A stretch of 64,000 bases of DNA, from the NCBI RefSeq assembly GCF_020085105.1, contig NC_058063.1, positions 16,477,262 through 16,541,261 of the forward strand, written 5' to 3'. Every line of letters starts with the position of its first letter. Position 1 is the first letter of the stretch. Shown piece by piece: positions 1 through 64,000 of this stretch. The notes beneath the pieces were generated by a model. The model had not been told where the DNA came from and did no database searches. It was given only the letters and a program-made list of their open reading frames with translations. Source of the DNA: Siniperca chuatsi (taxonomy: Eukaryota > Chordata > Actinopteri > Centrarchiformes > Sinipercidae). The translations under genes and the position numbers were made by a program.

Positions 1-3000
1 GGCTGAAGAAGAACGAGGATGCTCGGTAAGCCTTCATGAAGTAAATACCGAAAAACAGAAAAAAGCTTACGTGTTTTTCTCTGATGACGTCCCAGCCACC
101 AGCTCATAGATCTGCCTCTCTGTGGTGCTGATGACGTAGAGGGCTTTGTTGTCTGGAGAGACATCACAAGATTTACATATTTGATCCGGACCACAGAAAA
201 AGCAGGAGGGCACTAATTCTCCATAATTTAAAAATTTGCGTTCCTAGATGTGACCACAATCTAACCTGTAGCTACCGAGCGGACCAGCAGCGAGTCCAGC
301 TTCACCAGAGGGCTGAAGGAGGTCTTGCTGTCTCCGCTGCCTCCTCCGCCTCCACCCAGCCAGCGGGATGGATATCTCAGCTGCAGACGGTCGTCTGGGC
401 CCCTCTGTAGAAGGACCAGGCAGTCGGAGAGCAGCAGTGCTTGAATCTCTGATGGAAGAAGACGGACATGTGATTAAAGGGTATGAAACCAAACTGATGA
501 GACTGTATGCATCAATACAGAATGTATCCATACAGAGGTACTGACCTATCTGCTTATCTTTGCTGACTTTCCACGTGAGAGGACCTTCATGAATCATTCT
601 CTTAGTGGTGAGGTCCAGACTCTGTGAGACAGAAGAGTAAAGCAAAACACATTTAGGTAGAAAAGGAGGAAAAGCTTCTATGAGACATGGTTGGTAGCCT
701 TCATTACAATATGAACAATGTGAACAAGGAAGTAAGGGACAAGGAAAAATCAAAAACCGGTTTTGACTACCTTGAATAAAGGGGCAGCGTCCAGCCTGCG
801 TTGGTATTGGCTGAGGCGCTGCCGGTGTTCTGTTTCCCTGACAACCTCGTTGACAGCCTGCAGTATCCCTCTGCAACATGCTTGGGCATGCTGAAGTGAG
901 GGGAGGTCTGACGAGCCGGCTAAATGAAGACAAGAATATCTGTCTTAAAAATCACATACTTTCTTGGCAGGTTTTTCCTGTGTTAATGGTTTTTATATAA
1001 CATGTCTCTTGATTCCTCACCCTCTGTGTGTTTCATGATGTTGTCCAGCAACAGGGGGTACTTGGTGAGTCTCTGCATCTCTGACACCAGCAGGTCTTTG
1101 AGCTGCAGCCTCCGACAGTGAGGACTCGCTTCACACTCCTGAACAAATGTCAAACACATAAGCACATGAAGCACAAGGCTGCTCAGCTATGGAGGCTAGG
1201 AATGGGGCGTAGAAGAAGGATCCACGGAGAAACAGATGTGCTATTTCTAAATAGATATGGTGACATACAAACCAATACCAACTAGAAACTATCTCTCAGA
1301 CATGGACGTGCATGTGTGTGTGAGTACCTGGATAATGTGAGCGAAGCGAGGGTCTTTACGTTGTTTGTTCTTGATGAGCTCCAGAGCCTGAGATTGCTGG
1401 CTGCACAGCTGGGACGCTTGTTCCTGAAACTCGTCTCCAGCTGCACCTTCAAACTAGAAACACACACCACTGTTAACACACTAAATATACAGTATGTCTG
1501 CACATAAACACCTTTTACATTACAGGAGAAATGAGAAGATGAAAATGGAGATAAAATGATGGTGGATGGAACTGATGGCGGTGATTATTTCACTCACCCT
1601 GGCCAGCATAACGTCCCCAATGTCTTGAACGATGGGAGTTTCTCTTCGCTTCTTCATCGCCTCGCACAGACTGGCTGCAAAGAAGCGATACAGAAGAAAC
1701 ATAAAGAGGACTTCAACTTGGGCTAAGTGACTAAATGTTTAATTTGTATTCCAAAGGTTTCACTGGTCACTCGAAAATGATTGCTTGAAAAATACAATCC
1801 AATTACAATTTAAGAGTGGCTGACAAAACTGATTGCTCATCAGTAAAATTATTGCAAATACTACCAATAAAATAATCCATAAATCTACATAAAAGCAGAG
1901 CCCAATTGATAGATATTATCAGCCAATAATATGTACATGTTATATGATATGAGCCGATATAAATTTGTTTTCTTCTCAGTATATTGGGCAGAAAGAAAGG
2001 CTTGGGTTAATATATTGGTGTCATTACAAAGTTCATCCAGCAGAGTTCACTGTCACTCCAGTGGCAACCAGGGTAACTTGAAAGAAAAGAAGCAGCTCTC
2101 AAGAACTCACATCATACCAGTAACGTTAGCTATTTATTTTATTTTTATTCATTCTTTATTTTCTTAGTGTTCATTTCTAGAATTGATTAACAATGTATAT
2201 GTTAAATTATTTAACATGTTAAAGAATATTTAACTTAAACAAATAACTTTTATTAAAGAATATTTAAGAAAGCAGCCTTCTGAGCACCTTTGCACAATCC
2301 ACATAGAAAAGGTCTATTTTCATTCCAGCTCAAAAATTCACTATATCGGCCTCCATATCAGTAATCGGTTAATGTTTCCCCTCTAAAATCGGTATCAGTC
2401 TCAAAAATCCCATATCGGTCGAGCTCTACATAAAAGACAAAAACTTTATCATATGGCACAAAACAAAACAATTTGCTAGTCTAGTATGGCGATTATATCA
2501 TACCATATACTTCCATGTTGGCTCTAAATTAAAGCCCAGAATACATATTGACTCAGTAAAGCTGCAGGCTGAGATTACACTTACACACAGTTATGACCTT
2601 TGCTTAATATTTGCTTCACTTATTATTATTTACCTAGCAACATACAGCCCTGAATACATGTTGACTCAAAGTACAACTCACTTTATTGAGCAAACAGAAA
2701 AAGCGGCAGAAGAAGCAAAAAGCAGTGATAAAATTGTGTTAACTATATGACCGTAAACAAGATCATCATAATCCACAGCCAAAAAAAGATTCTTCACATG
2801 AGAAAATATGCAGCTATACCTGTAATTACGGTAAATACTGACCGTGGAGTTCGTAGACCTGGGGCAGGTTGGGGAAGATGCAGGCCAGCTCATCAGAGTT
2901 CAGCACAGACCTCATCTTCTGGAAAAAGACCTGGTCCAGGACCCTCAAGGTCCGCAGGTGGGACGCCTCGGTGGTGAACAGTTCTAAAGATGAAGACAAG

Positions 3001-6000
3001 AGAGGAGCAAACGGAGATAATTAACATCAGTGCACTACCATCTTACTATTAGACATTTTAAAATAGAATGTTTTCGTATCATGATTATGGAGTATCAAGT
3101 ATTTCTGATTCTGAAATGATAATTACAACCATAGTAAAATGTTTGCAGTTAACATGTGTGTTGAATTTGACTCGTACCGTATATGACGGCCTGCCTGTCC
3201 ACCTCCCTCGGACTGAGCGTTGAGAGGAGCTGAGGAGGAACTGTGTCCTGCCAGTTCTGACTGTCACACACCTCCTCCTCCAGCGCCGCGGCGTCCGGCA
3301 GCAGGGCCAATGCTGAGTCCACACTCCTGCAGAGTCACACACACACACACACACATAAACACAGGTAGGCATGAGATGGAGGGAAGGACAGAAAACACAT
3401 GTATGTGTATGGATGGAGAGACAAACAGAAATACAAACATTTTTTTACAAAAACATAGCTATAACAAAACAAAAAAAAATCTCTTGTGTTCACCTAACAT
3501 TACGGGGGGACTTGAAATTCAAAGATGCTGAAAGCTGACATTTTTTCTTGTGAACCAAAGCATTTGATCTTCAAGAGTTTTGCATGTGAGAAAGAAGCCA
3601 TTACTTAATCACTGAGCATCTATCATCAATCATCTATGGGGATGACATAGAAACTCACCTGCGTCTAGACCGAGGGGTGTATGGGGGTGTAGGGTTCTCT
3701 AGAGACCTGAGTTTGAGAGAGTGGAAAGAGAGATGGCATGAGGTGAACATCTACACTTCCAGGGGTAACATCCGGGGTGTTTGAGTTATTTTGGATGTAA
3801 AGCTTTCATTAAAGGGGAGAGTTTTGACTCCTTGAAGCTTATTTATTATTTTAATCTTAATGTATCCCTGCCTGAAGGATGCAAAAAAAGAAGAGTGTAT
3901 CTAAGTATCATCTCTATGACATTTCAGATGATTTTGTTTCCAAAAGTTAATAAAAAAAAAAACCAAGGAGTCCTGCTTAGTGTATCTTTACCGTGCAGAG
4001 CTGCTGGATGCAGACGACGAGGTGCTGTGCTGCAGCGGCCTGAGACCTGGCCCCTCCCTTTCCTCCCCGCAGTCCTCCATGTCCACGTCACTACGAGAGC
4101 GAGGGACAGACTCCGTTCCTGAGACAACGCCCCGCCGACGCCCTTCTCCCTGAGCCTTCAACGACTCGCTACGTGCCAGACGCACTGAGACCGTAGGGCT
4201 GCAAGAGAGCATAACATACAGCATTTTACTAAATGAGTAAGTATACTATATATTGAATACATACTACAGGTGATGATGTAGTTTAAGAGGTTAAGCAGAG
4301 CTACCTGGCCATGCCGTCTTCTCCCAGGCTGCTGGAGGAGAGCCTCTGGGGGTCGGTGGCATCGCCTCCCTCCTCTCCTGTCGTTTCTGTGTGATTCTCA
4401 AACTGCTGAATGATGTTCCTCACACTGCCAGGACGGACTGCACACACACATATATTACTTAACTGTACAGTATGATAAAATAGCACACATGCACTATCAT
4501 CAGAAAGGGTTGATGTGTATACAATGAGGTGGAACACAAGCAATGTTCAAACTACATACATTCCATGAAGAATAACTTAGTTGGGTATGTTTGATGAAAA
4601 GCAAAATTTAACTGAAGAGTAAAAACAAAAGTGAAATGACAAAAAATATATATACCTTCGGTCGGTGACAACGGGACATTGAATGCTATAAAACCAAAAT
4701 GAAACAATGAAATCAGAATAACAAGACACAATGGAAAGTCCATAAATCAATAAATAAACCTGCATAAACAATAAAAGGACAAACAGAGGACAGAAACAAA
4801 TCAATATTGTCTGACAAATACAATGAATGAGAGCATCACGTTTGCATTAGCGTGCCTCTAATGTGGTTTGCCAGTGTACCAATGCTGTCAGCTGATAATG
4901 ACCTTTGACAGGTAGACTCATATTTGCATTTTAAATACTGATAATGTACTCATGAGACCAGCGTGATGATTAGAACTGTTATACGCATGAATGTGTGTGT
5001 GTGTGTGTGTGTGTGTGTTTGTATTTACTGGACTGGGATGTGGTCCGGGGTTTGCCGATGTACTTCAGGATGGGATTTCTCTTTTTGTCCTCTCCATCTT
5101 TGTCTTTCTTGATACCACTCAGCTGTGGAGAGAGGAACCAAAAATCATTCTTATTTATCGACTTCTATTACTTTCTTTTCATCTTATATGAGCTATACAA
5201 GTGGATGTTTGTTTACCCAAACTTTCTGCTCAAGATTTCCATTTAAATGGCATAAAGAAAAAGGTTTTAGAGGTTTTGTTACCATTTGAACATAGAAACT
5301 TTGAATGTGGAAATGCAGTTCCAGCATTTCAGAAAAACGGCCAAGCTTTTGTGGGGTGGCAAGACTTCTACAGGTGAGCTCTAGGTTTGCAAATAATACT
5401 TCAGTACAACAGGGATGAGCAAAGTGGCACCACAGAGCGCATACCTCATCCAACCCAGAAGGAGAGGGTATAGCAGGAGAGGACCAGACCACACAGATGA
5501 GCAAATAGATTTTTACAACGCTGATAAAAAAATTATACTGTTTACTTTGCTGATACTGTAATTGCAATAAGAGTTGCAAAACAGATCATACTGCAGAATG
5601 TTTTCTGTTCTTGCATATTTTAAAAAAGAAAAACTATTTGAAAAAGAAAACAGATGCCTGTGTTTACAGTTGCATGTCCATTTACAATCTGCCTTGTGCA
5701 GTTGCCGCTCTTACCTTTTTTGTCTTTAAGAAAGCGAGCCACTTCTCCTTTTCTGTGCTCAGACCAGGGAAGACCTTGGAGTCTCTTAGCTTGATACCAG
5801 AATGACGCAGGTATAGGAGCACAGCCGACGCCAGAGGAGAACTAAGAGAGAGGAGCGAGGGGGTGGAGAGAGAGAGAGCGAGAGAGAGGACCAACACGAT
5901 GGAGGGAAATGTAAGGAGAACAGACCACAAGCAAACAAAGAAAAGGTGTTGAGAAAGAATTAAGCAAATCGCTCAGACAGATGTTGCTGTTGAAATTTCA

Positions 6001-6382
6001 CTCCAACAGACAAGACACTTGTTTTACCTTCTGTCCTCTTCGTGCTTTGATCTGAAGCGGGAACAGAAAGAGAGAGATAAAAAGGCGGTTAACTCCGTCC
6101 ACAAGAAATAACAGGCTTTCAAAGAGATATCCAGTTTATTTCCTCATGTTAAATTCACTTCATTCAGGTGCAAACAACGAAACAGACTGTAGTGCAGCAG
6201 TCATGTGATGGGAATTGGTGTGTGTGTGTATGTGTGTATAAAGTCAAAGAAGTAAATGTCATGTGGTTTCTAGGTTTTGTGGTTATGACCTTTGTTATGA
6301 TAGCGTCTGTCGCTTTGTAATAACATTTTTATTGGGCCCCAGACATCTGACCCTGCTGCTAGGCAAACCTGGTTCAATAGTC

Positions 6383-6419
<37 letters not shown>

Positions 6420-9400
6420 ATAGTCACTTCATGATGAGTCACATGTTGAAGCAAACCAATCTATAATTAGGGTTAGGTGGATTTGAACCCAAAAAAAACG
6501 GTTTCAAGTCAAATCTTGAAAATGACGGTTTGGTCTGTCTTTTGGCAAAAGAGTTAAATATGTTAATAAATTCCTAAAGGAAAAAAATGCATCTTGTTTA
6601 GTTTGACATCATTTAGATAAAGATGAGTCAACTTCCAGAAATGAAACCGTGCCCTCGCCATGAACCTAAAGTTGTTGCAATTTTACAGTTTTTGGTACCA
6701 GGAAAAACATGATGTAACAGCAGTATGTGAGTAAGTCACAGACTCACAGTATTTCCCAGAGGGCAGTGACCTGTCTGTCCACCACCTGTCTCTCTTTCAC
6801 CGGGTCTCCATCCAGCTGCTGCAGGTCTCCTTCTCCAAACAGAGAGCCAAGACCCATCATCTGCTTGTTCCTATGAAACACAAGCTCAACAGATTAATAT
6901 GAATTTGTCAAAACTGACCTTTACAGTCATTATTCTGCCTAAGCAGACATCTTCTATCTGATGGGAAAACCTAAATGGGACACAAGCCCTAACTTTCGCT
7001 GAAAAACTCCCAGTATTAATGTTTAGCAATATTAATAAAATATCTGAAGTAATGCACCTATAGTCCTGTATCTGGTCCTGGATGTCTGGAAGCACTTGTT
7101 GCTGCAACTCAGACAAAGGTCCTCTGATGTCCTCCTGGGCATGAAGTCGATTTGCTGAAGGGACGATGGACACAACATTATGTCAGCGGGTACAGTTCCT
7201 CACAAGCTAACATAATCATTACAGTCCCATAGCTCAACCTTTGAATTAATCAGTCACAAATCAAAATTCCAGTAGATATTCTTTAGTTTCAGATGAGACA
7301 AATCTTTGATTGAAGGTATAAATATCAGTATAAAAATTCTAAACAAATTGAACAAGCCCACAATTCAACTAGCTTTTAATTGTCTTACCTATATCTGTGA
7401 GATACTCCTCTCGTACTTTGATTTTCAGAGGCTAAAAGAAAAAAAAGAAGCATTTTTTCATGTTTCCGACACTGATACTGTAATTTTATGGCAATAAGAG
7501 CAGATGCATGGCACATAAACATTTCCATTTTCAAGTATATAACATAATATATGATAAAAGTGGTTATTTGCTGTATCTGAAAAAAAATCCATATCACTTT
7601 TTAACAGAAGATTAGAAGAAGGTTTATCATTTAAGTTCTGTGATGCCAAATGCACTTGCTTTTATTTTTTTTGAAGAAACAGCATCGACACATTGCACAT
7701 TAGCAGCCAATACTGAGCTATAACAGATAAAGGAATATAAGTATAGAATCATGAAGACAAGTTGTTACATACAGCATCTGGGTCCAGGAAATGGGAGCAG
7801 ATCTGAGGTGCAAGTGCGCGGGCGTCTTTAGGACTGGAGCCCAGGTAGGCCTCCACCGACAGGTAAAACAGCTATTGTAGACACACACAAGCACGAATGT
7901 AAGCCAGCTAACCCAGATATACACATGGAATGTGTATATCATGGAAGGTTTTTGTTTAGTTAAGTATCAAGATACTACAATAACATGGTTATAGATAAGA
8001 TTTTTTACATATACTCCAGATGACAATGACATCCAAAAACATCAAAATTACAAGTCATCAGTCCCAAAGAACACATTAAGGAAAAAAAGAGACATAAAGG
8101 ATGATAGAAAATGTAGGATGCAAAACTCAACACTTAGTTTCATTACATTTGTTCAAATCTAACATAAAATATAATGTAGACTGACCAGAGGGTTGGGGTC
8201 CAGGAGCTGGGTGAAAACGTATCTCATGAACACCGCCATGTGTGCTGGTCGTGACTTCAACAACTCGATGTCCTGAAATGGACCATCCATCTGAGAGAAG
8301 GAAAAAGAAAAAGAGAAAAAATATGAATAACTGTGTAGATGCAGGGAACAGCAAGGAAAAGGAGGAAAATATAGAGGCGGCAAAAGAAAGACAGCTGGAA
8401 ATCACATCAATGCGGATCGATTACAGTCTGCTGGATACACACCAAATTTCCTTCTCACCTCATTAAATGTATAGCAGTCATCTTCTTCATCCTCTTCCTC
8501 TGGGCCGATGATCTGGGCCTTTCCGCCCTTTGAACACAGGTTTCAAGAAATGGAAAGCACTCGATCACACACTTGAGGACACTTGACAGCAGGTCCAAGC
8601 ACATCTGCTGCTTTCATTCATATACTGTACATGCGGTGCTCAGCGCAAAAGAGTTGGGCGACGTGAAATGCGAACTGAAGGTTGTGTGGTGATCAATTAT
8701 CTTCTCAGTCTCACTGCTTGTCTCATACATTTTAAACAGCTTTGCAAGTCACAGTGGCGCATGACAAAGATGAAGAGGAACAGATGAAGAGGAGAGAACA
8801 GAATGTAGGAAAATTATTTTTGTCCTGGAGGTTCAGAATGGCACAGTGAATGATACAACAACACGTATGCAGCTGGTGATGCAGGCCTCGACTTTGCATA
8901 AACTACAAATGGACTTAAAGTTTAGTCATCATGTTGACAGTTATCATATCAGGACATTTAATACAAGTATTTTCTTTCTACTTCACTTAAGTGATTAATA
9001 GGGTAGTATACAATTATAATCTCTCTCTAGTGTATACTGCACATAGATGTATTTGTACCAGTGTGAATGGATGCAGTGACTCATAACCTGTTTTATTTCA
9101 GTGGTTGGAAACTTGATAGTATAGTAGTTGCGCTGACTGGTGAAACAAAGTCACTGTCAAACTCTGATTACCTCCTATGACTTTTAGTCGACTCAGGGTT
9201 TCTCTAGTTCAGTATGACCCCAACAGAAGGGAGCATGTGACTATATACGTTTTCACACTGCATGTGAGGATCTTATTGCCAGGGACATCCATCTTAAAGT
9301 GAATGCAAGTGCGTGTGTCCATCTCACCGAATCAAACAGGGTGTGTGTGTCGGAGTTCTGCCGTCGGTGTTGGGGGATCCTGAAGGAGGATGAGGGGGAG

Positions 9401-12400
9401 GAGTGGGGACTCTCAAAGGCCTGGGGAGGAGGAGGGAGGAGGGAGGGAGGACGAGGGGGACGGGATGAGTGGGACCATGACATACACAAACGCACACATA
9501 CAATCTCACCAGTTTATGAAAAGACAAGACTGTGCAGCCTACCTCCATGTCTCCTTCGCTTGAGTCCATAGAGAGTCGACCTGCCAAAGCACAGTGCAGT
9601 TTAAGAATGATACTGAAGTATCGCTTTCAAATCACAGTATCACTATTTCTGTGTATTTTGATATTTGATATGTAGATTAATTAAACCAGCAACTGTGCAT
9701 GCTAGACATTAGAACCAGTGTGAATCTTTGTAGCCCTGAGAGATTTAATTAAATCAATAAAAATTGAATTAAACTATAAAGAGATACAAACCTTCTCCTG
9801 CTATGACGTAGCTTATGACAGATTCTGATCGCGTTCCGTCCTAGAGAAGTAGAATAAAACAACAGTTAATTTTCAGCACTGGCTGTAAAGGTAAATTATG
9901 CATGTCATCGTTAAAGCTGGATTAATTTATTTTTTGGGCCAATCGGGGGCAGCAGAGCAGTCCGCAGATGTTTTAAACTGCATTGTGTTGTTTTGTCTAC
10001 CTAATGCAAGCAGAGACCACTGCTTCACAGACCACTTTGCATGACTTGAACAGTGAATTTGAATATGCGCTTTTATTTTAGTTTTTCATTTTCATTTTTT
10101 CATGGTGTGGCCTGGTGTGCCATGCTCTTAAACCATTTTCGCAGATCAAAATCCATTTCCCAAGTTCTATGCTGGAAAAAACTAAAAGTTAAATATATAG
10201 AGGGGTTTTCAATGAATATAGAAAGCCTGTAAAATAAAAAAATAAAAAATCAAACAGTCATGTCTCCTCACCAGATCTTGCTGAATCTTGACCCTGACTT
10301 GGTGAGCTCTCCTCTTGGCACTTTCAATCCGCTCTTCCAGTGACGGCGACGGGTTCCTCAACTGCTCCTCCAGCAAGTCCTGTAAATTAGTCATCTCTGG
10401 TTATCAACAGCAGATTTGGCTGCAAAACTTCCTTGTAACTAAATATGCAGATACGTTTTCAAATATTGGGACAGCTTATTTGTTTGTGTGTGAGTGTGTG
10501 TACCTGCAGTTCCGCCTCTTCCTGCTCCAGCATTTTCCTGAGTATCTGAGTGGCATGTTTTTGTACTTCTGGGTCCTAAGAAACACATTTACAACATAAA
10601 TTGTAAATCATTTTGATGATGTACACCAAAGCAGGTATATATATTTCTGTATCTAAAACAAGCCTGCATATTGTCAATTATAAAGCTTAACATTTGTTTC
10701 ACTCAGTACTGATGCAACATGATACTCTGGGAAATGAGTTTCCACTAGGTAATATAAATTCTTAATATAATTTCACTCACCTGTAGTGGTTTGGGTCCAG
10801 TGATTCTTTGGGTAGGGGTGCTGCTCAGTCCAGAGGGCAAGGGTGGAGGTGGAGGGGGTGGAGCCTCCCCACCCACAGACGTTCTTTGATTGGGTATGAG
10901 GTCAGTGGCGAGGGGCTCTAAAGACAAGGAGGCAGCTGAAGGGGGCGGCCCTTGTAGTGTCAGAGCTACGTACGGTCCAGCTATGGGACGATTTTAAAAA
11001 AAAGTGACGGAATCAGATAAACACTGGAAAAAGAACAGAAACGTAACAAACACATAAAACAAAAACAGGCAAACACACACACAACAATCTTACACTTATT
11101 TCAAACTCACATTTGATGAGCTTTACCACCTCCTGATGGGACATGGAGGACACCAGCGAGCCGTTCACCTGAGAGAGGGAGGCCGAAAAGAGGAAAATCA
11201 ACAACAAAACGAGAAGAAACCAGTAACTCTCAGATTCAGTGTCTGTGATGGAAAGTAGTAAAAACCTTTATGATTCGGTCACCCTCCTGGACCCCGGCCT
11301 TGACTGCTGCACCACCTGTAAAGATGAGTACAGTCAAACAGTGACGCTCATGTAGAGAAAGAAAACACAGTTTTAACTCAAATGTCATGTATGCCCCTAC
11401 AAACAACTTATTCATCACCGCCCATGTCATCTAAGTCATATTTGAAAAATAATCTCCAAAACTTTTTCAAATACCTGGGAATTTACTTTAATTTTCTAAA
11501 CTTTATATGAAAACTGTATGACAAGTTTTAGTCAGTTTAATCACAAAATCTGTCAGTTATATACAGAATAAGCATTATCATAACATCAGCGCATCAGCCG
11601 TGCACGTGTCTCACCTGGTCGGACATTCTGTACTAGCTTGACTCTCTCTCCACACACTGTGAAGCCGAAACCGAGCTGGTCCTTCTGCACGACCACACAT
11701 CTCTGGACAAGACCAGGGACTGGGAGAGGAGGACGGAAGGATGCAAAGGGTGTTTGGAGTACATTAAATTATATTAAATATAGTGAAATTCTAAAATGAT
11801 CCTGAAACAAAAACATAAACCAGCATAGGAAGTCGCAATTACCCGTACACTCAGCAGGGACGTCAACAGCTGGCTCCCTCTGCTGGGTGGCAGAGGATTT
11901 GCGGTCAGAGTCCCCGATGGTCAGACTGCTGAGCCTGGGTTTGAGAAATGAGGGAAAGAGGGGCTTAGCATGAAACAATACTAAACAGGGTGACTTAGAA
12001 AACGCTCTGGGGAGACAGGTTGGACTGGGAGAGGGGAGATCTGAAGGGAATAAATGAAGACAGGGAGAACCATTGAAGGTGAGATGCATAAAAAGTGATG
12101 GAACAGGCAAAAGAGAAAGAGGAGAAGTTTTCAATTAAACGCACAGCAACGTGAGAGGAGAGAGAGAGAGAGGCAGAAGATTCAAGGGAGGCACATGGTA
12201 AGATATGTGGAGTAGAGAGAGTGAGAATATGAATAGCATGAGAAGCAACAAGAAAGCAGTCGACGGGAAAACTCACCAAGCAGCAAAAGGGCTGAAAGCG
12301 AAGCATGACAGAAAAGAAGGAAAAAGCAGATAAAGGGGAAAAGGGACAGAGAAAAGAGAGAAGAATGAAGACCAATCTTGAAGTAAAAAGGACACAGAGA

Positions 12401-13684
12401 AACTGACCAAGAGTTCAAGTCATTCCCACGCCTTTTATACTCTTACAGATTGTAAACACTGAGAGCAGCCTTGACTTCCAAGAATATTTTTTTAAGGGTG
12501 TATGACGCAAGGACACACAGTGTAAACACTGATGTGATTTGGTATTACTCCAGAGGTCCAATAACTGGTTGGCTTAAAGGGACAACTCACCCCAAAACGA
12601 AGTGAAACTTATTAATCCATCCAGAAAAATGTATTGTGATTTACTAAAGCTGCTTTTCTACCAAGCAGTCCAGTTCAGTTCAGTTCGTTACACATTATAA
12701 CGGTTATTATAACACGTTTTCATTGGCAAAACTTGTGGATGGTACCAATAGAACCACTCAGTTCTGTCCCGTTTCTTGTTAGCCCTCTGTTGAGGTACCT
12801 AGCACACCGACCCGGGACTTAAAAATGGAGTTAGAAACACTGCAGTGCAGTCCGTTGATTGGTCAACATAATCGTCACGTCTTGCATGACAAATGCTCAA
12901 TGCACAAACCCGCCATTTTTAAATATCCCATCAATTGCGACGGAGCTTGCTGCCTGCAGCCTTTTCTCAAACAAAGCTTGTCTCCTTGTTGCAATAAAAC
13001 AGCCATATACCCAGAAGAAAGAACACGAAACATTCGATGTCCTCCGTTGAGTTCTTGTGTTCCTTTGTTTACTATGTCACGCTAGATATGTCACGCAGCT
13101 TATGTGGTTGACGTGGCTCTTACCATCCGGTAACAACCCCGCCTACATTTTAGAGTACTATCTGCGGTGGAAACGCAAAACAGATCTAGGGTTTAGGTAC
13201 ATGTAGGTAGGGGTTACGTACGGGTTTCAAGGGTACAATACCAAAAGTGTTTAGTGGAAATGCAGCTTTAGACCTGGAGATATTGAGCTAGTGTATCTGT
13301 GGAGCCAATTATTAATGTCTAATTATATTGTAAGAAAACTAATTAGATACTTGAGTAATATCTTATGTTGCCATAACTTGCGCTGCTTCTAGCTTCTTGA
13401 ATATGAGGATTTGCTCCTCATATTCAATACTTTTTGGTCAGACAAAACAAGTAATACGAAGAATTCACCTCAGATTCTGGGACACTAAGATTAATTTAAA
13501 ATCTAAAAGATTAACCTGAAATTTGCTGCCACAGCTGTACAATTTGTAGGTGTCAATAACCCCAAACCCTGACATAAGCTCTCACTGGACAGCTGTCCTA
13601 CCTGAACAGGTGGGCGTTTTTCTTATTGGCTGCCCTGCTGTCACGTGACACACACACAGACACAGTAGTAGGCATGTGCACAAG

Positions 13685-13719
<35 letters not shown>

Positions 13720-14918
13720 CAAACACAGGAAAAAAAAGGTGACAGCAGTAGAAACAGGAAAGACACATGATCAAGACAAAGACGCATCTAACAGATGATC
13801 ATAGAAACACAGTGTAGGGCTACATGGGAAATGTGGTGATGACTGACTGTAACAAACAGGATGAACTACAGTACATCAAGTTTTAGCAGCGCAAAGCTAG
13901 ACAGGTGATGAGTCACAACACAAGATTCAAGCAACAAATAGGCACTGAAACAATATAAACAACAGGGTGGGAATCTTTGGGAATCCTAATTCGATTTTGA
14001 TTCTGATTCTTGGTGTCACGATTCAATTCAGAATCGATTCTCGATTGAATAAATAGAAAGGGGTGCACTATTTTCAGGCCCCTACTCTACTGAAATGCAA
14101 TATGAAACACAACTGGCAGTTAAGCTAAATGGCCCTGATGAAGGTCACTTTCTGACCGAACAGGAAAATACAAAGAGTGAGCATGCTGCATGTTCCATTT
14201 AAAAAAGTGAACTGCATTAATTTGGAAGCATGTTACAGTTTACATTTACATTTACTGACTAACACCACAGGTTAAAAAACAAAAACAGAAGTTGATGTGT
14301 GTGTTCTGGGAGTTTTGTAAAGTGCTGCAGTGTGAGTTGGTCAGCTGGTCTCGTTTGTTAGTGCTGGAGTTAGCTAACGTTAGCGAGTGATGGGGTACAA
14401 AGTATCCACAAAACTTATTAAGTTATTAAATCTAAAATGTGCCAAAACGCTTGCCTTTTTTTGAAGATGAACTACTATAACTCTAGCGTGTGCGCGCTGT
14501 ACATGGTCCGGGTGCTGCACTCTGCTCATACTGTTTAGTTCCGCTTTTTTCGTTCCGTCAACAAACTTTATCAACAACGTACAAAAATGTATAATAAAAC
14601 CACCTAAATATTATTGCAGAATCGCTTGAGTAAGTATTCTCAGGCTGCTACTATTGTCATGCATCATGTATGTTTCCCTCTCTCTCTCCTTGCGCTAGAG
14701 AGCAGTTTTATCACCTCCCAGTAAACAGCCAGTCTGACAAGTTTTTCCAGTGGCCAGGCTGGACCTCAGTCAGATAAAGACATGTCGATTGGCTGATCTC
14801 GGAGTACTACATTTCCGAGAAAGGCGTTGAGATGTATTTTAACCACAGAAACAGCCTGGGTGTAGTGGATGTGAGGCTCATACCTGTCCAGTGTAGAGGT
14901 GGGTTGGCGGACACTCAT
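1..14918 (-). CDS. arhgef11: arhgef11 (PDZ-RhoGEF), 33 coding exons visible, 3' part beyond window
   Basis: RhoA-specific guanine nucleotide exchange factor that couples G-alpha-12/13 and plexin-B signalling to RhoA at the plasma membrane. Exons read on the minus strand, all with GT-AG borders: 14884-14918, 11843-11934, 11615-11719, 11266-11315, 11111-11168, 10781-10980, 10504-10575, 10272-10379, 9792-9840, 9543-9580, 9328-9420, 8459-8527, 8186-8290, 7773-7871, 7389-7431, 7058-7154, 6748-6870, 6028-6051, 5715-5841, 5029-5122, 4656-4685, 4305-4437, 3992-4198, 3659-3706, 3178-3326, 2843-2983, 1598-1674, 1328-1453, 1021-1138, 771-890, 546-621, 266-448, 73-152. The N-terminus MSVRQPTSTLDR-LSSL resembles human MSVRLPQSIDRLSSL, and QRITGPKPLQDPEVQKHATQ is almost the mammalian ARHGEF11 text, which favours ARHGEF11 over its paralogue ARHGEF12. 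Exon edges come from splice consensus and phase by eye; a few could be off by some bases. A possible acceptor at 3-4 suggests the next exon begins at the left edge. Confidence 0.93.
73..621 (-). CDS. arhgef11: arhgef11 PH domain exons
   Basis: Exons 546-621 (SLDLTTKRMIHEGPLTWKVS), 266-448 (ALLLSDCLVLLQRGPDDRLQ and FSPLVKLDSLLVRSVAT) and 73-152 (DNKALYVISTTERQIYELVA) encode the pleckstrin-homology domain that follows DH in all Dbl GEFs. A six-glycine stretch lies in the middle of the 266-448 exon, inside a PH loop that is variable among homologues. The C-terminal part of the gene is outside the window. Confidence 0.92.
1021..2983 (-). CDS. arhgef11: arhgef11 DH (RhoGEF) domain exons
   Basis: Exons 2843-2983 (ELFTTEASHLRTLRVLDQVF), 1598-1674 (SLCEAMKKRRETPIVQDIGD), 1328-1453 (ALELIKNKQRKDPRF) and 1021-1138 (RRLQLKDLLVSEMQRLTKYP) encode the Dbl-homology catalytic domain; the next exon, 771-890, finishes the last helix. 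All conserved regions are present, including the LQLKDLL-QRLTKYPLLL segment that forms the Rho contact surface. The introns here hold an hAT-type MITE (1896-2428). Confidence 0.93.
1896..2428. mobile_element. hAT-type MITE, 533 bp, 8-bp target duplication
   Basis: The ends are imperfect inverted repeats: CAGAGCCCAATTGATA at the left against TAGAGCTCGACCGATA from the right end on the other strand. It is flanked by CATAAAAG at 1888-1895 and 2429-2436, the 8-bp duplication typical of hAT transposons. The interior has repeated ATCGG-type words common in fish non-autonomous hATs and no transposase. It lies in an arhgef11 intron. Confidence 0.78.
4656..4685 (-). CDS. arhgef11: arhgef11 30-nt probable cassette exon
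   Basis: Exactly 30 nt between a tatag acceptor and a gtatat donor. Included, it adds T-FNVPLSPTE-V between the KYIGKPR exon (5029-5122) and the RPGSVRNII exon (4305-4437). Skipped, the two neighbours join in frame as S-I-RPGSVRN, like the mammalian SIKPGNVRN form. I recall an FHIPLSP-type insert in mammalian ARHGEF11 isoforms, so the cassette looks conserved. Expression is not shown by sequence. Confidence 0.75.
4992..5018. repeat. (TG)n microsatellite in arhgef11 intron
   Basis: About 13 uninterrupted TG dinucleotides. It ends just next to the donor of the 5029-5122 exon, so on the transcript it is a CA-rich stretch within about 15 nt of that 5' splice site. CA repeats can bind hnRNP L, so an effect on splicing is possible, but that is inference. 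Confidence 0.9.
6028..6051 (-). CDS. arhgef11: arhgef11 24-nt exon
   Basis: A 24-nt exon with a clean acceptor (cgcttcag) and donor (AG-gtaaaac). It joins in phase to the preceding exon 6748-6870 (WEIL) to give L-SKHEEDRS, which corresponds to mammalian LSKYEEDRSAPM. It is too short for routine ORF detection. Both the phase and the match to the mammalian residues support it. Confidence 0.85.
6385..6417. repeat. (TG)n microsatellite in arhgef11 intron
   Basis: Sixteen consecutive TG units in the intron between the 6748-6870 and 6028-6051 exons. No other feature is recognised around it. Confidence 0.92.
7058..8527 (-). CDS. arhgef11: arhgef11 RGS-like (RGSL/rgRGS) domain exons
   Basis: Exons 8459-8527 (acidic IIGPEEEDEEDD), 8186-8290 (QDIELLKSRPAHMAVFMRYV), 7773-7871 (LFYLSVEAYLGSSPKDARAL), 7389-7431 (PLKIKVREEYLTDI) and 7058-7154 (RLHAQEDIRGPLSELQQQVL) encode the RGS-like domain that binds activated G-alpha-12/13. 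The acidic stretch before the domain matches the family's N-terminal extension, which carries GAP-like function in mammalian homologues; that role is inferred here. Confidence 0.9.
10272..10980 (-). CDS. arhgef11: arhgef11 proline-rich linker and coiled-coil exons
   Basis: Exon 10781-10980 ends the PDZ domain and carries a run of seven prolines followed by QRITGPKPLQ. Exons 10504-10575 and 10272-10379 encode a charged helical stretch (DPEVQKHATQILRKMLEQEE, then LEERIESAKRRAHQVRVKIQ) likely to form a coiled coil. In mammals this lies between the PDZ and RGS-like domains. Confidence 0.9.
11111..11719 (-). CDS. arhgef11: arhgef11 PDZ-domain exons
   Basis: Three exons (11615-11719, 11266-11315, 11111-11168) encode the PDZ domain, which in this family binds C-terminal tails of plexin-B receptors and some GPCRs. 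The carboxylate-binding loop reads GFGF (within QKDQLGFGFTVCGERV). It is followed by NVRPGGAAVKAGVQEGDRII, then VNGSLVSSMSHQEVVKLIK. The domain finishes in the 10781-10980 exon with YVALTLQG. The residues match PDZ-RhoGEF closely, and the phase between exons is consistent. Confidence 0.92.
12644..13271. mobile_element. Putative DNA-transposon MITE in arhgef11 intron 1
   Basis: CTAAAGCTGC at 12644 and GCAGCTTTAG at 13262-13271 form short inverted ends around about 630 bp with no long coding frame. Bases inside each end are only loosely complementary, and no clear target duplication is visible. The left flank (12574-12640, TTAAAGGGACAACTCACCCC) resembles another dispersed fish repeat also seen inverted at 41440-41603, so insertion of one repeat into another is possible. 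Family not determined. Confidence 0.45.
13686..13716. repeat. (CA)n microsatellite
   Basis: About 15 CA units in the first coding intron of arhgef11. Confidence 0.92.
13963..14110. repeat. Possible hAT-like repeat end
   Basis: A run of GATTC/GAATC words (GATTCTGATTC, GATTCAATTC, GAATCGATTC) after GGGTGGGAATCTTTGG resembles the start of common vertebrate hAT-derived repeats. The other end was not located, so this is tentative. Confidence 0.3.
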
Positions 14919-16240
14919 GTCTGCAGCCTTGTGACACTCCTCTGCTTCCTGGTGAGGGATCAACACTGTCGCTGGACCTCTTTTATCATCACCATCGTCT
15001 CTTTCCTCTTCAGTTTTCAGTCCACACAATGGGGCTCTCTGTTGTGCTTTGATCAGATCTTCAAGCAACTTGGAAGCTGGTTCAGATCAGACAAAGTGCT
15101 CCTCATGTTCCCATCCACACCAGTGGTTCCAGTTTGGTGTCAGTGGGACTTTAAATGAAAGTGCTGCTAAAACTAACACTCAAATCATCCCAGTATCCCT
15201 CTTCACTAGGTTACATTAGTGGTTAAAAATACATACTATAACAAAGACTGTAAGTGGCTTGATGCAGTGGTTAAGCTGTAGTGGAAAATGGATAAAGGAC
15301 AGTGCTTCCTGAAAGGTCATCAATCATGAATGAATGGCTGATATGTCTCGCTCTGCTCCAGGAGGTCAACAGCTCCCATGCCTTACAGTGTCTGTGTAAA
15401 GCTAATTCAGGGAAGATAAAGTAACTGCTTCAACACGCATAACTGACGTCCAGATAACAGCACGGCATTATGTTTAATACTATTTAACGACCTTCAATGA
15501 AATAACGTTAACTAACCAAAACATTACACGCAGACAGACTTGCTTACATGTGAGGCTTTCAACAGCTGTGCCAACCTAAATAATCCCAAACAAGTTAGGC
15601 ACTAACCTTAATGTCGCTCATTTCTCAGTCATATGCTTGCATAGATTATGTTAAAATCTAACATGAATGCCCAAAGTGATTTTGATATGCGCTATCTGTA
15701 ACTGTACTGATGTGTATGTTGTTAGCTAATGCAAATTGCTCCAGACATAAAATAACGTACCTCAGTTTGATCAGTAAAAAGTCAATTACCACATCAGTCC
15801 AACCCGCTTCCAAGGTAACTGTAACTGGCAGAAATGTACATGCTAGCACACTGTAAACAACAATCAACCCAGACGTTAACTGTTACCGTTGGCTTTACTC
15901 GCTAGATAGCTAACTAGCAGATTACCCGGCATTAGCTAGGTCTGCCGTTGGGCTTATGAAAATGAAACCACCGTGCAAAATGAAAGTTAAAGGTGATTCT
16001 CAACTTTGAGTTGTGACTTATCTAATTAGCTGACTAGGGAATGATAACGACCATCTGAAGCGGCCTGCTATCCAGCTAGCGTTAGCTTCCTGAAGTTAGC
16101 TCTACAGAAGGGCCAATTTCAACCCGCGGCATGGCGTTGGTCCTCAGACCAAGCGAAAGCGCCGTGAGTTCGGCTTTCAGCTGCGCCAACGAGTCGGTCC
16201 TTTGGAGGTAGCTAGCTAACCAGCTATGTCTGCAAAATGA
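14919..16240 (-). promoter_or_regulatory. arhgef11 5' leader and probable promoter area
   Basis: Upstream of the start codon the same frame stays open to 15068, but its residues show no known similarity, so I keep the start at 14918, where the human N-terminus begins. The stretch around 16125-16200 is richer in CpG (CCGCGGC, GAAAGCGCC, CGAGTCGG) than its surroundings and is a plausible promoter and non-coding first exon. Neither the first exon nor a TATA box can be placed from sequence alone. Confidence 0.35.
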
Positions 16241-17036
16241 AAGGCCAGCATGACTTTAATTGCATGCGAATAGGTGGATTTTAAAGTGGTCGAGATAGTG
16301 GCAGGCCATGCAAATTCCAGCTCGATATATCCCAGAGTCCCGTTTTCGTGCAAATTCAAACACTAAAGCTGCATGTTAGCCAGCTAGCTAAAAAGCAATA
16401 CGATTCCAGTAAAGCTCCACCTCAGGTTTTTTTCCCCCAAAACAAGTCACAGTGGTAAAATCCGGATTTGCTTCTCTCTCTCTCGTGGTCTGCCAAAAGC
16501 CTTAGAAATTCATCACAATCGTTGCATATAGTTTAGCCTTTTTAATCCCAGTTCTTAAAATAATGATCTCTGCTGTGTTGTTATCCTGCTGTCTTGACTG
16601 GCTGCTGATCTACCACCATGTTCTCAAAGACCATACGTACAACAGCGCCCTCGCCTTGATGGACTGCGGAACTGTTAGGGTAGTTTGCCCCACCGCAACC
16701 TTGATGCTATCATGGATGCTACTGACTGGATCCATGGAGGCTACAGCAAACTGGCATGGACAACAGATTTATCCTAAAACTACATAAAAGTGTTTCTAAA
16801 AGAGAGTTTTTTTTATTGAGAGGAAAGCTTTCAACCTTCTTTCAGTCTTCGATTTAAAAATTTACAAATGTGGCAGAAACTACTAGGCCACATAAAAACT
16901 TAGTAGCCAACCCCAGTATAAAAAAGGTGTTTGTTTTGCATCACACACTGCTAAAAGATAATATTGTTTATGTACTTTTCATTTTCTGTATAAGTCTTAT
17001 TCCCGTTAGACAGTAAATTATCACCGTGAATGATTT

Positions 17037-17475
17037 TTGTAATCAGTTGCTTTGTTAGGGGCAATTGCCCTCCCTGGTGGATGCTCTCTTGGATTCCCCT
17101 ATGGTAGATAGAACACAATGAAGTGCCCTATATGGTGGCCCAATGTTCAAGAAAATATGATAAAGTGGCCTTCCAGTGGAGAAAATGTGATGCAGTGCCA
17201 TATAGGCTGCCCTGCATGCTAGAAAAGGGTTTAGGAACTGTTTCACCATAAATGCATCACCACTTTCTGCACGCTGCTTCCCCACCACATGCAGCTGGTT
17301 CCCTTTTTCTATTATTTCCCCCTGCCCCTCAGACAGCCTGAGTCCGCCACTGGTTAGGGGCCAGTACCCCAATATCTTCTTTCTGGACTCACTATTTTTT
17401 AACAATAATATCGTCGTCTTCAAAGAGCTGAATGTAATGCAACCACAAGGCAACTGTTGTAATCAGTTGCTTTGT
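17037..17475. mobile_element. 401-bp insertion flanked by a 19-bp direct repeat
   Basis: TTGTAATCAGTTGCTTTGT occurs at 17037-17055 and again at 17457-17475. The 401 bp between them (17056-17456) look like an insertion; a duplication of this length is typical of target-primed retrotransposition. The insert has no poly(A) and no tRNA-like head that I can recognise. Its minus strand contains CAGTGGCGGACTCAGGCTG, a phrase common in dispersed vertebrate repeats. Class uncertain. Confidence 0.6.
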
Positions 17476-17668
17476 GGTTGTTTAGCAGTACATTTATTTT
17501 TTACTGCTTTTGATGTATTTTTTAAATCCGATTTTATGACGTTTTGAAGTCTATTTGGACTGAAAAAGTTCTACACTCTGGGTAAATTCCAATTAACATA
17601 TTTTCATAGAGCTGTAACAATGAATTATTATCACTACTAGATCATTATTATTACAACAGTGCATTATT

Positions 17669-17669
<1 letters not shown>

Positions 17670-17709
<40 letters not shown>

Positions 17710-17714
17710 TATAT
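17670..17714. repeat. (TA)n microsatellite
   Basis: About 20 TA units with one CACA interruption. The surrounding 17.5-19.4 kb is AT-rich, and I see no gene or other repeat in it. Confidence 0.9.
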
Positions 17715-19439
17715 AAGTTTATGTACGTTTTATACAACTGCTGTTTGCTGCAAACTTGCATGCATAAGGAAAAGATGTCAGATTTTTTACTGCAATGAAT
17801 TCACGGCTACACCTAAGAAAGAAAAAAAAAATACAGTCTGCTAACCCTTTTACTCTTCCTGTTCTTGTGAACTGCTTTTCTAACCGAGGCATAAGTAGCT
17901 ACAAGCGGATGTGGGGAAAGTGGGCACACCAATTACAAATCTTTACCAAAGACATAATTCCTATTTGCATTCAGTATGCCAGAGTGATGCGAATTTAGAC
18001 TCACGGCTATTTATTTATTTTTTTACTGACGCAATATGAAAAAGAGGAACTGCGATGACCTTACTGAGACTTGGAGAGGGTTTCAACAGTTTACCAAATA
18101 TGGCCAGTGCGGGGCGTGGGATACAATGTGCTGTGAGCTATTGATGGATGAGAGCAGGAGATGCGCCTTCAAGTGGCCTACGCACGGTGTTCCAGGAACT
18201 TTAAGCTTATAACAAAACAGCTCCCAACCTAGAAATTGGTAAGATCAATCTTCAGACTTGTATTTCTTTCGCACAGAGTTTATGTAGAAGTCAGCAGCTA
18301 GCGTTTATCTTGGTCTATTTTTGGAACATGGGGAAAGAGCTGGTATTATGGCACAGCCCTCTGGGCGCGGTATGTCCGCTATTTGGGACGGAAAACCTCT
18401 TCTTCACTCACTTAATATGCCAGTTTTAATGTGTGGCTTCATTATAATGCTGCCGCGTCTGCTTGCAGCCTTGTTTCTCTTAAAAGAAGAATGTAAAAGA
18501 GGTTCAGGTGTGTAGTTAGTTTTAAGAAGCTTTCTCTGTTCATGTGCACTCATTTCACGCCAGTGTAAACGATCATCTATAACATTTAAGATATATACAG
18601 TGATACACAGTAACACCCAGGTATGTTTATGTTAAGAACCAACTAGGCATCCATGGTGTTCATACTATCAAACCAAAAAAGCAAACCGAGGTCTGGTTTC
18701 CGCTAAGCAGCAACGGCATGAGGCCACGTACACCACACAACCACATCTTTCTCAGTATGCTTCAGCAGGTTTGGTTTTTATCATTGAGCATGACCTGTCA
18801 CCCAGTTTAAACCCACAGATTTCACCAGAAATAATATAAATATGGAGCTCGTGTTAAAGAGGAGTTTTTTTTTTTTTTTTGTATTATCAACTGATATCTC
18901 AGATGAAAAGAGCTGCATTTCTAACTCAAACTCCATGCTTGATTTCCATTATGTCTGACAATGTGCTCATTTGGTTTGTGTTGCTGGTGCGGGTTTCCTG
19001 CGGGCGTGCCATTAGCTCGTCAGAGCTGCTTCCTGTGGATGAGTGTCATACACAGGACAGGAAGTGTGGCATCGCGTTAATGGCTCAAAGACTAATGAAG
19101 TTAGCGATTCAGAGGCTTTGCATTGGAGGAATGAGGGAGCATGTTTTTCTCCGTGAGAGATGCACCGTCCCCAGGCCTTTCTAGGTTAAGTTAAAAGTTT
19201 GACCTGTAACCACAGCATCTGCATCTGCAGCACACTAGACTATTACCAGTTTGTCAAACACCAGAACTGCAATTTAAAATGCTCAAATTCTGCATGTTTT
19301 GATAAAATTTGGCAAGGGCACACAGCCACTGTGACAAAAGGTACATTGCCTCACTTGAATATATTCTGTGAAAGCAAACATAATTGGTACCATGTTTCCC
19401 ATGTACAGTTTTTTTTTTGGTGGAGGTTTCCCTTATCTC

Positions 19440-20122
19440 TCTTTATCTTGTAAATACCTGGGAATTTGGCTTTTAAACAGCATGTGGAGCAACTGGCCCA
19501 GAAAGATAAGAATGGGTCTCTTATATCGGAATAAAGCATGTTTCTGTCGTGACGACAGGAAAATGACTGTACAGTCAACCATCATGTCTGTGCTTGACGA
19601 TCTTTTAGACGTTCTTTACTCTCATGCTGCTCGCTCTACCTTAAAACAACTGGATGCAGTTTTATCATTGTGCTTTTATTACAGGAGATACATATCATAC
19701 TCATCACTGTGTAGCCTATTATATGAAAAAGCAGGCTGGTCCTCACTATCAACAAGAAGAGAACTACATTCTATCTTTTATAGTTATATAGGTCTCCTGC
19801 AAAAGCTGCCTCAGTATATCACTTCTCAAATTTATAACCACTGCTTACTGCACTGCAAACCAGATCTCAGGCCTGTTTAACTAGTTACCCATCTGAGCTT
19901 GGGAAGACTGCCTTCCACTACTTTGCACCTTATAAATGGAATTAATTATAGAGGATGTTAAAACTTGAATGTTTCACCCCACTGGCCAATTTTAAACTTT
20001 AAACTTTGAATCTAATTAATGGTGTATGTGACTGTCTCTGATGCTGTATGTGCTCTTGTTATGCCTAGCTATGTTTAGATCTGGATCTCAATGAGATTAC
20101 CTGATTAAATAAAGGTTATATC
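19440..20122 (+). mobile_element. 5'-truncated LINE fragment (ORF2 3' end)
   Basis: Plus-strand frames read YLGIWLL, LLYRNKACFCRDDRKMTVQS, then LYSHAARSTLKQLDAV, LLYEKAGWSSLSTRRELHSI and LLQKLPQYITSQIYNH. This is the C-terminal tail that follows reverse transcriptase in fish LINEs of the CR1/L2 kind. Coding similarity is spread over more than one frame, so it is dead. It ends near AATAAAGG. Clade not resolved. Confidence 0.65.
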
Positions 20123-20946
20123 TGTTTCAAGGGATGTATGAATAAAATTGACTTGACTGGAACTAAAAACCATCACAGAGTTATAAATGTACTTCCGTTT
20201 TGGACTGAGGGACTTTCCCCACCAGCTTTCCGCCAAGTCCCGGCCCTACTCTCCCTAACCCCACCCTATCCATAACCTTAACCAACCTAACCAACAGAAG
20301 CAACGAGCACTAGCCAATCAGAGGGAGTGCTGGCGGAAAGTTTACGGAAAAAAATAATGCCTTTCCAACTCCTTCAGGATGAAGCAGGCAAACTTCCTCT
20401 TCTGTTTACCTACCCTGCACAGGTCACAGCTTGAACAGCCAACCAAGGTTCCTCACACATTCCAGTCTTTGCACAACTTTAGTTTGAGCCTAGAGATGTC
20501 AGTCAGGGATGAACAACTCATTAATAATCAAATGAGCAGCTTTGATGTTGCAGTTTCTCACCATTTGACATTAGTTTTGTTTGTAATCTACCCAATACAT
20601 TAGGCTTCAATTAGCCTATAGACAAACATGCCTGTTGATAACTTTTAGCAAAACATGTGGCACCAATATAGCATGTTTTTGACAGTAAATAGGACTGCAG
20701 TTAAGACTGGACAACTGAGCATTGCTTTATTATGGGCTGTTCATCATTAAGTGGCATCATTAAGTTAGGGCTACAGCATTTATAAGAAAGCAGAATAAGT
20801 TCAAATCTCTACTTAAGAAGTTAAGCCTAGGATGTTTGTATTTCACCGATCTACTGTACAGTAATACCTTGCTTGCATTTTGCATCTACATATTCTAAAA
20901 TCACATCATCTTTTCACCAAACCATTTCTTTTATTGTCTTCTGCAG
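20123..20946. other. Non-coding stretch upstream of myadm
   Basis: No recognisable gene or repeat, apart from a short inverted pair (CTTTCCGCC near 20226 and GGCGGAAAG near 20332). It ends in a good 3' splice site (ttgtcttctgcag, AG at 20945-20946) just upstream of the myadm coding frame, which suggests at least one non-coding 5' exon farther upstream. Confidence 0.5.
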
Positions 20947-21082
20947 GATATGTGACAAACATTGACAGAGTGTGTGACAAGCAGCCAACACAAGGTCTCA
21001 CATTCAGTATTAAAGACTCATCTTAATCCTCGCTGGACTACAGAAGCCACTTTCATCTCCTGACTGATTGTGATATCCCATC

Positions 21083-21934
21083 ATGCCACTGATCGTGTTT
21101 CCCACCTCCCAGCTGCTATGGGTGCGTGTAGCTGCCCTGCTGTTCACCTGCGTGGCGTTCAGTGTCGCAGCACATGGAGCCTCACTGCCCCACGGAGGCA
21201 TGGCTGACTGGTGCATCTTCTGCTGGGCGTTCAGCTTCGCCTGCACCCTGCTGGTCCTGCTGGTGGAGCAGTGCGGCCTCCAGGCCCGAGCCCCAGTGTC
21301 TTGGTCCAATTTCCCCATCACTATCGCCTGCTATGCTGCCCTCCTCTGCCTCTCTGCCTCTGTCATCTTCCCACTTTTTTTCCTTAAGGACCAGCGGTTC
21401 TATGGCGAGGTTCGCGACTATCGCATTGCCTCCACCATTTTCTCCTGCCTGGCAGCGGTAGCCTACATGGGGGAGGTGACCCTGACAAAAGCGAGGCCAG
21501 GAGAGGTGGCAGGTTACATGGCTACGGCACCAGGCCTGTTGAAGGTGTGCCAGACCTTTGTGGCCTGTGTTATCTTCATCCTGGTCAGCGACCCTGTGTC
21601 GTATGACCACCACGCAGCGCTCAAGTGGTGCATGGCCGTGTATTGCATCTGCTTCATCCTCTCCATGGCTGTGGTGGTGCTGTGTGTGGGCGAGTGCACC
21701 GGCTGTCTCCCCATCCCCTTCTCCAAGTTCCTGTCAGCTTACGGGCTCCTGGCGGTTATCATGTACTTGACCGCTACCATCATCTGGCCCGTGTTCCAGT
21801 TTGACAAACAGTACCAGCGTAGAACCCAGGCATCGTCAAAACTGATCACTGTGGCGGTGCTCACTGCCCTCAACTTCCTGCTTTACCTCGCTGACCTGGC
21901 CTATTCTGCCAGACTAGTGTTTGTCAGTGCCTGA
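21083..21934 (+). CDS. myadm: Myeloid-associated differentiation marker-like (MYADM) membrane protein
   Basis: A 283-residue four-times-two-pass membrane protein with two MARVEL modules; MYADM family proteins act in membrane rafts and cell-junction/cortex organisation. About eight hydrophobic segments can be read (near residues 10-32, 40-62, 76-98, 112-132, 150-172, 182-205, 216-240, 252-275). Diagnostic text includes EQCGLQARAPVSWSNFPITI, CYAALLCLSAS, KARPGEVAGYMATAPGLLKV, and the ending NFLLYLADLAYSARLVFVSA, very like mammalian MYADM. The coding region is one uninterrupted exon preceded by a splice acceptor at 20945-20946, as in other MYADM genes. The ATG at 21083 is the first in frame that gives the usual length. 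Its 3' end was duplicated to about 50.4 kb. Confidence 0.93.
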   Translation: MPLIVFPTSQLLWVRVAALLFTCVAFSVAAHGASLPHGGMADWCIFCWAFSFACTLLVLLVEQCGLQARAPVSWSNFPITIACYAALLCLSASVIFPLFFLKDQRFYGEVRDYRIASTIFSCLAAVAYMGEVTLTKARPGEVAGYMATAPGLLKVCQTFVACVIFILVSDPVSYDHHAALKWCMAVYCICFILSMAVVVLCVGECTGCLPIPFSKFLSAYGLLAVIMYLTATIIWPVFQFDKQYQRRTQASSKLITVAVLTALNFLLYLADLAYSARLVFVSA

Positions 21935-22506
21935 GAAGAAAAGAGATGAAGGAGGAAGACACATTGAGTGATGAAGAACAGAAATAAAGAGGATAAGAGC
22001 TTGAGTGGCTGAATTTCTGACAAAAAATACTGACTCTTTCCTTTTGGCGTCTATCTGTAAAATGCTGAAAAGAGATGTCCTGTTATCCTGTTGTGTATGC
22101 CCAGATATCTGCAATGCCATTATTTAACCTCTAATGTGAATTGACCTGTGCTTAATGTGCAACACAAGTATAACATGAACAATTTAAATGTGGGATTTTA
22201 CATTATGGTGTGACAAAGTCAGCTTGCAGTGCTGTTAAAATCAAAATGAAGTCAACACACTGGAACAGCAGAAGAGAAGTTTTTAATTGGGAAGAAATGT
22301 ATTTACTGTATCTGAGACACACAGCCACTCTGGTTGGTGATGGGGAAGCCTCTCGTGGGCATTCTCATCACAACCTCAGAAAGATTTGTTCAATATCCCT
22401 ATTTTTTTTTTGTTAATAAGGTTTTGGAAAAAAATACTTCAGCTGTCATTTTGTCTTGATAACAAAGTATCAGTATTGAAACGTTGGAAAGAATGTAATT
22501 TGAGTA

Positions 22507-22512
22507 AATAAA
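22507..22512 (+). terminator. myadm polyadenylation signal
   Basis: AATAAA about 570 bp after the stop, in the context GAGTAAATAAAGTTT. The same context (GAGCAAATAAAG) is kept in the duplicate near 50930, which supports it as the transcript end. Confidence 0.6.
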
Positions 22513-23658
22513 GTTTCTTTTTTTTAGCAAAACCAATAATAATTTCATTTTAAAGCATGTGATGGAATGCGGTATGTGCGGTGATTGTGGTTACACTATG
22601 TGTTGAAGCTTTCGTACTGCAATTAAAAAGACAATTGCAACTTCACTCCCTCTGTCACCGTGTATTCAGTAAGGAAATGAAATGGGTGACAAAAATGCAC
22701 TTTTTTCTATACTGACATTGTGGACTGTGAGTTAAAGTTTTCCTTATCCTTATCCTATGTTATCCTTTAAAAGGATCAGCATACATGCTGATAAGAGAGT
22801 AGACATTCTGAATGACAAGTTTTAATGAATAGTGATATTTCTTTAACTCAAAACTCATATCTAAGTTATCCAGAGAAAGTACAGATAAAACAACCTATTA
22901 TTGTTAACTTGTGAATGTTACGTGGAGAATGTTATAAAGTGGGGAAGCTGCTTGGTTTGACAGAGAGATGTGTATTTATTCAGACTTTCTGAAATCAAGA
23001 GAAGTCACTGCAATAGCAGCAGCAGCAGTACGGCATGTCTGCTGCAGTCACTGCTGTGTGGTTTGATCACATTTGATTGTCAGCAGCAACATGAGTAAAC
23101 AGTCCCACAACTGTCATCAGACTTTGTATTGAAATATCGCTAAACTCTGATTGGTGCATTCATACATGACATCACCCTTTTCCAATGAAGCCCTGCTCAG
23201 ATTTGTGCTCATGTAGGACTCCATCACCCAGAGTAACAAGCTGCTTGAGAAAATGTTTTCAGGACCTTAAAGTACCCTTTACTTTACAGTCAATGTATAT
23301 TTCAGCAGGTAACCAGACCTGTGCTCTGATGGGACACTTTATTTGTGTCCAAAAGTCACTAAAGTGCTCCTAACATTCCCTTCTCGTCAACCCAACTGCC
23401 CCCCAGGTCTGAGTACGGTTGGAATGAGTTCATCTAGACTTACAGCTGAACTATTTGTGTTTGACAGCGTGAAATGTTTGTTTATATTTACTGTCTAAAC
23501 TGACAGTTTCTGCTGTAGCTGAGTCTTCTATAGGAAACATCTTGAGTATTTAGTCAAGGTAAAAAACAATCAAACAAAAAAACTGGCATCCAAACTAAGA
23601 TACAGGAAACATATTCACATAAACTCTGGCAGTCTTGTCACTCCACAGTTTTGACAGC
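22513..23658. repeat. myadm-to-GIMAP junction duplicon
   Basis: No gene. The region 22440-22810 recurs at 40925-41350 and 50830-51210. The region 22978-23658 (from GACTTTCTGAAATCAAGAGA through a CAG-rich patch to exon 1) recurs upstream of GIMAP copies at 36830, 42590 (partial), 51376 and 61330 (partial). This copy lacks the ETS-IRF motif seen before the genes at 37633 and 43420. Confidence 0.8.
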
Positions 23659-24260
23659 ATGGACGGTAAGTAAACACTGCACATTAAGTTGCAAGATGCA
23701 GAAATCTAAATAATAGCTGTTGTTATTATTATGTTAGTATGTTATTATAACACCTGCACACTGTAAAAAATGATTGATCATTTGACAATCATTTTAAATC
23801 ATTTTTTACAGTGTGCAGGTGTTACACTTAGATAGCTGCCATCGATCTTCTTTGTGAACTGTGATTGGTACTTAGAAGAAATTAGATACATACATACATC
23901 TTGATCATTAATATGCTTGTGGGCCTCTTTTTATTTATGCAGCTATTTTATAAGTACGAACTGCTTTCCCTTTTCATTGTGCGTTTTGACCAATGAGTAT
24001 TTTTTATTGTAATTGAGCTCATGTGTATCTTCTTACATATAAAAACAGCCAAAAGACAAATGCACAGTATTACTGATGGACATTATTCTCTTTCAGTGTC
24101 AAACAGAAGAATTGTCATTATAGGAAAAACTGAAGCTGGGAAAAGCAGGAAATATCTCAGAGAGCAGGCTAAAGGCAGCGTACTTATAAAGCTTTTGATC
24201 AAACTGGCATGTATTGGAACAGGTGCATTGTTAGGAGCTTTTTATGGTGTAGTAGTGTGA
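23659..24260 (+). pseudogene. GIMAP fragment 1: P-loop fused to C-terminal tail
   Basis: Exon 1 ATGGACG (23659-23665, donor GTAAGT) and exon 2 from 24097 keep normal splice sites. The spliced frame gives MDVSNRRIVIIGKTEAGKSR, then directly REQAKGSVL and a hydrophobic GTGALLGAFYGVVV, stopping at 24260 (56 residues). The G2-G5 part of the GTPase is missing through an internal deletion; C-terminal GIMAP text follows out of frame to about 24400. It cannot be a GTPase. The same deletion occurs at 55.8 and 57.0 kb, so it happened once and was then duplicated. Confidence 0.8.
23748..23824. repeat. Perfect inverted repeat, 28-bp arms
   Basis: Arms 23748-23775 and 23797-23824 are exact reverse complements around a 21-bp loop, starting TAACACCTGCACACTGTAAA. 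It lies in the intron of GIMAP fragment 1. The duplicate near 55500 keeps only the right-arm sequence, so this hairpin may be a small MITE-like insertion or a template-switch event. Confidence 0.85.
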
Positions 24261-24469
24261 AGACACACCACAGGAAGCAGCAAAGGGAGAGGCTGTCAAG
24301 AACGGAGCCCTATTTGTCAATGATGCAGCAAATGATGTTACGAACAGTAACATCAGCCAAAATTAAAACAGTCAAAGCCTATAATGAGCTGTGACTCTTG
24401 AAGAAGGGAGAGATAATATATAATTAAAAAGTCATATCTCCCTGTAGATTAAATGAAAATCTTGGTCTA

Positions 24470-25725
24470 AAAGATATTTGACCATCGATTATGTTTATTC
24501 ATATATATGTAATAGGTTGTACTTCTTGTCTGAGCTTATTGTCACATATTCCTGTTTCACGAGCTAACCACAGAGTGTTGGTTTGATGTGCTGTTTCTGT
24601 ATTCCTGTCATTGCTCACCGTTTCCTGTTGCAAAAGCTAACCAGAAAATATCGCTTCTGATGCTCCTGCTAAAGTAGTTGTGGTTCTTTGTGGATTACAA
24701 CGTATCAGCGAGGCAAATATGAGCACTCAATACATTGAAACCTATGAAAAAGTTTATTTTAGCAAATTTAGTTTTTAGGGTAATCAGTTTATGAATGGTA
24801 CATTGGGATAATTAAAACAATTTCATAACAGAGGAGGCCAAATATGTTTATCAAAGATTACTGCAAAGAGTGAAACAAGACTAAGAGTCTACGGCCATGC
24901 TAGCAGCTCTGTGAGGCTGTACGGAGGCACAGCATGATAACATCCTCATAATGGCAATGCTAACATGATGATGTTCAGTAGGTGTGATGCTAATCATGTC
25001 ATCATTTTAGTTTAGTGTGTTAGGTTTTTGATAATTAGCACAAAACATATAGTACAGTTGAGGCTTTTGTCATTGATCGGGTGTTATTAGTTCTGCAGGT
25101 TTTTTGTCTTAAACCAAACTACTGCTCAAATTTGGACCTGCTGGTGGTGCGAGATGAAAAGTCTGAAAGATGAAATATTTCAGTCTGAACCAAAGTGGTG
25201 GACCGACCAACAGACCAACTCTGCCATCCTTACAGTCTTGCTGCTAGCATGGCTAAAAAGCATCCCTCCATCATTACAGGAAACGAGAGCAAAGCCACCA
25301 TCACTAAACTGTGGCCAACCCAAACACTATAAGAACGTAGGCCACTAAATCTATTAATCAGCTATGCAACAGGCTACTCTTATATATAATTGTTCCTGTG
25401 TAATATTTGTTTTATTCCAACATTTATTAACATGTAATATTACTATACCCCATAATTAATTTATAGTTTATTCATGTTTTGTTGGCGTAGTGTGTAGCTG
25501 TCCAAACTTCTCCTTCATTAATAGTTAATTGTGCATTTTACACCTTTTGTCGTCCCTTTTCTATCTATAATTTGCAGCATGCAATGCTGTGTAATGCTCC
25601 CAGAAAATGCCTTGTAATAGTCAATATCATGTTTGGACACCTGATGGCAGTCTCATGTTAATTCTTGTTGGACAACAAGAGAGGGAATGAACTCACCAAA
25701 TGGCCCCACACTTCAAACAGCAAGT
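24470..25725. repeat. GIMAP 3' flank and spacer unit
   Basis: No gene. Contains the 3' flank repeated after most copies (TAATAGGTTGTACTTCTTGT, CCACAGAGTGTTGGTTTGAT, CTGTTGCAAAAGCTAACCAG) and then a spacer that reappears almost unchanged at 28485-29100 and 31860-32474. From about 25110 the match to the next unit is near perfect. A short open frame at 25154 is not conserved in the homologous region at 61.1 kb. Confidence 0.8.
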
Positions 25726-25746
25726 GAAAGTGAAACTAGAATAAAA
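25726..25746 (+). promoter_or_regulatory. ISRE match and TATA-like box before GIMAP copy 1
   Basis: GAAAGTGAAACT (25726-25737) fits the interferon-stimulated response element GAAANNGAAACT exactly, and ATAAAA (25741-25746) follows at once. The start codon is about 100 bp downstream. Copy 2 has the same element, and copy 3 has a variant (GAAATTGAAACT) that still fits. Confidence 0.6.
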
Positions 25747-25838
25747 CCTGCGTCAGAGCACAGGAGAAAAGACACACAGGGCTGTCGTCTGGTAGATCCA
25801 AATTAATTTTAATCTTTGCTGATTTCTCTTTTAACAGC

Positions 25839-27546
25839 ATGGACGGTGAGTTAAGGTCACTTCTTTCAGTTATTATTATTTGTTCACACTGCTCATTATA
25901 TATGAATCTAACATAACTATGACGTATATTCCAGAAACTCATATTTTGGCTAAATTATCCTTTGAATGATCACATTTGAAAGGGCTAAGTATTGCAATCA
26001 AATCAGTACTGGATCATGTAAAATGAAGGAGCCAAGCATGCAGCCTCCTGTGTGAAAGAAGACTGCAAAGAAGGCTGGGTCACTTCTCTCTTGTGTATAC
26101 ATGCCTACTTCCTTTCACATTCTTGGATTAGTAGAGCAGCTGTTATTACAGTGTGTCAGATACATATTTAATCGACATTTAGGTAAATATAGGTCTTGTA
26201 TCGGACTCAGTATCAAATACCCAATGTTAATAGACTCAGATTGGGATCAGGGCCAAAAAACCTGATCATCCCGATTAAAAGTTGTTTACAACATGATCCT
26301 CAGTGTTCTTTACCACAATAGATTAACTTATATTGTTGAACAGTGATTGGTACTGTTAGAAGACTTTAAATACATATGATGTTTATGATCATTAATATGC
26401 TCGTAGGTGTCTTTTTATGTATTGACACCATTCTTCGTTCCCTTATTATGCTAATGTGATTTTTGACCAATGAAGATTTTTATTGTAATTGAGTTTATAT
26501 GTATCTTTTTGTATATGAAAACAGCCAAAAGACAAATGTACAGCATAAATGATGGACATTATTCTCTTTCAGTGTCAAACACAATGAGAATTGTCATCTT
26601 AGGAAAAACTGAAGCTGGGAAAAGCAGCCTGGCTAACACCATATTTGGAGAGAAACTGTTCAAGATCGACCATTCTCTCAACTCTGGAACAATAAAATGT
26701 CAATCAAAAACCAAATCTGTCAATGGAAGAAGCATCACTTTGATTGACACTCCTGGTTACTTTGGCACAGATAGATCTGAGGAGGAGCTGGAGTCTGAGA
26801 TAGTGAGGTGTATCACAGAGTGCTCTCCTGGGCCTCATGCTTTTCTCATCGTGCTTAAAGTGGAGAGATTCACAGAGCAGGAGCAGGCTGTCATCACTAA
26901 AATACATCAATACTTTTCTGAAGAAGTCTTCAAATACGCAACAGTAGTCTTTACTCATGGAGACCAGCTCCCTGAAGGACAGACAATTGAGGATTTTGTC
27001 TGTCTGAATAAGTTGATGAGTGATCTGGTGAAGACATGTGGCAGCCGGTGCCACGTCATTGATAATAAATACTGGAACGAAGACCCAAAGGATAAATACA
27101 GAAGCAACCAGTTCCAGGTGGAGGAGCTTCTTAAATCAATAGACAAAATGGTGCTGGCAAACAATGAAAGCTGCTACACCTGTAAGATGCTACAAGTAGT
27201 GGAGGAAGAAATACAACAAGAGGAGGAGCAGATTAGAAACAAGTCAGAGATCAGAGAGCAGGCTAAGGTCAGTGTTTTTAAGAGGCTTTTGATCCAAGTG
27301 GCAGGTATTGCAAAAGGTGCATTGTTCGGAACTTTCTTGGGTGTAGCATTGAGTGGAGTATCTTCAGTGTCATTAAGCACACTTACACTGGCATTTGCTG
27401 TAGTGGGAGCAGTGATAAGAGGTGTTACAGAATATGTTAAAGCTGAGGGAGCAGACACACCACAGGAAGCAGCAGAGAGGGCAGCAGAGGCTGTCAAGAA
27501 TGAAGCCCAATCTGTCTTAGATGAAGCAAATGATGTTTTGGACTGA
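25839..27546 (+). CDS. GIMAP-type AIG1 GTPase, copy 1
   Basis: GTPase of the immunity-associated AIG1/GIMAP family, GTP-binding proteins linked in vertebrates to lymphocyte survival and membrane-bound scaffolds. Exon 1 is ATGGACG (25839-25845, donor GTGAGT); exon 2 is 26573-27546. Together they encode 326 residues starting MDVSNTMRIVILGKTEAGKS. The G1 P-loop is GKTEAGKSS (13-21), G3 is LIDTPGYF, the family box reads CSPGPHAFLIVLKVERFTEQ, G4 is FTHGDQL and G5-like is RCHVIDNK. The C-terminus has a coiled-coil stretch (EEEIQQEEEQI), a hydrophobic segment (about 265-300) and an amphipathic AEGADTPQEAAERAAEAVKN tail. A frame opening at 26470 inside the intron is not used, because exon 1 supplies M-D. 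Upstream ISRE at 25726. Confidence 0.88.
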
Positions 27547-29100
27547 CCATTACAGCCAAAGTTAAAACAGAGTCATGAGAAAAAATGAGCCGTGACTCTT
27601 GAAGATGTGGGAGAGAATGTATCATTAAAAAGTCATATCTCCTTTTATATTGCATGAAAATCTTGTTCTAAATGATCTGCAATCATTGAGCTGACTATGT
27701 TCATTCATATGTAATATGTAATAAGTTGTACTTCTTGTCTGAGCTTCAAACTTCAGACACTTATTCCTGTTTCATGAGCTAACTACAGAGTGTTGGTTTG
27801 ATGTGTTGTCCAGTGCATGTACTGTAAACTGTAACCACAAAAATGAAGATAAAACATTTTTTACAGCATTCAAAAGATCTTAAAAATTGTTTAAATAAAA
27901 CCAGTGTACACTGTTGGCTGTATTTCTGTCTGCTCTTAAAATATTTGTCACTTTTTCCTGTTGCAAAAGCTAACCAGAAAATCTCACTTAATGCATGTAC
28001 AACATGATTAAGTCATTCTGATGCTCCTGCAAAAATAGTTGTGGTTCTTTATGGATTATAATATATCACCAAGGCAAATATGAACAATTAATACATTGAA
28101 ACCTATGGAAAAAATGTATTTGAGTAAATAAAGTTTTTACTTGGTAAGGTAATCAATTTATGAATGGTACATTGGGATAATTAAATTGATTTCATAAAAG
28201 AGGAGGTAAAATATATTTATCAAAGATTACTGCAAAGAGTGAAACAAGACTAAGAGTCTACGGCCATGCTAGCAGCTCTGTGAGGCTGTACGGAGGCACA
28301 GCTAATGTCAGCATAACATCCTCATAATGGCAATGCTAACATGATGATGTTCAGTAGGTGTAATGTTAATCATGTCATCATCTTAGTTTAGTGTGTTAGG
28401 TTTTGATAATTAGCACAAAACATATAGTACAGTTGAGGCTTATGTCATTGATCGGGTGTTATTAGTTTTGCAGGTATTTGGTCTTAAACCAAACTACTGC
28501 TCAAATTTGGACCTGCTGGTGGTGCGAGATGAAAAGTCTGAAAGATGAAATATTTCAGTCTGAACCAAAGTGGTGGACCGACCAACAGACCAACTCTGCC
28601 ATCCTTACAGTCTTGCTGCTAGCATGGCTAAAAAGCATCCCTCCATCATTACAGGAAACGAGAGCAAAGCCACCATCACTAAACTGTGGCCAACCCAAAC
28701 ACTATAAGAACGTAGGCCACTAAATCTATTAATCAGCTATGCAACAGGCTACTCTTATATATAATTGTTCCTGTGTAATATTTGTTTTATTCCAACATTT
28801 ATTAACATGTAATATTACTATACCCCATAATTAATTTATAGTTTATTCATGTTTTGTTGGCGTAGTGTGTAGCTGTCCAAACTTCTCCTTCATTAATAGT
28901 TAATTGTGCATTTTACACCTTTTGTCGTCCCTTTTCTATCTATAATTTGCAGCATGCAATGCTGTGTAATGCTCCCAGAAAATGCCTTGTAATAGTCAAT
29001 ATCATGTTTGGACACCTGATGGCAGTCTCATGTTAATTCTTGTTGGACAACAAGAGAGGGAATGAACTCACCAAATGGCCCCACACTTCAAACAGCAAGT
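27547..29100. repeat. 3' flank of copy 1 plus spacer to copy 2
   Basis: No gene. A near-identical block follows copy 2 (30921-32474), and 27547-28500 is also closely matched after copy 7 (60180-61130). It contains AATAAAAC near 27894 and AGTAAATAAAG near 28123 as candidate polyadenylation signals. Confidence 0.75.
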
Positions 29101-29121
29101 GAAAGTGAAACTAGAATAAAA
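29101..29121 (+). promoter_or_regulatory. ISRE match before GIMAP copy 2
   Basis: GAAAGTGAAACT at 29101-29112, followed by ATAAAA, identical in sequence and spacing to copy 1. Confidence 0.6.
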
Positions 29122-29213
29122 CCTGCGTCAGAGCACAGGAGAAAAGACACACAGGGCTGTCGTCTGGTAGATCCAAATTAATTTTAATCTTTGCTGATTT
29201 CTCTTTTAACAGC

Positions 29214-30920
29214 ATGGACGGTGAGTTAAGGTCACTTCTTTCAGTTATTATTATTTGTTCACACTGCTCATTATATATGAATCTAACATAACTATGACGT
29301 ATATTCCAGAAACTCATATTTTGGCTAAATTATCCTTTGAATGATCACATTTGAAAGGGCTAAGTATTGCAATCAAATCAGTACTGGATCATGTAAAATG
29401 AAGGAGCCAAGCATGCAGCCTCCTGTGTGAAAGAAGACTGCAAAGAAGGCTGGGTCACTTCTCTCTTGTGTATACATGCCTACTTCCTTTCACATTCTTG
29501 GATTAGTAGAGCAGCTGTTATTACAGTGTGTCAGATACATATTTAATCGACATTTAGGTAAATATAGGTCTTGTATCGGACTCAGTATCAAATACCCAAT
29601 GTTAATAGACTCAGATTGGGATCAGGGCCAAAAAACCTGATCATCCCGATTAAAAGTTGTTTACAACATGATCCTCAGTGTTCTTTACCACAATAGATTA
29701 ACTTATATTGTTGAACAGTGATTGGTACTGTTAGAAGACTTTAAATACATATGATGTTTATGATCATTAATATGCTCGTAGGTGTCTTTTTATGTATTGA
29801 CACCATTCTTCGTTCCCTTATTATGCTAATGTGATTTTTGACCAATGAAGATTTTTATTGTAATTGAGTTTATATGTATCTTTTTGTATATGAAAACAGC
29901 CAAAAGACAAATGTACAGCATAAATGATGGACATTATTCTCTTTCAGTGTCAAACACAATGAGAATTGTCATCTTAGGAAAAACTGAAGCTGGGAAAAGC
30001 AGCCTGGCTAACACCATATTTGGAGAGAAACTGTTCAAGATCGACCATTCTCTCAACTCTGGAACAATAAAATGTCAATCAAAACCAAATCTGTCAATGG
30101 AAGAAGCATCACTTTGATTGACACTCCTGGTTACTTTGGCACAGATAGATCTGAGGAGGAGCTGGAGTCTGAGATAGTGAGGTGTATCACAGAGTGCTCT
30201 CCTGGGCCTCATGCTTTTCTCATCGTGCTTAAAGTGGAGAGATTCACAGAGCAGGAGCAGGCTGTCATCACTAAAATACATCAATACTTTTCTGAAGAAG
30301 TCTTCAAATACGCAACAGTAGTCTTTACTCATGGAGACCAGCTCCCTGAAGGACAGACAATTGAGGATTTTGTCTGTCTGAATAAGTTGATGAGTGATCT
30401 GGTGAAGACATGTGGCAGCCGGTGCCACGTCATTGATAATAAATACTGGAACGAAGACCCAAAGGATAAATACAGAAGCAACCAGTTCCAGGTGGAGGAG
30501 CTTCTTAAATCAATAGACAAAATGGTGCTGGCAAACAATGAAAGCTGCTACACCTGTAAGATGCTACAAGTAGTGGAGGAAGAAATACAACAAGAGGAGG
30601 AGCAGATTAGAAACAAGTCAGAGATCAGAGAGCAGGCTAAGGTCAGTGTTTTTAAGAGGCTTTTGATCCAAGTGGCAGGTATTGCAAAAGGTGCATTGTT
30701 CGGAACTTTCTTGGGTGTAGCATTGAGTGGAGTATCTTCAGTGTCATTAAGCACACTTACACTGGCATTTGCTGTAGTGGGAGCAGTGATAAGAGGTGTT
30801 ACAGAATATGTTAAAGCTGAGGGAGCAGACACACCACAGGAAGCAGCAGAGAGGGCAGCAGAGGCTGTCAAGAATGAAGCCCAATCTGTCTTAGATGAAG
30901 CAAATGATGTTTTGGACTGA
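29214..30920 (+). pseudogene. GIMAP copy 2: 3,375-bp tandem duplicate of copy 1 with a one-base frameshift
   Basis: Exon 1 ATGGACG at 29214-29220 and exon 2 at 29948-30920, offset 3,375 bp from copy 1 up to the lesion. The residue text matches copy 1 except that the A-run in CAATCAAAAACC has four instead of five A near 30082, which shifts the frame right after the switch-I region (about residue 45). After the shift the open frame resumes without any other damage to the stop at 30920. Either this is a very young pseudogene or the missing A is a homopolymer sequencing/assembly error and the gene is intact. Confidence 0.8.
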
Positions 30921-32474
30921 CCATTACAGCCAAAGTTAAAACAGAGTCATGAGAAAAAATGAGCCGTGACTCTTGAAGATGTGGGAGAGAATGTATCATT
31001 AAAAAGTCATATCTCCTTTTATATTGCATGAAAATCTTGTTCTAAATGATCTGCAATCATTGAGCTGACTATGTTCATTCATATGTAATATGTAATAAGT
31101 TGTACTTCTTGTCTGAGCTTCAAACTTCAGACACTTATTCCTGTTTCATGAGCTAACTACAGAGTGTTGGTTTGATGTGTTGTCCAGTGCATGTACTGTA
31201 AACTGTAACCACAAAAAATGAAGATAAAACATTTTTTTACAGCATTCAAAAGATCTTAAAAATTGTTTAAATAAAACCAGTGTACACTGTTGGCTGTATT
31301 TCTGTCTGCTCTTAAAATATTTGTCACTTTTTCCTGTTGCAAAAGCTAACCAGAAAATCTCACTTAATGCATGTACAACATGATTAAGTCATTCTGATGC
31401 TCCTGCAAAAATAGTTGTGGTTCTTTATGGATTATAATATATCACCAAGGCAAATATGAACAATTAATACATTGAAACCTATGGAAAAAATGTATTTGAG
31501 TAAATAAAGTTTTTACTTGGTAAGGTAATCAATTTATGAATGGTACATTGGGATAATTAAATTGATTTCATAAAAGAGGAGGTAAAATATATTTATCAAA
31601 GATTACTGCAAAGAGTGAAACAAGACTAAGAGTCTACGGCCATGCTAGCAGCTCTGTGAGGCTGTACGGAGGCACAGCTAATGTCAGCATGATAACATCC
31701 TCATAATGGCAATGCTAACATGATGATGTTCAGTAGGTGTAATGTTAATCATGTCATCATCTTAGTTTAGTGTGTTAGGTTTTGATAATTAGCACAAATA
31801 GTACAGTTGAGGCTTATGTCATTGATCGGGTGTTATTAGTTTTGCAGGTATTTGGTCTTAAACCAAACTACTGCTCAAATTTGGACCTGCTGGTGGTGCG
31901 AGATGAAAAGTCTGAAAGATGAAATATTTCAGTCTGAACCAAAGTGGTGGACCAACCAACAGACCAACTCTGCCATCCTTACAGTCTTGCTGCTAGCATG
32001 GCTAAAAAGCATCCCTCCATCATTACAGGAAACAAGAGCAAAGCCACCATCACTAAACTGTGGCCAACCCAAACACTATAAGAACGTAGGCCACTAAATC
32101 TATTAATCAGCTATGCAACAGGCTACTCTTATATATAATTGTTCCTGTGTAATATTTGTTTTATTCCAACATTTATTAACATGTAATATTACTATACTCC
32201 ATAATTAATTTATAGTTTATTCATGTTTTGTTGGCGTAGTGTGTAGCTGTCCAAACTTCTCCTTCAATAATAGTTAATTGTGCATTTTACACCTTTTGTC
32301 GTCCCTTTTCTATCTATAATTTGCAGCATGCAATGCTGTGTAATGCTCCCAGAAAATGCCTTGTAATAGCCAATATCATGTTTGGACACCTGATGGCAGT
32401 CTCATGTTAATTCTTGTTGGACAACAAGAGAGGGAATGAACTCACCAAATGGCCCCACACTTCAAACATAAAGT
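30921..32474. repeat. 3' flank of copy 2 plus spacer to copy 3
   Basis: Homologous throughout to 27547-29100, with only small indels (for example CAGCATGATAAC against CAGCATAAC). No gene. Confidence 0.78.
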
Positions 32475-32486
32475 GAAATTGAAACT
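32475..32486 (+). promoter_or_regulatory. ISRE match before GIMAP copy 3
   Basis: GAAATTGAAACT. The two spacer bases differ from copies 1 and 2 but the fixed bases are all kept, about 100 bp before the start codon. Confidence 0.58.
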
Positions 32487-32587
32487 AGAATAAAACCTGC
32501 GTCAGAGCACAGGAGAAAAGACACACAGGGCTGTCGTCTGGTAGATCCAAATTAATTTTAATCTTTGCTGATTTTTCTTTTAACAGC

Positions 32588-34915
32588 ATGGACGGTGAGT
32601 TAAGGTCACTTTTTTCAGTTATTATTATTTGTTCACACTGCTCATTATATATGAATCTAACATAACTATGACGTATATTCCAGAAACTCATATTTTGGCT
32701 AAATTATCCTTTGAATGATCACATTTGAAAGAGCTAAGTATTGCAATCAAATCAGTACTGGATCATTTAAAATGAAGGAGCCAAGCATGCAGCCTCCTGT
32801 GTGAAAGAAGACTGCAAAGAAGGCTGGGTCACTTCTCTCTTGTCTGTACATGCCTACTTTCTTTCACTTTGTCTTTTTAAAAAATGTATTTCTCATTCCT
32901 AGTATCAACTACTTTAGGTGGCAAAATGGGAAAATGTGTTGGTTTGGGGGTAGAAATAAATCACCCCAGAAACAAAACATGCAGGAAGTTAGTGTTAGTG
33001 AATGTTCATCTTTGAGGGTAGAGCCATTTTAACATTCTGTTAAATAAAATGTATTCAAATCTGGGCTGTGTCTGACACATTTAGACTATATTTAAGCACT
33101 GCCCCAGATTAATAAATCAGATAATCACAAATACATACCATTTTGTTCAAGCATGACCTCTATTTGTCCCTTCACCAAACACAAATAAAGCACCTCTGGT
33201 TAATGTTCAACCTAAAGGGATGAGAAAATCCATCCATATCATATCAATAATTTAAGTTTATCAACTTAATAGTTTTGAACCAGGACCTCCAAGTATTTGG
33301 ATTAGTAGTGCAGCTGTTATTACAGTGTGTCAGATACATATTTAATCGACATTTAGGTAAATATAGGTCTTGTATCGGACTCCGTATCAAATACGGAGCC
33401 AAAAAACCTGATCATCCCGATTAAAAGCTGTTTACAACATGATTCTCAGTGTTCTTTACCACAGTAGATTAACTTATATTGTTGAACAGTGATTGGTACT
33501 GTTAGAAGACTTTAGATACATGTGATATTTTTGATTATTAATATGCTCTTTTTATGCACTGTCACCATTCTGCGTTTTTTGTAATTGAGCTCATGTGTCT
33601 CTTTTTATATACGAAAACAACCAAAACACACACATGTACAGTTTAATTAATTGATTATCGTCTTTCAGTGTCAAACAGGAGAATTGTCCTGCTGGGAAAA
33701 ACTGGATATGGGAAAAGCAGCCTGGCTAACACCATATTTGGAGAGAAACTGTTCACGATCAGCCATAATCTCAACTCTGAAACAATAAAATGTCAATCAA
33801 AAACCAAATCTGTCAATGGAAGAAGCATCACTTTGATCGACACTCCTGGTTTCTTTGACACAGTTATGTCTGAGGAGGAGCTGAAGCCTGAGATAGTGAG
33901 GTGTATCACAGAGTGCTCTCCTGGGCCTCATGCTTTTCTCATTGTGCTTAAAGTGGAGAGATTCACAGAGCAGGAGCAGGCTGTCATCAACAAAATACAT
34001 CAATACTTTTCTGAAGAAGTCTTCAAATATGCAACAGTTATTTTTACTCATGGTGACCAGCTCCCTGAAGGACAGACAATTGAGGATTTTGTCTGTCTGA
34101 ATAAGATGATGAGTGATTTGGTGAAGAAATGTGGCAGCCGGTGCCACGTCATTGATAATAAATACTGGAACGAAGATCCAAAGGATAAATACAGAAGCAA
34201 CCAGTTCCAGGTGGAGGAGCTTCTTAAGTCAATAGACAAGATGGTGATGAAAAACAAAGGAAGCTGCTACACTAATGAGATGCTACAAGCAGTGGAGGAA
34301 GAAATACAACAAGAGGAGGAGCACATAAGACTGTTATCAGGAAACATGTCAGAGGAAGAGGTCAGAGAGCAGGCCAAGGGCAGAGTACACACGGCGCTTT
34401 CGGTCAGATTAGCAGGTATTGGAACAGGTGCATTGTTAGGAGCTTTGTTTGGTGTAGTAGTGCTGGGTGGATTAGTTGTCACAGTTTTAAAGAAGATAGC
34501 CCCATTGAAAGATTTAGCCAAAGCAGCAACAACTGCTGCAGAAGCATTTGGAGTAATAGGAGAAGCAACAGCAGGAGGAGCAGCAGCAGGAGGAGCAGCA
34601 GCAGGAGGAACAGCAGCAGCTGCAGGAGGAGCAGCTGCAGGAGGAACAGCAGCAGCTGCAGGAGGAGCAGCAGCAGGAGGAGAAACAGCAGCAGCTGCAG
34701 GAGCAACAGGAGGAGCAGTTGGAGTGTCAGTAGGTGCAGTTATAGGGACATCTGCTGCAGTGGGAGCACTAATAGGAGGTGTTACAGGATATTATACAGC
34801 TGAGGGAGCAGACACACCACTGGATGCAGCAAAGAGGACAGCAGAGGCTGTCAAGAATGGAGCCCTATCTGTCTTAGATCAAGCAAATGATGTTTTGGAC
34901 AAAATGTTCCTGTAA
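32588..34915 (+). CDS. GIMAP-type AIG1 GTPase, copy 3, with Gly/Ala-rich tail
   Basis: Exon 1 ATGGACG (32588-32594), exon 2 33669-34915, 417 residues from MDVSNRRIVLLGKTGYGKSS. G1 is GKTGYGKSS (12-20), G3 LIDTPGFFDT, family box CSPGPHAFLIVLKVERFTEQ, G4 FTHGDQL, G5-like RCHVIDNK. After the EEEIQQEEEHI helix a hydrophobic segment (GTGALLGALFGVVVLGGLVV) leads to an imperfect repeat of GGAAAGG/GGTAAAA units (residues about 300-352), then SVGAVIGTSAAVGALIGG and the AEGADTP tail. The repeat carries many G-x3-G spacings and would suit packing of membrane helices. The intron holds a 440-bp stretch (32858-33296) absent from copies 1 and 2, in which I recognise nothing. Confidence 0.88.
34560..34720 (+). 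repeat. GCAGCAGGAGGA-type in-frame repeat of copy 3
   Basis: Imperfect repeats of GCAGCAGGAGGA and GCAGCTGCAGGA within exon 2, all multiples of three, encoding Gly/Ala runs. The antisense leucine-rich and other open frames over it are by-products of this composition. Confidence 0.9.
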
Positions 34916-35120
34916 AACTCAAAACAGAGTTAAAACCTATAATCAGCCATGATTCTTGAGATAATATAGCATTAAATTGTCATATCTCCATGTAGATCAA
35001 ATGAAAATCTTGCTCTAAATAAATCCTTCACCATTTAGCTGATTATGTTTATTCATATTTAATATGTGTAGTGTGATCAACATGTATTTATTGATAAAGA
35101 ATTAACATTTTCTGCCCATA
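34916..35120. other. Short 3' flank of copy 3
   Basis: Homologous to other GIMAP 3' flanks up to about 35060 (CATATCTCCATGTAGATCAA), then cut off by the LINE cluster. No gene. Confidence 0.7.
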
Positions 35121-35769
35121 TGGCCCCAACATCTTAAAATAAATTCTGTGAGGACTCGGAGAGGAACTTTCCCCAAACATCCTGTCCTCACTTTCTTCAG
35201 ATCTGTAAACAGACTCCCTGTGAGAGCTGTTATGTTACAACCAAAGTCTGTCCAGTGACTGACTTTAAAGAAGATGAGACACAACAGCACCTCTTGATGG
35301 ACTGTTACAGAGCTCAAGAGGTCTGGATCATCTAGAAAGGACTCTGTCTCTCATTTGATATCAATTACAATTCAGTCATGTATGGACTCCTAGAAGAGAA
35401 AATGCCTCCGAAACAAAAAGAACTGTTTCAGCTCATCATCTGCATTGTATCCGTGAAACTTTGGAAAACCAGATGTGCCATGGTTTTAAATCAGTCACTG
35501 ACAGCTACATGGTCGTGAAACACGTACTGGCTGACCTCCGGAGGAGGAGAACTATAGATAAAAGACTATTACTTCCCTTGAACATACTGGACTTTTAAGA
35601 TCTTATCTCTCTGTGCACTTTATTGCTTGGCTCCTCGTATTAGCAAACACTTTTACCACTTTGTATTATGTATAATATTCATGTATGATATATATTCATG
35701 TTGTTAGTTATGCTTCTGTTTTTGTATTTAACTTGTTGAAACTTAATAAAGATTAATTTAAAAAAAAGT
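35121..35769 (+). mobile_element. 5'-truncated LINE 3' end, possibly Tx1/L1-like
   Basis: Plus-strand translation gives CPHFLQICKQTPCESCYVTT, DFKEDETQQHLLMDCYRAQE-VW and KELFQLIICIVSVKLWKTRC, then HVLADLRRRR. The Cys/His-type pattern C-x-C...H-x4-C followed by a W is the tail seen after reverse transcriptase in Tx1-like fish LINEs. It ends with AATAAAG and an A-rich tail at about 35757-35767. Clade assignment is tentative. Confidence 0.55.
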
Positions 35770-35789
35770 AAAGGAAGTGCTGAGCGTCA

Positions 35790-36420
35790 CCGTAAAGTGC
35801 TCCAAAAAAAAAGAAAAGCTAAACATGTCATCACTGGTCAGGTTTGACAGGGGCCCAGAGAAAACTACGGAGTCTGACATTGTCTTTGCATTTGCACACA
35901 CCGACTCAACATTAACTTCAGTGACCTCCGATTGGCGTAATCGGGAGTCGTTACCGCCGACGTGAATAACAGTCTTACTGTATTTACGTTTATCCTTAGC
36001 CAGCAGTTTTAAATAAGATTCAGCTTCGCCCGCTCCGGCCCCAGGAACACATTTGACTATGGTCGCTAACTTCACGTTTCTCTAAATGGAGAAGCCAATA
36101 ATCAGAGTTGTTTTTTCAGCGGGGGTGTCGCAGAGTGGGGAGAACTTGTTAGAAACGTGAACAGCCATTTCTATTCTGTTTAGGGCTATGCTTCCTTCGG
36201 ACAGTCAGCCGGGAGACGGCTAACAGAGCTGCCTCTGGTCGGTCCGCCCCGGCTACCGGGGGCTGGCTACCTACAGCAGCTAATGGTTGAGTTCCCATGG
36301 TGCGGAACCGCGTGTCCAATTCACTAAGCCTCGCCTCCAATGCTACATAAACTACGTTTATTACATGTACTATTATCACTAGCAAACCTGAATAGCGTGT
36401 AAACTGTGGGATTAGCGAGA
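35790..36420 (-). mobile_element. LINE ORF1 fragment with SGNH-hydrolase-like motif (CR1/L2 type)
   Basis: The minus strand reads ALEARLSELDTRFRTM (coiled coil), a linker, then YSKTVIHVGGNDSRLRQSEV and VCANAKTMSDSVVFSGPLSN. VHVGGND is the block III motif of SGNH hydrolases (G-x-ND), which occurs in the ORF1 esterase of CR1/L2-group LINEs. Broken and in two frames. Opposite in orientation to both neighbouring LINE pieces. Confidence 0.55.
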
Positions 36421-36620
36421 AAGTCGCTAAAAGAAGGAGAGAGCTATGAGTGCTTGAGCAGAACTAGTGGACGTTTATAGCAGATAGTTAATCACTATAT
36501 TTCGATTATACATGAATAATCAAGCAAAATTAACTGTGATGAGCTAGAGCAGCAGAAATACGCGACTAGTAAAACACAAACACCGGTGACCGGAATTGAC
36601 ACAATACGCTTACTTCAGTC

Positions 36621-36830
36621 AGTGCCTTCGCATCTTAAGAGCTCATAATACCTTATTACCCGACTAGAACAGTGCGCTCCCAGGATGCAGGGTTACTTGT
36701 GGTTCCTAGAGTCTCTAAAAGTAGACTGGGAGCCAGAGCCTTCAGCTATCAAGCTCCTCTCCTGTGGAATCAGGTCCCAGTTTGAGTTCGGGAGGCAGAC
36801 ACCATCTCCACATTTAAGAGAGAGACTTTC
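36621..36830 (+). mobile_element. LINE 3' coding fragment (Rex1/L2-like)
   Basis: The plus strand gives SQDAGLLVVPRVSKSRLGAR and AFSYQAPLLWNQVPV, then VREADTISTFKRETF: the very C-terminus of L2/Rex1-type ORF2 proteins. One in-frame stop. It joins directly to the duplicated GIMAP upstream block at about 36830. Confidence 0.6.
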
Positions 36831-37632
36831 TGAAATCAAGAGAAGTCACTGCAGCAGCAGCAGCAGCAGTACGGCACGTCTGCTGCAGCCACTGCTGTGT
36901 GGTTTGATCACATTTGATTGTCAGCAGCAACATGAGCAAACAGTCCCACAACTGTCATCAGACTTTGATTCAAATATTGCTAAACTCTGACTGGTGCATT
37001 CATACATGACATCACCCTCTTCCAATGAAGCCCTGCTCATGTAGTATGTACTTTATAGTTAATGTATATTTCAGCAGGTAACCAGACCTGTGCTCTGATG
37101 GGACGCTTTATTTGTGACCCAAAGTCACTAATGTGCTCCTAACATTCCCTTCTCGTCAACCCAACTGCCCCCCAGGTCTGAGTACGTGGACCAGTTGGAA
37201 TGAGTTAATCTAGACTTACAGCTGAACTATTTGTGTTTGACAGAGTGAAATATTTGTTTATATTTACTGTCTAAATTGACAGTTTCTGCTGTAGCCGAGT
37301 CTCCTACAGGAAACGTCTTGAGTATTTAGTCGAGCAAAGAATTAAGATTAATATTGATGAAAAAAAGTCCTACATGTTTTCCTGTCTTTTCACAATCAGA
37401 TTATCAATAAACCAAAAACATGTGATGGAATATTTCTGTTTAATGGTGGCTATACCGTGAAATGAGATGTGCGTGAGATAACCTACAGTATGCTTTTTTT
37501 TTTGACTTCTTCCACTGTGCAACAAGTCAGGAAGTGAAAATGACACAAGATACAGGAAACATATTCACATACACACTGGCAGTTTTGTCACTCGACTAAC
37601 TGTCTCTCCACAGTTACTTCACTTTTCACAAC
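36831..37632 (+). promoter_or_regulatory. GIMAP copy 4 upstream region, type B, with ETS-IRF motif
   Basis: Homologous to 22978-23658, 42590-43419, 51376-52073 and 61330-62131. It contains GGAAGTGAAA at 37530-37539, an exact match to the ETS-IRF composite element GGAANNGAAA (PU.1 with IRF4/8), about 94 bp before the start codon. A 3' splice site (ctctccacag) lies just before the ATG, so a non-coding first exon is possible. Confidence 0.5.
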
Positions 37633-39485
37633 ATGGACGGTAAGTTCATTTCTTTCAGTTATTCCTGTCAGGACTGAACACTGCACATTAAGTTGCAAGA
37701 TGCAGAAATGTAAATAATAGCTGTTCTGTTTTAAATAATTTCTGACAGTTTACAGGTGCTAGGCTAAATTTAGATGACGGCCATAGATCTAATTGTGCTT
37801 TTGTTTCTTTTTTTTTTTAACTTAATGCTAATAGTGATCCTTGCATACTTAGAGTGAAAATTAGAGTGTGTGATTATCAACAATTATTTGTCGAGCGCTC
37901 TTGCTTTCTGCAAGATGGTGTCTGTGCTCTGCTAAATACTGCTTGTGCGGTGAAAGAAGCGTCACTCTGTAACACATCTGTACAATCGCGAGTGGACTGA
38001 GGGTTTCAGGAGCTCCAACAACTCTACAGAGTGAGACGTCCTCTCTGCTGCTGATCGCGTCACGTTAGTATGAGGGATCGCGTTCTTCCAGTTAAACTTT
38101 CCTTAATAATAATCCTTAGTAATTTCAATGTGTCAGATACACATTTAATCAACATTTAGGTAATTATAAGTATCGGACTGGACACAGTGTTTAGATACCC
38201 AATAATAAAGGACTCAGATCGCCAAAATAAAACCCCTGATCATCTCGATTAAAAGCTGTTTACAAAATGATCCTCAGTGTTCTTTACCACAATACATTAA
38301 CTTATATTGTTGAACAGTGATTGGTATACTGTTAGATACATAAGATGTTCTTAATCATTATTTAGCTCGTGGGCCTCTCTTTATGTATTGACACCATTAT
38401 TTATTCTCTTATTGTGCTAATGCAGCTATTTTAGTACAAACAGCTTTTCCTTTTCATTGTGATTTTTGACCAATGAGGATTTTTTTGTAATTGAGCTCAT
38501 GTGTCTCTTTTTATATACGAAAACAACCAAAACACACACATGTACAGTTTAATTAATTGATTATCGTCTTTCAGTGTCAAACAGGAGAATTGTCCTGCTG
38601 GGAAAAACTAGATCTGGGAAAAGCAGCCTGGCTAACACCATATTTGGAGAGAAACTGTTCACGATCGGCCATTCTCTCAACTCTGAAACAAGAAAATGTC
38701 AATCAAAAACCAAATCTGTCAATGGAAGAAGCATCACCTTGATTGACACTCCTGGTTTCTTTGGCACAGATATGTCCGAAGAGGAGCTGAAGCCTGAGAT
38801 AGTGAGGTGTATCACAGAGTGCTCTCCTGGGCCTCATGCTTTTCTCATTGTGCTTAAAGTGGAGAGATTCACAGTGCAGGAGCAGGCTGTCATCAACAAA
38901 ATACATCAATACTTTTCTGAAGAAGTCTTCAAATATGCAACAGTTATTTTTACTCATGGTGACCAGCTCCCTGAAGGACAGACAATTGAGGATTTTGTCT
39001 GTCTGAATAAGATGATGAGTGATTTGGTGAAGAAATGTGGCAGCCGGTGCCACGTCATTGATAATAAATACTGGAACGAAGATCCAAAGGATAAATACAG
39101 GAGCAACCAGTTCCAGGTGGAGGAGCTTCTTAAGTCAATAGACAAGATGGTGATGGAAAACAAAGGAAGCTGCTACACCAATGAGATGCTACAAGCAGTG
39201 GAGAAAGAAATACAACAAGAAGAGAAGCAGATTAAACTGTTATCAGGAAACATGTCAAAGGAAGAGGTCAGAGAGGAGGCCAAGGGCAGAGTACACACCA
39301 AGCTTTTGGTCAGATTAGCAGGTATTGGAACAGGTGTATTGTTAGGAGCTTTTCTTGGTGAGGTGGGAGTAGTGAAGGGAGGTGTTACAGGATATCATGC
39401 AGCTGAGGGAGTAGACACACCACAGGAAGCAGCAGAGAAGGCAATAGAGGCTGTCACGAGATTCTCAAAGTCAAAACAGAGTTAA
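37633..39485 (+). CDS. GIMAP-type AIG1 GTPase, copy 4, short form without Gly/Ala tail
   Basis: Exon 1 ATGGACG (37633-37639, donor GTAAGT), exon 2 38575-39485, 305 residues from MDVSNRRIVLLGKTRSGKSS. All GTP-binding motifs are present: P-loop GKTRSGKSS, LIDTPGFFGT, CSPGPHAFLIVLKVERFTVQ, FTHGDQL, RCHVIDNK. The EKEIQQEEKQIKLLSGNMSK helix is followed by GTGVLLGAFLGEVGVVKGGV and the HAAEGVDTPQEAAEKAIEAV tail, so the roughly 100-residue Gly/Ala-rich insert of copies 3 and 5 is absent. The 5' half is almost identical to copy 3. Looks intact. Confidence 0.87.
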
Positions 39486-40890
39486 AACCTATAATGAGCC
39501 AAGACTCTTGAAGAAGTCGGAGATAATATATGATTTAAAAGTCATATCTCCCTGTAGATCAAATGGAAATCTTACTCTAAAAATATTTAACCATTGAGCT
39601 GATTATGTTTATTCATATGTAATATGTAATACGTTGTACTTGTCTGTTATTCCTGTTTCACAAGCTAACCACAGAGTGTCGGTTTGATAAGTTGTCCAGT
39701 GCTGTAAACTGTAACCACAAACCACAAAGATAAAACATTTTTAACAGCATCTGTAGAGAAGAATTTAAAGATTGTTTAAATCAAACAAGTGTACGCTGTT
39801 GGCTGTATTTCTGTCTCCTGTTATAACATTGCTCAGCATTTCCTGTTGCAAAAGCTAACCAGAAAATATCTCTTAATGTATGTACAACATGATTTTGTTA
39901 GACAGGCCTTCTGATGCTCCTGCTAAAAGAGTTGTGGTTCTTTGTGGATTACAATGAATCACTAAGGCAAATATAAAGAATGAATAAACTGAAACCTATG
40001 AAAAATTGTCATTTGAGCAAATAAAGTTTTACTTGGTAAGGTAATCAATTTATGAATGGTACATTGGGATAATTAAATTGATTTCATAACAGAGGAGGTA
40101 AAATATGTTTAGCAAAGATTACTGCAAAGAGTGAAACAAGACTAAGAGTCTACAGCCATGCTAGCAGCTCTGTGAAGCTGTACGGAAGCACAGCTAATGT
40201 CAGCATGCTAACATCCTCACAATGTTGATGCTAACATGATGTTTAGTAGGTGTAATGTTAATCATGTCATCATGTTAGTTTAGCATGTTAGGTTTTGATA
40301 ATTAGCACAAAACATATAGTACAGCTGAGGCTTATGTCATTGATCGGGTGTTTTGCAGATATTTGGTCATGAACCAAAGTATTGGACAATTAGCAATATT
40401 AATCTGCTAGTGTCGCTAGAGAAAAAGTCAGAGGATCACCAAAGTCATTATTAAAAGTTAGTTTACTATCACTAAACTGTGGCCAACACAAAGGATATAA
40501 GTTTGTAGGCCAATAGCTATCCAACATGCTACTTTTCATAATTTTTCTTGTATAATATTTGCTTTATTCCAGTGTAACATGTACCGTTACTGTACTACAT
40601 AATTCATTTATAGTTTCCTCAGGATTTGTTGCCACAGCCTGTAGCTGTCCACACTTTTCTTTGAATAACAGTTAATTGTACATTTTAACACCTTTTGTTG
40701 GTCCTGTTCTATCTCTATAAATTTCAGCATGAACACAATGCTGTGTAATGCTCCCAGAAAATGCCTTGTAATAGTCAGTATCATGTTTGGATCCCTGCCG
40801 GCAGTCTCATGTTAATTCTTGTTTGACCACAGCGATTGAACTCCCCAAATGCCCCCACACTGTGAAGTGAAACTAGAATATAACCTTTGT
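39486..40890. repeat. 3' flank of copy 4 and decayed type-A unit
   Basis: No gene. 39486-40360 is the usual GIMAP 3' flank. 40360-40890 is a degraded copy of the spacer and promoter of copies 1-3, ending in GAAGTGAAACTAGAATATAA near 40866, where the ISRE has lost one base. No exon 1 follows. Confidence 0.7.
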
Positions 40891-40924
40891 CAGGAGAAAA
40901 GACACACACACACACATACACACA

Positions 40925-41350
40925 ATATCCTTGTTATCTTTAGTTAATAAGGTTTTGAAAATAATACTTTATCTCTTCTTATGCCTTGGTAACAAAGTAC
41001 CAGTACTAGAAATTTTGAAAGAAAGAATTTGATCAAAGAAAGCTTTTAGTTAAGCCAATAAATATTTTATTTTAAAGCCTGTGATGGAATGTGTTTTGTG
41101 CTGTGATTGTGATTAGCCTACATTATGTGTGTATTAAGTTTTCATACGGCAGTGATACAAGTGATAAAGACAATTGCAACATGCCTTTGTTGCTCCCGCT
41201 ATCACCTTGCATTCAGTAGGGAAATTAAATGGGTGGCAAAAATGCACTCTTTTCTTTACAGGCATTGTTGACTGTGAGTTAAGGTTACTTCTTGTCCTTT
41301 AAAAGGAGCACCATACATGCAGATAAGTAGGCATTCTGAATCACGAGTTT
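40925..41350. repeat. Remnant of the myadm 3'-flank duplicon
   Basis: Diverged copy of 22400-22810 and 50830-51210 (shared words: TTAATAAGGTTTTG, GACAATTGCAAC, TCCTTTAAAAGGAGCA, CATTCTGAAT). No myadm coding sequence is left here. Confidence 0.7.
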
Positions 41351-41439
41351 AGACCCTTTATACAACTGCCAACATGGATAACAAACTATTTGTTAGAAAG
41401 ATAATAGTTCCTACATGAAACTGCTCACAACAAATCTGT

Positions 41440-41604
41440 GGATTATCTTAAGCAGTCCCATTATATTAAAAAAATGAGGACATCTCTACGGCAGATATCT
41501 CCAAAACTCGGCAACTCACACCAAAACAATCTAGATGGATAAATAGTACTACAGGTAAGAGGAAAAATACGGATTTGTGATTTTGGGGTGAACTGTCCCT
41601 TTAA
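41440..41604. repeat. Dispersed repeat (TTAAAGGGACAGTTCACCCC family)
   Basis: On the minus strand this starts TTAAAGGGACAGTTCACCCC and includes GAGATATCTGCCGTAGAGAT. Such phrases are very common in fish genomes. The same head occurs at 12574 in the arhgef11 intron. Class not certain (probably a DNA-transposon derivative). Confidence 0.5.
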
Positions 41605-41849
41605 TGTGCAGGATGCAGAAATTTAATAATAGCTGGGGTTTTTTTGTCAAATTATTTTTGCAGTGCATAGCTGCTACACTGAGATGGCTGCCAAAAGACT
41701 GTTCTTCTTTTTTTTACATAATGTAAAATGTGATGCTCTCATACTTAAAAGCTAAGGATGTGGATGTCACGAGCCGATCCTAAGTGACCGACACATGATT
41801 GATCAGGGCATATGTTAATCGATCGTTATCAGCTGAAATACTGTGAAGC

Positions 41850-42590
41850 CTGTAGATTCAATGAAAATCTTGTTCTAAAGAAACTTCAACCATTGAGGTG
41901 ATTATGTTTATTCATATGAAATATGTAATAGGTTGTGCTTCTTGTCTGAGCTTCAAACTTTAGTCACTTATTCTTTTTTCATGAGCTAACCACAGAGTGT
42001 GTTGGTTTGATGTGTTGTGTACTGTAAACTGTAACCACAAACCAAGAAGATAAAACATTTTAACATCTTTTGTAGAGAAGATCTTAAAGATTGATTAAAT
42101 CAAACAAGTGTACGCTGTTGGCTGTATTTTATTTGAGCAAGTTTTTTAATTAATTGATGGGACATTTGAATCTAGACTCAACCTAATAGTGTCACTAGAT
42201 GTAAAAGTCTCTGCACACCATGAATGTCATCCTTTGAGCCAGATTAAAATTAATAATACAAAATATAGTCAATAAATCAAGTATGATAGGGTAGGGTTAG
42301 GGTTTGATTATAGATTAAGATAAAACTATATTGATCCCCATGGGGAAATTCACAAGATACCCAGCAGATAAAGTAGCTAAAATTTGCCCCACCTTTAGCG
42401 GCTTCAACATTAAAGTGATGCTTACACATTAATGCATCAGTAGTTTTAATCCAATAATATAATAAACATTATTCTGAAACGGGTCATTATGCATAATGAG
42501 TACTTTTACTTTTGGTACTTTAAGATTATTTTGATGCCAATACTTTTCTACTTTTGCATAAGTCAAAATTTTACGGTGAGTACTGTGCAG
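41850..42590. repeat. Orphan GIMAP 3' flank (copy of 45870-46770)
   Basis: Matches the 3' flank of copy 5 closely, including the TTGATCCCCATGGGGAAATT stretch, but there is no GIMAP gene upstream. It is what remains of a deleted unit, or a duplicated flank. No coding capacity. Confidence 0.75.
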
Positions 42591-43419
42591 CAGTACGGCA
42601 GGTCTGCTGCAGCCACTGCTGTGTGGTTTGATCACATTTGATTGTCAGCAGCAACATGAGCAAACAGTCCCACAACTGTCATCAGACTTTGTATTAAAAT
42701 ATTGCTAAATTCTGATTGGTGCATTCATACATGACATCACCCTCTTCCAATGAAGCCCTGCTCATGTAGGACTCCATCACCCAGAGTAACAAGCTGCTTG
42801 AGAAAATGTTTTCAGGACCTTAAAGTACCCTTTACTTTACAGTTAATGTATATTTCAGCAGGTAACCAGACCTGTGCTCTGATGGGACGCTTTATTTGTG
42901 TCCCAAAGTCATTAATGTGCTCCTAACATTCCCTTCTCGTCAACCCAACTGCCCCCCAGGTCTGAGTACGTGGACCAGTTGGAATGAGTTAATCTAGACT
43001 TACAGCTGAACTATTTGTGTTTGACAGAGTGAAATATTTGTTTATATTTACTGTCTAAATTGACAGTTTCTGCTGTAGCCGAGTCTCCTACAGGAAACGT
43101 CTTGAGTATTTAGTCGAGCAAAGAATTAAGATTAATATAGATGAAAAAAAGTCCTACATGTTTTCCTGTCTATTCACAATCAGATTATCATTAAACCAAA
43201 TACATGTGATGGAATATTTCTGTTTAATGGTGGCTATACCGTGAAATGAGATGTGCGTGAGATAACCTACAGTATGCTTCTTTTTTTTTTGACTTCTTCC
43301 ACTGTGCAACAAGTCAGGAAGTGAAAATGACACAAGATACAGGAAACATATTCACATACACACTGGCAGTTTTGTCACTCGACTAACTGTCTCTCCACAG
43401 TTACTTCACTTTTCACAAC
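42591..43419 (+). promoter_or_regulatory. GIMAP copy 5 upstream region, type B, with ETS-IRF motif
   Basis: Near-identical to the region before copy 4. GGAAGTGAAA lies at 43317-43326, about 94 bp upstream of the start codon, in the same context (AGTCAGGAAGTGAAAATGAC). Confidence 0.5.
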
Positions 43420-45792
43420 ATGGACGGTAAGTTAATTTCTTTCAGTTATTCCTGTCAGGACTGAACAATGCACATTAAGTTGCAAGATGCAGAAATGTAA
43501 ATAATAGCTGTTCTGTTTTAAATAATTTCTGACAGTTTACAGGTGCTAGGCTAAATTTAGATGACGGCCATAGATCTAATTGTGCTTTTGTTTCTTTTTT
43601 TTTTTAACTTAATGCAAATAGTGATCCTTGCATACTTAGAGTGAAAATTAGAGTGTGTGATTATCAACAATTATTTGATTGCACCGGTGATTTACTCTGT
43701 TCGGATATTAGGCAGGCCATAAACCTGCTTTTTGTCGAGCTCTCTTGCTTTCTGCAAGATGGTGTCTGTGCTCTGCTAAATACTGCTTGTGCGGTGAAAG
43801 AAGCGTCACTCTGTAACACATCTGTACAATCGCGAGTGGACTGAGGGTTTCAGTAGCTCCAACAACTCTACAGAGTGAGACGTCCTCTCTGCTGCTGATC
43901 GCGTCACGACAGTTTGAGGGATCGCGTTCTTCCAGTTAAACTTTCCTCATTAACATAATCAATGATTTAAGCTTATACATTTAATAGTTCTGAACCAGGA
44001 CCTCCAGTGGATAAAGTGTCTTGTGAAAAATGAGTTGTCTACCGCTGTAATTTCAATGTGTCAGATACACATTTAATCAGCATTTAGATAATTATAAGTA
44101 TCGGACTGGACACAGTGTTTAGATACCCAAAATAAAAGGACTCAGATCGCCAAAATAAAACCCCTGATCATCTCGATTAAAAGCTGTTTACAAAATGATC
44201 CTCAGTGTTCTTTACCACAATACATTGACTTATATTGTTGAACAGTGATTGGTATACTGTTAGATACATAAGTTGTTCTTAATCATTATTTGGCTTGTGG
44301 GCCTCTCTTTATGTATTGACACCATTATTTATTCTCTTATTGTGCTAATGCAGCTATTTTAGTACAAACAGCTTTTCCTTTTCATTGTGATTTTTGACCA
44401 ATGAGGATTTTTTTTGTAATTGAGCTCATGTGTCTCTTTTTATATACGAAAACGACCAAAACACACAAATGTACAGTATAATTAATTGATTATCGTCTTT
44501 CAGTGTCAAACAGGAGAATTGTCATCCTGGGAAAAACTGGAGCTGGGAAAAGCAGCCTGGCTAACACCATATTTGGAGAGAAACTGTTCACGATCGGCCA
44601 TTCTCCCAACTCTGAAACAAGTGAATGTCAATCAAAAACCAAATCTGTCAATGGAAGAAGCATCACCTTGATTGACACTCCTGGTTTCTTTGACACAGAT
44701 AGATCTGAGGAGGAGCTGAAGTCTGAGATAGTGAGGTGTATCACAGAGTTCTCTTCTGGGCCTCATGCTTTTCTCATTGTGCTTAAAGTGGAGAAATTCA
44801 CAGAGCAGGAGCAGGCTGTCATCACTAAAATATGCCAGTATTTCTCTGAAGATGCTCTAAAATATGCTGCAGTTGTCTTCACTCATGGTGACCAGCTCCC
44901 TGATGGAATGAAAATTGAGGAGTTTGTCAGTCAGAATAAGAATCTGAGTTGTCTGGTGAAGAAATGTGGCAGCCGGTGCCACGTCATTGATAATAAACAC
45001 TCGAACGAAAACCCAAAGGATAAAAACAGGAGCAACCAGTTCCAAGTGGAGGAGCTTCTTAAGTCAATAGACAAGATGGTGATGAAAAACAACGGAAGCT
45101 GCTACACCAATGAGATGCTACAAGCAGTGGAGGAAGAAATACAACAAGAGGAGGAGCACATTAAACTGTTATCAGGAAACATGTCAAAGGAAGAGGTCAG
45201 AGAGCAGGCTAAGGGCAGAGTATACACAAAGCTTTCTGTCAGATTAGCAGGTATTGGAACAGGTGTATTGTTAGGAGCTTTGTTTGGTGTGGTAGTGCTG
45301 GGTGGATTAGTTGTCTTACCATTGAAAGCTTTAGCCGTAGCAGTTTCAGGACGAGTAGCAGCAGTTGCTGGAGAAACAGCAGCCGCAGTTGCAGGAGCAG
45401 CAGCAGCAGGAGAAACAGCAGCCGCAGTTGCAGGAGCAGCAGCTGCAGGAGAAACAGCAGCAGCTGCAGGAGCAGCAGCTGCAGGAGGAACAGCAGCAGC
45501 TGCAGGAGCAGCAGCAGCAGGAGGAGCAGCAGCAGCAGGAGAAACAGCAGCAGCTGCAGGAGCAGCAGTAGGAGTAGCTGGAGTGTCAGTAGGTATAGTT
45601 ATAGGGACATCTGCTGCAGTGGGAGCAGTGATGGGAGGTGTTACAGGATATCATGCAGCTGAGGGAGCAGACACACCACTGGATGCAGCAAAGAGGACAG
45701 CAGAGGCTGTCAAGACTGGAGCCCTATTTGTCTTAGATCAAGCAAATGATGTTTTGGAGAGATTATCACAGTCAAAGTTAAAACAGAGTTAA
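43420..45792 (+). CDS. GIMAP-type AIG1 GTPase, copy 5, with the longest Gly/Ala tail
   Basis: Exon 1 ATGGACG (43420-43426), exon 2 44504-45792, 431 residues from MDVSNRRIVILGKTGAGKSS. G1 GKTGAGKSS, LIDTPGFFDT, box FSSGPHAFLIVLKVEKFTEQ (the usual CSPGPH is FSSGPH here), G4 FTHGDQL, G5-like RCHVIDNK. The segment ITKICQYFSEDALKYAAVVF through MKIEEFVSQNKNLSCL differs from copies 1-4 and 7 and instead matches the partial copy 6, a sign of gene conversion. After a hydrophobic GTGVLLGALFGVVVLGGLVV the tail has about 70 residues of AAAAGETAAA/AGAAAAGG repeats, then GVSVGIVIGTSAAVGAVMGG and the AEGADTP tail. Intact. Confidence 0.88.
45350..45585 (+). repeat. In-frame trinucleotide-rich repeat of copy 5
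   Basis: Repeated GCAGCAGCAGGAGAAACA and GCAGCTGCAGGAGCA words, all in phase, encoding Ala/Gly/Glu/Thr. A glutamine-rich open frame in a second reading frame (45365-45571) is a composition artefact. Confidence 0.9.
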
Positions 45793-46780
45793 AACCTAGA
45801 ATGAACTGTGATTCTTGAAAAAGGGGGAGATAATATATGATTAAAAAGTCATATCTCCCTGTAGATTAAATGAAAATCTTGTTCTAAAGAATCTTCAACC
45901 ATTGAGGTGATTGTGTTTATTCATATGTAAGATGTAATAGGTTGTGCTTCTTGTCTGAGCTTCAAACTTTAGTCATTTATTCCTTTTTCATGAGCTAACC
46001 ACAGAGTGTGTCGGTTTGATGTGTTGTGTACTGTAAACTGTAACCACAAACCAAGAAGATAAAACATTTGAACATCTTTTGTAGAGAAGATCTTAAAGAT
46101 TGTTTAAATCAAACAAGTGTACGCTGTTGGCTGTATTTCTGTCTGCTCTTAAAATATTGGTCACTGTTTCCTGTTGCAAAAGCTAACCAGAAAAAATCTC
46201 TCAATGTATGTACAACATGATTTTGTTAGACAGGCCTTCTGATGCTCCTGCTAAAAGAGTTGTGGTTCTTTGTGGATTACAATGTGAACAGTAAACAAAT
46301 AAAAATTTTATTTGAGCAAGTTTTTTAATTAATTGATGGGACATTTGAATCTAGACTCAACCTAACAGTGTCACTAGATGTAAAAGTCTCTGCACACCAT
46401 GAATGTCATCCTTTGAGCCAGATTCAAATTAATAACACAAAATATAATCACTAAATCAAGTATGATAGGGTAGGGTTAGGGTTTGATTATAGATTAAGAT
46501 AAAACTATATTGATCCCCATGGGGAAATTCACAAGATACCCAGCAGATAAAGTAGCTAAAATTTGCCCCACCTTTAGCGGCTTCAACATTAAAGTGATGC
46601 TTACACATTAATGCATCAATAGTTTTAATCCAATAATATAATAAACATTATTCTGAAACGGGTCATTATGCATAATGAGTACTTTTACTTTTGGTACTTT
46701 AAGATTATTTTGATGCCAATACTTTTCTACTTTTGCATAAGTCAAAATTTTACGGTGAGTACTGTGGTATTGCTAGAAAA
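45793..46780. repeat. 3' flank of copy 5
   Basis: No gene. Homologous to 41850-42590 and, in its second half, to 56520-56910. Contains ATAGGGTAGGGTTAGGGTTT, a telomere-like phrase shared by all three copies. Confidence 0.75.
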
Positions 46781-46854
46781 CATCTTGAGTATTTAGTCGA
46801 GTAAAGAATTAAGACAGCCAAGAAAACTGGATGTCAGCTATCTCACATAATTTA

Positions 46855-46960
46855 AAGAGAGGGAACCACATCCTGGACTGGGAGGAGGCCAGAACTGTTT
46901 GAGAAGTGTCTGAGGAATTTGGTAGAGCTACTTCTGATGCAGTCAAGATTATTCAGGTTA
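46855..46960. repeat. Short element shared with 57685-57785
   Basis: GACTGGGAGGAGGCCAGAAC and flanking bases occur in both places, reading roughly as DWEEARTV on the plus strand. Probably a scrap of an old mobile element. The source family is not recognised. Confidence 0.4.
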
Positions 46961-46995
46961 CTCACGTTAAAAAATAAATCTAAGTGGCATGTTAT

Positions 46996-47942
46996 TGTGC
47001 ACTCCTGGTTTCTTTGATGCAGATACAGGCCGGTAGCCAGGTCCATCCCTCAGGATGTTTTCTGCCACTTTTTTTCACTATTATTTCCTGTTGATTTCCT
47101 GCTTATACCTTGGGTCATATATCATAAGTTGATAACGAGCATCCCCAACTCCTGCCATTTGGTCTCAGGGGGCCCAAAACCCCTTTTTGGGACATGTTTC
47201 TGGCAAAATGATGTAAATGCAAATATTAAGGTACTACAATTTGTTTTTTGTCATCACTAAAATATGCCAATGTTTCTCTGAAGATGCTCTAAAATATGCT
47301 GCAGTTGTCTTCACTCATGGTGACCAGCTCCCGAAAGGAATGAAAATTGAGGAGTTTGTCAGTCAGAATAAGAATCTGAGTTGTCTGATGAAGAAGTGCG
47401 GAGGCCGGTGCCACGTCATTGATAATAAATACTGGAAGAACAACGAAGAGGACGACTACAGGAGCAACCAGTTCCATGTGGCAGAGATATTCAACACACT
47501 AGACACAATGCTTGAGGCAAACAAAGGATGCTACTATACGAATGAGATGCTACAAGAAGTGAAAAGAGAAATACAGAGAGAGGAAGAGCGCATTAGACTG
47601 TCATCAGGAAACATGTCACAGGAAAAGATTAGAAACAAGGCTAAAATTAGCGTTTTTGACACGTTATTGATCAGATCAGCAAGTATTGCAACAGGTGCGT
47701 TGTTAGGAGCTTTGCTTGGTGTGGCAGAGATGGTTACAGCAACTGTTAGAAATATTCAGGACCTTTCAGATTTTTCAGCAAGAGGAACAGTTGCATTGGC
47801 CGCTCAAAGTGGCGTAGTAAAGGGTGTTCTGATAGGATATAATGCAGCTGAAGGGGCAGAAACTCCAGTGGAAGCCATCCAGAAGACAGCGGAGGCTGTC
47901 TGGAACCAATCTTGGGGTGCAGCACAACAAAACAACAAATAG
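46996..47942 (+). pseudogene. GIMAP copy 6, lacking the P-loop half
   Basis: A 30-bp scrap encoding TPGFFDADT (46998-47025) is followed by unrelated DNA. GIMAP coding then resumes at about 47252 with ITKICQCFSEDALKYAAVVF and runs to the stop at 47942. It keeps G4 FTHGDQL, RCHVIDNK, the NEMLQEVKREIQREEERIRL helix, a hydrophobic region and a GYNAAEGAETPVEA tail. There is no exon 1, P-loop or switch region, so it cannot bind GTP normally. From the middle onward it is the most diverged copy (YWKNNEEDDYRSNQFHVAEI), suggesting an older paralogue. An ATG-initiated frame is open from 47217. Confidence 0.8.
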
Positions 47943-49057
47943 AATAAATACTCTGACAGCACTGCAGAGCAGGAGGTTGAGGGTTTTTTTTTAGATAAAA
48001 CATATAAATCATGTTAAACCCAACTAGGGAAGAGTGGGCTACTTGAGTTATGGATGGGTGAGACATTTAAATCATTAGTTGGGAACCAGGATTTAGCGAT
48101 CGAGCTGTAGTAACTTCCTAATAATTTTTGTCAGTTTTGAGTATCAGTGTGATTGGTGTTTTACCAATATTGGGTAAACAATTAGTATACATTTCAGAAA
48201 TTATTGATGACGACATCAAATTTAAATTTTGAATAATTCCAAAGGAAGATCAAAATGTAATTCTATTAGAGAGAGGTTGAAGACATTTAATATGAACAGG
48301 ATATCATAAAACATGATAATAATCATGTGATCAATAATCTGAAATCATCTATAACTATTTATTTTACACATTTTGTTTTCCTCATTAGTTGATTCTTGAT
48401 TGAAGAGTTTTTGCATTTTGTTTTGAGTGATTCAACAAGTAAACAGCTGTGTGTTGTGTGTTGATAAGTTCTTTCAGTCTCTCTTTTGTTGTGCCAGCTA
48501 CAATAAATTCACAGACCATGAATTATAATTCCTTAGGTTAATCAAAATCAATTCTATGTGCGAAAGGACATTTATTATGATATTGTGATAACTTCTGTAT
48601 TTTTTGAAAGATTTATTTTATGCTTTCCATGACTTTGAGATGCTGAAAGATGCTTTTCAGTTTTTTCCATTAATGAGAAATGGATCTTTGTTATTAAAGT
48701 TATTGATTGTGTAATAAGTTATGTAACAATTAAACAGCTGTGTGCTTATAAGTGTTTTCCAGTCTCTGTTTTGTTGTGCTACAATAAATTCAAAACAGCA
48801 TTTCATATATTAAAAATTTCCAATGACCCGATAGAGTTTCAATTAGAATTTCTAAGGTTTCCAAAGATTGCAACCTGTTCTTCAATATTGAGAACACACG
48901 GTAAACTCAACCACACGGGTCACAAGTGCATGTATGGAGTACCCAACTGTCGCTCACTTCAATTAATGTCATGTTAGTCTGGTTATACAGCCTGTTAATA
49001 GTGTGCAGTTTAATAAGACTGTTGCCATTAAAAAACTAATCAAAATAACATTCTTTT
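47943..49057. other. AT-rich spacer after copy 6
   Basis: No gene seen. A stretch around 48360-48490 is loosely repeated around 48660-48790 (TGTGTAATAAG/AACAGCTGTGTG, CAGTCTCTNTTTTGTTGTGC, TACAATAAATTCA), a local tandem duplication of about 300 bp. Confidence 0.5.
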
Positions 49058-49852
49058 GCAAGAAATCTTGGTGTCCTGTTTGATAGCAATTTATGCTTTG
49101 AGCAACATATCACTAAGCTTGTCCAATCATGTTTTTATCACCTCAGAAATATTGCAAAAATACGATCTATTTTAAATCTTAGTGATGCAGAAACTGTTGT
49201 GCATGCTTTTATCTCCTCACGCCTTGATTATTGTAACAGCCTGTTCACTTGTCTTAGCCAAAAAACTCTGACACGACTGCAGACTGTACAAAACTCAGCT
49301 GCTAGGCTTTTAACCAGGACCAAGAAGTATGATCACATCACACCTGTTTTAGCCTCTTTACATTGGCTCCCTGTTTGTTTTAGGATTGATTTTAAGATCT
49401 TGTTGATTACTTTTAAGGCTCTTCATGACCTGGCCCCAGATTATATTTTAGACCTTGTAATCCCTTATGAACCTTCACGTAGTTTGAGATCTTCGGGCAG
49501 GGGTCTCCTGTCTGTTCCTGAGTCCAGGATGAAAACTAAGGGGACAGAGCTTTTGCTATCAGGGCCCGAGGCTCTGGAACAACATGCCCGAAGAAATTAG
49601 GTTGTCTGAGTCAGTGTCTTCTTTTAAGTCTCGTCTCAAAACACATTTTTATCTGAAAGCATATCCTGATTTTACCTGAACTGGCTGTTTTTTTACTGTT
49701 TATTTTATTGCTTTTGTGTATTTTATGTGTTTTATTTCTTTATATTTCGTCATTCACTGTGGTATTTTATTTCTCTTGTTGTGAAGCACTTTGTACTTTG
49801 TTTTGATAAGTGCTCTATAAATAAAGTTTTATTATTATTATTATTATTATAA
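49058..49852 (+). mobile_element. 5'-truncated L2-clade LINE with (TTA)n tail
   Basis: The plus strand reads LGVLFDSNLCFEQHITKLVQ, then FISSRLDYCNSLFTCLSQKT, ARLLTRTKKYDHITPVLASL, HWLPVCFRIDFKILLITFKA, LHDLAPDYILDLV: the C-terminal part of the L2/CR1 reverse-transcriptase protein. The frame is open for 133 residues from 49199, then shifts. The 3' end has ATAAATAAAGTTTTATTATT and a TTA-repeat tail, as in fish L2-like elements. Relatively young but incomplete. Confidence 0.8.
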
Positions 49853-50417
49853 TACAGGAATACTGACATGCATTGACACGCTACTGATTTTATTTTACAA
49901 TTTCATTTGCTGTTATAAGTATATGTATAGATATATATAGAGACATTTGTATGTGTATTAGCATAATAACAGATATTGTAACATGATTGCCATTTCTAAC
50001 ATTTAATTAACACTGTTTATTGGACCTACTCATTTTTTACATTTTAGATTACATTTTTATATTCATAAAACGGTTTTGTATCTTTCAGCAAATGATTAGG
50101 CCAAGATTTGAAACATGGAAGCATTAGACACATAATACACATTTTAAACTATTTTGGAAAGAAACTAAAACAAAGAAAAAAAAAGACAAGATAAAGTGGG
50201 TGTGTTAAAGCTTTGCACCATAGAGACTGCGCAATGCTGCACCCCCTTTTCACAAAAGACTATAAAAGCCAGGAGTGACCCCAGGGATCGCTCTCTCTTG
50301 TTTTAGCCCTGGTTTTGATCACTTTGAAGAAAAAGAATCAACGTCTGCGTTCGAACACGACAAAGTTAAAACAGAAGATGTTATCACCCTGCCACTTGCT
50401 AAGGAAGAGAGATGGCT
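49853..50417. other. Spacer before the myadm duplicate
   Basis: AT-rich, no known gene. A TATA-like CTATAAAAG at about 50260 is followed by a frame without ATG that runs directly into the duplicated myadm 3' end. The origin of the segment 50190-50417 is unknown. Confidence 0.4.
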
Positions 50418-50571
50418 CATCTGGCCCGTGTTCCACTTTGACAAACAGTACCAGCGTAGGATCCAAGTATCGTCAAAACTGATCTCTGTGGCGGTGCTCA
50501 CTGCCCTCAACTTCCTGCTTTACCTCGCTGACCTGGCCTATTCTGCCAGACTAGTGTCTGTCAGTGCCTGA
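50418..50571 (+). pseudogene. Duplicated 3' end of myadm
   Basis: From CATCTGGCCC onward this matches 21781-21934 closely, encoding WPVFHFDKQYQRRIQVSSKL and LYLADLAYSARLVSVSA then stop. Only the last membrane segment and tail are present. The upstream frame is unrelated to myadm and has no in-frame ATG (only a GTG at 50275), so I call it a partial pseudogene. The duplicate continues through the myadm 3'UTR into the GIMAP upstream block. Confidence 0.85.
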
Positions 50572-52073
50572 GAAGAAAAAAGATGAAAGAGGAAGACACA
50601 TTAAGTGATGAAGAACAGAAGGGGATAAGAGCTCAAGTGGCTGAATTTCTGACAAACAATTTCCCACTTAAAAACCAACAGAAGGTTTTTAAGTGGGAGA
50701 AAATGTTTTTACTGTATCTGAGACACACAGCCACTCTGGTGGCTGGTGGGGAAGCTTCTTGTGCAAAACATGGGCACTCTCATCACAACCTCAGAAAGAT
50801 TTGTTCAATTTCCTTCCTATTATCTTTTGTTAATAAGGTTTTGGGGGGAAAAAATACTTCAGCAGTCCTTTTGTCTTGATAACAAAGTATCAGTATTGAA
50901 ATGTTGGAAAGAATGTAATTTGAGCAAATAAAGTTTTTGTTTATGATGTGATGGACTGTGCTATGTGCTGTGATTGTGGTTACACTATGTGTTGTGGCTT
51001 TCATAATGCAGTGATGAAGACAATTGCAACATCCCTTTGTTGCTCCCTCTGTCACCGTGTATTCAGTAAGGAAATTAAATGGCTGACAGAAATGCACTTT
51101 TTTCTATACTGACATTGTGGACTGTGAGTTAAAGTTATCCTTATCCTTATTCTATGTTATCCTTTAAAAGCATCACCATACATGCTGATAAGAGAGTAGA
51201 CATTCTGAATGACAAGTTTTAATGAATAGTGATATTTCTTTAACTCAAAACTCATATCTAAGTTATCCAGAGAAAGTACAGATAAAACAACCTATTATTG
51301 TTAACATGTGAATGTTATGAGGAGAATGTTATAAAGTGGGGAAGCTGCTTGGTTTGACAGAGAGATGTGTATTGATTCAGACTTTCTGAAATCAAGAGAA
51401 GTCACTGCAATAGCAGCAGCAGCAGCAGTACGGCATGTCTGCTGCAGTCACTGCTGTGTGGTTTGATCACATTTGATTGTCAGCAGCAACATGAGCAAAC
51501 AGTCCCACAACTGTCATCAGACTTTGTAGTGAAATATTGCTAAACTGTGATTGGTGCATTCATACATGACATCACCCTCTTCCAATGAAGCCCTGCTCAG
51601 ATTTGTGCTCATGTAGGACTCCATCACCCAGAGTAACAAGCTGCTTGAGAAAATGTTTTCAGGACCTTAAAGTACCCTTTACTTTACAGTTAATGTATAT
51701 TTCAGCAGGTAACCAGACCTGTGCTCTGATGGGACACTTTATTTGTGACCCAAAGTCACTAATGTGCTCCTAACATTCCCTTCTCGTCAACCCAACTGCC
51801 CCCCAGGTCTGAGTACGTGGACCAGTTGGAATGAGTTCATCTAGACTTACAGCTGAACTATTTGTGTTTTACAGAGTGAAATATTTGTTTATATTTACTG
51901 TCTAAATTGACAGCTTCTGCTGTAGGTGAGTCTTCTATCGGACATATCTTGAGTATTTAGTCAAGGTAAAAAACAAAAAAACTGGCATCCAAACTAAGAT
52001 ATAGGAAACATATTCACATAAACTCTGGCAGTCTTGTCACTCGGATTAATTGTCACTCCACAGTTTTGACAGC
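50572..52073. repeat. Duplicated myadm 3'UTR and GIMAP upstream block
   Basis: Parallel to 21935-23658, with a high match (for example 51376-51780 against 22978-23380). It has no ETS-IRF or ISRE match before the exon-1 ATG. No gene. Confidence 0.85.
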
Positions 52074-55000
52074 ATGGACGGTAAGTAAACACTGCACATT
52101 AAGTTGCAAGATGCAGAAATTAAAATAATTGCTTTTCCATCCATCCATCCATCCATCTTCTTCCGCTTATCCGGGGCCGGGTCGCGGGGCAGCAGTCTAA
52201 GCAGGGACTCCCAGACTTCCTTCTTCGCCCCAGACACTTCCTCCAGCTCCTCCGGGGATCCCGAGGCGTTCCCAGGCCAGCCGAGAGACATAGTCCCTCC
52301 AGCGTGTCCTGGGTCTTCCCGGGGCCGCCTCCCGGTGGGACATGCCCAGAACACCTCCCGAGGGAGGCGTCCAGGAGGCATCCGGATCAGATGCCCTAGC
52401 CACCTCAGCTGGCTCCTCTCGACGTGGAGGAGCAGCGGCTCTACTCGAGCTCCCCGTGTGACTGAGCTCCTCACCCTATCTCTAAGGGAGCGCCCAGCCA
52501 CTCGGCGGAGGAAGCCCATTTCGGCCGCTTGTATCCGCGATCTTGTCCTTTCGGTCACTACCCAAAGCTCATGACCATAGGTGAGGGCAGGAGCGTAGAT
52601 TGACCGATAAATCGAGAGCTTTGTCTTTCGACTCAGCTCCTTCTTTACCACAACGGTCCGATACAGCGCCCGCATCACTGCAGGCGCTGCACCGATCCGC
52701 CTGTCAATCTCACGCTCCATCCGTCCCTCACTCGTGAACAAGACCCCGAGATACTTAAACTCCTCCACTTGGGGCAAGGACTCCCCACCCACGCGAAGAG
52801 AGCAAACCACCTTTTTCCGGTCAAGAACCATGGCCTCAGATTTGGAAGAGCTGATTCTCATCCCAGCTGCTTCACACTCGGCTGCAAAACCGTCCCAGTG
52901 CATGCTGCAGGTCCTGGTTTGAAGAAGCCATCAGAACGACATCATCTGCAAACAGCAGAGATGAGATCCTGTGGTTCCCAAACCGACACCCTCCGGCCCC
53001 TGACTGCGCCTAGAAATTCTGTCCATATAAATTATGAACAGAACCGGTGACAAAGGGCAGCCCTGGCGGAGTCCAACATGCACCGGGAACAGGTCTGACT
53101 TACTGCCGGCAATGCGAACACAGCTCCTGCTCCGGTTATACAGGGACCGGACAGCCCTTAGCAAAGGGCCCCGGACCCCATACTCCCAGAGCACTCCCCA
53201 CAAAGCGCCCCGGGGCACACGGTCGAATGCCTTCTCCAGATCAACAAAGCACATGTGGACTGGTTGGGCAAACTCCCATGAACCCTCGAGCACCCGATGG
53301 AGAGTATAGAGCTGGTCCAGTGTTCCACGACCGGGATGAAAACCACTCTGCTCCTCCTGAATCCGAGGTTCGACTATCGGACGAATTCTCCTCTCCAGTA
53401 CCCTGGAATAGACCTTACCGGGGAGGCTGAGAAGTGTGATCCCTCTGTGATTGGAACACACCTCCGGTCCCCCTTCTTATACAGAGGGACCACCACCCCG
53501 GTCTGCCAGTCCAGAGGCACTGTCCCAGACCGCCACGCGATGTTGCAGAGACGTGTCAGCCAAGACAGTCCCACAACATCCAGAGACTTAAGATACTCAG
53601 GACGGATCTCATCCACCCCGAAGCCTTGCCACCAAGGAGCTTGCCAACAACCTCAGTGACTTCGGCCAGGGTGATGGATGAATCCGCCTCCGGTCCCCAG
53701 CCTCCGCTTCCTCTTCGGAAGACGTGACAGCGGGATTGAGGAGATCCTCAAAGTATTCCTTCCACCGTCCGACAACATCCCCAGTCGAGGTCAACAGCTC
53801 TCCACCCGCACCGCATAAGGTGTTGGTGAAGAACTGCTTCCCCCTCCTGAGCCGTCGGACGGTTTGCCAGAATTTCTTTGAGGCCGACCGATAGTCCTCC
53901 TCCATGGCCTCTCGAACCTCTCCCAGTCCTGAGTTTTTGCCTCTGTGACCGCACGGGCTGCAGCACGCTTAGCCTGCCGGTACCTGTCAGCTGCCTCGGG
54001 AGTCCCACGAGCCAACAAGGCCCGATAGGACTCCTTCTTCAGCCTGACGGCATCCCTTACTTCCGGCGTCCACCACCGTGTTCGGGGATTGCCGCCGCGA
54101 CAGGCACCAGAAACCTTGCGGCCACAGCTACGAGCCGCCGCATCGACAATGGAGGTGGAAAACATGGTCCACTCGGACTCAATGTCCCCAACCTCCCCCG
54201 GGATCTGGGAGAAGCTCTCCCGGAGGTGCGAGTTGTAGACCCTGCTGACAGAGGGCTCCGCCAGACGTTCCCAGCAGACCCTCACGATACGCTTGGGCCT
54301 GCCAAGTCTGTCCGGCTTCCTCCCCCGCCAGCGGATCCAACTCACCACCAGGTGGTGATCGGTTGACAGCTCCGCCCCTCTCTTCACCCGAGTGTCCAAG
54401 ACCGCGGCGGAGGTCAGATGATACGACAACAAAGTCGATCATCGACCTCCGCCCTAAGTGTCCTGGTGCCACGCGGCACTGATGGACACCCTTGTGCTTG
54501 AACATGGTGTTAGTTATGGACAAACTGTAACTAGCACAGAAGTCCAACAACTGAACACCGCTCGGGTTCAGATCAGGGGCCGTTCCTTCCGATTACCCCT
54601 CTCCAGGTGTCACTGTCGCTGCCCACGTGGGCGTTGAAGTCCCCAGTAGAACAACGGAGTCCCGGGTGGTGCACTATCTAGTACCCTCCCAGGGACTCCA
54701 AGAAGGCCTGGTACTCTGCACTGCTGTTCGGCCCGTGAGGCCGCCACAACGGTGAGAGACCTGTCCCCACCCGGAGGTGGAGGGGCGCGACCCTCTCGTT
54801 CACTGGGGTAAACTCCAACACGTGACGGCTGAGCTGTGGGGCTATGAGCAGGCCCACACCAGCCCGCCGCCTCTCCCGCCCGGCAACGCCAGAGAAATGG
54901 AGCGACCAGCCCCTCTCGAGGAGACGGGTTCCAGAGCCCAGGCTGTGCGTGGAGGCGAGGCCGACTATATCTAGCCGGTAACGCTCAACCTCCCGCACAA

Positions 55001-56028
55001 GCTCAGGCTCCTTCCCCCAGCCAAGTGACATTCCATGTCCCTAGAGCCAGTTTCTGTGTCCGGAGATCTGGTCGCGAAGCCCCTGCCTTCGACTGCCGCC
55101 CAGATCTCTCTGCACCGGCCCCCTACGGATCCTCCTGCGGGTGGTGGGTCCACGGGAGGACGGCCCCACGCCGCTCCTTCGGGCTGTGCCCGGCCGGGCC
55201 CGTGGGAAAGGCCCGGCCACCAGGCGCTCGCCGTCGGGCACCCACCCCAGGCCTGGCTCCAGGGTGGGGCCCGGTAGCGCCAATCCGGGCGACGTAACTG
55301 GCCTTGATTTTAAATACTCCATAAGGGTCTTCTGAACCGCTCTTGGTCTGACCCGTCACCCTGGACCTGTTTGCCATGGGTGACCCTACCAGGGGCATAC
55401 AGCCCCAGGCAACATAGCTCCCAGGGTCATTCGGGTACTCAAACCCCTCCACCACGTTAAGGTGGCGGTTCAAGGAGGGGATAATTGCTTTTGTTATCTT
55501 TAATCATTTTTTACAGTGTGCAGGTGTTAACACTTAGATAGCTGCCATAGATCTTCTTTGTGAACTGTGATTGGTACTTAGAAGAAATTAGATATATGCA
55601 ATATTCTTGATCATTAATATGCTCGTGGGCCTCTTTTTATTTATGCAGCTATTTTATAAGTACGAACTGCTTTCCCTTTTCATTGTGCTTTTTGACCAAT
55701 GAGAATTTTTTTTATTGTAATTGAGCTCATGTGTATCTTCTTTCATATAAAAACAGCCAAAAGACAAATTTACAGTGTTACTGATGGACATTATTCTCTT
55801 TTAGTGTCAAACAGAAGAATTGTCATTATAGGAAAAACTGAAGCTGGGAAAAGCAGGAAATATCTCAGAGAGCAGGCTAAAGGCAGCGTACTTATGAAGC
55901 TTTTGATCAAACTGGCATGTATTGGAACAGGTGCATTGATAGGAGCTTTTTATGGTGTAGTAGTGCGAAGCAGCAAAGGGAGAGGCTGTCAAGAACGGAG
56001 CCCTATTTGTCAACGATGCAGCAAATGA
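52074..56028 (+). pseudogene. GIMAP fragment 2 (internally deleted), intron carries Rex3
   Basis: Exon 1 ATGGACG (52074-52080, donor GTAAGT) and exon 2 from 55805 flank the Rex3 insertion. The spliced frame would give MDVSNRRIVIIGKTEAGKSR, REQAKGSVLMKLLIKLACIG and TGALIGAFYGVVVR, then out-of-register text to a stop at 56028 (76 residues). It has the same internal deletion as fragment 1 and lacks G2-G5. A few base changes relative to fragment 1 extend its open frame. Without the Rex3 insert the intron would be about 370 bp. Confidence 0.8.
52137..55480 (-). mobile_element. Rex3 (RTE-clade LINE), apparently full length, 3,344 bp
   Basis: Reads on the minus strand. It is flanked by the 12-bp duplication ATAATTGCTTTT at 52125-52136 and 55481-55492. 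The 3' end is a GGAT-repeat tail after GGATAAGCGGAAGAAGATGG. The 5' end (GC-rich, CCCCTCCTTGAACCGCCACC) is present, so it is not 5'-truncated. Endonuclease pieces include MSLGWGKEPELVREVERYRL and DTRVKRGAELSTDHHLVVSW. Reverse-transcriptase pieces include NHRGITLLSLPGKVYSRVLE, DLEKAFDRVPRGALWGVLWE and GLRQGCPLSPVLFIIYMDRI. Both standard Rex3 PCR primer sites (CGGTGACAAAGGGCAGCCCT near 53045 and TGGCAGACCGGGGTGGTGGT near 53500) can be read. The coding frame is broken in several places, including around the FADD motif, so it is inactive. Confidence 0.93.
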
Positions 56029-56995
56029 TGTTACGAACAAAATATCAGCCAAAGTTAAAACAGTCAAAGCCTATAATGAGCTGTGACTCTTGAAAAAGGG
56101 GGAGATAATATGTCATTAAAAAGTCATATATCCCTGTAGATTAAATGAAAATCTTGGCCTAAAAGATATTTAACCATTGATTATGTTTATTCATATATAT
56201 GTAATAGGTTGTACTTCTTGTCTGAGCTTATTGTCACATATTGCTGTTTCACGAGCTAACCACAGAGTGTTGGTTTGATGTGCTGTTTAGATCTTAATAA
56301 TTGTTTAAATAAAACCAGTGTACGCTGTTGGCTGTATTTCTGTCTGCTCTTAAAATATTGGTCACTGTTTCCTGTTGCAAAAGCTAACCAGAAAATATCT
56401 CTTAATGTATGTACAACATGATTTTGTTAGACAGGCCTTCTGATGCCCCTTTTAAAAGAGTTGTGGTTCTTTGTGGATTACAATGTAAACAGTGAACAAA
56501 TAAAAATTTCATTTGAGCAAATCAAGTTTTTAATTAATTGATGGGATGTTTGAATCTAGACTCAACCTAATAGTGTCACTAGATGTAAAAGTCTCTGCAC
56601 ACCATGAATGTCATCCTTTGAGCCAGATTAAAATTAATAATACAAAATATAATCACTAAATCAAGTATGATAGGGTAGGGTTAGGGTTTGAATATAGATT
56701 AAGATAAAACTATATTGATCCCCATGGGGAAATTCACAAGATACCCAGCAGATAAAGTAGCTAAAATTTGCCCCACCTTTAGCAGCTTCAACATTAAAGT
56801 GTTGCTTACACATTAATGCATCAGTAGTTTTAATCCAATAATATAATAAACATTATTCTGAAATGGGTCATTATGCATAATGAGTACTTTTACTTTTGGT
56901 ACTTTATTGTAATTGAGCTCATGTGTATCTTCTTTCATATAAAAACAGCCAAAAGACAAATGTACAGTATTACTGATGGACATTATTCTCTTTCA
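56029..56995. repeat. 3' flank of fragment 2 and shared 46.3-kb-type block
   Basis: 56029-56520 is GIMAP 3' flank. 56520-56905 matches 42135-42560 and 46310-46710. From about 56905 the upstream part of GIMAP exon 2 (intron end) resumes abruptly, so two duplicated blocks are joined here. No gene. Confidence 0.75.
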
Positions 56996-57244
56996 GTGTC
57001 AAACAGAAGAATTGTCATTATAATAAAAATAATATAATAATAATAATAAAAACTGAAGCTGGGAAAAGCAGGAAATATCTCAGAGAGCAGGCTAAAGGCA
57101 GCGTACTTATGAAGCTTTTGATCAAACTGGCATGTATTGGAACAGGTGCATTGTTAGGAGCTTTTTATGGTGTAGTAGTGCGAAGCAGCAAAGGGAGAGG
57201 CTGTCAAGAACGGAGCCCTATTTGTCAACGATGCAGCAAATGAT
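56996..57244 (+). pseudogene. GIMAP fragment 3 (internally deleted, with AT-rich insertion)
   Basis: Same P-loop-to-tail deletion as fragments 1 and 2. A short ATAATA-rich expansion (about 57021-57050) splits VIIG from KTEAGKSR. No exon 1 is found upstream. Its 3' flank (CTGTATTCCTGTCATTGCTC) is closer to that of fragment 1 than of fragment 2. Confidence 0.75.
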
Positions 57245-57903
57245 GTTACGAACAAAATATCAGCCAAAGTTAAAACAGTCAAAGCCTATAATGAGCTGTG
57301 ACTCTTGAAAAAGGGGGAGATAATATATCATTAAAAAGTCATATATCCCTGTAGATTAAATGAAAATCTTGGTCTAAAAGATATTTAACCATTGATTATG
57401 TTTATTCATATATATGTAATAGGTTGTACTTCTTGTCTGAGCTTATTGTCACATATTGCTGTTTCACAAGCTAACCACAGAGTGTTGGTTTGATGTGCTG
57501 CTTCTGTATTCCTGTCATTGCTCACCGTTTCCTGTTGCAAAAGCTAACCAGAAAATATCACTTCCGATGCTCCTGCTAAAGTAGTTGTGTTTCTTTGGGG
57601 ATTACAATGTATCAGCGAAGCAAATATGAGCAATCAATACATTGAAACCTATGAAAAAGTTTATTTTAGCAAATTTAGTCAAGACATTCAAAGAGAGGAA
57701 CCATATCATGGACTGGGAGGAGGCCAGAACTGTCTGTGACGTATCTGAGGAATGTGGTAGAGCTGTTGCCGAAGCTGTCTAGGCTTGTCAAGATAAAACA
57801 AAAACAAACTGGGTCCAACATACAGGAAACATATTCACACAAACTCTGGCAGTCTTGTCACTCTGACTAATTGTCTCTCCGAAGTCACTTCACTTTTGAT
57901 AAT
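57245..57903. other. 3' flank of fragment 3 and upstream of copy 7
   Basis: 57245-57680 is GIMAP 3' flank. 57685-57785 repeats the scrap seen at 46855. 57800-57903 is a shortened type-B upstream region without the GGAAGTGAAA motif. No gene. Confidence 0.65.
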
Positions 57904-60179
57904 ATGGACGGTAAGTTAATTTCTTTCAATTATTTCTGTCAGGACTTAACACTGCACATTAAGGTGCAAGATGCAGAAATTTAATTCATAGCTGTTTTGT
58001 TTTTAGTCATTTTTAACAATGCAAAGTTGTTACACTTAAAAGACTACCATCAATCTTTTTATTTTTTCATATTGTCAAACAGTGATAGGTACTGTTCGTA
58101 GAGATTAAATATACAATATGTTCTTGGTCATTAAAATGTAAATGGGCCTCTTTTTGTGTATTAATATCCTTCTTCATTCCCTTATTGTGTCGTGTGGGCT
58201 GTTTAGTAGTATGTGGACCCAAATGCACAGTACCAGGAAGCGGCATGAGGTGAAGTAGCCGGATGGCTACAGCATTTATTGGGGTGATATGGTTTACAGG
58301 CAGGTACAGGCAGACTGGTAGACAGACAGGTAACGAACAGGCAAAAGGCAAATAGGTTACCAGCTGGCAGTGGTGGAAGCAGAGAAGTGAGTCCAAGGTG
58401 GCAAAACAATGTCAATCGGGAGCAGGTAAATTACAAAATCCAGGATCCAGCCAAGGTCCAAGGGAGACACAGAATCCAGAACAGAACTCACAATGAGAAT
58501 GCCAGGGAACAGGGTACAGGAACCAGGTACAACCAAAAGCGCACCAAACAGCAACACACTCAAATGTCAGGAACACTCACAAGACAGGAACAAAACTCCA
58601 GGCTGGAATTACACCACACCATAAACCCACCATCAAGGAACAACAATGACCCCCACACTGAACAAAGACAGAGACCCGGACTAAATACCCTAGGGGAGGT
58701 GAGACAACAAGACACAGGTGCAAACAATTAAGAAAGGGCCAACAATCAAAACTGGAGGGAAAACAAAGCCAGGAAGTAAAACCACAAGACACACAAGGGG
58801 AGGAGAATACTACAAAATAAAACAGGAAATGAAAAATCTTAAACTACCACATATTGTGCTAATGCAGCTATTTTATAAGTGCTTAATGCTTTCCCTTTTC
58901 AAAGAGGATTTTTATTGTAATTGAGCTAATGTGTATTTTCTTACATATGAAAACAACCAAAAGACAAATGTACAGTATTATTGATGGACATTATTCTCTT
59001 TCAGTGTCAAACAGAAGAATTGTCATCTTGGGAAAAACTGGAGCTGGGAAAAGCAGCCTGGCTAACACCATATTTGGAGAGAAACTGTTCAAGATCGACC
59101 ATACTCTCAACTCTGAAACAAGTGAATGTCAAGCAAAAACCAAATCTGTCAATGGAAGAAGCATCACCTTGATTGACACTCCTGGTTTCTTTGACACAGA
59201 TATGTCTGAGGAGGAGCTGAAGCCTGAGATAGTGAGATGTATCACAGAGTGCTCTCCTGGGCCTCATGCTTTTCTCATTGTGCTTAAAGTGGAGAAATTC
59301 ACAGAGCAGGAGCGGGCTGTCATCAACAAAATAAATGAATACTTTTCTGAAGAAGTCTTCAAATATGCAACAGTTGTCTTTACTCATGGAGACCAGTTCC
59401 CTGAAGGACAGACAATTGAGGACTTTGTCAGTCTGAATAAGATGATGAGTGATTTGGTGAAGAAATGTGGCAGCCGGTGCCACGTCATTGATAATAAATA
59501 CTGGAACAAAAATCCAAAGGATAAAAACAGGAGCAACCAGTTCCAGGTGGAGGAGCTTCTTAACACAATAGACAAGATAACTGAGGCAAACAACGGAAGC
59601 TGCTACACTAATGAGATGCTACAAGCAGTGGAGGAAGAAATACAACAAGAGGAGGAGCACATAAGACTGTTATCAGGAAACATGTCAGAGGAAGAGGTCA
59701 GAGAGCAGGCCAAGGGCAGAGTATACACGACGCTTTTGGTCAAATTTGCAGGTACAACAACAGGTTCATTGTTAGGAGCATTTTATGGTGTAGCAGTGAT
59801 GGTTGGATTAGTTGCCACAGTTTTAAATGAGACTTCAAAGCCAGTACAATTACAACAAGCTATAGGCAAACTAGCAAAAGCTGCATTAGGAGGAGGAGCA
59901 GTAATAACAGGAGGAGCAGTACTAACAGGAGGAGCAGAAGGAGGAGTAGCAGGAGCAGCAGTAGCAGGAGGAACAGCTGGAATAACATTAGGCATAGTTA
60001 CAGGGACATCTGCTGCAGTGGGAGCACTAATAGGAGGTGTTACAGGATATCATGCAGCTGAGGGAGCAGACACACCACTGGATGCAGCAAAGAGGGCAGC
60101 AGAGGCTGTCAGGAATGAGGCCCAATCTGTCTTAGATGAAGCAAATGATGTTATGAACAGACTAAGAGCCAAGTTTTAA
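57904..60179 (+). CDS. GIMAP-type AIG1 GTPase, copy 7
   Basis: Exon 1 ATGGACG (57904-57910, donor GTAAGT), exon 2 59005-60179, 393 residues from MDVSNRRIVILGKTGAGKSS. G1 GKTGAGKSS, LIDTPGFFDT, CSPGPHAFLIVLKVEKFTEQ, G4 FTHGDQF (the usual Leu is Phe), RCHVIDNK. The C-terminal region has a hydrophobic GTTTGSLLGAFYGVAVMVGL, then a moderate Gly/Ala tail (ALGGGAVITGGAVLTGGAEG, GVAGAAVAGGTAG), then GTSAAVGALIGGVTGYHAAE. The Gly/Ala stretch has Val/Ile/Leu at spaced positions, more like a genuine membrane helix than the purer repeats of copies 3 and 5. Its intron is enlarged by the insertion at 58187-58850. Its 3' flank is nearly the same as that of copies 1 and 2. Intact. Confidence 0.88.
58187..58850. 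mobile_element. Unclassified ~660-bp insertion in intron of copy 7
   Basis: Other copies read CTTATTGTGCTAATGCAGCT here. In this copy TATTGTG occurs at both edges (about 58184 and 58853) with about 660 bp between, so it is an insertion with a short target duplication. The right part (AACTCCAGGCTGG, GACTAAATACCCTAGGGGAG, CACAGGTGCAAACAATTAAG) has the style of common fish dispersed repeats. The outer bases TGTGG...CCACA could be a solo LTR or short inverted ends. Family unresolved. No intact gene inside. Confidence 0.55.
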
Positions 60180-61320
60180 CAGAGTCATAACCAATAATGA
60201 GCCGTGACTCTTGAAGAAAGGGGAGATAATATATAATTATAAAGCCATATCTCCCTGTAGATCAAATGGAAATCGTGCTCTAAAAATATTGAACCATTGA
60301 GCTGACTATGTTCATTCATATGTAATATGTAATAAGTTGTACTTCTTGTCTGAGCTTCAAACTTCAGACACTTATTCCTGTTTCATGAGCTAACTACAGA
60401 GTGTTGGTTTGATGTGTTGTCCAGTGCATGTACTGTAAACTGTAACCACAAAAAATGAAGATAAAACATTTTTTTACAGCATTCATAAGATCTTAAAAAC
60501 TGTTTAAATAAAACCAGTGTACACTGTTGGCTGTATTTCTGTCTGCTCTTAAAATATTTGTCACTTTTTCCTGTTGCAAAAGCTAACCAGAAAATATCAC
60601 TCAATGTATGTACAACACGATTAAGTCAGTTTGATGCTCCTGCAAAAATAGTTGTGGTTCTTTATGGATTATAATATATCACCAAGGCAAATATGAACAA
60701 TCAATACATTGAAACCTATGGAAAAAATGTATTTGAGTAAATAAAGTTTTTACTTGGTAAGGTAATCAATTTATGAATGGTGCATTGGGATAATTAAAAC
60801 GATTTCATAACAGAGGAGGTAAAATATGTTTATCAAAGATTACTGCAAAGAGTGAAACAAGACTAAGAGTCTACAGCCATGCTAGCAGCTCTGTGAGGCT
60901 GTACGGAGGCACAGCTAATGTCAGCATGCTAACATCCTCATAATGGCAATGCTAACATGATGATGTTCAGTAGGTGTAATGTTAATCATGTCATCATCTT
61001 AGTTTAGTGTGTTAGGTTTTGATAATTAGCACAAAACATATAGTACATTTGAGGCTTATGTCATTGATCGGGTGTTATTAGTTTTGCAGGTATTTGGTCT
61101 TAGACCAAACTACTGCTCAAATTTTGACCTGCTGGTGGTGCAAGATGAAAAGTCAGGGGATCACCAAAGTCATTATTATTCATCCTCTGGGCACCATTGA
61201 TATCTTTCTCAAATTTCATGACAACCTCTCCAATAATTGCCAAGCTATTTCACTAAAAGCCCAAAATATCAACCTTTTCCTATGGAAAAGATTTATTTGA
61301 GTAAATCAAGTTTTTACTTG
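60180..61320. repeat. 3' flank of copy 7
   Basis: Closely matches 27547-28500 (after copy 1) up to about 61140, then departs. No gene; the open frame at 61094 diverges from its counterparts. Confidence 0.78.
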
Positions 61321-62131
61321 GTAAAGTCAGCAGCAACATGAGCAAACACTCACAACTCTCTCACACGAATCTCACAAGTCTCACAACTTTTATCAGACTT
61401 TGATTCAAATATTGCTAAACTCTGATTGGTGCATTCATACATGACATCACCCTTTTCCAATGAAGCCCTGCCCAGATTTGTGCTCATGTAGGACTCCATC
61501 ACCCAGAGTAACAAGCTGCTTGAGAAAAAGTTTTCAGGACCTTAAAGTACCCTTTACTTTACAGTCAATGTATATTTCAGCAGGTAACCAGATCTGTGCC
61601 CTGATGGGACGTTTTATTTGTGTCCAAAAGTCACTAATGTGCTCCTAACATTCCCTTCTCGTCAACCCAACTGACCCCCAGGTCTGAGTACGTGGACCAG
61701 TTGGAATAAGTTCATCTGGACTTACAGCTGAACTATTTGTGTTTGACAGAGTGAAATATTTGTTTATATTTACTGTCTAAACTGACAGTTTCTGCTGTAG
61801 CCGAGTCTCCTACAGGAAACGTCTTGAGCATTTAGTCGAGCAAAGAATTAAGATTAATATTGATGAAAAAAAGTCCTACATGTTTTCCTGTCTTTTATCA
61901 GATTATCATTAAACCAAAAACGTGATGGAATATTTCTATTTAATGGTGGCTATACCGTGAAATGAGATGTGCGTGAGATAACCTACAGTATGCTTTTTTT
62001 TGGACTTCGTCCACTGTGCAACAAGTCAGGAAGTGAAAATGACACAAGATACAGGAAACATATTCAAATACACACTGGCAGTTTTGTCACTCGACTAATT
62101 GTCTCTCCACAGTTACTTCACTTTTCACAAC
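61321..62131 (+). promoter_or_regulatory. Upstream region of copy 8, type B, with ETS-IRF motif
   Basis: Homologous to the blocks before copies 4 and 5, lacking the CAG-rich patch. GGAAGTGAAA is retained at 62029-62038. Confidence 0.45.
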
Positions 62132-64000
62132 ATGGACGTTAATTTCTTTCAGTTATTCCTGTCAGGACTGAACACTGCACATTAAGTTGCAAGATGCAGA
62201 AATGTAAATAATGGTTCTGTTTTAAATAATTTCTGACAGTTTACAGGTCCTAGGCTAAATTTAGATGACGGCCATAGATCTAATTGTGCTTTTGTTTCTT
62301 TTTTTTTTACTTAATGCTAATAGTGATCCTTGCATACTTAGAGTGAAAATTAGAGTGTGTGATTATCATTAATTATTTGATTGCACCGGAGATTTACTCT
62401 GTTCGGAAATTAGCTTAAATCCTCTACAGGAAACGAATCCATTACTCCAACAACTCTACAGAGTGAGACGTCCTCTCTGCTACTGATTGCGTCACGTTCT
62501 TCCAGTTAAACTTTCCTTAATAACATAATCAATGATTTAAGCTTATACATTTAATAGTTTTGAACCAGGACCTCCAGTGGATGAAGTGTCTCGTGAAAAA
62601 TGAGGTGCGCCAAATTTCGTAGTCTACCGCAGAAATTTCAATGTGTCAGATACACATTTAATCAACATTTAGGTAATTATAAGTATCAGACTGGACACAG
62701 TGTTTAGATACCCAATAATAAAGGACTCAGATCGCCAAAATAAAACCCCTGATCATCTCGATTAAAAGCTGTTTACAAAATGATCCTCAGTGTTCTTTAC
62801 CACAATACATTAACTTATATTGTTGAACAGTGATTGGTATACTGTTAGATACATAAGATGTTCTTAATCATTATTTAGCTCGTGGGCCTCTCTTTATGTA
62901 TTGACACCATTATTTATTCTCTTATTGTGCTAATGCAGCTATTTTAGTACAAACAGCTTTCCCTTTCCATTGTGATTTTTGACCAATGAGGATTTTTTTG
63001 TAATTGAGCTCATGTGTCTCTTTTTATATATGAAAACAACCAAAACACACACATGTACAGTATTATTAATTGATTATTCTCTTTCAGTGTCAAACAGGAA
63101 AATTGTCATCCTGGGAAAAACTGGATCTGGGAAAAGCAGCCTGGCTAACACCATATTTGGAGAGAAACTGTGCACGATCGGCCATTCTCCCAACTCTGAA
63201 ACAAGTGAATGTCAAGCAAAAACCAAATCTGTCAATGGAAGAAGCATCACTTTGATTGATACTCCTGGTTTCTTTGACACAGATAGATCTGAGGAGGAGC
63301 TGAAGCCTGAGATAGTGAGGTGTATCACAGAGTGCGCCCCTGGGCCTCATGCTTTTCTCATTGTGCTTAAAGTGGAGAGATTCACAGAGCAGGAGCAGGC
63401 TGTCATCAACAAAATACATCAATACTTTTCTGAAGAAGCTTTAAAATATGCAACAGTTGTCTTTACTTATGGAGACGAGCTCCATGAAGGACAGACAATT
63501 GAGGATTCTGTCTGAATAAGATGATGAGTGATCTGGTGAAGAAATGTGGCAGCCGGTGCCACGTCATTGATAATAAACACTGGAACAAAAATCCAAAGGA
63601 TAAAAACAGGAGCAACCAGTTCCAAGTGGAGGAGCTTCTTAAGTCAATAGACAAGATGGTGATGGAAAACAAGGGAAGCTGCTACACCAATGAGATGCTA
63701 CAAGCAGTGGAGGAAGAAATACAACAAGAGGAGGAGCAGATTAGACTGTTATCAGGAAACATGTCAGAGGAAGAGGTCAGAGTGCAGGCTAAGGTCAATG
63801 TATCCACAAAACTTTTGGTCAGATTAGCAGGTATTGGAACAGGTGCATTGTTAGGAGCTTTGCTTGGTGTAGTAGTGCTGGGTGGATTAGTTGTCAAGCA
63901 GTGATGGGAGGTGTTACAGGATATCATGCAGCTGAGGGAGTAGACACACCACAGGAAGCAGCGAAGAAGGCAATGGAGGCTGTCAAGAGACTCTTACAGT
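62132..64000 (+). pseudogene. GIMAP copy 8, damaged, runs off the right edge
   Basis: Exon 1 ATG at 62132 has lost the donor: other copies read GGACGGTAAGTTAATTT, this one GGACGTTAATTT. Exon 2 begins at 63088 with SNRKIVILGKTGSGKSS and stays open through G3 (LIDTPGFFDT) and the family box (CAPGPHAFLIVLKVERFTEQ), with G4 changed to FTYGDEL. A 4-base deletion near 63508 then shifts the frame. The rest (MMSDLVKKCGSRCHVIDNKH onward) continues in another frame, and a further deletion near 63896 removes the Gly/Ala part so that the next frame stops. The AEGVDTPQEAAKKAMEAVKR tail reaches the window edge. Three independent lesions make it a pseudogene. Confidence 0.82.

Follow-up and report, generated by a model that had tools for sequence, protein, structure and literature searches.

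Tandem GIMAP copies that carry the same ISRE raise the question of whether the element places them under interferon control and whether its sameness reflects selection. For the window, that is, the whole 64-kb stretch of DNA that was analysed, the first-pass annotation had described perfect ISREs at about 100 bp from the start codons of three tandem GIMAP copies and had read them as constrained and as a sign that part of the cluster is under interferon control.

One ISRE in three promoters

The window-wide motif count bore out the sites: GAAANNGAAACT, with all fixed bases, occurs exactly three times, at 25726, 29101, and 32475, all on the + strand. The distances to the start codon were also confirmed as equal, each ISRE starting at −113 from the ATG, with exon 1s at 25839, 29214, and 32588 that contribute 7 coding nt (ATGGACG, followed by GT). 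The features concerned are as follows.

25400..28774, + strand: tandem unit copy 1, with 5′ module including the ISRE, exon 1, intron, GIMAP exon 2, and 3′ flank (self-BLAST, gene model)
25726..25737, + strand: ISRE of copy 1, GAAAGTGAAACT, starting at −113 from the ATG
25839..25845, + strand: ATGGACG, the coding exon 1 of copy 1, with splice donor GTGAGT
28775..32148, + strand: tandem unit copy 2, sharing 99.6% identity with copy 1 (self-BLAST)
29101..29112, + strand: ISRE of copy 2, GAAAGTGAAACT
32149..32870, + strand: 5′ module of copy 3, of the ISRE type, matching copy 1 at 98.1% as far as about 32870
32475..32486, + strand: ISRE of copy 3, GAAATTGAAACT, with a single change, which falls on a free position
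33669..34915, + strand: GIMAP exon 2 of copy 3, 417-aa ORF counting exon 1
40553..40908, + strand: decayed 5′ module of the ISRE type, mismatched to copy 1 at 45 of 348 aligned bases

The 13-base teleost consensus (G/A/T)GAAAN(1-2)GAAA(G/C)(A/T/C), as worded in the available text of PMC3296712 (that of PMC4514678 gives NN only), is matched in full at 25725, 29100, and 32474; it has eight sites in the window, counting both strands, and three of them lie inside the nine 500-bp regions upstream of exon 1s. The other six exon 1s have no ISRE in their 500 bp of upstream sequence, none of the nine 500-bp regions holds a second one, and neither TTCNNNGAA nor TTCNNNNGAA, the GAS forms sought, occurs in the 500-bp regions of the three ISRE copies. 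The ISRE is thus a proximal-promoter element in three of the nine exon-1 promoters, at −113 from the ATG, the TSS itself being predicted; AATAAA, a weak TATA-like sequence, lies two bases 3′ of it in copy 1.

The family identity of the genes is clear. AIG1 was the best Pfam family in all eight GIMAP-region frames scanned (E = 7e-54 for copy 1 and 1.3e-57 for copy 3), the scan of copy 2 covering only the frame downstream of its frameshift and matching AIG1 from profile position 39 on, and the best PDB match was GIMAP7 (E = 1.9e-39). Copy 1 has an intron of 727 nt and an intact 326-aa ORF in the gene model. Copy 2, having lost one A from a run of five (at 30080), shifts frame after 48 codons and stops at 58 aa; in this assembly the gene is not intact. 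Of the three tandem GIMAP copies originally described, the three sites with their exon 1s therefore stand, and copy 2 does not stand as a full-length gene.

Module exchange and the question of constraint

Three independent ISREs were considered and rejected, self-BLAST and alignment identifying them as copies of one site. The 3.4-kb units of copies 1 and 2 differ by two substitutions plus indels, and their promoters have no base difference at all. Exon 1 is the same in both, the coding part of exon 2 differs by a single homopolymer base, and 3′ differences lie near 27838–28423 and 31213–31797; unique short reads therefore cannot tell copies 1 and 2 apart, whereas copy 3 is distinguishable by its body. 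Judged from the alignment, the tandem duplication that made copy 2 from copy 1 is very recent; given so few differences, the pair may possibly be a false duplication in the assembly.

Copy 3 is 97–99% identical to copy 1 up to 32868, and from 33589 onwards it resembles copies 4 and 5. Over the first 690 nt of exon 2, its identity is 96.7% to copy 4 versus 93.1% to copy 1, and a tree of the seven GIMAP copies joined copies 3 and 4 (support 84/90). The sequence comparison thus shows copy 3 to be a chimera, in which an ISRE-type 5′ module is joined to a gene body whose affinity is to copy 4. Its intron 1 (33229–33588) is a mosaic containing copy-1-like pieces, and the exchange was therefore not a single clean join. 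A fourth module is decayed: as had been noticed for the unit near 40866, its ISRE is broken by one base, reading GTGAAGTGAAACT at 40862–40874 with one A missing relative to copy 1. In the pairwise alignment the lost A adjoins a deletion of 11 bases, and the multiple alignment shows a single 12-base gap. No GIMAP frame was found 3′ of this module, only intron and 3′ remnants at about 41601–42249.

The argument for constraint had been that only the two free positions of the ISRE changed in copy 3. Just one did, from G to T (25730 versus 32479), with two further changes 9–10 bases upstream of it (25720–25721). Constraint on the ISRE was rejected, because the promoters of copies 1 and 2 are identical and because, given the 14 substitutions in 722 bp that separate the module of copy 3 from copy 1, ten fixed bases survive by chance with P = 0.82. 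Three of the 14 substitutions fall within an 11-bp stretch at the 5′ side of the ISRE, and such a cluster occurs somewhere in 15% of random placements, so that the ISRE is neither protected nor significantly hot. The sameness among copies is explained by recent duplication and module transfer. Effectively, the motif comparison leaves one ISRE, present in three of nine exon-1 promoters; the observation is hence unreplicated and does not speak for selection. Until duplication has been discounted, motif identity among tandem copies should not be taken as a sign of constraint.

Predicted interferon control

We propose that one proximal ISRE resides in a 5′ module of about 0.7 kb, comprising upstream sequence, the core promoter, the 7-nt coding exon 1, and the start of intron 1, and that this module spread through the GIMAP tandem array by duplication and recombination. 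Copy 2 arose from copy 1 by very recent tandem duplication, copy 3 has the module on a copy-4-type GIMAP body, and a fourth module has decayed, leaving no gene. In the cell, the ISRE would bind ISGF3 (STAT1-STAT2-IRF9) or IRFs, by which copies 1 and 3 would be inducible by interferon or virus; the remaining copies may be driven otherwise, in three cases possibly through an ETS-IRF element. That copies 1 and 3 are under interferon or IRF control is plausible, and it is the reading towards which we lean. The same site could be used by IRF1/2/8 or PRDM1 without interferon.

Alternatively, the ISRE may be a fortuitous match, or one without function, that duplication took with it, with GIMAP expression constitutive in lymphoid cells, which we regard as possible but rather unlikely. 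Dinucleotide shuffling gave 0.41 expected GAAANNGAAACT matches per window (sd 0.64) and no case of three in 100 shuffles, but this count treats copies of one site as independent ISREs. With an expected single-site count of 0.37–0.41 in 64 kb, one ISRE per window is not unusual, and the missing constraint signal and the loss of the ISRE in the decayed module are also as a chance match would predict. Position is the telling feature, because chance yields about 0.4 sites per 64 kb but only about 0.0012 per 200-bp promoter; the ISRE motif, the 200-bp windows, and the alignment windows were picked post hoc on sequence already seen, and such P values are optimistic. The regions within 250 bp upstream of exon 1s make up only 3.5% of the window, and the site lies in them at −113 from the ATG, beside the TATA-like box, as a complete 13-base consensus, in a family reported to be interferon-stimulated in other fish. 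The interferon-type switch is probably real, though its sameness says nothing for selection. The original suggestion of interferon control is a reasonable inference from the site, its position, its absence upstream of six of the nine exon 1s, and the fish gimap reports, but the conservation argument attached to it was wrong.

Single proximal ISREs are known to drive fish ISGs, and fish gimaps have already been reported as interferon-stimulated. According to the available text of the sources, the ISRE of DreI at −48 to −39 was proved by mutation in fish, a single ISRE 72 bp upstream of the ATG of salmon LGA1 is essential for IFN-gamma induction, and mutating the proximal ISREs of Sasa-LIA and Sasa-LGA1 lowered reporter activity (PMC11695323). 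The Sasa-LIA ISRE, GAAA-gt-GAAA, has the form found in copies 1 and 2, and the salmonid MHC class I L-lineage resembles this cluster in having subgroup-specific promoters within a duplicated family; Sasa-LIA has two ISREs and a GAS-like TTCAGAA, whereas a single ISRE without TTCNNNGAA or TTCNNNNGAA is found here (PMC11695323). In the zebrafish IFITs, an expanded family of immune paralogues, the members that possess an ISRE respond to IFN and poly(I:C) and the members lacking it do not; the GIMAPs here share a tiny coding exon 1 and a long exon 2 with most mammalian IFITs, as described in the introduction of that paper (PMC3688568). In contrast to the zebrafish IFITs, the genes here are GIMAPs with a predicted response, and their site is shared via recent copying, with one copy chimeric.

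In rainbow trout, gimaps are virus-induced and classed as non-conserved ISGs (PMC12648952), and an ocean-acidification study of sea bass lists 36 up-regulated gimap genes under ISG (PMC9204966); these belong to the same family as the genes here, and the available text of both papers gives no ISRE or promoter evidence for gimaps. The ISRE may not be what separates inducible gimaps from others, because most induced trout gimaps are induced in both lines and the word ISRE is absent from the main text (PMC12648952). No ISRE in a fish GIMAP promoter was found among the listed titles and abstract openings of the open-licence literature or in the available text, including that of PMC3633862 and PMC3214047. 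What goes beyond the known interferon-stimulated fish gimaps is the capture of a promoter and, possibly, a switch between ISRE and EICE. If the proposed scenario is true, a tandem immune family divides control by copying one interferon-responsive 5′ module onto different effector bodies, which would help explain the unequal virus response among individual fish gimaps.

Relation to the EICE-type promoters

The nine exon-1 promoters comprise three with the ISRE, three with GGAAGTGAAA, and three with neither. The second class fits the ETS-IRF composite element (EICE) pattern GGAANNGAAA upstream of the following exon 1s.

37530..37539, + strand: EICE-type GGAAGTGAAA of copy 4, −103 from exon 1 at 37633
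43317..43326, + strand: EICE-type GGAAGTGAAA of copy 5, −103 from exon 1 at 43420
62029..62038, + strand: EICE-type GGAAGTGAAA of copy 7, −103 from exon 1 at 62132 (splice donor altered)

Because these three promoters are near-identical copies, the EICE is one independent case, and its motif is expected more often than the ISRE (about 0.01 times per 200 bp). The best local alignment between the ISRE and EICE classes falls on the element itself, CAGCAAGTGAAAGTGAAACTAGA versus CAGGAAGTGAAAATGACACAAGA (19/23 bases, P = 0.006). Upstream of −60, no similarity was found between the ISRE promoter and the 57904-type promoter (P = 0.78).

That alignment and the position of GGAAGTGAAA at −103 in three other promoters are what would be expected if the ISRE were an IRF/PRDM1 or IRF8 site that serves lineage expression in lymphoid or myeloid cells and not the interferon response, with ISRE and EICE as two forms of one IRF input. 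In the source text available, IRF8 ChIP-chip in mouse B-cell lines gave GAAANNGAAA at IRF8-only sites and GGAAGTGAAAC at PU.1-shared sites, human IRF8 matrices are similarly ISRE- and EICE-like, and mouse Gimap9 is in the IRF8 target table, its effect not determined there. However, these binding data come from mammalian B-cell lines, not from fish, and ISREs serve both IRF8 and ISGF3, so that the two readings are not exclusive; purely lineage-specific use of the site appears improbable to us. It is likewise quite doubtful, though it would suit the alignment, that array recombination deals ISRE and EICE modules among paralogues, both descending, by few changes, from a single IRF site located at about −105 to −121. 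If true, the GIMAP cluster would be a natural series of similar GTPase bodies under interferon or lineage control.

A pattern scan of viral contigs gave 0 matches and a phage search gave no match; scans of viral and genome contigs for GIMAP with flanks returned one bacterial locus, with 36% identity over 76 residues, which was left out of the comparison.

Origin and copying of the ISREs

The whole window contained exactly three occurrences of the interferon-type element (ISRE) GAAANNGAAACT, starting on the + strand at 25726, 29101 and 32475, with the ATG 113 bp after the start of each site. This bears out the first-pass annotation, which had placed three perfect ISREs at equal distances before tandem GIMAP (AIG1 GTPase) copies. 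The shuffled expectation was a mean of 0.41, and none of 100 dinucleotide shuffles reached three. The three ISREs are copies of a single site, as the units carrying them indicate.

Units carrying the ISRE-type 5′ module (upstream sequence, core promoter, exon 1 and start of intron 1)
25400-28774, copy 1 unit, head-to-tail with copy 2
28775-32148, copy 2 unit, 99.6% identical to copy 1
32149-32870, 5′ portion of copy 3, sharing 98.1% identity with copy 1
40553-40908, decayed module, 45 mismatches in 348 aligned bases

Copies 1 and 2 differed by two substitutions and five indels, the promoter being free of all of these. Because there are just two substitutions in 3.4 kb, copy 2 may be a false tandem duplication in the assembly. 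Copy 2 has lost one A from a run of five at 30080, leading to a stop at 58 aa; single-base homopolymer loss is a common error in long-read assemblies.

Over 722 bp, the 5′ part of copy 3 differed from copy 1 by 14 substitutions, of which one lay inside the ISRE, so that a single ISRE position had changed and not the two free positions reported previously. The probability that ten given bases stay unchanged under this number of changes is 0.82, and the argument for constraint on the element is therefore unsupported. The next-closest substitutions lay 9-10 bases upstream of the ISRE change, placing 3 of the 14 within 11 bp, and such a cluster turned up somewhere in 15% of random placements. In the decayed module, which has no GIMAP frame, the ISRE was broken by one base as described, with one A missing (GTGAAGTGAAACT, 40862-40874) and an 11-base deletion adjoining. 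Since ten bases would escape substitution at this divergence with P = 0.25, the decayed module is equally uninformative on constraint. As in copy 3, the module is followed by sequence closer to another copy, here remnants nearest to copy 5 (95-98%). The original observation is largely right, with a credible ISRE motif and a mistaken constraint argument.

Promoter classes and proposed interferon response

The teleost consensus (G/A/T)GAAAN(1-2)GAAA(G/C)(A/T/C) was also satisfied by the three GAAANNGAAACT sites. It had eight matches on both strands of the 64 kb, and among nine 500-bp regions upstream of exon 1s it occurred only at these sites. The chance expectation under an order-3 Markov model was ~0.0012 per 200-bp promoter, an optimistic figure given that motif and window were picked after the sequence was seen. 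It is the position of the ISRE, not its number, that stays improbable by chance. The nine exon-1 promoters fell into three groups.

Promoter groups by exon 1 start
25839, 29214, 32588: ISRE
37633, 43420, 62132: GGAAGTGAAA, ETS-IRF composite (EICE) type, at −103 (37530, 43317, 62029)
23659, 52074, 57904: neither element

The three GGAAGTGAAA promoters were near-identical copies (1 to 6 mismatches per 222-224 aligned bases), and the EICE pattern is expected ~0.01 times per 200 bp. In mouse B cells, GGAAGTGAAAC is the ETS-IRF composite element at joint IRF8 and PU.1 sites, and sites bound by IRF8 alone are marked by GAAANNGAAA; the IRF8 target list includes mouse Gimap9, under the column 'Not determined' (PMC3214047). 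The EICE-type element occupies nearly the ISRE's place in its promoters. The best local alignment between ISRE and EICE promoters (−220 to −60) was the element itself (19/23 bases; P 0.006, 2000 shuffled pairs), the ATG offsets of the aligned element being 16 bp apart; the two elements may share a common descent.

In the ISRE copies the ATG sits in a 7-nt coding exon (ATGGACG|GT), which the gene model would splice to a long GTPase-encoding exon 2. Most likely, the ISRE, which lies shortly before the putative start site, would be bound by ISGF3 or IRFs, and its occupancy would render copies 1 and 3 interferon-inducible. A single proximal ISRE is essential, by mutation, in zebrafish DreI (PMC3296712) and, for induction by IFN-gamma, in salmon LGA1 (PMC11695323), and ISRE presence separates inducible from non-inducible zebrafish IFIT paralogues (PMC3688568). 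In trout, six gimap-like genes of one line's specific VHSV response are classed as non-conserved ISGs, which are kept separate from genes that poly(I:C) or type I IFN fails to induce. Of the induced gimaps, most respond in both tested lines; the word ISRE is absent from the main text of that paper (PMC12648952). In sea bass, an ocean-acidification study placed 36 up-regulated gimap genes under ISGs (PMC9204966), and human GIMAP6 rose with IFN-beta, by 5.3-fold in monocytes preactivated with TNF and by 2.1-fold in T cells (PMC3633862). Searches of a library of open-licence papers showed none that describes an ISRE in the promoter of a fish GIMAP gene. The system is of a known kind, and what merits follow-up is how the promoter was captured and how the ISRE and EICE groups differ.

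Chimeric make-up of copy 3

Copy 3, compared with five copies in 120-bp steps, is a chimera. Up to 32868 it was 97-99% identical to copy 1, with no similarity to the regions of copies 4-7 outside exon 1 of copies 4 and 5; the following ~360 bp were unmatched in all five copies compared. The stretch 33229-33588 was mixed: after 52 bp at 98% identity to copy 1 came longer matches to copy 1 at 78-85%, alongside short ones to copies 4, 5 and 7 at 91-95%. The exchange was therefore not a single clean join. From 33589 the nearest were mostly copies 4 and 5 and, in a few steps, copy 6 or 7. Over its first 690 nt, exon 2 of copy 3 was 96.7% identical to copy 4 versus 93.1% to copy 1, and a seven-copy tree paired copies 3 and 4 with support of 84/90, below the 95/80 mark for firm support.

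Reading frames and neighbourhood

The predicted products of copies 1 and 3 are 326 and 417 aa. AIG1 was the best Pfam family in all eight GIMAP-region frames scanned, and the closest solved structures were GIMAP7 and GIMAP4. Copies 3, 5 and 6 carry Ala/Gly-rich tandem repeats of varying length in their C-terminal parts (34558-34718, 45357-45568, 59879-59977); copies 1 and 4 have no such repeats in their frames. In copy 7 (62132-63904) the donor after exon 1 is altered (ATGGACGTTAATT) and the frame ends at 144 aa, with a second open piece 3′ of it at 63503-63904. Three gene remnants (23855-24594, 55561-56286, 56903-57500) lack the greater part of the G domain (~1229-1851 in unit positions), and the G-domain-deleted form seems to have been duplicated; the remnant behind exon 1 at 23659 still has a readable frame, of only 56 aa. 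For the exon 1 at 52074, no acceptor of the form expected for exon 2 was found within 2.5 kb. Next to this orphan exon are non-LTR retroelement-like frames (52046-55040, − strand), in which the one segment scanned, 52934-53476, matched Pfam RVT_1 (E 6.5e-24). Upstream of the cluster lies a MARVEL-domain gene (21074-21934, +; E 4.1e-25).
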